Shown: positions 1-41,994 of the stretch, one piece after another
How the letters are laid out: each line of letters begins with the position of its first letter
Numbering within the stretch: position 1 is the stretch's first letter
Source of the DNA: Candidatus Hebobacteria bacterium
Lineage (GTDB): Bacteria > Armatimonadota > Hebobacteria > Hebobacterales > Hebobacteraceae
Direction of reading: 5' to 3'
DNA: 41,994 nucleotides
NCBI GenBank assembly: GCA_029821885.1
Contig: JALGXV010000002.1
Coordinates: 1 to 41,994, forward strand
The notes under the pieces: model-generated
Told to the model about the DNA's origin: nothing
Databases searched by the model: none
Seen by the model: the letters and a program-made list of their open reading frames with translations, nothing else
Made by a program: the position numbers and the translations under genes

Positions 1-100
1 TCCACGCCGCCACCACGCTCGTCACGTGCTCTTCAGCCAGCTGGCTCAGCTGCAACTGCCCCTCCACCTCTGTCGTTGAGCGATCAGCCCACCCCTTCAC
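1..100 (-). CDS. possible 5' part of an unidentified gene running off the left edge
   Basis: One reverse-strand frame stays open to the window edge. Its third codon positions are strongly G/C-rich over the last 90 bases, the bias seen in the clear genes here. It reads as a hydrophilic, helix-prone peptide including EVEGQLQLSQLAEEHV. A GTG at 100 is the nearest possible start, but no good ribosome binding site precedes it and the open frame continues further upstream. I do not recognise a family. If real, the gene is divergent from the oxidoreductase operon and could be its regulator, but that is only inference from position. It could also be chance. Confidence 0.25.
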   Translation of the reverse strand, partial: MKGWADRSTTEVEGQLQLSQLAEEHVTSVVAAW

Positions 101-162
101 CGGCCGGCGCCCCGCGTCCTCTGGCCGAGTCCGGACGGGGAGACCCAACGAGTGATCGCAGG

Positions 163-191
163 TTGCGGCATCCCTTTGCTTCTTGTATGCT
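163..191 (+). promoter_or_regulatory. candidate sigma70-type promoter for the glycyl-radical-enzyme operon
   Basis: TTGCGG at 163-168 and TATGCT at 186-191 are separated by 17 bases. This is a plausible -35/-10 pair about 40 bases upstream of the ATG at 234. It is the only recognisable promoter-like pair before the five same-strand genes up to 6454. The consensus match is moderate. Confidence 0.4.
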
Positions 192-233
192 GGCTGCCGG
201 CCGCGGGGCAGCCGCGCAAGGACCTATGTGACG

Positions 234-1381
234 ATGAAGACCTATCGCGAACCAGCCCGAGACATACCGATTGGGCGCGAGGCGGACGTACTCGTAGCCG
301 GCGGGGGGCCCGCCGGGCCAACCAGGTCGAGCCCGACTCCACGCAGACCGTCCGCGGAATCGCCGAGGAGATCATCCTTCGCCTAGAGGAATTGGACGGC
401 CTGGGCCGGAGCCCGTACGACCAGAAGGAGTACCCCACCGAGGCGGGCGCGCTCGCGTACAGCTACGCGATCGACACAGAGAAGTTCAAGTACGTCGTCC
501 TCAAGCTGTGCGTCGAGGCCGGCGTCGATCTCCTTTTCCACACGTATGTCTGTGACAGTATCGCCGAGCAGGGCGCGCTGCGGGGCATCGTCGTCGAGAA
601 CAAGTCTGGTCGCCAAGCTGTGCTGGCTCAGGCAACGATCGACGCAACCGGTGACGCCGATGTGGCGGCACGCGCGGGAGCCAGCTTCTGGCAGGCGCGC
701 GGGAACGAAGCTCCGCGTCTGACTGATGGGATCATGTACCGCATTCAGTTCGGCCAGAGCCGCCCAAGCGGCGTGTTCGCCTGCGACTTCGGCAGGAATG
801 CCGTCGTCTGGGGGCCGGGACTTCCTGCCATAGACGCAACGAATGCCGACGAGCTCTCACGCGCGGAGACGGAGGCCCGCCTCCGCATCTACGACGACTT
901 CGCGGGGAAGCAGCGCGAGCACCCCGAGCTGACCGACGCAAGAGTCATCGAGACCCCTCCGCTGCTCGGCATACGCCAGACGCGGTTCGTCGAAGGGGAG
1001 TACAAGCTGACAGCCCAGGACGCCATCAGCGGCCGCAGATTCGAGGACGTGGTCGCCATAAGCTCCTGCCCGATCATCAGCTACTACGGCTACAGGCGGT
1101 ATCTGGACCACGAAGGCTACGATATCCCGTACCGCTGCCTCGTGCCGAAGGGCATCGACGACCTTCTCATTGCCGGTCGCTGCATATCCAGCGAGCAGCA
1201 GCCATATGAGTCGCATCGCGCCATGGCGCCGATCATGGCCATCGGCCAGGCGGCCGGCGCGGCGGCCGCGCTATCCGTCGAGAGCGGAGCACATCCGCGC
1301 GGCATTGACGTGAAGCGCCTTCAGCAGCTGCTGCGATCCCAGGGGGCGGAGCTCCGCCTCGGCACGGGAGACGAGGGATGA
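234..1381 (+). pseudogene. FAD-dependent oxidoreductase (FAD_oxidored family), N-terminal region disrupted by frameshift and deletion
   Basis: The ATG at 234 begins a frame encoding DVLVAGGGPAG, the dinucleotide-binding motif (nt 300-317) expected at the start of a FAD-dependent oxidoreductase of the pfam12831 type. That frame then degenerates and stops at 386. The rest of the protein continues in another frame from about nt 350 (VRGIAEEI) to 1381. It includes the family-typical segments GVDLLFHTYV, IDATGDADVAARAGA, ETPPLLGIRQTR and the C-terminal SHRAMAPIMAIGQAAG. In family members about 40-50 residues separate the GGGPAG and GIxEEI segments; here only about a dozen codons do. So the second half of the Rossmann ADP-binding unit is missing and the frame is shifted. 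An uninterrupted frame from 152 covers the downstream part but lacks the FAD motif. The 3' end overlaps the next gene by ATGA. Either the gene decayed recently or the assembly has a local error; the intact remainder and operon position favour a very recent event or an error. Confidence 0.75.
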
Positions 1382-2010
1382 TCACGCGCTGGGATGTGAT
1401 TACCATCGGGAACCTGTCGCGCAATCGCTACTGGGGAGAGACGGACGGGCGAGCCCTGCGGGACGCGTGGTGCACCTGCACGGTGATTCGCGGGGACGAC
1501 TTCTGTCTTCTCGTGGATCCGTCTCTGAAGGACCCGGAGGCGATGGCACGGGAACTCGGCCGGCGCACCGGGCTTACGCCAGAAGCAGTCGACGCAGTGT
1601 TCGTGACACATCACCACCCAGATCACCACTGGGGCATTGAGCCGTTCACGAAGGCCGAGTGGTGGGCGGTGGGCGAGGTCGCCGACTTGATCAACGAGGA
1701 CTTGCCGTACGTGCGCCCACTCGACGCAACTGAAGGCCATCTGTTTGAGGGCGCCGACGCGATCCACACGCCGGGACACACGATGGAGCATCACAGTCTG
1801 CTGTTTGAATGCGATGGCCAGAAGGTGGTGATCGCGGGCGATGCGGTGATGACGCGCGACTTCTTCGCTCACCGGAAGGGCTACTTCAACTCAGTGGACT
1901 TCGACCTGGCCGCGCAGACGATTGAGCGGATCGCAACCATTGCCCATGTGGTGGTCCCGGGACATGACAACTACTTCAGCGTCAAGCTGACGCCTTTCGC
2001 TGAGGCATAA
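1378..2010 (+). CDS. MBL-fold metallo-hydrolase
   Basis: This 210-residue protein is a metallo-beta-lactamase-fold hydrolase. The metal-binding signature HHHPDH is at residues 78-83, with further ligands at His134 (HTPGHT), Asp155 (IAGDAVM) and His196 (VPGHDNY), in the order expected for a binuclear site. The length matches small glyoxalase II/lactonase-like members and there is no signal peptide, so it is probably cytoplasmic. The ATG overlaps the stop of the preceding oxidoreductase (ATGA), indicating translational coupling. The aminotransferase starts 26 bases after its stop. The fold is certain but the substrate is not: lactone, thioester or phosphoester hydrolysis are all possible. In this operon it may process a product of the oxidoreductase or the glycyl-radical enzyme, which is inference. 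Confidence 0.88.
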
Positions 2011-2036
2011 GCAACGACACGCAAGAGGAGTCTCTG

Positions 2037-3206
2037 ATGAGAGCAGGCGAGATCACCCCGAGAATGCTGATGGGGCCTGGACCTTCTGACGTGCACCCGC
2101 GAGTCCTCGCGGCGATGTCGCAGCCGACTATCGGCCATCTGGATCCGCAGTTCCTGGCGGTGATCAACGACATCCGAGACATGCTGCAGCAGGTGTTCCA
2201 GACCAAGAACGAGCTGACGCTGGCCGTCAGCGGCACCGGCTCGGCCGGGATGGAAACCTGTGTCGTCAACCTGATCGAGCCCGGAGACAAGATGCTCGTC
2301 TGCATCAACGGCGTGTTCGGCCAGCGGATGAGAGATGTGGCTGAGCGCGCCGGCGCCGAGGTCACTGCGGTTGAGCGGCCCTGGGGTGAGGTCTTCACGG
2401 CCGACGAGATCTCCTCGGCGATCCGCGACAGCGGGCCGTTCAAGGTGGTAGGAATCGTGCAGGCAGAGACGAGCACCGGCGCGGCGCAGCCGATTGCGCC
2501 GATCAGCGAGGCGGTCCATCAGAGCGGTGCTCTCCTTCTGGTCGATACCGTCACCAGCCTCGCCGGCATGGAGGTCGACGTCGACGGCTGGCAGATCGAC
2601 GCTTGCTACAGCGGCACGCAGAAGTGCCTCTCATGTCCGCCGGGCCTTGCGCCGGTCACCTTTAGCCCGGCGGCTGTCAAGGCGATTGATGCCCGGAAGG
2701 CCAAAGTGCAGAGCTGGTATCTCGATATGACGATGGTGCGCGCCTACTGGGGCTCGGAGCGCCTCTACCACCACACGGCCCCCATCAACATGAACTACGC
2801 CCTTCACGAGGCGCTGCGCATCGTGCTGGAGGAAGGGCTGGAGGCGCGGTGGCAGCGCCACGCTCTCCACCATCGCGCGCTCAAGGCGGGCCTGGAGGCC
2901 ATCGGCATCCGCTATCTCGCCGACCCTGACCATCAACTGCCCATGCTGAACGCCGTCTCAGCGCCCGAAGGCGTGGACGAGGCCGAGGCGAGAAAGCGTC
3001 TGCTCAATGACTTCGGGATCGAGATTGGGGCTGGCCTTGGCCAATTCAAGGGGAAGGCATGGCGCATCGGGCTGATGGGCGAGAGCGCCGCCGAGCGACA
3101 CGTGACGAGCGTCCTCAAAGCGCTGGAAACCGTTCTGGTGGAAAAGGGTATCTTGGAGGAGACAGGCAAGGCTGTCGCTGCAGCCAAGGAAGTCTATGAG
3201 AGCTGA
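2037..3206 (+). CDS. class V pyridoxal-phosphate aminotransferase (alanine/serine-glyoxylate type)
   Basis: This 389-residue protein belongs to the class V (DegT-unrelated) PLP aminotransferases of the serine/alanine-glyoxylate group. The family opening [15 protein letters not shown] is at residues 10-24. SGTGSAGME (65-73) should contact the cofactor phosphate. Asp170 in LLLVDTVTS pairs with the pyridine nitrogen, and Lys196 in YSGTQKCL is the expected Schiff-base lysine. [18 protein letters not shown] near the C-terminus is also typical. AGGAG-like bases lie upstream of the ATG. It lies between the MBL hydrolase and the glycyl-radical enzyme in one operon, so it probably converts an amine to, or from, the carbonyl compound handled by that pathway. 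Possible donors include alanine, serine, taurine or aminoethylphosphonate; the sequence does not decide between them. Confidence 0.9.
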
Positions 3207-3245
3207 CCTCGAATGCACCGGTCCGTGCTCGAGCGGGGAACCGAA

Positions 3246-5540
3246 ATGACCGTTGCTGCGGACACACTTCAGAGAGCTGACACAGACAGGGTGACGGACC
3301 TGCGACGCCGCGTGCGGGATGCGATGGGGGTGCCGCCGGCAGCCTGGAAGTGTCCGCCTCGAATCGACGACAGGCGGATGTCTGAGCCGCTCCCGGTCCG
3401 CAAGGCGCGCGCCATCGAACTGAAGCTCGCTCACATGCCGACTGACCTGTGGCGCGGGCAGCTCTTCGCGGGCTCGATGACCCTCGAGCAGCCACGAACC
3501 CACGCTGAGTGGGGCTTCCCCGACTATACGACAGCTGAGGAGAAGGACGCAGCAGCCGAGCGCGGGCTGAGTACGCACTCGGTATTCGGGCACGTTGTGC
3601 CGGACTACCCCAGACTCCTTACCAAGGGCCTTCGCGGAATTCGGGCGGAGGCGGAGGGGGAGCTTCCCTCTTCTGAAGACCTTGAGGAGAGGGCATTCCT
3701 CGACTCGGTGATCGTCGCCCTCGATGCAGTCATCGCCTATGCCGCTCGCCTGGCCGGCCAATGCGAGGCAGATGCCGCGGGCGAACCTGATGCGGGGCGA
3801 GCCACCGAGCTACGGCAGATGGCCGAGAACCTGCGGCAAGCGCCCGCCGGTCCGGCCCGGTCCTTCTGGCAGGCGCTCCAATCCGTGTGGCTGCTTCACA
3901 TGGTGTTCCACTCGACCATGAACGGCAATGCAATGGGCCGGCTCGATCAATATGTCTGGCCCCATCTCGAGGCCGACCTCGAGTCAGGCGCGCTCGACAT
4001 GGACGGTGCAGCCGAGCTAGTCGATTGCTTCTGCCTGAAGTTCAATGAGCGCGCCCAGACGCTCGACGAGCAGAGGCCCGACGAGCGTGAGCCCGAGCCG
4101 CTCGATCCAACAACCCGCACGAGGCACTACACGTCTTCCCAGATCGGCACCAATCGGGACAGCGTCGACGCCGCGAATCACTGGCTCCAGAACATCGTCG
4201 TCGGCGGGCTGACTCCCGGGGGGCAAGACGGAACGAATCCACTGACCTACGTGCTGCTGGACAGCTACCGCCGCAACCAGATGACCAACCCGCTCCTGAC
4301 TGTCCGCCTGCATAGGGGCTCACCGGAGGAGCTGGTTCGCTTCGCCGCCGAGGTGCTGAAGCAGGGCGGCGGGATGCCGGCGCTCTTCAACGACCAGGCC
4401 CTCGTCCCGGCATTGGCGGGCATCGGCATACCGATGGAGGACGCACGCGATTACACGAACGACGGATGCTGGGAGGTCATCATCCCCGGGCGAACCGACT
4501 TCTGCTTCCAGCGCCTGAGCATGATGCTCTGTTTGGAGTGGGCGCTCAACCGCGGCCGCTCACGACTGGACGGTTCACAGCAGGGAATCGACACCGGCGA
4601 CCCGCGTGGGTTCTCCTCCTACGAGCAGCTCTGGGATGCTTTCGTGAGCCAGATGGACGCGATGGCTGAGCGGGTCGTGCGGAAGGTCGTGAACTCCGTG
4701 AACGACCGAAGCACCATTGCCCCGGTCCCTCTGCTGAGTGCTCTCATAGAGGGGTGCATTCCGGCTCGCCGAGACATGACTGCCGGGGGCGCGAAGCATC
4801 GCACCTTCGGCATGCTCGCCGAGAGCGCTGCCCACGCAATCGACTCACTGACGGCAATCAAGACTGTCGTGTTCGAGCAGAAGCAGGCGACCATGGTGGA
4901 CCTGTGTGAGGCACTCGACGGCAACTTCGAGGGGCACGCTTCGCTCCGACGCCGACTGCTGGAAGCACCGAAGTACGGCAATGACGATGAACGCGCAGAC
5001 GCCGTCGGACGGGCGACGATGGAGGCCTTCGCCGCCTCCGTCGCCAAGCACGCGGCCGCTCACGACACCCGGGTCAAGTTCCCGTGCGGCGTCGCCACCT
5101 TCTCCTGGTACATCGGCGTAGGCGAGGGCCTGGGCGCGTCGGCGGACGGTAGGCTGTCGGGCGAGCCGGTGTCCTCGAACTTCTCGCCCGCGCTGGGGCG
5201 GGACATGCACGGGATCCCGGGAGCGATACTCTCCTACTCAAAGATGCTGCATGGCCGGCTCCCGGCCGGCGGCCCCCTCGATCTGCGTATCGGGAGAAGA
5301 CTGGTGGAGGGCCCGGAAGGCACGGCTCGCATGGCGGCCCTCATACGCAGTTTCGTGGATACCGGCGGCTCGATGATGACCTTGACGGTGGCGGACACGG
5401 AGGAGCTGCGCGCCGCCCAGCGCGAGCCGGACAAGTACCGCTCCCTGCGTGTGCGAATGGGCGGCTGGTGCGCCTATTTCACGATGCTCAGCCGGGAGCA
5501 GCAGGATCACCACATCCGGCGCCAGGACGGACGTTCGTGA
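3246..5540 (+). CDS. glycyl-radical enzyme, pyruvate formate-lyase superfamily, substrate unknown
   Basis: This 764-residue protein has the full length and both signatures of a glycyl-radical enzyme. N-terminal family segments include MGRLDQYVWPHLEADL. The thiyl-radical cysteine is Cys408 in YTNDGCWEVIIPG. The C-X-E spacing with a glutamate general base resembles dehydratases and C-S/C-N lyases rather than pyruvate formate-lyase, which has CC. Trp between Cys and Glu replaces the usual Val. The radical glycine is Gly740 in RVRMGGWCAYF, where Cys replaces the usual Ser after Trp. The second-half segment GEGLGASADGRLSGEPVSSN is also typical. The ATG at 3246 is preferred because GGGGA precedes it at good distance; an ATG at 3213 would add 11 residues. 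The activase overlaps its stop (GTGA), so this is a self-contained pair. The enzyme is oxygen-sensitive by family. The reaction cannot be assigned: a dehydratase or lyase acting on a product of the adjacent aminotransferase or oxidoreductase is the best inference. Confidence 0.9.
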   Translation: MTVAADTLQRADTDRVTDLRRRVRDAMGVPPAAWKCPPRIDDRRMSEPLPVRKARAIELKLAHMPTDLWRGQLFAGSMTLEQPRTHAEWGFPDYTTAEEKDAAAERGLSTHSVFGHVVPDYPRLLTKGLRGIRAEAEGELPSSEDLEERAFLDSVIVALDAVIAYAARLAGQCEADAAGEPDAGRATELRQMAENLRQAPAGPARSFWQALQSVWLLHMVFHSTMNGNAMGRLDQYVWPHLEADLESGALDMDGAAELVDCFCLKFNERAQTLDEQRPDEREPEPLDPTTRTRHYTSSQIGTNRDSVDAANHWLQNIVVGGLTPGGQDGTNPLTYVLLDSYRRNQMTNPLLTVRLHRGSPEELVRFAAEVLKQGGGMPALFNDQALVPALAGIGIPMEDARDYTNDGCWEVIIPGRTDFCFQRLSMMLCLEWALNRGRSRLDGSQQGIDTGDPRGFSSYEQLWDAFVSQMDAMAERVVRKVVNSVNDRSTIAPVPLLSALIEGCIPARRDMTAGGAKHRTFGMLAESAAHAIDSLTAIKTVVFEQKQATMVDLCEALDGNFEGHASLRRRLLEAPKYGNDDERADAVGRATMEAFAASVAKHAAAHDTRVKFPCGVATFSWYIGVGEGLGASADGRLSGEPVSSNFSPALGRDMHGIPGAILSYSKMLHGRLPAGGPLDLRIGRRLVEGPEGTARMAALIRSFVDTGGSMMTLTVADTEELRAAQREPDKYRSLRVRMGGWCAYFTMLSREQQDHHIRRQDGRS

Positions 5541-6454
5541 AGCAGGAGTCTGACTCGCCCGGGGAGGTCCGGGGCTTCATCTTCGACCTGGACACTTTCG
5601 CCATCCACGACGGCCCAGGCATCCGAATGGCCGTCTACCTCAAGGGATGCCAACTCGCCTGCCAGTGGTGTCACAGCCCTGAATCGCGTCACCCCGTACC
5701 CGAGCTGGCGCTCGTCCGCGACCGCTGCGTGCTGTGCGGCGCCTGCGTGCAGGCGTGTCCCCGGGGAGTGCACGCGGTCAGCGAGTCAGGACACACGATC
5801 GATCGGGAGCGTTGCGAGGCCTGTGGTCGGTGTGTCGAGCAGTGCCTCAGTGGGGCCCTTGTCGTGCGGGGATACTGCGTGTCGGCGGGAGAGATCGTCG
5901 AGCGGGCAAGCAGACTACGACCGTTCTTCGAGCATTCCGGCGGGGGAATCACCCTCACGGGGGGAGAGGTGACGTGCCAGGTCGAGTTCGCCGAAGCCGT
6001 GTTGGCGGGGTGCCGCAGCCGCGGCATCCATACCGCGATCGAGACAAACGGCGCGTGTGCGTGGGGAAGACTCGAGAAGCTCCTCCCCCACTCCGATCTG
6101 GTGCTCTACGACATCAAACTCATCGACGAGGCGGAGCACGAGCGGCGGACGGGAGCATCGAACCGTCTGATTCTGGACAATGCCGCGAGGCTCTCGGGCC
6201 GCGCTGTCCAGATGCGGGTCCCGCTGATTCCCGGCATCACGGACAGGGACGAGAACCTGCGCGCGATCTTCGCATTCATGAATCGAGTCGGCCTGAAGTC
6301 AATCGCGTTCCTCCGCTACAACGCGGCCGCTGCGGCCAAGTACGAGTGGTTCGACCTGCCCTTCGAGATCGAGGGGGAGCCGCAGGGCCAAGAACGCCTT
6401 CAGGCCATCCTGGCGATGGCGAGGGAGGCCGGTCTCGAGGCCTGCATCTCCTGA
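5537..6454 (+). CDS. glycyl-radical enzyme activating enzyme (radical SAM)
   Basis: This 305-residue radical SAM activase generates the glycyl radical on the preceding enzyme. The radical SAM cluster is bound by Cys38, Cys42 and Cys45 (GCQLACQWCHSPES, CX3CX2C). An inserted ferredoxin-like segment follows, with two CX2CX2CX3C sets at Cys64/67/70/74 and Cys93/96/99/103, as in the activases of dehydratase- and lyase-type glycyl-radical enzymes (CutD-, HpdA-like) and unlike short PflA. GGGITLTGGEVTCQ and YDIKLID are the usual SAM-contact segments. The start is the GTG at 5537, overlapping the upstream stop as GTGA; this gives the canonical N-terminus FIFDLDTFAIHDGPGIR. It is the last gene of the operon. 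The activity is confident from family; the partner is inferred from the overlap. Confidence 0.93.
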   Translation: MKQESDSPGEVRGFIFDLDTFAIHDGPGIRMAVYLKGCQLACQWCHSPESRHPVPELALVRDRCVLCGACVQACPRGVHAVSESGHTIDRERCEACGRCVEQCLSGALVVRGYCVSAGEIVERASRLRPFFEHSGGGITLTGGEVTCQVEFAEAVLAGCRSRGIHTAIETNGACAWGRLEKLLPHSDLVLYDIKLIDEAEHERRTGASNRLILDNAARLSGRAVQMRVPLIPGITDRDENLRAIFAFMNRVGLKSIAFLRYNAAAAAKYEWFDLPFEIEGEPQGQERLQAILAMAREAGLEACIS

Positions 6455-6465
6455 AGGCCGCACGG

Positions 6466-6481
6466 TGCGCCGCGGGGCGCA
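6466..6481. terminator. short GC hairpin between convergent genes
   Basis: TGCGCC-GCGG-GGCGCA forms a perfect 6-bp stem with a 4-base loop, 12 bases after the activase stop and just before the convergent hemerythrin gene's 3' end. It has no T-run on either strand, so termination function is uncertain. Confidence 0.3.
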
Positions 6482-6483
6482 GC

Positions 6484-7083
6484 CTAGGAGTCCGAATCGC
6501 CTCCGAGCTGACCCAGGCCCTCCTCCCCTTCCGCGCCGAGATCCCGGTCGGACCCGATCTGATGCAGGCGGCTTCGGACGTCGTCAACCTGCTCCTGCGT
6601 CAGGCTCTTCTCCAGCATGGGAAAGATAAGACTGTCCTCTTTTGCGGCATGCCGCTGCAGGAGCCCGGCCGTGAGGTTGGACAGCGCGAGCAGCTTCCTG
6701 GCCGAGCCCTCGTCTGCCCCGCCCGCATCCTCGATCTCACTCGTGAGCTGGACCATCTCTTCCGCCCTGCTGGCCAGAGCGGCATGGGCGCTCATGTCAT
6801 CTTCGGCCTCTTCGGCGAAGAAGCTGCCGAAGACGTCGGCCCCTTTCGCTCCCTCCGAGACCATGCGCCGCGCCTCCGGGAAGAGGCCTTCCTCCTCTCG
6901 CCGGAAGTGCACGCGCAGGCGCCGGCGGAACATCTCGAGCTCATCCCGCACGACACCGGCCCCGCCCAGCGACGACGTCTCGGCGCCGGCGAGACCTCGC
7001 ACGCTCGAGTGCAGGTCCTGCATCTCCCGGAGCAAGGCCGCATGCTCTTCCCTCAGATCCTCAAACGGCGATTTCACCGACAT
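6484..7083 (-). CDS. hemerythrin-like HHE-domain protein
   Basis: This 199-residue, mostly helical, acidic protein carries the histidine/glutamate pattern of hemerythrin HHE cation-binding domains. His14 is in LREEHAALL, a central HFRREEEGLFPE has the H-x3-E type pair, and SAHAAL and LQRHAAKEDSLIFPML supply further ligands. Family members bind a di-iron centre and act in oxygen, nitric oxide or iron handling in the cytoplasm. The start at 7083 is set by CGGAGGAACAGC, which places GGAGG at ideal distance; a longer open frame upstream has no such site. It is divergent from the UDP-GlcNAc epimerase and convergent with the glycyl-radical operon. Oxygen or iron buffering for the oxygen-sensitive radical enzymes next door is possible but only inferred. 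The last 30 residues are low-complexity acidic/Gly. Confidence 0.85.
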   Translation of the reverse strand: MSVKSPFEDLREEHAALLREMQDLHSSVRGLAGAETSSLGGAGVVRDELEMFRRRLRVHFRREEEGLFPEARRMVSEGAKGADVFGSFFAEEAEDDMSAHAALASRAEEMVQLTSEIEDAGGADEGSARKLLALSNLTAGLLQRHAAKEDSLIFPMLEKSLTQEQVDDVRSRLHQIGSDRDLGAEGEEGLGQLGGDSDS

Positions 7084-7278
7084 GCTGTTCCTCCGTGTGC
7101 GAAAGCCTTCCAGCCCAGTCTTGTGCTTACCTGTCCTGCATCCTGCCGGCCTTTGCGGGGGCGCTGTACGGTATCTGCGCGACGAAAGGACTCGCCCCTG
7201 GCCCCGCCTAATTGAGGCTCCTGACACTCCCCAGGATCAGCTGAACGTGCACGTCAGCGGCTGGGAAACGGGCTTGAC

Positions 7279-8451
7279 ATGAGACATCCCATCAAGGCAA
7301 CCATAGTGATAGGCACGCGACCGGAGGTCACGAAGCTGGCCCCGGTCGCGCTGGAGCTGCGCCGCTACCGGAAGCAGTTCCGCGTCTCGTTGGTGGGGAC
7401 GGGCCAGCACCGCGACCTGGTGCCCCAGCACCTGCGGCCGTTCCGCCTGCGTCTTGACGCCGACCTCGGCGTGATGAAGAGACGTCAGTCGCTGGCGGAG
7501 ATCACCGCACGAACGGCTCGTCGAATGGATGCTCTCTTGGCCGAGGACCCTCCAGACGTGGTGCTCGTCGAGGGGGACACGACCGCCGTCCTTGCTGCCG
7601 GGCTGGCGGCCTTCTACCGTAAGATCCCCGTCGCCCATGTCGAGGCAGGCCTCCGTTCCGGGGATATCTACGACCCCTTCCCGGAGGAGATGAATCGCCG
7701 ACTCGTGGGTGGACTTGCAGAGATTCACTTCGCGCCGACGGCGAGCGCGCGGCAGAACTTGCTGTCCGAGAACGTTCCTGCAGACCGGGTATTCGTCACT
7801 GGGAACACGGCCGTCGACGCCTTGCTGATCGCGGCCAAGCGCCGGCCGGAGCGGCCGGCCGTGCCCGCAGCGGCGCTGCGCGGACGGCGCGTGCTTCTGG
7901 TCACAGCCCACAGGCGCGAGAGCTGGGACCGCGGCATCCGAGAGATTTGCCTCGCCTTGCGGGATCTGCTCCAGCGCTTCCCGGACATCGCCATTGTGTA
8001 TCCGGTACATCCCAACCCGATCGTGAGGGATCAGGTTGCGGAGGTCCTCGGCCGTCAAGAGAGGGTGCATCTGATCCCGCCGGCCGGATACGTGGAGTTC
8101 GTCGATCTCATGAAGCGCAGCTATCTGATACTGACGGACTCCGGCGGCGTTCAGGAAGAGGCGCCATCGCTGGGCAAACCGATCCTCGTCATGCGCGAGA
8201 AGACGGAGCGAACCGAGGGAATCGAGGCCGGCTGCTCTCGGTTGGTCGGCCCCGACAGGAAGCGCATTGTGGCGGAGACCTCTCGGATCTTGCGCGACGC
8301 GGCCCTCTACGAGGCGATGGTGGCGTCCAGCAACCCGTATGGAGATGGGAAGGCGGCCTCCCGGATACGACGAGGGCTGGCCTACCACTTCGGGCTCACT
8401 CGGCGTCGGCCCCGCGACTTCGGCGGGCCGGCCGGCGATCAGGTCGGCTAG
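7279..8451 (+). CDS. wecB: UDP-N-acetylglucosamine 2-epimerase (non-hydrolysing)
   Basis: This 390-residue protein converts UDP-GlcNAc to UDP-ManNAc. The nucleotide-binding opening is IGTRPEVTKLAPV (residues 11-23). Asp100 in VEGDTTAVL, Glu122 in HVEAGLRSGD, Glu137 in PFPEEMNRRL and His211 in TAHRRES match catalytic and substrate-contact residues known for E. coli WecB. The C-terminal DSGGVQEEAPSLGKP is the second-domain UDP-binding loop. Several normally fixed positions differ: GTRPEA is GTRPEV, HRREN is HRRES, and TERPE is TERTE. Length is normal. No UDP-ManNAc dehydrogenase (wecC) lies nearby, so the ManNAc product may serve glycan synthesis elsewhere. The ribosome binding site is weak. 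It is convergent with the BrkB gene with a 15-base gap. Confidence 0.9.
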   Translation: MRHPIKATIVIGTRPEVTKLAPVALELRRYRKQFRVSLVGTGQHRDLVPQHLRPFRLRLDADLGVMKRRQSLAEITARTARRMDALLAEDPPDVVLVEGDTTAVLAAGLAAFYRKIPVAHVEAGLRSGDIYDPFPEEMNRRLVGGLAEIHFAPTASARQNLLSENVPADRVFVTGNTAVDALLIAAKRRPERPAVPAAALRGRRVLLVTAHRRESWDRGIREICLALRDLLQRFPDIAIVYPVHPNPIVRDQVAEVLGRQERVHLIPPAGYVEFVDLMKRSYLILTDSGGVQEEAPSLGKPILVMREKTERTEGIEAGCSRLVGPDRKRIVAETSRILRDAALYEAMVASSNPYGDGKAASRIRRGLAYHFGLTRRRPRDFGGPAGDQVG

Positions 8452-8466
8452 CAGGAGCCTTGACCC

Positions 8467-9336
8467 TCAGGTCTCGGCCGGGTCCTCCTCGCTCCAGTAG
8501 CGCTGCTGCGCGACCGCACCCAGCTCGGCGCAGAAGATCATGACGTAGGCGGAGCAGTAGATCCACAGGAGGAAAACCACCGCCCCCGCCAACGGCCCGT
8601 AGAGCTGACCGTAGCGGCTGCTCCCCGTGACGAGGAGTGAGAAGAGAGAGCGGGAGGCGATCCAGAGAAGTCCCGCCGGCACTGCGGCCACCAGAGCTGC
8701 CCTGGCGGTGACGCGGCCGCCCGGAAGGAGCCGGTAGAGGGCGAAGAAGAGCGAGATCGCGACCACAGTATGAAGCACCCAGCTGATGGCACTGTTCAGC
8801 AGATCGAGATAGCCGAAGTAGTCCAGGCGGGAGCCCAGGTTGCTGGCGTAAGCGCTGACAGTCGCCCCGACGCTGACCACGACCGTGCTCGCGAGGAAGA
8901 TCAGCGCGGCCGCCACCACGGCCATGAAGCTGATCGCCTTGTGCCCGAAGTAGCCCCGCTTCGGCTCGCCGCTCCAGACGGTCGTCAGTATCATCGACAG
9001 CGCCGTGAACAGATGCATCCCGGACCAGAGCAGCGCCAGCGTGCCGACGATGTCGACCAGCCAGCGCCCGCTGGAGGTGCGGGTGGTGTCCAGGGCCCGC
9101 ATCAGCACTGCACTGGACCCCGGGAAGTACTCCGCCACGGCCGCCTCGACGTGTACGTAGGCCTGCTCGGAGCCGATGAGGTGGCCCACTGCGGAGACAA
9201 GAAGCAGGCCCAGGGGTATCAGCGACAGGGAGGCGAAGAACGCCACCGACCCGGCCATGAGTCCCCCTGCATCACGAGCAAACTTCTGGTACGCGGTGAC
9301 GAGCACAGCCCACGTTTCCCGGAGCCAGCGTCGCAC
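8467..9336 (-). CDS. YihY/virulence factor BrkB family membrane protein
   Basis: This 289-residue integral membrane protein has about six hydrophobic segments (roughly residues 30-52, 93-115, 135-160, 180-205, 215-238 and 248-272). It carries the family signature near the C-terminus, YGPLAGAVVFLLWIYCSAYV, and the N-terminal GGLMAGSVAFFASLSLIPLG. BrkB/YihY proteins sit in the inner membrane; their molecular function is unsettled (the older RNase BN label is wrong). The GTG at 9336 is chosen because GGAGGGGATTCA precedes it at ideal distance. The same frame remains open upstream with a lysine/glutamine-rich stretch that includes the 18-base tandem repeat. A longer form with a basic cytoplasmic extension is less likely but possible. 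Confidence 0.87.
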   Translation of the reverse strand: MRRWLRETWAVLVTAYQKFARDAGGLMAGSVAFFASLSLIPLGLLLVSAVGHLIGSEQAYVHVEAAVAEYFPGSSAVLMRALDTTRTSSGRWLVDIVGTLALLWSGMHLFTALSMILTTVWSGEPKRGYFGHKAISFMAVVAAALIFLASTVVVSVGATVSAYASNLGSRLDYFGYLDLLNSAISWVLHTVVAISLFFALYRLLPGGRVTARAALVAAVPAGLLWIASRSLFSLLVTGSSRYGQLYGPLAGAVVFLLWIYCSAYVMIFCAELGAVAQQRYWSEEDPAET

Positions 9337-9675
9337 TGAATCCCCTCCAAAATCCGGCGTCACTCCTGCGAGCGGGAACTCCCCGTCTGCCTTCCCCTGC
9401 TTCTGCTCCTTCCCGCGCTTCTGCTGCTTCCCGCTCGGAGCAGATCGAGGATGCCCCTCCTCGCTCCCGTCGCCGCAGGGCACAGTATAGCCGAAGAGCC
9501 GGCAAACGAGAAGGGCTCGGCCAGCTCCGACCCCGTCCTGCGCGAGCAGGCCCCGTGCGCGCGAGGCCCGCGCAGGGATGTGAAGGACACGCCCCGGGCG
9601 CCGAGAAGTGAGCACGTGTCCGCAGTGCGGGGCCGCTGACGCGGTGGGGTGAGCAAAGCCCTGGAGGGTGACGCG
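9337..9675. other. 339-base intergenic region between divergent brkB-like and mutarotase genes
   Basis: This spacer holds the upstream signals of two divergent genes. On the reverse strand GGAGG lies just before the GTG of the BrkB gene; on the forward strand CTGGAGGGTGACGCG precedes the mutarotase. I see the 18-base tandem repeat listed separately but no convincing -35/-10 pair on either strand and no RNA gene. Confidence 0.6.
9399..9434. repeat. two tandem copies of an 18-base repeat
   Basis: GCTTCTGCTCCTTCCCGC at 9399-9416 is followed directly by GCTTCTGCTGCTTCCCGC at 9417-9434, with one mismatch. On the reverse strand, in frame with the BrkB gene, it would encode a repeated GK(Q/E)QK(R/Q) basic hexapeptide. 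Confidence 0.8.
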
Positions 9676-9999
9676 ATGATGCGAGTCGGGCAAGTCATCG
9701 GCTTGCCGCCGGAAAACCTCGAGGAGTATCGCCGCCTCCATGCAGACGTGTGGCCCGAGGTGCTCCGCATGATCCACGAGTGCAATATCCGAAACTACTC
9801 CATCTTCTATCGCAATGGGATGCTCTACGCCTACTTCGAGTACGTGGGCGATGACTACGAGGCCGACATGAAGAAGATGGCGGCCGACCCCAATACACGG
9901 GAATGGTGGGCCGTGTGCGGCCCGCTTCAGCGTCCCCTCGAGAACCGGGCCGAGGAAGAATGGTGGGCGCACATGGAGCAGGTCTTCCATACCGACTGA
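9676..9999 (+). CDS. L-rhamnose/L-fucose mutarotase family protein (COG3254)
   Basis: This 107-residue protein matches the RhaM/YiiL mutarotase family (usual length about 104). It has RVGQVIGLPPENLEEYRRLH at the start, WPEVLRMIHECNIRNYSIF, a central YAYFEYVGDDYEAD, and the characteristic Trp-rich end with REWWAVCGPLQRPL and EEWWAHMEQVFH. The family interconverts alpha and beta anomers of 6-deoxy-hexoses such as L-rhamnose in the cytoplasm. GGAGG lies 8-9 bases before the ATG at 9676, so that start is preferred over an in-frame GTG at 9649. The fucokinase/pyrophosphorylase gene starts 62 bases downstream on the same strand. L-fucose is therefore the likely sugar here, which is inference from context because the family is usually annotated as rhamnose-specific. 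Confidence 0.88.
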   Translation: MMRVGQVIGLPPENLEEYRRLHADVWPEVLRMIHECNIRNYSIFYRNGMLYAYFEYVGDDYEADMKKMAADPNTREWWAVCGPLQRPLENRAEEEWWAHMEQVFHTD

Positions 10000-10061
10000 G
10001 TGCCCTGGCCTCCACCGGGCGCGGCACCGTGGCCCGAGTTCCTGCCGGTTAGGCGCATTTC

Positions 10062-13000
10062 ATGGGTAGCACTGTCGACCTAGCAGCGATAGCCGCCAGG
10101 GCGCGCCGTCGCTATGCCGAACTCCTCGCCAGCACGAGCGGCGAGATTCCCTGGTGGTCGGCTGTCGTCCTGACTGCAGGCTCGCAGAGGCAGGCCGACC
10201 TCTACTCCGCGGAGATCGAGCATCGGCGCGAGCGTGGGGCTCTTCCCGAGACGGCGCTCGTGCTGTCAGTGGCAGACCCAGACGACCAGCGCGTCGGCAG
10301 CGGCGGGGCGACCTTCAGCGCGCTGCAGGCGATGGCCAGGGCATCTCTCGTCCCAGACGCGCCCGAGTCCATAGAGCGATGGTGGCAGTCCCAGCGCGTG
10401 CTGGTGATTCACTCGGGCGGCGACTCCCGCCGCCTGCCGCAGTACTCCCTCTCGGGGAAGCTGTTCGCGGCGCTGCCGGTGGAGACGCCTTGGGGCGGGG
10501 CGAGCACTGTCTTCGATGAGTTCATGGCGCTCTCGACCCTGTGGGTGGCGAGACTGGCCTCGGGCCTCGTGCTTGCATCGGGTGACGTTGTGCTGACGTT
10601 CGAGGCGGGCGGGCTTTGCTGGGACCGACCAGGCGTATCCGGTGTCGCCATCCGTCAGTCAGCGGAGGTGGGCAGTCGCCACGGCGTCTACGTCACGGAC
10701 CCGGAGGGCCGCGTCTACACGTTCCTCCAGAAGCCGACCGCGGCCGAGGTGCGTGCGGCCGGCGGCATGCTTGACGGCGAGCAGGTGGCAGTCGACACCG
10801 GCCTGCTCCGCTTCGATGCCCGTGCGTCTGCCAGCTTGACTCAGCTTGCGGGCGTCGAAGCCGTCGACGGCCACTGGTCGGTCGGCGAAGGCGTGCTGGC
10901 CGCTGCCGCGGGAGCCAGGCCGGTGATCGACCTCTACCGGCACGTTACCCTCGCCCTCACAGGTCAGTGGACTCCGTCGCCAGATGCCGATCCTCACTGG
11001 CAGCGAGTGGCTGACGCGCTGCACGGCCTCCCCTTCCATTGTGACATCGTGGAAGGTGATTTCACTCATGTCGGCACGACGGCTCTCTTCCGCAGCCTGT
11101 TGACGGAGGAGAGCGCTCTCGGCTCGCTCTACGAGACCCAGCAGCGGCTGGGAAGAGTCACTCCTCCCAATGTGCGCTCTGCCGGTGTCATCGTCGACAG
11201 CATCTTGGAGGAGGGGGGGGAGCTGGGCCCGGCCTCGGTAGTGATCGAGTGCCATCTGGACGTGCCGGTCGTGGCAGCGCGCGGCGCCATCCTCCACGGG
11301 CTGGAGAACATCCCCAGCGACGTCCGGATCCCTGAGAACACCGTCGTTCATCAGATCCCGGTCTCGCCACCCCACTCTCGACCCGCCGTGGTGATCAGAG
11401 TCTACGGCGTGCAGGATGACCCGAAGGACACTCTGGTGGGTGGCCGCGCCACCTGGTTCGGACGGCCGATACTGGAGGTGCTGGACGCGCTGGGCCTGGA
11501 CTCAGACGACGTATGGCCTGGAGTTGCGGAGGAGGAACGCACGCTGTGGACCGCGCTGCTTTATCCAGTGGCAAGTGTGGAAGAGGCGTGGGACTGCGCC
11601 CGCTGGATGATGGGAACCGCCGACAGCTTCTCTGCCGACAGATGGCGGCGGAGCCAGAGGCTTTCGCTCGCCTCGAGCGCCAGCTGCGTGGATGCGCAGC
11701 AGCTGACCGCGGCCCGAGCCCGGCGCGTTCAGGCGAACTGGCAGCTGACAGCAATTGCCATGGCCCAGTCAGGCACTGACGTGCGGCCGCTGGTTGCACA
11801 GGCACCCGGCGTCAGCGCGCTGGTGGCGGTTGGGCGCGCCCTCTCGACGCGAGCCAAAGAGATCGAGGAGCGCAAGCCCACAGAGGCGGCGAGCTGGTCG
11901 TACAAGGCAAGCCGTTTCCTTTCGCAGGCCGGCCTGGCAGACGAAGCCGAGGCCGCGCGGGCAGCCTCCTTCAGATCCGTTCAGCGCGCAGTTGAGGAGG
12001 GGGTCTCGGCCGCGGGCCTGCTCGTCGAAGAGCAGCGATGGCATCACGATGAGATCGAGGTGTCGGCGCCCGTTCGAGTGGACTTCGGGGGCGGGTGGTC
12101 AGACACGCCGCCATTCTGCATCGACTGCGGCGGCGCGGTTCTCAACGCGGCCCTCACGCTTGACGGGGAGTACCCCATTCGCACACTTCTGCGCCGCATC
12201 GAGGAGCCCGTTATTCGGTGTGTGACGGGCGAGCGGGAAGGCGATCAGTGCGAGTGGCGGAATGCCGAAGCCGTCCTTGCCGAGGCGAAGCCGGGTTCGC
12301 GCTTCGCGGTCCCAGCCGTGGCGCTCCAGATGGCTGGGATCCTCCGCGAAGGGCGGAGTCTGGAGACGACCCTGCGGGAGTTCGGCGGCGGCCTCGAGTT
12401 CACGACCACGGTCAACGTGCCCATGGGCTCCGGCCTTGGGACCAGCAGCGTGCTCGGCGCGACTGTCCTGCGTGCGTTGGCCGAGATGCTGGGGCTCGCG
12501 CTGGCCGAGGCCGAACTCGTCGATCAGGTCTCGACGCTGGAGCAGAGGATGACAACCGGTGGAGGCTGGCAGGACCAGGCTGGCGGCGTGTTCCCCGGGG
12601 TCAAGCTCGTCACTTCACGGCCCGGACCGCGTCAGCGGCTGAGGGTCGCGCCGGTGCGCTGGTGCGGCCGACACCAGCAGGAGTTCCTCGACAGATTCGT
12701 CCTCCACTACACCGGCCTGGTGCGGGTGGCGAAGGACTTGCTGACCCAGGTCGTCGGCGGGTACCTGGCGCGGGAAGTGGAGAAGGTGCAGGTTCTGCAC
12801 AGCATCAAGACCCTCGCGGTGGAGATGTCCCACGCGATGAGCGAAGGAGACTGGGACGCTCTCGGCTCGCTGATAGACAGACATTGGGAGATGAACAAGG
12901 TGCTCGACCCGAACACAACAAACGCACCGATAAACGCGTGCCTGGAGTCCGTCCGAGGCTACCTCGCGGGCGCGAAGCTGGCGGGGGCCGGCGGGGGCGG

Positions 13001-13133
13001 GTTTCTCATGCTGCTGGCGAAGAGCCCGGAGGCCGCCGAGGACCTGCGCAGACACTTGTCCTCGCAAGGCACGGGGCAGCTGTTTCGCTATGACATCGCA
13101 GTTGAGGGCCTCCGCGTATCGACGAACGCGTAG
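10062..13133 (+). CDS. fkp: bifunctional L-fucokinase / L-fucose-1-phosphate guanylyltransferase
   Basis: This 1023-residue protein combines two activities of the fucose salvage pathway, L-fucose + ATP to fucose-1-phosphate and then + GTP to GDP-L-fucose, as in Bacteroides Fkp. The N-terminal pyrophosphorylase (about residues 1-560) has IHSGGDSRRLPQYSLSGK near residue 115-132, the family's nucleotide-binding loop. A left-handed beta-helix-like stretch follows. The C-terminal GHMP kinase (about 660-1023) shows PVRVDFGGGWSDTPPF (motif 1, near 670-685), VPMGSGLGTSSVLGA (motif 2, near 785-800) and LAGAGGGGFLMLL (motif 3, near 973-985). The mutarotase gene immediately upstream would supply the right anomer. 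GDP-fucose could feed the glycosyltransferases at 30855-34677, but no recognisable fucosyltransferase is present. An eight-G run at about 11213-11220 does not break the frame. Confidence 0.92.
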   Translation: MGSTVDLAAIAARARRRYAELLASTSGEIPWWSAVVLTAGSQRQADLYSAEIEHRRERGALPETALVLSVADPDDQRVGSGGATFSALQAMARASLVPDAPESIERWWQSQRVLVIHSGGDSRRLPQYSLSGKLFAALPVETPWGGASTVFDEFMALSTLWVARLASGLVLASGDVVLTFEAGGLCWDRPGVSGVAIRQSAEVGSRHGVYVTDPEGRVYTFLQKPTAAEVRAAGGMLDGEQVAVDTGLLRFDARASASLTQLAGVEAVDGHWSVGEGVLAAAAGARPVIDLYRHVTLALTGQWTPSPDADPHWQRVADALHGLPFHCDIVEGDFTHVGTTALFRSLLTEESALGSLYETQQRLGRVTPPNVRSAGVIVDSILEEGGELGPASVVIECHLDVPVVAARGAILHGLENIPSDVRIPENTVVHQIPVSPPHSRPAVVIRVYGVQDDPKDTLVGGRATWFGRPILEVLDALGLDSDDVWPGVAEEERTLWTALLYPVASVEEAWDCARWMMGTADSFSADRWRRSQRLSLASSASCVDAQQLTAARARRVQANWQLTAIAMAQSGTDVRPLVAQAPGVSALVAVGRALSTRAKEIEERKPTEAASWSYKASRFLSQAGLADEAEAARAASFRSVQRAVEEGVSAAGLLVEEQRWHHDEIEVSAPVRVDFGGGWSDTPPFCIDCGGAVLNAALTLDGEYPIRTLLRRIEEPVIRCVTGEREGDQCEWRNAEAVLAEAKPGSRFAVPAVALQMAGILREGRSLETTLREFGGGLEFTTTVNVPMGSGLGTSSVLGATVLRALAEMLGLALAEAELVDQVSTLEQRMTTGGGWQDQAGGVFPGVKLVTSRPGPRQRLRVAPVRWCGRHQQEFLDRFVLHYTGLVRVAKDLLTQVVGGYLAREVEKVQVLHSIKTLAVEMSHAMSEGDWDALGSLIDRHWEMNKVLDPNTTNAPINACLESVRGYLAGAKLAGAGGGGFLMLLAKSPEAAEDLRRHLSSQGTGQLFRYDIAVEGLRVSTNA

Positions 13134-13168
13134 CTCGTCACCCAGCACGCCGGGGAGGAGACGGAACC

Positions 13169-13714
13169 ATGGGGCACGTGTGCCCGTGGTGGCACGCATT
13201 TGCTTTCGACAACCAACTCCGTCGCCTGTTCCTGAAGCCGGAGAGGATCTTCTCGCCCCACGTCGATCCCGGAATGACCGTTCTCGACGCAGGTTGCGGG
13301 ATGGGCTTTAACGCGATTGCGCTGGCCCGAATGGTTGGCCCGGAGGGGCGCGTGATCGCGGTCGATCTACAGCCGAAGATGCTCGACGTGCTCGGCGCAC
13401 GGGCCCGCAGGGCTAGAGTCCTGGATCGGATCGACGCGCGCCGCTGTGAGGCGGACTCCTTGGACGTCACCGAGAAAGTCGACTTCGCGGTCGCCTTCTG
13501 GGTGGTGCACGAGGCGCCAGACATTCCTCGTTTTCTGGCCGAGATAGGCTTCTGCCTGAAGCCGACAGCGAAGTTCATGATTGCAGAGCCGAAGGCTCAC
13601 GTCTCTGCTGACGACTTCGGGGACACGCTCGCCGCGGCCGACCGCGTTGGGATGCGCCTGCACTCGCAGCCGCGGATCCGCTTTAGCAGAGCGGCGGTGC
13701 TGCAGCGAGGGTAG
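13169..13714 (+). CDS. class I SAM-dependent methyltransferase
   Basis: This 181-residue protein has the class I methyltransferase fold. Motif I is VLDAGCGMGFNA (residues 38-49), the acidic residue after beta-2 is in VIAVDLQPKML, and VDFAVAFWVVHEAPD is the motif IV/V region. The N-terminus CPWWHAFAFDNQLRRLFLKP is shared by a recurrent, uncharacterised family of small methyltransferases, so substrate is unknown. GGAGGAGACGGAACC before the ATG gives a strong ribosome binding site. It follows the fucose gene by 35 bases on the same strand and could be co-transcribed. It converges with the radical SAM gene after 14 bases. Confidence 0.87.
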   Translation: MGHVCPWWHAFAFDNQLRRLFLKPERIFSPHVDPGMTVLDAGCGMGFNAIALARMVGPEGRVIAVDLQPKMLDVLGARARRARVLDRIDARRCEADSLDVTEKVDFAVAFWVVHEAPDIPRFLAEIGFCLKPTAKFMIAEPKAHVSADDFGDTLAAADRVGMRLHSQPRIRFSRAAVLQRG

Positions 13715-13728
13715 CCTTGAGCCGGGGG

Positions 13729-15099
13729 TCAGAAGGCCCTGGGCAGCCGGAGGGCTCGTCTCAGGCGCGCACCCCAGCTGCTGCCTCGCCCAGGCAACGA
13801 GCTCAGGTGGACGACGCGAGACCGGAGGCCGGCGCTCTCCAGAAGCGAGAGAACACGGTAAGGAGTGAGCTTCGGCGAAAAGTAGAACGCCGGCTCCACC
13901 AAGTCAGCACCCGGCGCGACTGCTCCATCGTCGACCGCAGTTTCCGCGAGTTCAGTTCCCGGGTAGACACGCAACCCAAGACTGGACAGAATGCGGTCGC
14001 GCGGCCCCAGAGCCGAGCGCATGAAGCGGATCGTACTGCGCAGAGTCTGCTCGGTCTCGCCCGGGCCGCCGAAGACGAATGACCAGCCGACCCTCAGGTC
14101 GGCCTCTCGCGCCCACCTTGCCGTCTCCGCGATCTGATCCGGAGCGAACCCCTTTCCCATCCGCGCCAGCATCGACTCATCCCCGCTGTCGGCCGCGCAC
14201 ACAACCGACGTGAACCCCGCCCGTTTCATCGCCGCCAGCAGCTCCCTCGACGCAGAGGCCGGGTGAAGGCCGCTGGTGCGAAGATCGGCTTTCACGCGGC
14301 TCTGGATGATCGCCTCGCAGAGAGCCAGCGCGTGATCCGCAGGGTGATTCAGCGTCGCGTCCACGATCTCGAAGCGGCCCACCTTCCACTGCGACTTCGT
14401 CTCCCACATCTCGGCGGCCACTGTGTCGGGGTTGCGTGTGCGATACTCGCTTCCCTCGATCTGGGGATAGGTGCAGTACATGCACTCGAACTGGCAGCCC
14501 CGCTTGCTCTGAACAGGTATCCAGGCGCCGCGGCGCAGGTAGTCATTCACACTCACCCACTCTGCCACGCGGGCGAATGGCATCTCATCCAAGTTCTCGA
14601 CCCTGGTGGGAGAGACGCGGTACTTCGAGTAGGTCTGGCGCGTGCACACGCCGGCCAGCTCAGAAGGCTGGCCACCCGCGTTGAGACAAGAGAGCAGATC
14701 GACCATCGCTTGCTCGCCCTCGCCGACGATGGCGTAGTCCGCCTCCAGCCTCCGAACGAGCTTGTGGGGAGCCACGCTGACCGCCGGGCCGCCCACGACC
14801 AGGGGCACGTCGGTCAGCGAGCGAATCTCCCGGGCAATTGCGCTGGCCTGGGGAAGATGGGGACGGGGCCGCATGGCGTCGCCGTTGTCGAGAGTGGGCA
14901 CAGAAAGCCCGACGGCCACCGGCAGCCAGTCCTCAATCGCCCGAGCCAGCTCGCGGCGGGGGTCCTTGACGAGAGCGAGATCGAGGATGCGAGGTGCGAA
15001 GACGTTCGCCTTGAGGGCGGACGCGATCTGGCAGAGCCCGAGCGGCGGAACAGGGTGACGCACGCGCCCAAGATTGGGCTGAACCAGTAGGACGTTCAT
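13729..15099 (-). CDS. B12-binding-domain radical SAM protein
   Basis: This 456-residue protein has an N-terminal cobalamin-binding Rossmann domain (about residues 1-140: VLLVQPNLGRVRHPVPPLGL, then VPLVVGGPAVSVAP and DYAIVGEGEQAM). A radical SAM domain follows with the cluster motif CQFECMYC at Cys202, Cys206 and Cys209 (CX3CX2C). Other radical SAM landmarks are LRTSGLHPASAS and WSFVFGGPGETEQTL. This layout is typical of class B radical SAM enzymes, which methylate unactivated carbons or rearrange complex substrates such as lipids, hopanoids or peptides. Nothing in the context fixes the substrate. It is transcribed on its own, convergent with the small methyltransferase, 170 bases downstream of the DUF5658-like gene on the same strand. 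Confidence 0.9.
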   Translation of the reverse strand: MNVLLVQPNLGRVRHPVPPLGLCQIASALKANVFAPRILDLALVKDPRRELARAIEDWLPVAVGLSVPTLDNGDAMRPRPHLPQASAIAREIRSLTDVPLVVGGPAVSVAPHKLVRRLEADYAIVGEGEQAMVDLLSCLNAGGQPSELAGVCTRQTYSKYRVSPTRVENLDEMPFARVAEWVSVNDYLRRGAWIPVQSKRGCQFECMYCTYPQIEGSEYRTRNPDTVAAEMWETKSQWKVGRFEIVDATLNHPADHALALCEAIIQSRVKADLRTSGLHPASASRELLAAMKRAGFTSVVCAADSGDESMLARMGKGFAPDQIAETARWAREADLRVGWSFVFGGPGETEQTLRSTIRFMRSALGPRDRILSSLGLRVYPGTELAETAVDDGAVAPGADLVEPAFYFSPKLTPYRVLSLLESAGLRSRVVHLSSLPGRGSSWGARLRRALRLPRAF

Positions 15100-15271
15100 G
15101 CCCTCGCCTTCCGCGAAGCGGCGCTAACCACGTTGCCCGATGATCGGATAGAGTCTTCTGCGCCTCCCGCCGGACGTCCTGCGGGCCCCAGGCAGTGCTT
15201 GACGATGCGAACGTGAGGGCAGCAAGAAGCCACGATGCCGGCAGGCTTGGCGGGTGGTGGACTGAAGCGCG

Positions 15272-15595
15272 TCAGACGACGCTCAGTCCCCAGACGTGGA
15301 ACGCGTCCACGGCCGCCGTGACAAGCAAGGCGGCCCAAATAGCGGGGCGAGCGCGCTTCGCCGGGTATGAGATGGCGATGAGCACAGCGATTGTACCCGT
15401 CAACAGCACCTTGCCGGGGACGAAGAGATTGTGCGCGAGAAGCCATCCCATGAATGGATTCGCCTCCGGGACGCCGAGGCTGAAGGCCGCCAGCGAAAGG
15501 AACATGTCGGTCAGGCCGAAAGCGACATAGATAAGCGCGACGAGGATGCCCGTGGCATGTCCCAGTCGCCGCAACGCCGTGCCAACGCCTCTCAT
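15272..15595 (-). CDS. DUF5658-like small membrane protein
   Basis: This 107-residue protein has about three hydrophobic helices (roughly residues 12-35, 58-75 and 85-103). It carries the segment TDMFLSLAAFSLGVPEANPF, whose D-x(n)-G-x2-EANPxM pattern is characteristic of DUF5658 and related small multi-spanning proteins. The ATG at 15595 is preferred because a G-rich AGGGGGG lies five bases upstream; a GTG one codon earlier is an alternative. Function is unknown. It precedes the B12-radical SAM gene on the same strand with a 172-base gap in which I see no other gene. Confidence 0.65.
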   Translation of the reverse strand: MRGVGTALRRLGHATGILVALIYVAFGLTDMFLSLAAFSLGVPEANPFMGWLLAHNLFVPGKVLLTGTIAVLIAISYPAKRARPAIWAALLVTAAVDAFHVWGLSVV

Positions 15596-16122
15596 CACAG
15601 CCCCCCTGGTCCTGAGGGCGCCCGGAGAGTCTCAACTGAACCTGTGCGGCTGCTGTGTGGTCTGGCGGCGACTCCGGCTCTTCGCCGACCTATGGGTCCC
15701 TAGTTGCTCGGGCTGCTGCTGCGAGACACTGCGACAACTCGTCTGCGACTCCACGGGGACGTTACTGGGACTGCGGCAGACCGCTCCACACGAGCTCCTA
15801 TCGAGCGCTCTGCCGAGCCCAGGCCGGTCCGCCTGTGCGGTCTGGTCCGGGCGGGTGTCACAAGGTTTTGGATTCTCGACTGTGTTCGTTGCCGGCTCCC
15901 GAGCACCTTCCTCTCCTTCCCGATCCGCCATCTTGCTCCCGGATATCTCTCCGGCACGGCCGATCGCGACGCGAAGGGGCACGGGCAGCAGAGATGTTGC
16001 GCAGATGCAGTGGGATTCCCGTCGCCACGCGTCGCCCACCCGCGGGGACATCAGGCTAAACTGTGGCTGAACACCAGGTGGAGCAGAAACTCGAGCCGAT
16101 GCACGAGTAGGCAAGGCAAAGG
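15596..16122. other. 527-base region without a supported gene
   Basis: Several open frames cross this stretch on both strands, but none has the G/C-rich third-position bias, family-like segments or ribosome binding site of the neighbouring genes. Base composition is slightly less G/C-rich. I see no clear hairpin, repeat or promoter pair. It separates two minus-strand genes and probably includes the leader of the DUF5658-like gene. Confidence 0.5.
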
Positions 16123-16704
16123 TTACTGCGTTTCCCTCCGAGTTGAGAGAAGAGAGGATCCCTCGACGTCGTCCTGTATGCTCGGCCCTTGCTCAGTCGG
16201 TGCGCCCTGATCCACCACGGCGGACTGCTGGAACGAAAGGGCCTCCTCCAGCTCACCCACTGTGATGAGCCCGTTGAGCACCAGAATCTCCCCGAGCCGC
16301 CGCCTGGGGGCGGTCTTCTTCTGCTCCTCCAACGCTTCTCGGAGCTGCCGGTGTGTGATCACCTGGTACTTGTAGACCAGCAGCGCGCCAAGGTGTGGCA
16401 TCGACGGCTCCCTCGCCTCGGCCGGCTCCTCAGTTACGAGCACATGGGGGAGAACGCCGCGTGGGTGGCTGCGGGCGTAGAAGCCGGAAAGAACCGTGAG
16501 AACGCCAACCATGAGTGTCGTGCCGCCGACGGCCCACCAGGGGGTGCTTTCGCTGGTCCACGCGTGGCCCATCGCGGCGCCACCTCCGCCTGCCAGCACG
16601 AGCCCGAGAGTCACGCGGACCCAAATGACAGCCGTCCAGGCCCCGGCCTCTCGCGAGGAGGCGGCCTCCCTGGACTCCCTCTGCCCTGATCCTCGATCTG
16701 TCAT
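16123..16704 (-). CDS. membrane-anchored protein with type II secretion ATPase N-domain-like helical repeats, copy 1
   Basis: This 193-residue protein has a polar N-terminus, two membrane segments (about residues 24-48 and 56-77), and a cytoplasmic tail. The tail contains two consecutive helix-turn units: VITHRQLREALEEQK, then RLGEILVLNGLITVGELEEA followed by LSFQQ. The pattern LGExLVxxGLIT-x2-EL-x2-AL-x2-Q is that of the GspE/MshE N-terminal domain, which binds c-di-GMP or contacts the secretion platform in secretion ATPases. No ATPase domain follows. AGGAG lies upstream of the ATG at moderate distance. A clear paralogue with the same architecture sits 202 bases upstream on the same strand. 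Function is unknown; a signalling or scaffold role at the membrane is inference. Confidence 0.7.
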   Translation of the reverse strand: MTDRGSGQRESREAASSREAGAWTAVIWVRVTLGLVLAGGGGAAMGHAWTSESTPWWAVGGTTLMVGVLTVLSGFYARSHPRGVLPHVLVTEEPAEAREPSMPHLGALLVYKYQVITHRQLREALEEQKKTAPRRRLGEILVLNGLITVGELEEALSFQQSAVVDQGAPTEQGPSIQDDVEGSSLLSTRRETQ

Positions 16705-16906
16705 CCTGCTTGGTCTCCTGCCCCGGGCTGCGGATCCGGTCGGCCGTCAGAGGAACCACGTTGGCTGGGTTGCGCCCAGAAGCACAACTCGACCCGTCGC
16801 CAGCGCACCTCAGGGCCGCTCACGTCCTGGGGGTTCCGCTCGGAATTGCCACGTCCCGAGCATACGTTCAAGTAGTAGCCGCGCAGTATGTCCCAAGTAT
16901 GGCGAG

Positions 16907-17497
16907 TCAGCCCGGGCCAGGAGTGTCGTGCCAGGCGTCCCGGGCCCGCAGCTGCAGGGACAGGATGTTCTCCAGGTCCTCATCGCCGAGGATGCCCAGG
17001 CGAGCCAGGACGAGCAGGAGCGACTGCCCGGATCTCTTCTGCTCCAGCCGAGCCTGTGACAGCTGCTCGCCGGTGAGGAGGTGCCAATGCTCGACGAGCA
17101 GGTCGCCCAGGCGGCCCTGGCGCTCCTGCGGGGAAGCTCGCACCAGCCGCGTCTGCGGCGGGGAGGGCGACCGCGTCGGCCGTTCCGCCTCCACGGGCTG
17201 CGCAGTAGGTCCACGTGACGGGGTTCGGTGATCTCTTGCGGGCGGGGTCTCGGCGACATTGATGGCGAAGATCCCGGAGACAACGAGAATCACGCTCGAC
17301 AGGTAGGCAACGCCCGCAAGCCACCAGAACACGGGCTCGGCACTCGCGCGCGAGTGGAGCATGACTAAGGTCGTGACACCCGCCAGAGCCATGCCGAGCA
17401 TGACCCTTCCCGAGCCCACAAGAGCCGGGAAGACATGCACGGGCAGTCGGTCTGCTGGAAACTCCGATTCGCTGCTCCCGCGCCGCAAGTAGGACAT
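16907..17497 (-). CDS. membrane-anchored protein with type II secretion ATPase N-domain-like helical repeats, copy 2
   Basis: This 196-residue protein is a paralogue of the product at 16123-16704. It has two membrane segments (about residues 28-48 and 56-80), then a Pro/Arg-rich linker, then two helical units RLGDLLVEHWHLLTGEQLSQ and LLLVLARLGILGDEDLENIL. Compared with copy 1 the order of features is the same, but the linker is longer and the second unit has lost the Gly-Glu of LGE. GGGGAGGAGCGAT in front of the ATG at 17497 is an excellent ribosome binding site. It may be transcribed with copy 1. No secretion or pilus gene is within the window, so a link to type II secretion or type IV pili is not supported beyond the domain resemblance. 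Confidence 0.7.
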   Translation of the reverse strand: MSYLRRGSSESEFPADRLPVHVFPALVGSGRVMLGMALAGVTTLVMLHSRASAEPVFWWLAGVAYLSSVILVVSGIFAINVAETPPARDHRTPSRGPTAQPVEAERPTRSPSPPQTRLVRASPQERQGRLGDLLVEHWHLLTGEQLSQARLEQKRSGQSLLLVLARLGILGDEDLENILSLQLRARDAWHDTPGPG

Positions 17498-17822
17498 ATC
17501 GCTCCTCCCCTCGGCCCGCAGGTCGCTTAGGGACCCGCGCCTGCAGGCCTGCTCCTTCTAGGGAATTCGCCGCGAAAGCGTCGTTCCTGCTCGGCCTCTC
17601 GGTGTCGCCGACGCGCGTGCAGGAGCTGACCACCGAGGGCCCCATACCGAGGCCCCCATCTGGACACGCCCCGCAGTTGTCATACGCAGGAGCGTCGAGC
17701 GTCCAGACGGCGACGTGACCGCTGAGCGGAGCCAGGACTTCGTCCTCGAAACGCAGAACCATCGCCGTGGCGCGGCTCCAGACCGCGCCGCAGTACTTCC
17801 TAGAGGCAGGAACGCGTAGAGG
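17498..17822. other. 325-base intergenic region between divergent genes
   Basis: This lies between the second paralogue (minus) and the MFS transporter (plus). No gene in it has coding bias that I can support. It contains a GC-rich inverted repeat just before the transporter (listed separately) and, on the reverse strand, GGGGAGGAG in front of 17497. No convincing -35/-10 pair was found. Confidence 0.5.
17767..17791. promoter_or_regulatory. inverted repeat upstream of the MFS gene
   Basis: GTGGCGCGG at 17767-17775 pairs with CCGCGCCGC at 17783-17791 around a 7-base loop CTCCAGA (nine pairs, one G-T). It ends 31 bases before the transporter ATG. It could be an operator or a leader hairpin. 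Function is inferred only from position. Confidence 0.4.
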
Positions 17823-19118
17823 ATGTCCGCCCCCGGCGACGATAGAGGGAGAGAGCGCGAGAGGCGTGCCTACCGGCTTGGGATCGTCAACGGCATCCTC
17901 TTCATGATGGGAATGGCCTTCATCGATCCGCTGACGGTACTCCCTGCCCTCGTGTCGCGCCTGACCAGCTCGGAAGTGCTCATCGGCGGCGTTTCCACGT
18001 TAGGGATGAGCGGATGGTTTCTGCCCCAGATCTTCGCTGCGAACTACCTCCAGTCGAGGCCTTTCAAGCGGCCGCTGTACGTGTGTGCCGCCGCCTTCCG
18101 GACCGTGGGACTGATTTCGGTCGTGCTTGTTCTGATCGGTCTTGCGGAAGCTAGACCGGCCGCCGCGCTCGCCGCCTTCTTCCTCGCCTACACCTGCTAC
18201 TCGCTGGCCGGGGGATTCAGCGGTCCGGCCTTTCTCGACATTGTCGCGAAGACGATCCCCGGAGCGCGGCTGGGCGCATTCTTCGGGCATCGGCACTTCT
18301 GGGGCAGCATGGGGGCAATCGCATGCGGAGCACTTGTGCGCACCATCCTCGCCTCCGACGCGTTCGCCTTCCCGACGGACTATGCCCTCCTCTTCGCCGG
18401 TTCGCTTCTCCTCTTTGCCCCGGGCTGGGTCCTCTTCAGCATGATACAGGAGCCGCGCGGACGAGTTGTTCAGGACCCGAGACCCTTGCTTCCCTTCCTC
18501 ATGGCCGCGCCCCGGACCGTACGGCGCCATAGGGAGTTCCGACTCCTGCTGATGAGCCGGATGCTCAGCGGGGCCATCGGCATAGCTCTACCGTTCTACG
18601 TCGTTTACGCGCGCCGTGTGCTATCCGTCCCCGAGTCCACCATCGGGACATACATAGCGATTCAGATGACGGGAAGTGTTGTGCTCGTCCCCCTTTGGGC
18701 ATACCTGAACGATCGGAGGGGACCGCGAAGCCTGCTCGTGGCGGCCATGGCAGTGTATCTGGGTGCGGCCGGGATCGCCTTCACCGCCTCGCTCTTCTCG
18801 CACGCCCCGCCTTTCGGTCGGGCGGCCTTCATGGTGGTGTTCTTCCCTCTGGCCGCCATCGGGTCCGGCAGCTTCATGGGATACACCAACTACCTCTTCG
18901 CGATAGCTCCGGAGGAACAGAGGACCCTCTACATAGGGATCCAGAACACGTTGTTTGCAGTCACCGCCTTCCTCCCTCTCCTGGGGGGAGCGCTGGTCGC
19001 TGCGACCTCCTTCTCGCTGCTGTTCGGACTCGCGACTGCCCTGGCTGCCGCCGCGCTGGCGGTGACGCTGCATCTGCCCGGGCCGGCATGTGTCGGGCCG
19101 CCGCAGCGGGATGTCTGA
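17823..19118 (+). CDS. major facilitator superfamily transporter
   Basis: This 431-residue protein has about 12 membrane helices. It has a hydrophilic N-terminus (MSAPGDDRGRERERRAYRLG), a Pro/Arg-rich central cytoplasmic loop between the two six-helix halves (near residues 205-240), and the half-two motif LWAYLNDRRGPRSLL, equivalent to the MFS loop 2-3/8-9 signature. Substrate cannot be inferred; the family covers sugar, drug and metabolite exporters and importers. AGGAACGCGTAG precedes the ATG. It stands alone on the plus strand and is convergent with the SCP2 gene, with two hairpins between them. The first-half loop 2-3 motif is poorly conserved, as in many divergent MFS proteins from uncultured phyla. 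Confidence 0.85.
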   Translation: MSAPGDDRGRERERRAYRLGIVNGILFMMGMAFIDPLTVLPALVSRLTSSEVLIGGVSTLGMSGWFLPQIFAANYLQSRPFKRPLYVCAAAFRTVGLISVVLVLIGLAEARPAAALAAFFLAYTCYSLAGGFSGPAFLDIVAKTIPGARLGAFFGHRHFWGSMGAIACGALVRTILASDAFAFPTDYALLFAGSLLLFAPGWVLFSMIQEPRGRVVQDPRPLLPFLMAAPRTVRRHREFRLLLMSRMLSGAIGIALPFYVVYARRVLSVPESTIGTYIAIQMTGSVVLVPLWAYLNDRRGPRSLLVAAMAVYLGAAGIAFTASLFSHAPPFGRAAFMVVFFPLAAIGSGSFMGYTNYLFAIAPEEQRTLYIGIQNTLFAVTAFLPLLGGALVAATSFSLLFGLATALAAAALAVTLHLPGPACVGPPQRDV

Positions 19119-19219
19119 CTTTCGTCACATCCCGGGGAGGAGGCGGAAGGTCGGGCTTCCACCGCAGCCGAACTCGGACGGGTGCGTGGGAGGTGTAACC
19201 CGCGCAGAGTTCCGCTGAA

Positions 19220-19249
19220 AGGTGTAGCAATCCCCAGCTTGCTGCACCT
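19220..19249. terminator. hairpin 1 between convergent MFS and SCP2 genes
   Basis: AGGTGTAGCAA (19220-19230) pairs with TTGCTGCACCT (19239-19249), eleven pairs with one G-T and an 8-base loop. It lies about 100 bases after the MFS stop. There is no T-run, so factor-independent termination is uncertain. Confidence 0.5.
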
Positions 19250-19254
19250 CGACA

Positions 19255-19294
19255 CGGGCGCAGGTTAGGAACCCCCTCTTCCGACCTGCGCCCG
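19255..19294. terminator. hairpin 2 between convergent MFS and SCP2 genes
   Basis: CGGGCGCAGGT (19255-19265) is the exact reverse complement of ACCTGCGCCCG (19284-19294). It has eleven perfect pairs and an 18-base loop, six bases after hairpin 1. It probably acts as a bidirectional transcription block or RNA-stabilising structure. No T-run follows on either strand. Confidence 0.55.
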
Positions 19295-19351
19295 ACTACC
19301 CCACCGCGGTGTCGTCCCCCGCCGGGCCTCGGGCGCGGCTCCCCGGCCGCG

Positions 19352-19672
19352 TCATGAACCGAAGATGGCCTTCAGGCGGGTGGCAAGGCTGAGGTCCCCG
19401 GAGAGCTGAACGCGTCCGCTCATGAACGCTGTCACGGCGTCCAGCCGCCCGGTCAAGATCTCGCGCCAGTCCTCTACGCTTACTTTGATGGTGACATCGG
19501 GGTCTGTCGCCAGGCCTGGCGACAGGTGGCACTGCTGATTCGCGATCGACAGGTTCCAGAAGTCGCCGCCGTCTCCCGTGAGATGAAGCTGATAGACTGC
19601 GGTCAGGCCTTCAGCTGCTTCCGGGCGAAAACGCTTGACCAGGTCTGCAAGCATTGCTGGGGGGGCTGACAT
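19352..19672 (-). CDS. SCP2 sterol-binding domain protein
   Basis: This 106-residue protein consists of a single SCP2-type lipid-binding domain. Characteristic features are the N-terminal helix MLADLVKRFRPEAAEGL, the beta strands TAVYQLHLTG and FWNLSI, the segment DVTIKVSVEDWREILTGRLD, and FMSGRVQLSGDLSLATRLKA-IF at the C-terminus. Bacterial standalone SCP2 proteins bind lipids or fatty acyl groups in the cytoplasm; the exact ligand is unknown. The ATG at 19672 is preferred because it starts at the domain. An in-frame TTG at 19723 would add 17 residues without family resemblance. It is divergent from the Mth938-like gene. Confidence 0.88.
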   Translation of the reverse strand: MSAPPAMLADLVKRFRPEAAEGLTAVYQLHLTGDGGDFWNLSIANQQCHLSPGLATDPDVTIKVSVEDWREILTGRLDAVTAFMSGRVQLSGDLSLATRLKAIFGS

Positions 19673-19855
19673 GATGGTCGGTCTCCACTCCAACTCGAGG
19701 TTGTTGTCATAAGTTCCACACAAGCGCCTGCGATCCTACATCCACGAGTCGCTTATAGTTAGTATGTGCAGAAGCTTGGGGAGCACGCAGCATCTTTGGG
19801 ATGGGGGGGGAGCTTCCACGGCATACAGGGGAGGAAAGGGGACCGGTTCATCCGG

Positions 19856-20206
19856 ATGCGGCCCGTGCGCATAGAGCAGTTCCGCTTTGGGGAGATCACC
19901 GTCGACGGTCAGAGATACACCGACGACTTGCTGCTCCTGGGTGATCGAGTCAGGCCCCGCTGGTGGCGCAAGGAAGGACACCTTCTTCAGCTCACGGACC
20001 TGGAGGAGGCGCTACACGACAAGCCTGAGGTGCTTGTTGTGGGAACCGGCGCGCAACGGCGCATGAAGATCGCGCCGGAGGTTGTAGCGCAGGCCAGAAA
20101 GGCGGGCATACAGCTGCTTGAGTTCGACACGCGCACAGCCTGCCAGACCTACAACCACCTGCTTGGGAAGCGAAAGGTCGTCGCCGCCCTGCATTTGACC
20201 TGCTAG
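19856..20206 (+). CDS. Mth938-like (NDUFAF3/DUF498) domain protein
   Basis: This 116-residue single-domain protein matches the Mth938/DUF498 family. It opens with IEQFRFGEITVDGQRYTDDL, continues through RPRWWRKEGHLLQLTDLEEA, then PEVLVVGTGAQRRMKIAPEV, and ends with DTRTACQTYNHLLGKRKVVA followed by ALHL. The family is small and cytoplasmic in bacteria, with no defined activity; the mitochondrial homologue is a complex I assembly factor. The ATG at 19856 fits the domain boundary although a clear ribosome binding site is lacking. The frame stays open upstream through a run of nine Gs (19802-19810). The start is moderately certain. Confidence 0.85.
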   Translation: MRPVRIEQFRFGEITVDGQRYTDDLLLLGDRVRPRWWRKEGHLLQLTDLEEALHDKPEVLVVGTGAQRRMKIAPEVVAQARKAGIQLLEFDTRTACQTYNHLLGKRKVVAALHLTC

Positions 20207-20341
20207 CGAAGCCAACCGCGTGCGTGTCGCAAGGCCGCGCTCGTGACGCGCCCGGCGAGGCCGCCCGGTCCGCGCTGGGGCTGCGAGCAGGTCGGCGGGA
20301 GGCTGCGAAGGGCCCGATGGGGCGCTGACATGCCGGCAGTC

Positions 20342-20896
20342 TCATCCCGAGGTGCGGCTGCCACTCCGTCGCACCGGAGGACCGGCTCGCCGCGACCTAG
20401 CCCGGGGACGAAGGCGCTGGACGAGGAAGGTGGCGCCCCCGCCGAGCAGGAAGGCGGCCAGCCCCACGAGGGCTGCCGGCCACGGCGACGGCTCGGGCTC
20501 CTCCCCCACCCCGAGACTGATGAAGGCGGAATTGTTCCCTTCGTTCAGCTCGGCCACGTCGTTCAGGGGATCGACGGTGGCCAACATCACGTGGGAGCCG
20601 CGCACGGCGAGCCACTGAACCGACCAGACCACACTGCCTCCCGGGCCGACCGGGTGGGGGATGTGCCACTCCGCATATGGCTCCTCGTCAACGGCCAGCA
20701 CTACTGGGATCGGTGGGAGGGTGGCGTCGCCATGATTGGAGACTACCACCTCCAATGGGACCGGCTCGCCGCCGCGGTAGTCCCGGCCCTCCACCCTTAA
20801 CTGCGCGATCGCGGCGTCTGGAAGCGCGATGGCAGAGGAGAAAGGAAGAAGAGCGAGGAGCGCGGTCAACGCCATGGAGATCTGGGCCGTGCGCAT
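20342..20896 (-). CDS. exported CARDB-domain protein with C-terminal membrane anchor
   Basis: This 184-residue protein has a signal peptide (about residues 1-24, ending SSAIALPDAAIA). One CARDB (cell-adhesion-related, immunoglobulin-like) domain follows at about residues 25-125, with the typical LEVVVSNHGDATLPPIPVVL and the closing DPLNDVAELNEGNNSAFI. After it come a short Pro linker, a membrane helix WPAALVGLAAFLLGGGATFL and an Arg-rich cytoplasmic tail. The domain should face the periplasm or outside. CARDB domains occur in large surface proteins; a single-domain anchored form is small for the group. The start at 20896 is chosen by the signal peptide. The gene is divergent from lpxC, so its upstream region overlaps the envelope-operon promoter. 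Confidence 0.78.
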   Translation of the reverse strand: MRTAQISMALTALLALLPFSSAIALPDAAIAQLRVEGRDYRGGEPVPLEVVVSNHGDATLPPIPVVLAVDEEPYAEWHIPHPVGPGGSVVWSVQWLAVRGSHVMLATVDPLNDVAELNEGNNSAFISLGVGEEPEPSPWPAALVGLAAFLLGGGATFLVQRLRPRARSRRAGPPVRRSGSRTSG

Positions 20897-20996
20897 GCCA
20901 GAGAGTTCATTCCACCGCCTCGGCCGGGTCTCCTCCAAGGACCTGTCAAACCACGGGGATCTGGCGCACCTGAGTGGAAGCGGGAAGCCGTTCTTC

Positions 20997-21026
20997 TTTA
21001 CACCGCGAGGGACGCCGTGCTATAAT
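20997..21026 (+). promoter_or_regulatory. sigma70-type promoter of the lipid A/core operon
   Basis: TTTACA (20997-21002) and a perfect TATAAT (21021-21026) are separated by 18 bases. Transcription should start near 21033, only about 14 bases before the lpxC ATG. It is the best promoter match in the window and the only one before the 12 tightly packed envelope genes. Confidence 0.75.
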
Positions 21027-21046
21027 CCCGCCCGGGTCCACTGGAG

Positions 21047-21889
21047 ATGGGCAGACAAGCGGAACAGACCACCGTTGCTCGGCCCCTGTCCAAGGAAGGT
21101 ATCGGACTGCATTCTGGCGAGAAGTGTAGCGTGTCTGTGCTGCCCGCGGAAGCCGACGCGGGCGTCGTTTTTGTCACAGGCGACGGGGTCGCGATACCGG
21201 CAACGCCCGAGTTCGTCGTGGGCACGGAGCGGGGCACCAGATTGGGGCGAGGCGAGGCCGCGGTCGGCAGCGTTGAGCATCTGATGGCTGCCCTCTTGGG
21301 GGTCGGGGTCGATAACGTACGGATCGAGGTGGATGGACCCGAGTTGCCTGCCTGCGACGGCAGTGCGGCCGAGTGGGTAGCCCTGCTCGGCGCCGCCGGT
21401 CTGACCAAGCTCCCAGCTCGGCGCAACGTCATGAGATTGCGCCGAGATGTCTGGGTGGTAGATGGCGACAGCTGGGCCGTGGCGAGCCCCGATGGTGGAG
21501 GGCTGTCGCTCGCAGTCGGCGTCGACTACGAGGGAACTGCGGCGGGGCGACAGACGTTGTGGATCCGCTTGACCCGGCGTCGGTTCGCGCGACAGCTGGC
21601 CCCCGCGCGGACGTTCGCGCTCGTCAGAGAGCTGTCGGCCCTGCGCTCGCGGGGCCTGGCTCAAGGCGGCGACAACAGCAACGCCTTCGCAATCGGTGAG
21701 GAGACCTACTCCGGGCCGCTCCGATTCGAGGACGAAGTGGTCAGACACAAGGCGCTCGATCTGCTCGGCGATCTGGCGCTGTGCGGTCGCCGCTTCCATG
21801 GGCACATATGGGCAGTGAAGCCAAGCCACGCGACGAACGTGCGGCTGGCGCGAGCGCTCCGCAGGGCCTTGAATGGAGAGATGGGCTGA
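21047..21889 (+). CDS. lpxC: UDP-3-O-acyl-N-acetylglucosamine deacetylase
   Basis: LpxC catalyses the committed deacetylation step of lipid A synthesis in the cytoplasm. The 280-residue product has the expected N-terminus VARPLSKEGIGLHSGEKCSV. The zinc ligands are His78 (GSVEHLMAAL), His234 and Asp238 (RHKALDLLGDLAL), and the catalytic histidine is His261 (KPSHATNVRL). All fall within a few positions of E. coli numbering (79, 238, 242, 265). The family loop DGPELPACDGSAAEW is intact. It is the first gene of a long operon. The ATG at 21047 follows GGAG with no spacer, and the predicted transcript leader is only about 14 bases, so initiation may be leaderless-like or poorly SD-dependent. fabZ begins 24 bases after the stop. 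Confidence 0.95.
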   Translation: MGRQAEQTTVARPLSKEGIGLHSGEKCSVSVLPAEADAGVVFVTGDGVAIPATPEFVVGTERGTRLGRGEAAVGSVEHLMAALLGVGVDNVRIEVDGPELPACDGSAAEWVALLGAAGLTKLPARRNVMRLRRDVWVVDGDSWAVASPDGGGLSLAVGVDYEGTAAGRQTLWIRLTRRRFARQLAPARTFALVRELSALRSRGLAQGGDNSNAFAIGEETYSGPLRFEDEVVRHKALDLLGDLALCGRRFHGHIWAVKPSHATNVRLARALRRALNGEMG

Positions 21890-21913
21890 GCCCAAGGGTG
21901 AGGAGAGGCTGAG

Positions 21914-22384
21914 ATGATGGACATCAACGATATCCTATCCGTTCTGCAACACAGGTACCCTTTCTTACTGGTGGACCGCGTGCTCGAACTCGAGCCTGGC
22001 AGGCGAGCCGTCGGGCTGAAGAACGTCACCGTGAACGAGGCCTTCTTCATGGGGCACTTCCCGGCGAATCCGATCATGCCGGGCGTCTTGATAGCGGAGG
22101 CGATGGCTCAGGTCGGGGGCGTGCTGCTGCTCGCAACGACGGGCAACGAAGGCAAGCTCGCGTTCTTCGCCGGCATAGACAAGCTGCGATTCAGGCGGCC
22201 GGTCTTGCCGGGGGACCAACTCGTGACCGAGGTCACGCTGCTGAAGTCGAAGGGGGACGTGGGCCGCGTTGGCGTGGTGGGGACGGTGGATGGCCAGGTC
22301 GTGGCGGAGGGCCAGTACCTGTTTGCGTTGCGACCGGACGAACAGCCGGTGGTCGCCGCCGGCTCCAAGGCCGGGGAGGCGTGA
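21914..22384 (+). CDS. fabZ: 3-hydroxyacyl-[acyl-carrier-protein] dehydratase
   Basis: FabZ dehydrates 3-hydroxyacyl-ACP in fatty acid elongation and competes with lipid A synthesis for 3-hydroxyacyl-ACP. The 156-residue product has [19 protein letters not shown], the catalytic His48 in [14 protein letters not shown] and Glu62 in [13 protein letters not shown], and [33 protein letters not shown] ribosome binding site precedes ATGATG; either ATG could be used. Length is typical. lpxA follows after one base, so the two should be translationally coupled. Placement between lpxC and lpxA is conserved in many LPS-producing bacteria. Confidence 0.95.
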
Positions 22385-22385
22385 C

Positions 22386-23198
22386 GTGGCGCGAGTCCAC
22401 AGCACGGCTATCGTAGAGAGAGACTGCGAGCTGGCCGACGACGTCGAGGTCGGTCCCTACACGATCATCCGCGGCGGGACGATTGTGGGGCCGGGCACGA
22501 CTGTGGACGCGCACGTGTTGCTCGAGCACACGACCATCGGGGCGGACTGCCGCCTGCATTTCGGCGCGGCCATCGGGGGGCCGCCCCAGGACCAAGGCTA
22601 TCGCGACGAGCCGACGAGGGTCGTGATCGGGAACCACAACGTTGTCAGGGAGTATGTGACCATCCACCGCGCAACGGGCGAGGGGAACATCACCCGGGTC
22701 GGCGACCACAACATGCTGATGGCGTCTACCCACCTCGGCCACAACTGCGACGTGGGCAATCACGTCACGCTCTCCACTCTCTCCGGGATGAGTGGCCACA
22801 CGATCATTGAAGACGAGGCGATCATCGGCGGGATGGTCGGATCCCACCAGAGAGTACGGGTGGGGCGGCTGGCCATGGTGAGCGGCTTCTCGAAGATGAG
22901 CCAGGATGTTCCTCCCTTCAGTCTCGTGGACGGCAAGCCGGCCCGGGTCATTGGGCCGAACCTGGTCGGACTTCGCCGCGCGGGCATGGCCCTCGGTGTG
23001 AGACAAGCTCTCCAGCGGGCGTTTCGGCTCATCTACCGCTCCGAGCTGGAACTGCCCAAGGCACTGGACCAAGTCGCGGATGAACTCGGCAGCTTCTCGG
23101 ACGTGCTGTACCTGGTGGAGTTCCTGCAGCGCATGCGCGACGGCCGGGTGGGAAGGCAGCAAGAAGTCGCGCAGACCAAGGGAATGGGTGGGTCGTAG
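22386..23198 (+). CDS. lpxA: UDP-N-acetylglucosamine O-acyltransferase
   Basis: LpxA adds the first 3-hydroxyacyl chain to UDP-GlcNAc. The 270-residue product is a left-handed parallel beta-helix enzyme with hexapeptide repeats (residues about 2-190) and a C-terminal helical domain. The catalytic histidine is His119 in THLGHNCDVGNHVTL, corresponding to E. coli His125. IGGPPQDQGYRDEPT and NVVREYVTIHRAT are diagnostic and separate it from LpxD. The start is GTG at 22386, preceded by GGGGAGG at 6 bases and lying one base after the fabZ stop. Length is normal. LpxD, which would act after LpxC, is not encoded in the window. Confidence 0.94.
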   Translation: MARVHSTAIVERDCELADDVEVGPYTIIRGGTIVGPGTTVDAHVLLEHTTIGADCRLHFGAAIGGPPQDQGYRDEPTRVVIGNHNVVREYVTIHRATGEGNITRVGDHNMLMASTHLGHNCDVGNHVTLSTLSGMSGHTIIEDEAIIGGMVGSHQRVRVGRLAMVSGFSKMSQDVPPFSLVDGKPARVIGPNLVGLRRAGMALGVRQALQRAFRLIYRSELELPKALDQVADELGSFSDVLYLVEFLQRMRDGRVGRQQEVAQTKGMGGS

Positions 23199-23306
23199 GT
23201 CGGCCCGCTCTTCAGCCGTGGCAGGCAGCCGCGACTACTACCAGTGGAAGCCCCGACGAGGAGCCTGCATGCGTGGTCCGCTGCCGCCATGACGGAGGGA
23301 GCCGGC

Positions 23307-24515
23307 ATGGCCGATGCTGGAGGGCAGAGCACCCCGGACCGCTCGCCTGTCATCTGTGTGGTCGCCGGGGAGGCATCCGGCGACTGGGCGGGTGCCCAAC
23401 TGGTCCGAGCGCTGCGCGAGAAGCGCGCCGGCATCGTGGTCCGTGGGATCGGCGGCAAGAGGATGGCCGCCGCGGGTGTCGAGCTGCTGGCCGATAGCAC
23501 CGACTGGGGCGTCATCGGCGTGTTCGACGCTCTCCGGCGCGTGCCGCGCATCTACCTCGCCCTTCGCCGACTGCGAGCGCTGCTGGCGCACAGCCCACCC
23601 ATGGGCGTCGTGCTGATCGACAGCGGCGGAGTGAACATCCCTCTGGCACGCATGATCCGCAAACTCGGCCTCAAGACGCTCTACTACCTGCCTCCCGGCT
23701 CGTGGTCGCGGAGGCCGCGGGGCCGGGCCGTGAGGGATCTCTGCGACGTCATTGCCACGCCGTTCCCTTGGTCCAAGGATCTGCTCGCCGGCGGCCGGGC
23801 ACGAGTTGAGTGGGTCGGTCACCCGGTGCGGGAAGCTGCCAGGCCTGGCATCCCAAAGGAGGCGGCATGGGGCCGGTATGGCCTTGACGCCGGGAGACCC
23901 GTGATGGCTCTGGCGCCCGGCAGCCGCGGGCAGGAGATGCGCTATGTCCTGCCGATAATGGCGGAGGCGGCGTCACTGGTGAGCCAGCGATGGGAGGGAG
24001 TGCAGTTTCTCGCTCCTGTCAGCGATCCGGTATATGAGAAGCCGGTGCGGGATGCCTTCCGGAAAGCAGGAGTCCAAGTGGTGCTGCTGCGAGGGATGGA
24101 GTACGATGCCCTGCAACTGGCAGAGGCGGCCGCCGTCTGCTCTGGAACGGCCACTCTTGAGTTCACGTGCCTGGGTGTGCCGATGGTCGTCGTGTACAAG
24201 GGGAGTCCTGGGATGACTCTCGAGTTCCTGCTTCTGCGAGGTGTTCTGGGCAACCAGTGGCACGCAGGGATGCCCAACATCATCGCCAGCAGGGAGGTCG
24301 TGCCAGAGCTGCTGTGGCGCTATGCCAAGCCGGAGGCGCTGGCGCGCGAGCTGAGCTCACTGCTGGAAGACGAAGAACGCCGGGATCGGATGAAGGCGGA
24401 CCTGGAAGACGTGCTACGGACGCTAGGCGAGCCAGGGGCTTCGGGAAAGACAGCGGAACTGGTCCTTGATATGATAAGCGAGCGAGAGGCGGCGAAACCG
24501 AAGCATGGACATTGA
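23307..24515 (+). CDS. lpxB: lipid-A-disaccharide synthase-like glycosyltransferase (LpxB family, divergent)
   Basis: This 402-residue GT-B protein occupies the lpxB position between lpxA and the lipid A flippase. LpxB features include VAGEASGDWAGAQLVRAL at residues 19-36, VRGIGGKRMAAAGVELLAD, IGVFDALRRVPRIYLALRRL, ALAPGSRGQEMRYVLPIM (LPGSR-like), and CSGTATLEFTCLGVPMVVVY (SGTATLE). Two usually strong motifs differ: IDAPDFN is IDSGGVN, and the YVSPQVWAW loop is YYLPPGSWSRRP. It may therefore use a variant acceptor or lipid but most likely still makes the tetra-acyl disaccharide. The ATG at 23307 is supported by GGAGGGAGCCGGC; earlier in-frame starts (GTG 23244, ATG 23289) lack such a site. 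Confidence 0.85.
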   Translation: MADAGGQSTPDRSPVICVVAGEASGDWAGAQLVRALREKRAGIVVRGIGGKRMAAAGVELLADSTDWGVIGVFDALRRVPRIYLALRRLRALLAHSPPMGVVLIDSGGVNIPLARMIRKLGLKTLYYLPPGSWSRRPRGRAVRDLCDVIATPFPWSKDLLAGGRARVEWVGHPVREAARPGIPKEAAWGRYGLDAGRPVMALAPGSRGQEMRYVLPIMAEAASLVSQRWEGVQFLAPVSDPVYEKPVRDAFRKAGVQVVLLRGMEYDALQLAEAAAVCSGTATLEFTCLGVPMVVVYKGSPGMTLEFLLLRGVLGNQWHAGMPNIIASREVVPELLWRYAKPEALARELSSLLEDEERRDRMKADLEDVLRTLGEPGASGKTAELVLDMISEREAAKPKHGH

Positions 24516-24533
24516 GGAGTGGGAGCACTGAGA

Positions 24534-26417
24534 GTGAACCAGCGCCAAGCTGACGGCAACAGGGCCCGCTCTCCCCAGGCGGTACACGTCTTGCGTCGCC
24601 TGATGGCAGATGCGCGGGGCGGCCTCTGGTCGGCACGAGCAGCGCTGGGCGCCATGATCGGCGAAACGGTGCTCGACACGGCCATCGTCCCCATCCTGGT
24701 GGCATTGATCTTCCTGGCGATTGCCCCGTCCCCCGAGGCCCTTCAAGGGTATGCGCCGAAGGACACGGTGGACTGGATACAGCGACTCGGCTGGGTATCT
24801 GGGGGGGCAAAGTCTGAGCGACTCCGAGGCCTGCTGATCTTCGTCTGTCTCGCGCTGGCGGCCTGGTTCCTCAAGTGCGTATGCGGATTCGGGCGAGCAT
24901 ACTTCTCCCAGCTGTTCGCGCACGGCGTCATGCGCGACTTCCGGCGGCGGCTCTACAGTCATCTCATGCGGCAGTCGCTTGCCTTCCACAACTCCCGCGA
25001 AACCGGCGATCTACTCTCGCGGGTCAGCAATGACGTCATTCTGCTGCAACGGGTGCTGGCGACGGATCTCATCGAGGCAGCGCGCGCACCGGTAGTGTTT
25101 CTCATCGCACTCGGAGTCATGCTGTCGTTCGAGCCGCGCCTGACGCTCCTTGCGCTAGTGTGCATGCCAGGGATCACCCTGATCATCGCCCGCTCCGGAG
25201 ATCGTTTGCGCCGTCTGGCGCGGGAAATGCAGGCTCGGCTGGGGACCCTGAACTCATTCGTACAAGAACGGCTGAACGGTATCCAAACAGTACAGATCTT
25301 CGGCATGGAGAACACGGAGGTCGAGCGTTTCGGGGAGATCAACGAAAGCAACTTCAGAGCGAACATGCGAGTTGCCAAGGTGATGTCCGTGCTCAGTCCA
25401 TCGGTGGAATTCATCAGCGCCGTCGGATTGCTTGTGCTGATCTACGTGGCCGGCTATCTGACGATCAATGGTTTCCTGAGCGTCGGCACCCTGATTGCCT
25501 TTGGGATGGTGAGCCAGCGGCTGGGAAGCCGACTCGGGCTGCTGGGCAAGATTTGGCTCTCCGGGCAGCAGGCGGCAGCAGCAGGTGACCGCGTGTTCGA
25601 GATACTCGACCAAAGCGAAGAAGTGCCGGAGGCGCCCGATGCGAGCGACCTGCAGCGCGTGCGCGGCAGGATCTCCTTCCGCCACGTCCAGTTCCGGTAT
25701 GCAGACGGGGAGACGGTGCTCCAGGACATTGAGGTAGACATCAGTCCCGGGAGCGTCGTGGCACTCGTGGGGACGAGTGGAGCTGGCAAGACGAGTATGG
25801 CGAACCTGATCCCGCGCTTCTACGACCCGACGGGCGGCCACATCGAGATCGACGGGGCGAACATCGCCGCCGTGACCGTGGCCTCTCTGCGTTCCCAGAT
25901 CGGAATTGTGCCCCAGGAGCCGATTCTTTTCAGCGGGTCGATACAGGACAACATCGCGTACGCTCGGCCGGACGCCACTGGGGAGGAGATCGAGGCCGCC
26001 GCGCGTGCTGCCAACGCAGATGACTTCATCAGGGAGCTGCCGAAGGGCTATGACACCTCCGTTGGGGAGCGGGCAACGAAGCTGTCCGGGGGACAACGGC
26101 AACGCATAGCGATTGCCAGAGCACTGCTTCGTGACCCGCGAGTCCTGATCTTGGACGAGGCAACCAGCGCCTTGGACGCGGAATCGGAGGCGCTGGTTCA
26201 GGACGCTCTGGAGCACCTCATGCAAGGGCGCACCACTCTGATCATCGCACACCGCCTCTCCACGATCCAGCGCGCCGACCGCATTCTCGTCCTCGCCGAC
26301 GGCCGGATTGCCGAGGACGGCACGCACGAAGAGCTATACCGACACGCGGGCACCTACCGGCGGCTCTACGAAGCACAGCTCCAGCCCTTCGGGGAGGAGG
26401 CCGCCGCTCGGCCATGA
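24534..26417 (+). CDS. msbA: lipid A export ABC transporter, MsbA-like (permease-ATPase fusion)
   Basis: This 627-residue half-transporter has six membrane helices (first about residue 38-60) followed by an ATPase domain. The nucleotide-binding domain shows Walker A GTSGAGKTS (near residue 420), Q-loop IVPQEPILFSGSI, signature LSGGQRQRIAIARALL, Walker B VLILDEATSALD and the H-loop IAHRLSTI. MsbA-type proteins flip lipid A-core across the inner membrane. The family includes drug exporters, but the position between lpxB and waaA makes lipid A the likely cargo. Start: GTG at 24534 has GGGAG 8 bases upstream; a GTG at 24519 is nearer the lpxB stop but is too close to its GGAG. waaA overlaps the 3' end by ATGA. 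The periplasmic loop near residues 60-110 is longer than usual. Confidence 0.9.
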   Translation: MNQRQADGNRARSPQAVHVLRRLMADARGGLWSARAALGAMIGETVLDTAIVPILVALIFLAIAPSPEALQGYAPKDTVDWIQRLGWVSGGAKSERLRGLLIFVCLALAAWFLKCVCGFGRAYFSQLFAHGVMRDFRRRLYSHLMRQSLAFHNSRETGDLLSRVSNDVILLQRVLATDLIEAARAPVVFLIALGVMLSFEPRLTLLALVCMPGITLIIARSGDRLRRLAREMQARLGTLNSFVQERLNGIQTVQIFGMENTEVERFGEINESNFRANMRVAKVMSVLSPSVEFISAVGLLVLIYVAGYLTINGFLSVGTLIAFGMVSQRLGSRLGLLGKIWLSGQQAAAAGDRVFEILDQSEEVPEAPDASDLQRVRGRISFRHVQFRYADGETVLQDIEVDISPGSVVALVGTSGAGKTSMANLIPRFYDPTGGHIEIDGANIAAVTVASLRSQIGIVPQEPILFSGSIQDNIAYARPDATGEEIEAAARAANADDFIRELPKGYDTSVGERATKLSGGQRQRIAIARALLRDPRVLILDEATSALDAESEALVQDALEHLMQGRTTLIIAHRLSTIQRADRILVLADGRIAEDGTHEELYRHAGTYRRLYEAQLQPFGEEAAARP

Positions 26418-27739
26418 AGCCCAGTCTCCTGTCCACGCTTTCGCTGGCGGCCCAGCTGCTGGTGTACGACCTCGTTCTCTTGGCGCTCGTCCCGCTCGCC
26501 GTGCTCTGGCTCGGGTGGCGCGGAGCCGTCAAACGCAAGCCGGTTGGCAATATCCTCGAACGCCTCGGCCTGGTGCCGCGCCTGCCCGCGGGCAGGTGTC
26601 CGCGCATCTGGATTCACGCCGTATCAGCGGGAGAAATGGCCGCTGCTCGCCCCGTCATCGCCGAACTGCGGCGGCGCTTCCCAGGCGCCGGCATAGCCGT
26701 CTCCACACATACGGACACCGGTATGGCGCTCGCCCGGAACATCTGTGACGAGGTCGACGTCTTATTCTACTTGCCCTTCGATTGGCCTGACACCATGGTG
26801 CTGGCTCTGTGGCGACTTCGTCCCCAGCTCATCCTCGTCGTGGAGAAGGAGCTCTGGCCGAACATGCTCGCGCTTGGGAGGCTGTTCGGGGCGCGGGTGC
26901 TTGCAGTGAACGGCCGAGTGTCGGACCGCATGATGAGCCGGGCGCGCTGGCTGCCGGGCTTCGTCCGATGGCTCTACCGTTTGACGGACCGACTCTGCGT
27001 CCAATCGGCGACCGATGCGGAGAGGCTGCGGCGGATCGCTCCCGGCAGTCGCGTGCGGGTGGTGGTCGCGGGGAACACGAAGGCCGATACGCTGGCCGCG
27101 CGCGACCGACGGGCGGAGGAGCGCGTGGCGCAGGACATCGGGGCGCTGGACTCCCACCTTTGGCTGGTGGCCGGCAGCACACATCCGGGAGAGGAAGAGC
27201 AGATCGTCGACGCGTTCGTCAAGATCAGAGAGAAGGAACCGCGGGCGCGCCTGCTGTTGGCCCCGCGCCACGTCGACCGCGTGGCCCAGGTATCGGCCAT
27301 GCTGGCCCAGCGCGGTCTGCACGTTGTGCGCCGCAGTGAGGGTCGGGAGGACCACGCCGAAGCGGTCGTCATCCTCGATACCATGGGGGAGCTGCGGGCG
27401 GCCTATGCGCTTGGCGCCGCCGGGTTTGTCGGCGGGACCCTGGTCGCTGTGGGAGGCCACAACCTGCTCGAACCCACGGCCGTGGGTGTCGCCTCTCTCT
27501 TCGGCCCGCACACGGAGAACTGCTCGGACACGGCCGATCTGCTCTCAGCAGAGGGGGTCGGCTTCGCCGTCGGGGGTCCCGAGGAGCTCGCCCGGGAATT
27601 CCTCCGCCTCGCCGGAGATGATGCGCGTCGACGAGAGATCGCGCGCCGCGCAGGTGGACTGATAGCGCGCCAGCGAGGCGCATCCTTCCGCTGCGCCGAG
27701 GTGGCTGCGGAACTGCTGGAGGCGGAGAGCAGCAAGTGA
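26414..27739 (+). CDS. waaA: 3-deoxy-D-manno-octulosonic acid (Kdo) transferase
   Basis: This 441-residue membrane-anchored GT-B enzyme transfers Kdo from CMP-Kdo to lipid IVA. The N-terminal membrane helix (about residues 13-36) is followed by the conserved GNILERLGL with the expected catalytic glutamate. The family core comes next: RIWIHAVSAGEMAAARPVI, then STHTDTGMALA and FYLPFDWPDTMV. VVEKELWPNMLALG, VNGRVSDRM and the C-terminal GGTLVAVGGHNLLEP are all diagnostic. Whether it adds one or several Kdo units cannot be told. No Kdo or CMP-Kdo synthesis genes (kdsA, kdsB) are in the window. It overlaps the transporter by ATGA and lpxK by GTGA. Confidence 0.95.
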   Translation: MKPSLLSTLSLAAQLLVYDLVLLALVPLAVLWLGWRGAVKRKPVGNILERLGLVPRLPAGRCPRIWIHAVSAGEMAAARPVIAELRRRFPGAGIAVSTHTDTGMALARNICDEVDVLFYLPFDWPDTMVLALWRLRPQLILVVEKELWPNMLALGRLFGARVLAVNGRVSDRMMSRARWLPGFVRWLYRLTDRLCVQSATDAERLRRIAPGSRVRVVVAGNTKADTLAARDRRAEERVAQDIGALDSHLWLVAGSTHPGEEEQIVDAFVKIREKEPRARLLLAPRHVDRVAQVSAMLAQRGLHVVRRSEGREDHAEAVVILDTMGELRAAYALGAAGFVGGTLVAVGGHNLLEPTAVGVASLFGPHTENCSDTADLLSAEGVGFAVGGPEELAREFLRLAGDDARRREIARRAGGLIARQRGASFRCAEVAAELLEAESSK

Positions 27740-28857
27740 CCGGCCGCCGGGGAACGAGGTGGGAGCGTCTCGCACGCGGCAACGGCGATCGGCCGACCGA
27801 CCGTATTGCTGCGGCCGGGCTGTGGGCGCTGTCCCTCCTGTATGGCGCCGCCCTCGGGCTCCACCACGCAGGATATCGGCTGGGCCTGGCGCGCAGAACA
27901 CGATTGGCCGCTCACGTCGTGAGCATTGGCAATCTGACCGTTGGCGGGACGGGCAAGACGACTGCGGCGATGGCGGTCGCCAAGTGGGTGGCGCAGCAGG
28001 GAAAGCGCGTGGCCATCCTCAGCAGGGGCTACCGTGGCGCGGGCGAGTCGAAGTCGGTGCTGGTTTCAGAGGGAGCCGGGCCCCTCGTGGATCCTGAGCA
28101 GGCGGGCGACGAAGCGTACCTGATGGCAGAGTCGTTGAGAGGTGTGGGCGTTCTCGTGGGCAAGGATCGGCGGCGAACCGGACGGCTTGCCGTCGAGCAG
28201 CTGGGGGCCGAAGTGCTCGTGCTCGACGATGGGTTCCAATACCAGCGCCTGGAGAAGGACCTGGAGATCGTTCTGGTGGACGCGCTGGCCCCGTTCGGGT
28301 ATGATTTCCTGGTGCCGCGAGGGATGCTGAGGGAGCCGCCGACGCATCTGGCGCGGGCGGATTCGGTCTGGCTGACACATTCGGATCTGCTCCGCGCAGC
28401 CGACCTGGCGGCGATCAGGGCGCGGATCGAGGAACTCGCGCCCGACGCGCGGATCTGGGAGGCGAGACATGCCCCCACGCGCCTTCGGCCTCTCGGAGGC
28501 AAAGCGGAGGAGCAATGCCCCGAGGCGCTTCGCGGGAGGACCGTCGTGGCGGTGTCGAGCATCGGGAATCCGACGGCCTTCGAGCGCACCCTGGAGCAAG
28601 CCGGAGCCGTGGTTCTGGGAAGAGCCAGGTTCCCGGACCATCACCGGTACCGCGCGGAGGACCTGCGTGGCGTCGCCTTCGGTGAAGCCGCCTCGGCCGA
28701 ATGGATTGTGACGACGCCGAAGGATGCCGTCCGGCTGCCGGGGGAGTGCTTCGACCGGCCTGCTTGGGTGCTGGAGGTCGATCTCGCACCGCGGGCAGGG
28801 CGCCGGTCGCTGGCGGAGGAGTTGGAGTGGCTACTGCGAGCCAGAGTCGAGGTATGA
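27736..28857 (+). CDS. lpxK: tetraacyldisaccharide 4'-kinase
   Basis: LpxK phosphorylates the 4' position of the lipid A disaccharide at the inner membrane. The 373-residue product has an N-terminal amphipathic/membrane segment (about residues 25-48), the family P-loop SIGNLTVGGTGKTTAAMA (residues 63-80), AILSRGYRG, VLVGKDRR, and the DDGFQYQRL motif characteristic of LpxK. The final domain includes FPDHHRYRAEDL and TTPKDAVRLP. The start is GTG at 27736, overlapping the waaA stop as GTGA; the stop overlaps lpxL by ATGA. Length is slightly above the usual 320-350 because of extra N-terminal residues. Confidence 0.94.
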   Translation: MTGRRGTRWERLARGNGDRPTDRIAAAGLWALSLLYGAALGLHHAGYRLGLARRTRLAAHVVSIGNLTVGGTGKTTAAMAVAKWVAQQGKRVAILSRGYRGAGESKSVLVSEGAGPLVDPEQAGDEAYLMAESLRGVGVLVGKDRRRTGRLAVEQLGAEVLVLDDGFQYQRLEKDLEIVLVDALAPFGYDFLVPRGMLREPPTHLARADSVWLTHSDLLRAADLAAIRARIEELAPDARIWEARHAPTRLRPLGGKAEEQCPEALRGRTVVAVSSIGNPTAFERTLEQAGAVVLGRARFPDHHRYRAEDLRGVAFGEAASAEWIVTTPKDAVRLPGECFDRPAWVLEVDLAPRAGRRSLAEELEWLLRARVEV

Positions 28858-29813
28858 GGGGGATCTACGGAACGGAGAGCCGGTCCGCGCTCTACCAGTG
28901 GCAGCGGCGTCTCCAGACGCGCCTGGGGAACGCCTTGGTACTGTGGATGGCGCGACGCTGGCAGCGTCTTCCCTCCGGGCTCGCCGAACGACTTGGTGTC
29001 GGCATCGGGATGCTCATGCGAGCCGCCTCCCCCCGACATGCCCGCATCGTGATGACGAACCTGCGTCTGGCCTTTGGCCGCGAGAAGGGAGAAGCAGAGC
29101 TGGCCGCGATCGCCAAGGCATGCTACCGGCATCTCGGCCTCTGCCTCACCGAACTCATCCGTCTCCCGGCGATGAGCCAATATGACATCCGGCAAACGGT
29201 GGAACTTCGGGGAAAGGAGCACATAGACGCGGCGCTGGCGGCCGGGCATGGTGTCATCCTGTTGACCGGACACCTGGGAAACTGGGAGCTGTATGGTTCT
29301 CGCCTCGCGGCAGAGGGATATCCTCTCAATGTGATCGCGAGAGCGCAGCGAGACGATCAGATCACTAACTACATCCGGCGCACGAGAGAAGGCACGGGTA
29401 TGAAGGTATTGCACCGCGGGGTGGCGGTGCGAAACTCTCTGCGAGCGCTGAAGAACAACGAGCTTCTGGCGATCCTGCTCGACCAGAATGCAGGCGACGA
29501 TGGTGTCTTCGTGGATTTCTTCGGCCACCTCGCGTCCACGGCTCCGGGAGCCGCAGCCTTCGCCCTGAAGACCGGGGCGGCAGTCATTCCCGGGTTCGGC
29601 TGGCGGAATCCCGACAACACGCATGTTGCGGTGGCCAGCCCCCCAGTGCCGCTCGTGGCGAGCGGTGACAGGGACCGCGACGTCCTCGTTAACACAGCAC
29701 GCTACACCAAGGCGATTGAGGAGCACATCCGGGCCCACCCGGCGCAGTGGTTCTGGCTTCACAAGCGATGGAAGGCGCGTCCGCCCGAGGAACGGGCGCA
29801 AGAGGCGCCATGA
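28854..29813 (+). CDS. lpxL: lipid A secondary acyltransferase (LpxL/HtrB family)
   Basis: This 319-residue acyltransferase adds a secondary acyl chain to Kdo-lipid A. It has the HX4E catalytic motif in TGHLGNWELYGSRLA (His140 and Glu145), the preceding VELRGKEHIDAALAAGHGVI, and LLDQNAGDDGVFVDFFG, which carries the conserved D-x-G-x-F-V-x-F-F-G. The C-terminal RAHPAQWFWLHKRWK is the family hallmark. It is probably membrane-associated through an N-terminal helix. The ATG at 28854 overlaps the lpxK stop, fixing the start. Only one such gene is in the operon, so it may act as LpxL or LpxM; chain specificity is not visible. Confidence 0.92.
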   Translation: MRGIYGTESRSALYQWQRRLQTRLGNALVLWMARRWQRLPSGLAERLGVGIGMLMRAASPRHARIVMTNLRLAFGREKGEAELAAIAKACYRHLGLCLTELIRLPAMSQYDIRQTVELRGKEHIDAALAAGHGVILLTGHLGNWELYGSRLAAEGYPLNVIARAQRDDQITNYIRRTREGTGMKVLHRGVAVRNSLRALKNNELLAILLDQNAGDDGVFVDFFGHLASTAPGAAAFALKTGAAVIPGFGWRNPDNTHVAVASPPVPLVASGDRDRDVLVNTARYTKAIEEHIRAHPAQWFWLHKRWKARPPEERAQEAP

Positions 29814-30853
29814 CTGACCAAGCACAGAGCATCCTGGTGGTGAAGCTCAGCTCCATCGGAGATGTCGTGCAGGCGCTGCCTGTGGCGCGAGCGCTGCGTC
29901 GCAGGTTCCCCGACGCTCACATCGGGTGGGCCGTGGGCCCGGCCGCCGCCGACGTCGTCACGGGCAATCCCCAGCTCGACGAGGTGCTTGTTGTCGGCGG
30001 CACCAAGAACGGCGGGGCGAAGGTCCGAATGCTCCCACCGCTCGGAGCACCTCTTCGTCTCAAGAGGGCGCTGCGTCTCAAGAGCTACGACGTGGCACTG
30101 GACCTCCAGGGACTGCTCAAGAGCGCTGCCATCGCCTACTTGAGTGGCGCAAAGCAGAGAATCGGCTATCGGACTCTGCGCGAGGGCGTATGCCTCTTCT
30201 ACAACCGGCGCATCGTCCCGGAGCGAAGAGATGTGCATGCCGTTGACTCCTACCTGGACTTCGCAGAAGCGCTCGGAGCTGAGCGTGAGCCAGTCGGATT
30301 CGATATCGCCATCTCGCAGGACGATCGGCGGGTCGTAGAGGAGCTGCTGGAGGGAGGAGACAGCCTTGCCGCGCTGATTCCAGGGGCCCGCTGGGAGTCG
30401 AAGCTCTGGCCCGGCGAGCGCTTCGCGGCCGTGGCCGACGCGCTGGCAGATGAGTTCGGCCTGACGGCTGTCGTGCTTGGGACGGAGAACGATAGGAAGC
30501 TGGCCACCACCATAGCCCAGACGGCGCGGACTCGCGTCATCGATCTGACCGGCAAGACAACGCTGAAGCAGGCGGCGGAGGCCCTGCGCCGATGCAGAGT
30601 CACCGTGGGGAACGACACCGGGCCTCTCTACGTGTCGGCCGCCGTGGGCACGCCGACGGTCGGAATCTTCGGGCCCAGTGATGCGCGACGCCTCGGCCCC
30701 TATGGGGCGGGGCATGCGAAGGTTGTTACCGACGCCGAATGCGCACCGTGTCGGAACCGCAGGTGTCATCCCCGCACCTGCATGGAGGCCATCGAGGCTG
30801 ACCAAGTGGCAGGGGCAGTGCGCGCCCTTCTCACGCGCTCGGGAGAGGGCTGA
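29810..30853 (+). CDS. GT9 family glycosyltransferase, probable heptosyltransferase
   Basis: This 347-residue GT-B enzyme is of the ADP-heptose:LPS heptosyltransferase family. It starts with ILVVKLSSIGDVVQALPVAR, which is WaaC/WaaF-like, and has VALDLQGLLKSAAIAYLSGA. The donor-binding motif is NDTGPLYVSAAVGTPTVGIF, then GPSDARRLGPYG. A C-terminal cysteine cluster (CAPCRNRRCHPRTC) is found in many non-enterobacterial members. The opening resembles heptosyltransferase I slightly more than II. It probably adds heptose to Kdo-lipid A at the cytoplasmic face. The ATG overlaps the lpxL stop by ATGA. The heptose adenylyltransferase at the end of the operon supplies part of the donor route. Confidence 0.9.
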   Translation: MTDQAQSILVVKLSSIGDVVQALPVARALRRRFPDAHIGWAVGPAAADVVTGNPQLDEVLVVGGTKNGGAKVRMLPPLGAPLRLKRALRLKSYDVALDLQGLLKSAAIAYLSGAKQRIGYRTLREGVCLFYNRRIVPERRDVHAVDSYLDFAEALGAEREPVGFDIAISQDDRRVVEELLEGGDSLAALIPGARWESKLWPGERFAAVADALADEFGLTAVVLGTENDRKLATTIAQTARTRVIDLTGKTTLKQAAEALRRCRVTVGNDTGPLYVSAAVGTPTVGIFGPSDARRLGPYGAGHAKVVTDAECAPCRNRRCHPRTCMEAIEADQVAGAVRALLTRSGEG

Positions 30854-30854
30854 G

Positions 30855-33038
30855 TTGGCTGGAAGCCTGCGCAACTCGCGACTGACCATACTGCAGGTGC
30901 TCTCGTGGCTCAACTACGGGGGAGTCGAGACCTATACCATCCGACTCGCCCGCGGGCTGAAGGCGAAGGGGCACCGCGTACTCGTTGCGTCACATGGAGG
31001 CCAGCTGGTGCCCGAGTTGGAGGCCTCCGGGATCGAGCACTTCCATGTCAACTTCGCCGGGGGGAGAATGGCCCCAGGCGTGCTGGCAATCAGGCGTCTC
31101 CTCGAGCGCGAGCACGTCGACATAGTGAACGCACACAACTGGCGCTCGGGCGTCGTGTCGTACCTCGCCTGCAAGCGCGCCGGCGTCCCCTACGTCCTGA
31201 CGATCCACGGCACTCGAAGCCCTGTGAACCGCTACACAGTCTTCTACTGGAGTCGCCGCGTGGCCGTGGTGAGCGACGCAAGCTGCCGCAACCTCGTAGA
31301 CGGCTTCGGGCTGCCTCCGGAGAGGGTCGTGAAGACCATCATCGGAGTGGACACGAACCGCTTCCGGCCTTCGGACCCGGACCCGGAGCTGGAACGGGAG
31401 GTCGGCCTGCAGCCCGGCGCGCCGCGGGTCGTGCATGTAAGCCGGTTCAGCCACAGCAAGGCGCCGGTGGCGCAGGCCGCTATCCAGGCGATTGAGGAGC
31501 TGGAGAAGGCCGTGGCCAATGTCGAGCTCGTGCTCGTGGGCCAGGGACCCGAGGAACAGGCCGTGGCGCGGGCCGCTGACAAGATGAACCAGCGCCTAGG
31601 GCGGAAGGCCGTCTTCGCGCTCGGAGGGCGCAGCGACATTCCTCGCATCTTGTCGCTCGGCTCCGTTGCCATCGGGACGGCATCGGTCACCTTGGAGGCG
31701 ATGGCCTGCGGGCTCCCCGTGGTCGCTGCCGGCAAGGGCGGATACTTCGGCATCGTGCATCCCGAGAACTTGGCCAGCGCCGAAGCATCTTGCTTCGCCG
31801 ACCACGAGACCGTCGGCCGGGTGGATCCCCAACGACTCAAGGAAGACATGGAAGCGCTTCTCACCGATCGGCGCGAGGCCGAGCGGCTGGGTGAGTTCGG
31901 GAGGGCGACGGCGGCGTCGAGATACGGAGTGTCGAGAGTGACGAGGGAGGTCGAGGCCCTCTACCGCGAGGAGCTGTGCGACTGCGCGAGCGTCAAACGG
32001 GTCCTCGTATTCCACCTGAATCAGATCGGCGATCTGATGTTCACGCTGCCGGCCCTCAAGGCGCTCCGGGAGGCCTATCCTGAGGCCCACATAACGAGCG
32101 TGCTCAGGCCGTACTTGGCCGGCCTGCTGGCCGAGAGCGGCTTCGTGGATGAGATCCTGCACCGGCCGTCGCCCGTCCTGCAGGCTGCAGTGGGCCTCGG
32201 TCTGAAGCTCCGGGAGGGCAGGCCGGACATGGCGGTGGCCTTCTCACAGTCGGCGACCATGGCCCTCTGCGCGCGGCTATCCGGAGCGCGTCATCGCGTG
32301 GGCTACGTCGACTCGGATCTCGCGGGGTTCCTCACGCACCGGATCCAGGTCCGCGGGATCCCCTGCCCGGAGAAGGTGATGCGGCTCCTCCGCGGCCTTG
32401 GCATAGAGCCCGCCAAGACGGACTACGTTGGTCTGGCGAGGCTGTCGCAGGAGGACTGGGAGTACGGAGGCAGACTACTGGCCGAATGCGAGATGCAGGG
32501 AGACGGACCGCTTATCGCACTTGCGCCGGGCGAGTCGAGCAACAAGCCGTACAAGTCGTGGACCGCTGAGGGCTTCATGGCGGTGGCCGTACGGCTTGCC
32601 CACGACGACGGCGCTCGACTGGTGGTCGTTGGGGCTGAGGCCGATCGGGAGCTTGGATACGAGATCATCGGGCCAATCGGTCCGCGCCAATCGTGCAACC
32701 TCGCCGGGCGAACCACGCCTGGCCAGCTCGCAGCAGTCCTGGCACGCTGCGACCTGCTCATCGGCATCGACTCCGGGCCAATGCACGTGGCGGCCGCCAT
32801 GGCGAGGCCTGTGGTGGCGCTCTTCGGTCCCACGGACCCCCGGCGGACGGGCCCGCAGGGAGAGGGTCACGAGGTGATCTTTCATGAGCAGCCGTGCTGG
32901 GGGCCCTGTGTTCATCCAGTGACACCCAACTGCGGCCACAGGAGCTGCATGATGTCGATCACACCTCATGAGGTGTTGGCAGCGGCGCTTCGGATCTTGT
33001 CGCGCGAGGGGCGACTCGAGGCGCAGGCGGCGGAGTGA
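30855..33038 (+). CDS. fused GT4-GT9 glycosyltransferase (two domains)
   Basis: This 727-residue protein joins two glycosyltransferases. Residues about 10-375 are a GT4 enzyme: LQVLSWLNYGGVETYTIRLA, DIVNAHNWRSGVVSYLACK, VVHVSRFSHSKAP and VTLEAMACGLPVVAAGKGGY. The first glutamate of the usual E-x7-E motif seems absent. Residues about 380-727 are a GT9 heptosyltransferase-like enzyme: VLVFHLNQIGDLMFTLPALK, LAPGESSNKPYKSW, GIDSGPMHVAAAMARPVVAL, then FGPTDPRRTGPQG and a cysteine-rich tail. The frame is continuous across the junction. The likely start is TTG at 30855, one base after the previous stop, with GGAGAGG 9 bases upstream; no ATG or GTG is suitably placed near the domain start. It probably adds two successive core sugars. 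Confidence 0.85.
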   Translation: MAGSLRNSRLTILQVLSWLNYGGVETYTIRLARGLKAKGHRVLVASHGGQLVPELEASGIEHFHVNFAGGRMAPGVLAIRRLLEREHVDIVNAHNWRSGVVSYLACKRAGVPYVLTIHGTRSPVNRYTVFYWSRRVAVVSDASCRNLVDGFGLPPERVVKTIIGVDTNRFRPSDPDPELEREVGLQPGAPRVVHVSRFSHSKAPVAQAAIQAIEELEKAVANVELVLVGQGPEEQAVARAADKMNQRLGRKAVFALGGRSDIPRILSLGSVAIGTASVTLEAMACGLPVVAAGKGGYFGIVHPENLASAEASCFADHETVGRVDPQRLKEDMEALLTDRREAERLGEFGRATAASRYGVSRVTREVEALYREELCDCASVKRVLVFHLNQIGDLMFTLPALKALREAYPEAHITSVLRPYLAGLLAESGFVDEILHRPSPVLQAAVGLGLKLREGRPDMAVAFSQSATMALCARLSGARHRVGYVDSDLAGFLTHRIQVRGIPCPEKVMRLLRGLGIEPAKTDYVGLARLSQEDWEYGGRLLAECEMQGDGPLIALAPGESSNKPYKSWTAEGFMAVAVRLAHDDGARLVVVGAEADRELGYEIIGPIGPRQSCNLAGRTTPGQLAAVLARCDLLIGIDSGPMHVAAAMARPVVALFGPTDPRRTGPQGEGHEVIFHEQPCWGPCVHPVTPNCGHRSCMMSITPHEVLAAALRILSREGRLEAQAAE

Positions 33039-33057
33039 GGCGGAGCGGGCGAGCCCG

Positions 33058-34677
33058 ATGACCGACGTGAGCATCTGTATCCCCATCTACAACAGCGCTT
33101 CTGTGGTCGCGAACTGCCTGTGCGCGCTGCCAGAGGCGTGCGGGGGGTTGAGGTGGGAGGCGATTCTGGTGGACAATGCCTCGACGGATGGGGGCGGGAG
33201 GCTCGTGGCGGCGGAGTTCCCCCAGGTAAGGCTGATCGTCAACGACGAGAACAAAGGATTCGCGGCGGCGAGCAACCAGGCTGCGGCGGCCGGACACGGT
33301 CGGTACCTGCTCCTGCTCAATGCTGACACGGTGCCAGCACCGGGATCGCTGGCGCGGCTCGCCGAGTTCCTGGAGAAGAACCCGCGGGCGGCGGCGGTGG
33401 GGCCGCGGCTGCGCCGCCCCGATGGGCGAACGCAGACGTCGATCCACCCGATCCCGACGCTTCGTAATCAGCTTCTGCGCCTGGCCGGCCTCAATACGAC
33501 GAGCCTCGCGCGACTGCGGATGCGAGGGCATACGCCCCGGCCGGTGGCAGCGCTGCTGGGCGCGTGTATGATGATTCCGCGCGAGGCGTGGGAGGAGATC
33601 GGTCCGCTGGACGAGAGGTTCTTCTTCTACCTGGAGGACACGGACTGGTGTCTGCGGGCGCGGAAGCGCGGCCGGCAAGTGTACTATTGGCCGCAGCCGG
33701 AGGTGGTGCACGTGGGGGGCGCTTCGGCGCTCGGCCTGGGGGCTGAGCGAAAGGCGCTGTATTACGAGAGCCTGGTGACGTTCTTCGAGGTGCACTATGG
33801 AGAGCGCGCCGCCGGGCGACTGAGGGCGGCGCTACGGGTGCGGGGGTATCGTCCTCCAACGACATCCGAGGGAGTGGTGAGCAGAGCGGAAGAGTCGGAT
33901 TGTGGCTCGGGCGCGGCTGTCTCGGCGGTGGTGTTGGCGCGGGACGAGGAGGAGGACCTGCCCGAGTGTCTGGAGAGCCTGGGGTGGGCGCACGAGATCG
34001 TGGTGGTGGTGTCGGCAGAGAGCGTGGATAAGAGCGCGGAGGTGGCAAGGCGGTACACAGAGCGGGTGCTGGTGCGGCCGTGGGAGGGGTTCGCGCGGGT
34101 GCGGAACTGGGCCATCGAGCAGGCCGCAGGGCCGTGGGTGCTCATGGTCGACGCGGACGAGCGGGTGACGCCGAGACTGATGGATGAGATTCGGGAGGCG
34201 GTGGCAGGGCCGGGGCCGGCGGCTTATGGGATCCCCCGGGCGTTCTTCTTCTGCGGACACCAGCTGCGACATGGAGGGTGCTGGCCGGATGAGGTGCTGC
34301 GGCTCTTTCGGCGGGACGCGGGGCGGTACGGAGAGCGGCACGTACACGAGCGGTTCCACGCGACCGGGCGGGTGGGGAGATTGAGGGAGCCGCTGTTGCA
34401 CTACGCGTACCGGGATATGGAGGAGTATTTCGAGAAGTTCTCTCGCTATGCAGAGTTGGCGGCCCAGGACCTGTGGGAGAGGGGCCGGCGGGCGCGGCTG
34501 CGGGAATGGGTGTCGCCGGGGTTCACGTTCTTCAACCGGTATGTGCTCAAGGGCGGCTTTCTGGACGGCGCGCCGGGGCTGGTATACAGTGCGCTGGGAG
34601 CGGCGTTTGTGCTGGCGCGGACGGCGCGGCTGTGGGAGATGGAAGGGGGACGGCCCGAACAAGGGAGGCACGAATGA
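33058..34677 (+). CDS. fused GT2-GT2 glycosyltransferase (rhamnosyltransferase-like + WaaE-like)
   Basis: This 539-residue protein carries two GT-A domains. Residues about 4-275 are a GT2 of the rhamnosyltransferase/WbbL type: VSICIPIYNSASVVANCL, ILVDNASTDGG, NENKGFAAASNQ-like NDENKGFAAASNQA, DxD-like LLNADTVPAPGS (Asp90), and FFFYLEDTDWCLRARKRG. Residues about 286-539 resemble WaaE/KdtX core beta-glucosyltransferases: VSAVVLARDEEEDLPECLES, EIVVVVSAESVDKSAEVARR, WVLMVDADERVTPRLMDEI and a C-terminal region with FSRYAELAAQDLW and GFTFFNRYVLKGGFLDG. The coding strand is markedly G-rich, with GTG, CGG and GGG codons favoured over the GTC, CGC and GGC of neighbours. The ATG at 33058 is reasonable though its ribosome binding site is weak. 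The adenylyltransferase overlaps by ATGA. Confidence 0.88.
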   Translation: MTDVSICIPIYNSASVVANCLCALPEACGGLRWEAILVDNASTDGGGRLVAAEFPQVRLIVNDENKGFAAASNQAAAAGHGRYLLLLNADTVPAPGSLARLAEFLEKNPRAAAVGPRLRRPDGRTQTSIHPIPTLRNQLLRLAGLNTTSLARLRMRGHTPRPVAALLGACMMIPREAWEEIGPLDERFFFYLEDTDWCLRARKRGRQVYYWPQPEVVHVGGASALGLGAERKALYYESLVTFFEVHYGERAAGRLRAALRVRGYRPPTTSEGVVSRAEESDCGSGAAVSAVVLARDEEEDLPECLESLGWAHEIVVVVSAESVDKSAEVARRYTERVLVRPWEGFARVRNWAIEQAAGPWVLMVDADERVTPRLMDEIREAVAGPGPAAYGIPRAFFFCGHQLRHGGCWPDEVLRLFRRDAGRYGERHVHERFHATGRVGRLREPLLHYAYRDMEEYFEKFSRYAELAAQDLWERGRRARLREWVSPGFTFFNRYVLKGGFLDGAPGLVYSALGAAFVLARTARLWEMEGGRPEQGRHE

Positions 34678-35189
34678 GCGGCGCGTCGGGACCGAGGAAG
34701 GCGGGTGAGAAGATCGTATCGCGAGAAGAGGCGAAGCCACGAGTTGAGAGGTGGCGCCAAGAGGGCAAGCGCGTCGCCTACGCCAACGGGTGCTTCGATC
34801 TCCTTCACATCGGCCACGTGCGGACGCTGGAGGCCGCGCGCCAACATGGAGACGTTCTCGTTGTCGGGCTGAACTCAGACGCATCGGCGCGACGGCTCAA
34901 GGGGGAAGGGCGACCGCTCTATAGCGAACGCGAGAGGGCCGAGATGATTGCGGCTCTGGCCTGCGTCGATCTGGTGGTGATCTTCCCAGAGGTCAGCTCG
35001 CTCCCCCTCATAATGGCCCTGAAGCCAGACGTGTGGGTGAAGGGCGGGGACTATGTACTCGAGACCGTGAACCAGGAGGAGCGCGCCTTCGTGGAGAGCT
35101 ACGGGGGGCAGGTGGCTCTGGCGGAGCACGTCGAGGGGGTGTCCGCGAGCGACTTGATCGCGCGCGTGAAGTCCCTCCCCGAGAGCTGA
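34674..35189 (+). CDS. rfaE2: D-glycero-beta-D-manno-heptose 1-phosphate adenylyltransferase
   Basis: This 171-residue nucleotidyltransferase is equivalent to the C-terminal domain of E. coli HldE (also called HldC or RfaE2). It makes ADP-heptose from heptose-1-phosphate. The cytidylyltransferase-like motif NGCFDLLHIGHVRTL has HIGH at residues 45-48. VVGLNSDASARRLKG, then GRPLYSERERAEMIAAL, and KPDVWVKGGDY are diagnostic; EHVEGVSASDLI closes the domain. The sugar kinase half of HldE is not fused and not in the window. The ATG overlaps the preceding stop (ATGA). It is the last gene of the operon. Its presence supports heptose as a core sugar and the GT9 enzymes as heptosyltransferases. Confidence 0.93.
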   Translation: MSGASGPRKAGEKIVSREEAKPRVERWRQEGKRVAYANGCFDLLHIGHVRTLEAARQHGDVLVVGLNSDASARRLKGEGRPLYSERERAEMIAALACVDLVVIFPEVSSLPLIMALKPDVWVKGGDYVLETVNQEERAFVESYGGQVALAEHVEGVSASDLIARVKSLPES

Positions 35190-35206
35190 CCGCGCCGGGG
35201 CGCCAC

Positions 35207-35229
35207 AGCCGCCGGCCGCGCGCGCGGCT
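35207..35229. terminator. weak hairpin at the end of the envelope operon
   Basis: AGCCGC (35207-35212) pairs with GCGGCT (35224-35229) around a GC-rich loop that can pair internally in several ways. It sits in the 39-base gap between convergent rfaE2 and cvpA. No T-run follows. Confidence 0.3.
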
Positions 35230-35711
35230 CACCAATTGCCCAAGTTCTGGAGCGCCTGGACGACTCGGTGGTAGCTGCGGAACTGGACAATCTCATGGCC
35301 CATGAAGCTGTTGAGCACCGTGGCGGCGAAGGCCGTGTCCGCGTAGGCCGTCAGCATCACCCGGAAGAAGAAGTGGGCCGCGATTATCCCCGACGCGACC
35401 CCGAGGATACCTCCCACAACGGGATCGAGCACATCTAGGGACATCAGAGTCGTCTCATAGATCAACTTCGTCGCGATGACGATGAGCACGACGAGGACGA
35501 CGAAGATCATCGTCATCCAGAAGGCCTCGGCGCTCGCTTCGGACGACATGAGTGGCGCCGTCTGCGCGAGCCATCCGGAGGCGACAATGGAGATCTTGAG
35601 GGCAATGATGCCGCCAACGAAGTCGAATATCGCTCGGCCAAATCCGCGCAGGCTTTCCAGCCAGGCAATAGCAACGATCAGCAGGATAGCGACGACATCG
35701 AACCAGGTCAT
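35229..35711 (-). CDS. CvpA family membrane protein
   Basis: This 160-residue protein has four hydrophobic helices (about residues 5-20, 30-50, 67-90 and 100-122). The CvpA pattern is visible: FDVVAILLIVAIAWLESLRG, then GFGRAIFDFVGGIIAL and LDPVVGGILGVASGIIAAHF. CvpA-like proteins are inner-membrane proteins linked to colicin V export and envelope integrity; their mechanism is unknown. The start overlaps the stop of the upstream amrB gene by four bases on the minus strand, so the two are co-translated. The gene converges with the lipid A/core operon. Confidence 0.87.
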   Translation of the reverse strand: MTWFDVVAILLIVAIAWLESLRGFGRAIFDFVGGIIALKISIVASGWLAQTAPLMSSEASAEAFWMTMIFVVLVVLIVIATKLIYETTLMSLDVLDPVVGGILGVASGIIAAHFFFRVMLTAYADTAFAATVLNSFMGHEIVQFRSYHRVVQALQNLGNW

Positions 35712-36601
35712 CGGGCACCACCTCCATCACGTCGGATCGCGAGGGAGGCGTAGCCTACGACACTGCGGCGATCGCCGAGGACGTCCCCCGATGTGTAGTA
35801 GCGCAGCATCTCCGCGCGTCGGGCACCACGAGCGCGGCCATACGAGATGGCCGTGGCCACCGGCACGGGACCGCACATTGAGATACCCCGCGTGTAGACC
35901 GTCCTCAGCAGGCCGGTCGCGTCCAAGGCCTCGATGGCGTCCAGCGCGCGTCTGTCCTCCCGCTCGGCCACATCGTGGGGCACCTGATGGGAGAAGTCCG
36001 TGCTGGCGACGACAACCGCCCGCGCGTCGCCGACGGCCTCCGCAATCACCTGCCCCAGCTCCGCCGCATCCGCGACCGCTGACTCTACGTCCGCCGAAGG
36101 ATGCGACCGGATGCAAATGGGTGCGATCTTCGGCACTGTATCTGCGTAGACGAACTGGAGAAAGGGCACCTGGACCTCAAGCGAATGCTCGTTCCGATGG
36201 GCCTGCTCGTCGTGCTCAAGGAGAGGGCTCGAATCCAGCAGCCGCCGGCCGAGCTCCGTATCGATGGGAACATCTCCCAGGGGAGTGCGCCAGGCATCGA
36301 CCAGCGAGATGGCCGCCTGTTTTGAGGCGAGGTAGTGACTCGGGCCGAGGATGACCACGACCTCTGGGAGACCGTCAGCGGCGAGCGCGGAGAAGCCCTG
36401 AGCGGCTGCGGGCCCGGAGAACATGTAGCCGGCGTGGGGGCTGACGACAGCCTCGATTTCGGCCGGCCCTTGTGCGTTCACCTGGGGCAAGGAGCCAGGG
36501 CCGAGCGGATGAAGGAAGCACTCGCGCAGAGAGGCGAGCAGAGCCTGTTCGCTGCCCTCGTAGAACTGCCCGGCGACTGCAGGTCGCCGCACCTCAGGCA
36601 T
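35708..36601 (-). CDS. amrB: AmmeMemoRadiSam system protein B (MEMO1 family)
   Basis: This 297-residue protein is of the MEMO1/AmrB family. It opens with VRRPAVAGQFYEGSEQALLA, and has VVSPHAGYMFSGPAAAQGFS with the conserved histidine, VVILGPSHYL, NEHSLEVQVPFLQFVY, AVVVASTDFSHQVP and CGPVPVATAI. These histidine, aspartate and cysteine positions correspond to the metal-centre and active-site residues of the dioxygenase-like fold. In many genomes AmrB partners with AMMECR1 (AmrA) and a radical SAM enzyme (AmrS); neither is nearby here. GGGAGGGAGGAGAG precedes the ATG at 36601. It is divergent from the GT4 gene and overlaps cvpA. The precise reaction is unknown. Confidence 0.9.
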   Translation of the reverse strand: MPEVRRPAVAGQFYEGSEQALLASLRECFLHPLGPGSLPQVNAQGPAEIEAVVSPHAGYMFSGPAAAQGFSALAADGLPEVVVILGPSHYLASKQAAISLVDAWRTPLGDVPIDTELGRRLLDSSPLLEHDEQAHRNEHSLEVQVPFLQFVYADTVPKIAPICIRSHPSADVESAVADAAELGQVIAEAVGDARAVVVASTDFSHQVPHDVAEREDRRALDAIEALDATGLLRTVYTRGISMCGPVPVATAISYGRARGARRAEMLRYYTSGDVLGDRRSVVGYASLAIRRDGGGAR

Positions 36602-36634
36602 CTCTCCTCCCTCCCGTGCCTCGTCCCGCCGCCG

Positions 36635-36664
36635 TTGACGTGGGCCTCAACTCCGTGCTATCCT
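36635..36664 (+). promoter_or_regulatory. sigma70-type promoter of the GT4-glmS unit
   Basis: TTGACG (36635-36640) and TATCCT (36659-36664) are separated by 18 bases. Transcription would begin near 36671, about 48 bases before the glycosyltransferase ATG. The match is good in a GC-rich intergenic region between divergent genes. Confidence 0.6.
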
Positions 36665-36718
36665 ACCGCCGTCGGCCCCGGTACGGCCGCGCTGCGCAGC
36701 CTGGCGGCAGACACGCAC

Positions 36719-37885
36719 ATGCGAATTGCCCTTTTCACCGAGTGCTATCGGCCCATCGTCAATGGGGTCGTGGTTTCGGTGTCCACCTTCGCCGGGGAGC
36801 TCAGGAAGCTAGGGCATGAGGTCCACATCGTCGCGCCGGAGTTCCCCGACTACGAAGAGACCGATCCCTCTGTGCACCGGCTGCCCTCACTCTGCCCGCC
36901 CACGAGCCCCCGCTACCCAATCGCACTCCCGTACAGCGGATACCGGCTCCGTGCCCTCTTCAAGGACCGCCCACCCGATGTCATACACGCGCAGCATCCG
37001 TTCACCTGCTGCCGAGAAGGCAGACGGTGGGCACGCCGATTGCCGTGTCCTCTGGTATTTACATACCACACTCTCATACGCTCGTATGCGCACTACGTGC
37101 CCTTGCCACGCCCTCTGGTCCGGGCGGCCGCGGTATGGGTGAGCCGGAGCTTCTCGAACTCAGCCAAGCACGTCGTTGTTCCCACGCGGGGGGTCAGCGA
37201 TCTGCTTCGCAGCTACGGCGTGCACCGCCCTATCGCGGTCATCCCCACGGGAATCGACCTGGACCTGATCCGATCATCCCAGCGACAGCCGGTGCGGGCC
37301 CGGTTGGGCATCCCGGACGGTGTCCCCTTGATCGCCTACTCGGGCAGGATTGCTCTGGAGAAGAACTTGGGCCTTCTGCTGCGAGCACTGTCAATACTGC
37401 GGCGAGACGGCGGAGACGCCCATGTGGTGCTGATTGGCGGCGGGCCGTGGGAGGACGAGGCCGCCCGAATTGCCTGCGCCGCGAGCGTGACCGACCAAGT
37501 GCACATCACTGGATACGTGGACCGCGGCGAGGTCTTCAACTGGCTTTCCGAAGCGGACGTCTTCGCCTTCCCATCTCTCACCGATACCCAGGGCGTGGCG
37601 GTGCTGGAAGCGATGGCGCTGGGCGTGCCCGCGGTCGCAGTTCGATCCGGGGCCGTGGAGGACGTGATCCGGGACCGCGTCGATGGCCTCATCGTTGACC
37701 CGACGGCGGAGGCCCTGGCCGAAGGTCTCGGGAAGGTGCTGGCGGATGGGGCTCTACGGGCGCGGCTGGCAGGTCAGACGATACCGCGCGCCGAAGAGTT
37801 CTCTGCCGGCCGGATGGCGGAGAAGCTGGTCCGCGTCTACGAGAGAAGCCTCGCCGGCTGTGCCCCCGAGTTGGGGGATACTTAG
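36719..37885 (+). CDS. GT4 family glycosyltransferase (diacylglycerol glucosyltransferase/mannosyltransferase-like)
   Basis: This 388-residue GT-B enzyme begins MRIALFTECYRPIVNGVVVS, the opening typical of GT4 enzymes that glycosylate diacylglycerol or phosphatidylinositol-like lipids. It has DVIHAQHPFTCC, FTYHTLIRSYAHYVPLP, VIPTGIDLDLI, YSGRIALEKNLGLLL, VHITGYVDRGEVFNWLSEAD and SLTDTQGVAVLEAMALGVPA. The lipid-acceptor assignment rests on the N-terminal NGV and YHT segments and is moderate. It might instead act on a soluble sugar acceptor. The ATG at 36719 is chosen from the domain start; the ribosome binding site is weak. glmS starts 33 bases after the stop, so the two are likely co-transcribed. 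Confidence 0.88.
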   Translation: MRIALFTECYRPIVNGVVVSVSTFAGELRKLGHEVHIVAPEFPDYEETDPSVHRLPSLCPPTSPRYPIALPYSGYRLRALFKDRPPDVIHAQHPFTCCREGRRWARRLPCPLVFTYHTLIRSYAHYVPLPRPLVRAAAVWVSRSFSNSAKHVVVPTRGVSDLLRSYGVHRPIAVIPTGIDLDLIRSSQRQPVRARLGIPDGVPLIAYSGRIALEKNLGLLLRALSILRRDGGDAHVVLIGGGPWEDEAARIACAASVTDQVHITGYVDRGEVFNWLSEADVFAFPSLTDTQGVAVLEAMALGVPAVAVRSGAVEDVIRDRVDGLIVDPTAEALAEGLGKVLADGALRARLAGQTIPRAEEFSAGRMAEKLVRVYERSLAGCAPELGDT

Positions 37886-37917
37886 GTTACCCTAGGAGTT
37901 GGAGGCAGCAGTAAGCA

Positions 37918-39753
<1,836 letters not shown>

Positions 39754-39757
39754 CCGC

Positions 39758-39786
39758 CAGCGACCTTCCTGCCCACAAGGTCGCTG
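39758..39786 (+). terminator. hairpin after glmS
   Basis: CAGCGACCTT (39758-39767) and AAGGTCGCTG (39777-39786) form ten perfect pairs around a 9-base loop, starting five bases after the glmS stop. No T-run follows, so it may be a factor-dependent terminator or RNA-stabilising hairpin. Confidence 0.55.
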
Positions 39787-39876
39787 AGAGGGCGTGCGGT
39801 TGTGCCCATGTCTCACACCTGAGTTGCTCGCCTCGGCAGAGCACATCTGCCCCGGTGAGCGGAGGGGGTCCCTGCT

Positions 39877-41463
39877 GTGGATTCACGCTGGCGTGCCGAG
39901 GGAGAGGGGCGGGCTATTCGGGGACGTCTGGCGGGAGCCGCGTTGGTCTGGCTCGTTTTCTCCTGCGGGGTGGCCGTCATGGGTCTGGAGATGTCGGCCT
40001 CGCGGCTCATCGCGCCTTACTTCGGCAGCACACTGTCCGTGTGGACGAGCCTCATCGGCCTGGTGCTCATCTTCCTCACCGCTGGCTACTACCTTGGCGG
40101 GGCCGTTGCCGACCGTCACCCGTCGCGCAGCTTGCTGGGAATGCTCGTGATGCTGGCCGGCGCTGTCACCATCGTCGTGCCGCTGGCGAGCAAATGGGTG
40201 CTCGAGGCGGCCTGGAGCCTGACGCCCCGGGTCGGGCTGCTTGCGTCCTCGCTGGTCGGGACGTTTGCGCTCTTCTGCATTCCCATGCTGCTGCTTGGCT
40301 GCGTATGCCCGTTTACCATGAAGCTCAGTATACACGACCTGGGGCGGACCGGCCGCTCCTCGGCCCGCATCTACGCCATCTCCGCGCTGGGGAGTGTCGT
40401 CGGCACGTTCCTGCCGGCCCTCGTGATGATCGACCGATGGGGCGTGCGCCGCTCCATTATGGCTTTCGGCCTGCTGTTGCTGGCCGCCGGGCTGCTCTTC
40501 GCGGCCCGGCCCCGGCTGCTCCCCCTGATCTCTGTGGGCCTTCTGATTCTGGTTCCGCTGCCGCCGATGCTGTCGGCCGAAGGAGTGATCGCGCAGCAGG
40601 AGTCGTCATACAACTACCTGCAGGTTGTCGAGAAGGAAGACGCCCGATTGCTGATCGTCGACTGGGGGGCCTTCTCCTACTACTCGCCCGGCAGCTTCCG
40701 CACGCACCAGTACTTCGACTACCTGCTGTTGGCCCCGCTCCTGCGCTCCCAGCCCCCAGGCCAGTGGCTGAGGGATGTGCTTATCGTTGGGCTCGGCTCG
40801 GGTACCGTTGCCAAGCAGATCAGCCAGGCCTACGGGCCGCTGCCAATCGACGGTGTCGAGATCGACCCGGCCATCGTGGGGCTCGGGCGCCGCTACTTCG
40901 ACATGACAGAACCTAACCTGCGCGTGCACGTCACCGATGGTCGCGCCTTCTTGGGCAGCTGCGGCCAGCAGTATGACTGGGTGGTCATCGATGCCTATCA
41001 GGGGTCCGACATTCCCTTCCACCTTATCACGCGCGAGTTCTTCCAGCAGGTGCGTGAGAGCATGCGCCCGGACGGCGTAGTCGCCGTCAACATCGCCTGG
41101 TGGGACCCCGACGCACCAGAGCTGCTGGCCCGCGTCGCTGCGACGGTGAGAGCGGTGTTCCCGTCCGTCTACACGATCACAGGCATCTCCAGGCGATCGG
41201 GCGCCGTGCTGCTGGCCGGCTCCGAAGATACATCGTGCGATCACCTTCTGGCAAATGCGAATGCCCTTGCGCACCACGGCCTGGTCGAGATTGCGCAGGA
41301 GGTCCGTCAGGCGGGGCCTCCGGACATCCGCCCGGCCCAGGCACAAGGTCGTCCGTTCACAGACGATAGAGCCCCCATCGAGAGGATCGCAGACCGATAC
41401 TACCGGCAGCTCCGCCAGAGAAGGCACACGGCCGAATGGGAGGCCGTGAGTCTTGCGGAGTGA
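39877..41463 (+). CDS. membrane-fused spermidine synthase-like protein
   Basis: This 528-residue protein has about seven membrane helices in residues 20-240, beginning LAGAALVWLVFSCGVAVMGL and including SASRLIAPYFGSTLSVWTSL. A soluble domain of about 280 residues with the spermidine synthase fold follows. It has VLIVGLGSGTVAKQISQAYG (near residue 302, the SAM/decarboxy-SAM loop), DGVEIDPAIVGLGRRYF, VTDGRAFLG and WVVIDAYQGSDIPFHLITRE. Such fusions are widespread in bacteria and annotated as spermidine synthase, but the real product is usually untested. The GTG start at 39877 has GGAGGGGG 11 bases upstream. The membrane part suggests a lipid-linked or exported product, which is inference. Confidence 0.87.
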   Translation: MDSRWRAEGEGRAIRGRLAGAALVWLVFSCGVAVMGLEMSASRLIAPYFGSTLSVWTSLIGLVLIFLTAGYYLGGAVADRHPSRSLLGMLVMLAGAVTIVVPLASKWVLEAAWSLTPRVGLLASSLVGTFALFCIPMLLLGCVCPFTMKLSIHDLGRTGRSSARIYAISALGSVVGTFLPALVMIDRWGVRRSIMAFGLLLLAAGLLFAARPRLLPLISVGLLILVPLPPMLSAEGVIAQQESSYNYLQVVEKEDARLLIVDWGAFSYYSPGSFRTHQYFDYLLLAPLLRSQPPGQWLRDVLIVGLGSGTVAKQISQAYGPLPIDGVEIDPAIVGLGRRYFDMTEPNLRVHVTDGRAFLGSCGQQYDWVVIDAYQGSDIPFHLITREFFQQVRESMRPDGVVAVNIAWWDPDAPELLARVAATVRAVFPSVYTITGISRRSGAVLLAGSEDTSCDHLLANANALAHHGLVEIAQEVRQAGPPDIRPAQAQGRPFTDDRAPIERIADRYYRQLRQRRHTAEWEAVSLAE

Positions 41464-41585
41464 GTGGCGCTGTTGGGCACGCGCAGCGGGATTAGAAGGC
41501 CAGCCCCGCGCGAGGTAACTTAGGGCGACAAGCTGGCGCCCGATTCAGCGGCGCCGGCGCGAGATCCTGTTTCGAGGCACTGGAG

Positions 41586-41825
41586 ATGGCCGGGGGTAGA
41601 GATCTCTTGCCGCGATCCCCGCGGTGGCTGAACGCACTGATATGGTCTTCAGGCTTGGGCGCGGCCCTCTTCTTCCTCTGGCGCGCGCTCTTCTCGGACG
41701 CCGAGCCGAGCTGTGTGCCATTGGGGTTTGCGACCGTGTTGGCCCGCCTGCTGGCCTGTATCATGCTGCCGGCAGTGCTTGCTGTGACGCTGCTCGCACG
41801 GGCCGTCCGATGGGTCTCGGAGTAG
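41586..41825 (+). CDS. small two-helix membrane protein, unknown
   Basis: This 79-residue protein has two hydrophobic segments (about residues 17-37 and 47-70), a short basic N-terminus (MAGGRDLLPRSPRWL) and a C-terminus ARAVRWVSE. CGAGGCACTGGAG in front of the ATG gives GAGG at 8 bases. The codon choice is G/C-rich in third positions as in the neighbours. No family is recognised. It lies 122 bases after the spermidine-synthase-like gene on the same strand and converges with the DUF72 gene. Confidence 0.5.
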   Translation: MAGGRDLLPRSPRWLNALIWSSGLGAALFFLWRALFSDAEPSCVPLGFATVLARLLACIMLPAVLAVTLLARAVRWVSE

Positions 41826-41869
41826 GCTCCCGTAGTCTGGCGGAGTCGGCCTGCGACTAAGCCGAGAGC

Positions 41870-41994
41870 CTATACGGCAGCTGCATCTTCCTCAGCAAGC
41901 AGGCTCTCCATGTCGGCCGCGTTCTTGGCCGCCTGCGCCTGGAAGCAGTTGTTCATGAACACGTAGACCACGTCTGTCTGCTCGTCGAGCTTGC
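41870..41994 (-). CDS. DUF72-like family protein, C-terminal fragment running off the right edge
   Basis: The reverse strand encodes 40 residues ending in a TAG stop at 41870-41872. The segment DVVYVFMNNCFQAQAAKNAA resembles the C-terminal strand-helix of DUF72 (YecE-like) TIM-barrel proteins, whose usual form is VYVYFNN-x(n)-A-x2-NA. The tail is Ala/Glu-rich (LLAEEDAAAV). The rest of the gene lies beyond the window. DUF72 proteins have no established activity. The resemblance is short but specific. Confidence 0.65.
   Translation of the reverse strand, partial: KLDEQTDVVYVFMNNCFQAQAAKNAADMESLLAEEDAAAV

Follow-up and report, generated by a model that had tools for sequence, protein, structure and literature searches.

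A conserved GT4-GT9 fusion gene among lipid A and Kdo genes of Candidatus Hebobacteria, with a putative role in lipopolysaccharide inner-core assembly

The locus described here raises the question of whether two complete glycosyltransferases, one of GT4 type and one resembling GT9 heptosyltransferases, are genuinely encoded as one polypeptide in a Candidatus Hebobacteria bacterium, and what such a protein would do. The gene occupies positions 30855–33038 on the forward strand of the window, by which we mean the whole 41,994-nucleotide stretch analysed. The ORF list and its translation gave a single open frame of 727 codons plus stop, beginning with TTG and ending with TGA, which reproduced the coordinates, length and start codon of the continuous frame reported in a preliminary description. 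Its identity as a GT4-GT9 fusion was established from the ORF, Pfam searches, an alignment of relatives and a structure model; the last three place the GT4-type half, with its GT-B fold, at 30882–31976 (approximately residues 10–374) and the GT9 heptosyltransferase-like half at 31992–33014 (approximately residues 380–720). The TTG at 30855 is located one base past the stop of the upstream GT9 gene, and the end of that gene contains GGGAGAGGG (30841–30849, forward strand), a purine-rich, ribosome-binding-like stretch read from the sequence and separated from the TTG by 5 bases. The longest mechanical ORF (786 amino acids) starts from a GTG at 30678, which falls within the upstream GT9 gene. A GTG stands at the position equivalent to TTG 30855 in the fusion gene of G001, and the likeliest starts of five fused genes are TTG in the window, GTG in G001 and G005, and ATG in G003 and G012. 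Because the start codon differs across the fused relatives, sequence comparison gives no support to the earlier suggestion that the TTG tunes expression.

Pfam identified Glyco_transf_4 (PF13439) at residues 21–169 (87.5 bits against a cut-off of 28.5), Glycos_transf_1 (PF00534) at residues 179–350 (57.9 against 26.4) and Glyco_transf_9 (PF01075) at residues 449–681 (103.7 against 22). A structure model of the full-length fusion (mean pLDDT 91.6, pTM 0.81) predicted two complete GT-B folds; it was built on 51 aligned sequences and replaced a four-row model with a pLDDT of 62.4. The GT4 half superposed on BshA 6n1x over residues 6–376 (Z 35.3, rmsd 2.6, 340 aligned) and, with a lower score, on WaaG 2iv7 over residues 11–375 (Z 26.8, rmsd 3.5, 323 aligned). 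The GT9 half superposed on the Veillonella parvula GT9 3tov over residues 373–718 (Z 37.4, rmsd 2.2, 334 aligned) and on Escherichia coli WaaF 1psw over residues 381–720 (Z 35.5, rmsd 2.5, 318 aligned). From these superpositions both enzymes are therefore complete, and only a few residues join them: the last helix of the GT4 half reaches residue 374, and the GT9 half opens with a strand at 382. The earlier proposal of two complete enzymes in one gene is thus borne out by domains above their cut-offs and by the predicted folds, and the sequence at the joint, where it had called for a check by reads, contains no stop at or near 31990.

Four fused proteins of the same class (window, G001, G005 and G012) share invariant residues in both halves, namely G22-G23, H118, R197, K202 and E281 in the GT4 half and D393, K567 and D639 in the GT9 half. 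The latter three align with 1psw residues and correspond to residues of catalytic type in WaaC/WaaF enzymes (the Asp of an N-terminal xGD, a Lys, and the Asp of D-S/T-G). Statements on motifs are based on separate alignments and pattern scans; the 51-row model alignment samples the motif loop thinly, with a letter at E281 in 5 of 51 rows and at G22 in 16 of 51. Among NCBIfam profiles, the GT9 half scores highest with TIGR02195 (lipopolysaccharide heptosyltransferase II), at 122.3 bits and under the cut-off of 134.6. By sequence, this half is WaaF-like and is not classed as WaaF; it shares the fold, the best profile and the D/K/D residues with the E. coli enzyme but differs from it in scoring below the family cut-off and in not standing alone. 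The N-terminal half shares the GT-B fold, the second Glu and the R/K pair with WaaG-like and BshA-like GT4 enzymes (2iv7/8b5s, 6n1x), but unlike BshA it lacks the first Glu of the E-x7-E motif and has six residues fewer in that loop. Since the first Glu is absent, it is named GT4-type, an assignment by profile and fold.

An intact joined frame was found in 4 of 14 Ca. Hebobacteria genomes: that of the window (G000), G001 as the genome nearest to it (91% identity; the 91%-identical match lies in Ca. Hebobacterum abditum JALGXW010000003.1), G005 (62%) and G012 (44%), and these align across the junction without a gap. Between the window and G001, dN/dS by NG86 was 0.062/0.680 = 0.091 for the GT4 half and 0.038/0.482 = 0.080 for the GT9 half, and the YN00 values were below these (0.035 and 0.057, respectively); by this sequence measure, both halves alike are under purifying selection. 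In the other genomes, the fusion is interrupted by two contig ends in G003 and represented by its C-terminal part only, at a contig start, in G006; G008 has the second GT9 gene (GT9b) unfused and adjoining the first (GT9a); G009 and G011 carry a related stand-alone GT4 (42% and 40%) together with a divergent GT4-GT9 frame elsewhere; and G013 gave a partial match (residues 312–715, 30% identity). The kdtA contigs of G004 and G007 end short of the fusion site, and the fusion was seen nowhere else in these two genomes. G002, a close relative from family f1 whose genome is a single contig with 81% completeness, had neither a fusion nor a KdtA match, and may have lost LPS or be incomplete.

The neighbours of the fusion gene are lipid A, Kdo and heptose genes, as expected of an LPS inner-core enzyme, and it belongs to a same-strand run of the order lpxC-fabZ-lpxA-lpxB-msbA-kdtA-lpxK-lpxL-GT9a-[GT4-GT9]-GT2GT2-hldE-C. 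The first three were named from reading translations, and those from lpxB to hldE-C from Pfam/NCBIfam profiles. From the ORFs and profiles, all on the forward strand, these are lpxB (23244–24515), an msbA-like ABC transporter gene (24519–26417), kdtA for the Kdo transferase (26414–27739), lpxK (27736–28857), an lpxL-like acyltransferase gene (28701–29813) and the WaaC/WaaF-like heptosyltransferase gene GT9a (29747–30853 as listed, the true start being perhaps further in). Downstream of the fusion are a GT2-GT2 fusion (33058–34677, 539 amino acids from this ATG; ORF and Pfam) and an ORF resembling the C-terminal, heptose-1-phosphate adenylyltransferase part of hldE (34473–35189), which as listed overlaps the end of the preceding gene. 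The genes are tightly spaced, with neighbours a few bases apart or overlapping by as little. A search of 29600–35300 gave zero terminator-like sites, whereas shuffled sequences gave a mean of 1.5 (sd 1.3). The position after kdtA-lpxK-lpxL-GT9a is held in G001 and G012. The hldE-C-like gene is also downstream of the fusion in G001, with two other genes between. In that genome, of the same genus, a separate GT4 (L051:10604–11713) and a separate GT2 (L051:11689–12507) replace the GT2-GT2 gene of the window; the operon part downstream of the fusion thus varies even within the genus. In family f4, kdtA and lpxK form single frames, in G012 at L054:3772–6495 (908 codons) and in G010 at L059:5027–7540 (838 codons), and Pfam detected both domains in each.

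We consider it probable that the fusion is a cytoplasmic, bifunctional glycosyltransferase that helps to assemble the LPS inner core, and infer its two activities as follows. KdtA would add Kdo; the upstream WaaC-like GT9a would act on Kdo and add the first heptose-type sugar; the C-terminal GT9 half would add the next heptose-type sugar in a WaaF-like role; and the N-terminal GT4 half would add a further neighbouring sugar, probably a hexose, to the same growing core in a WaaG-like role. In the E. coli core pathway WaaC, WaaF and WaaG act in this order of roles. Joining would keep the two enzymes in a 1:1 ratio on one acceptor. A fusion also points to which two transferases act together. By NCBIfam, GT9a scores highest as heptosyltransferase I, under the cut-off (174.5 versus 185.3 bits), and also exceeds the heptosyltransferase II cut-off (140.9 versus 134.6 bits). 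The hldE-C-like gene scored 177.9 bits against a cut-off of 181.5, and the best scores in the window genome were 98.5 for gmhA (cut-off 209.45), 195.3 for rfaE domain I (345) and 117 for hldD (274.6). None of the 14 class genomes passed the cut-off of the gmhA, rfaE domain I or hldD profile, and 2 of 14 control genomes did so in each search. With the ADP-heptose pathway visible only in part, it is uncertain which donor the GT9 half uses. We counted this against the bifunctional reading, along with the GT9 score under the WaaF cut-off, the missing first Glu, and the relatives without the joint (GT9b alone in G008; most of the GT4 half lost in G010).

A reading in which both enzymes are active and their fusion is a neutral operon accident, with no coupling, appears doubtful, even if several observations lean towards it. 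The close packing of the operon is one of these, the other fusions in such operons (kdtA-lpxK in G010 and G012, GT2-GT2 in the window) are another, and related clades have the genes separate. Among the matches listed from 291 Armatimonadota genomes, at least four were near-full-span and free of stops (G000, G001, G005 and G012), a lower bound since three candidates were scored for most genomes. The match in G233 spans both halves but runs through a TGA; here one frame contains a GT4 of a different lineage (24%) and a GT9, separated by no more than one TGA and two codons, which again fits an accidental joining. Elsewhere in the phylum GT9a is followed by an unfused GT9b gene (for instance in L080, L081 and L089), and other orders include GT9a-GT9b-GT4 (L011) and GT9a followed by a GT4 of the same subfamily (L105, 33%). 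In the GT9 tree, the GT9 half of the fusion is placed together with stand-alone GT9b proteins in a clade of 27 rows (SH-aLRT 100). A single fusion origin for families f1 and f4 was not rejected by an AU test made on GT9 (p-AU 0.41, 29 rows). The gapless shared junction favours such a single origin, but it is not recovered in the unconstrained trees, where the GT9 halves of f4 cluster with unfused GT9b rows (SH-aLRT 82) and G012, for its GT4 half, joins the unfused GT4 proteins of G009 and G011 (81/83). What speaks against mere accident is that the same pairing and order apparently arose at least twice and was kept in many genomes of one group.

This recurrence came to light when the same domain order was sought in other phyla, as the preliminary description had advised, and a separate GT4-GT9 fusion family was found. 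Among a sample of 397 relatives reaching beyond Armatimonadota (two candidates scored for each genome listed, E no higher than 1e-80), the one full-span fusion outside the phylum was that of G377, whose phylum has the fusion in 5 of 44 genomes; a TGA flagged in G409 is, by coordinates, the gene's own stop. A sample of 384 relatives of G377 added G463 and G616, neither of which is among those 44 genomes. A profile of the seven outside fusions (G377, G397, G408, G409, G410, G463 and G616) had matches with an E of 1e-90 or less in 353 of 384 G616 relatives, which is a number of profile matches and not of fusions, the span having been checked for the listed rows only; among the matches listed, every row spans at least 686 of the 694 profile positions. 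The outside fusions are of about 700 amino acids and share order and size with the window protein, but they belong to other GT4 and GT9 lineages and have a canonical E-x7-E, with PEAFGR, PEGFGR or PESFGR ahead of the second Glu in all seven; the strict pattern was matched in 9 of 12 loci (relatives of G616, G616 included).

The outside fusion directly follows lpxL in 7 of 11 loci read (G408, G409, G616, G672, G674, G688 and G892), and that lpxL is preceded by kdtA and lpxK in G408 and G616 and by lpxK in G409. In G377 the gene ahead of the fusion encodes a WaaC-like GT9 with an ELM1 domain attached, and in G397 it is a comparable 743-codon frame, scanned over its first half. A GT9 gene and an ELM1-like gene precede the fusion in G463, and in G410 no matched gene lies ahead of it on the contig. 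The ELM1-like domain (PF06258, Mito_fiss_Elm1) occurs in three arrangements, fused to the WaaC-like GT9 in G377 (L107:6545–8740), fused to LpxL in G408 (L118:9935–11872) and as a stand-alone gene in G463 (L117:521–1507).

The seven outside fusions are monophyletic in both halves (SH-aLRT 98 for GT9; 100/100 for GT4). Holding them together with the Hebobacteria fusions was rejected for GT9 (p-AU 0.0007; five of the seven, quick tree) and for GT4 (p-AU under 1e-40; five, then seven). The trees therefore make a strong case for two independent origins of the fusion; it falls short of final because long branches and uneven composition were flagged in them. Because an unrelated GT4-GT9 fusion recurs next to lipid A/Kdo genes elsewhere, the coupled addition of two sugars is favoured and appears plausible. 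In a collection of plasmids, 154 records had a match and three covered at least 80% of the query, two of them from Proteus (one opened) and one from Arthrobacter, in two pieces (unopened). A Proteus mirabilis match over 91% of the query was rejected as a fusion: it consists of two ORFs of 377 and 333 amino acids, tblastn having crossed a stop.

Somewhat less probable again is that catalysis falls to the GT9 half, the GT4 half being mainly a module for acceptor binding or docking, or one that is losing activity. This reading draws on the motif loop. The earlier remark that the first Glu of E-x7-E is missing proved correct: the second Glu is E281, Ile273 stands eight positions before it, and in four alignments to GlgM and BshA chains six template residues are unpaired at the first-Glu site, so that part of the loop is missing as well. 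However, the same short loop is present in all fused Hebobacteria proteins covering it (window, G001, G003, G005 and G012) and in unfused GT4 relatives (G009, G011, G014, G028 and G041); the G032 GT4 and the divergent G009 and G011 frames gave no row in the pattern scan and are uncounted. Being common to fused and unfused relatives, the short loop is a stable trait of the subfamily that is independent of the fusion, and we rejected the idea that the loss of the Glu resulted from it. The other GT4 residues named above are invariant, and the dN/dS of this half is close to the low value of the GT9 half. The GT4 rhamnosyltransferase WsaF is described as active with Pro325 at the place of the first Glu (PMC3898925), so the absence of this residue does not imply inactivity. 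Like the window GT4, WsaF has only the second Glu; unlike it, WsaF is stand-alone, has a Pro-rich motif instead of a shortened loop and acts on an S-layer glycan. For the Hebobacteria half, the missing Glu may instead reflect another donor.

A second point for a docking role comes from G010, in which a 520-codon frame (L059:9436–10995) has lost approximately residues 124–358 in frame. The loss of about 235 residues removes nearly the whole donor-binding domain of GT4, and the GT9 half is kept, being 63% identical to that of G012 and its sister in the GT9 tree. The first 115 or so residues and the last helix remain of the GT4 half, and its glycine-rich loop also looks degraded. The deletion is known from one assembly; because GT4 was lost and GT9 kept, it suggests that the sugar added by GT4 is more dispensable than that added by GT9. 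A broader proposal can be made, which we hold tentatively and regard as possible at most: GT4-GT9 fusion would be a convergent way to build the lipid A-proximal core, having arisen at least twice by lipid A/Kdo genes because of acceptor hand-over between the two sites, and the GT4 site of the Hebobacteria, lacking the first Glu, would point to an unusual donor or sugar.

That an assembly error or frameshift fused two genes can be dismissed: the source assembly is fragmented (444 contigs), but the frameshift that would have separated the halves is excluded by the intact, stop-free frames of G001, G005 and G012, and because of this conservation the joint is genuine.

The window fusion is thus real and conserved, and multi-module LPS glycosyltransferases as such are already known. 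The Klebsiella WbbB-type O-antigen enzymes are described as likewise carrying several glycosyltransferase modules per polypeptide in LPS assembly (PMC11231755), but serve O-antigen polymerisation and termination and belong to other GT families. The open-licence literature, judged by titles and abstract openings, yielded no report of a GT4-GT9 fusion, and neither a core structure nor an assignment of core genes for Armatimonadota LPS turned up in the literature searched. The paper describing the class lists KdsABCD, KdtA and LpxABDL among the LPS genes of its MAGs, and the words 'glycosyltransferase' and 'heptose' are absent from its main text (PMC10290634). Beyond the earlier observations, the present analysis adds two things, the natural deletion of GT4 and a second, independent fusion family close to lipid A/Kdo genes. 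Recurrence near the same genes in unrelated lineages leads to a testable prediction, that the heptose-type sugar and the GT4-added sugar are adjacent in the core, and G010 together with the unfused G008 offers a ready comparison for the role of the joint.

The divergent GT4-GT9 frames of family f3 are located in G009 at L097:8042–10114 (691 codons), on a different contig from kdtA, and in G011 at L041:1015–2760, cut by a contig end. The G009 frame matches positions 147–707 of the window fusion. We rejected it as the same fusion, its GT9 half grouping with G013 outside the GT9b clade. It has no N-terminal GT4 domain by Pfam, its motifs are eroded and, by eye, the Asp of the GT9 xGD motif seems lost; the sequences of G009 and G011 possibly represent a third, degenerate fusion that is no longer catalytic. 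Elsewhere on the contig of the window, upstream of the operon, are genes for a pyruvate formate lyase-like glycyl radical enzyme (3213–6454; Pfam) followed by an apparent activase (by eye), a 1023-residue Fkp-like protein with fucose pyrophosphorylase and GHMP kinase domains (10062–13133), and, on the reverse strand, a B12-binding radical SAM protein (13729–15099; Pfam).
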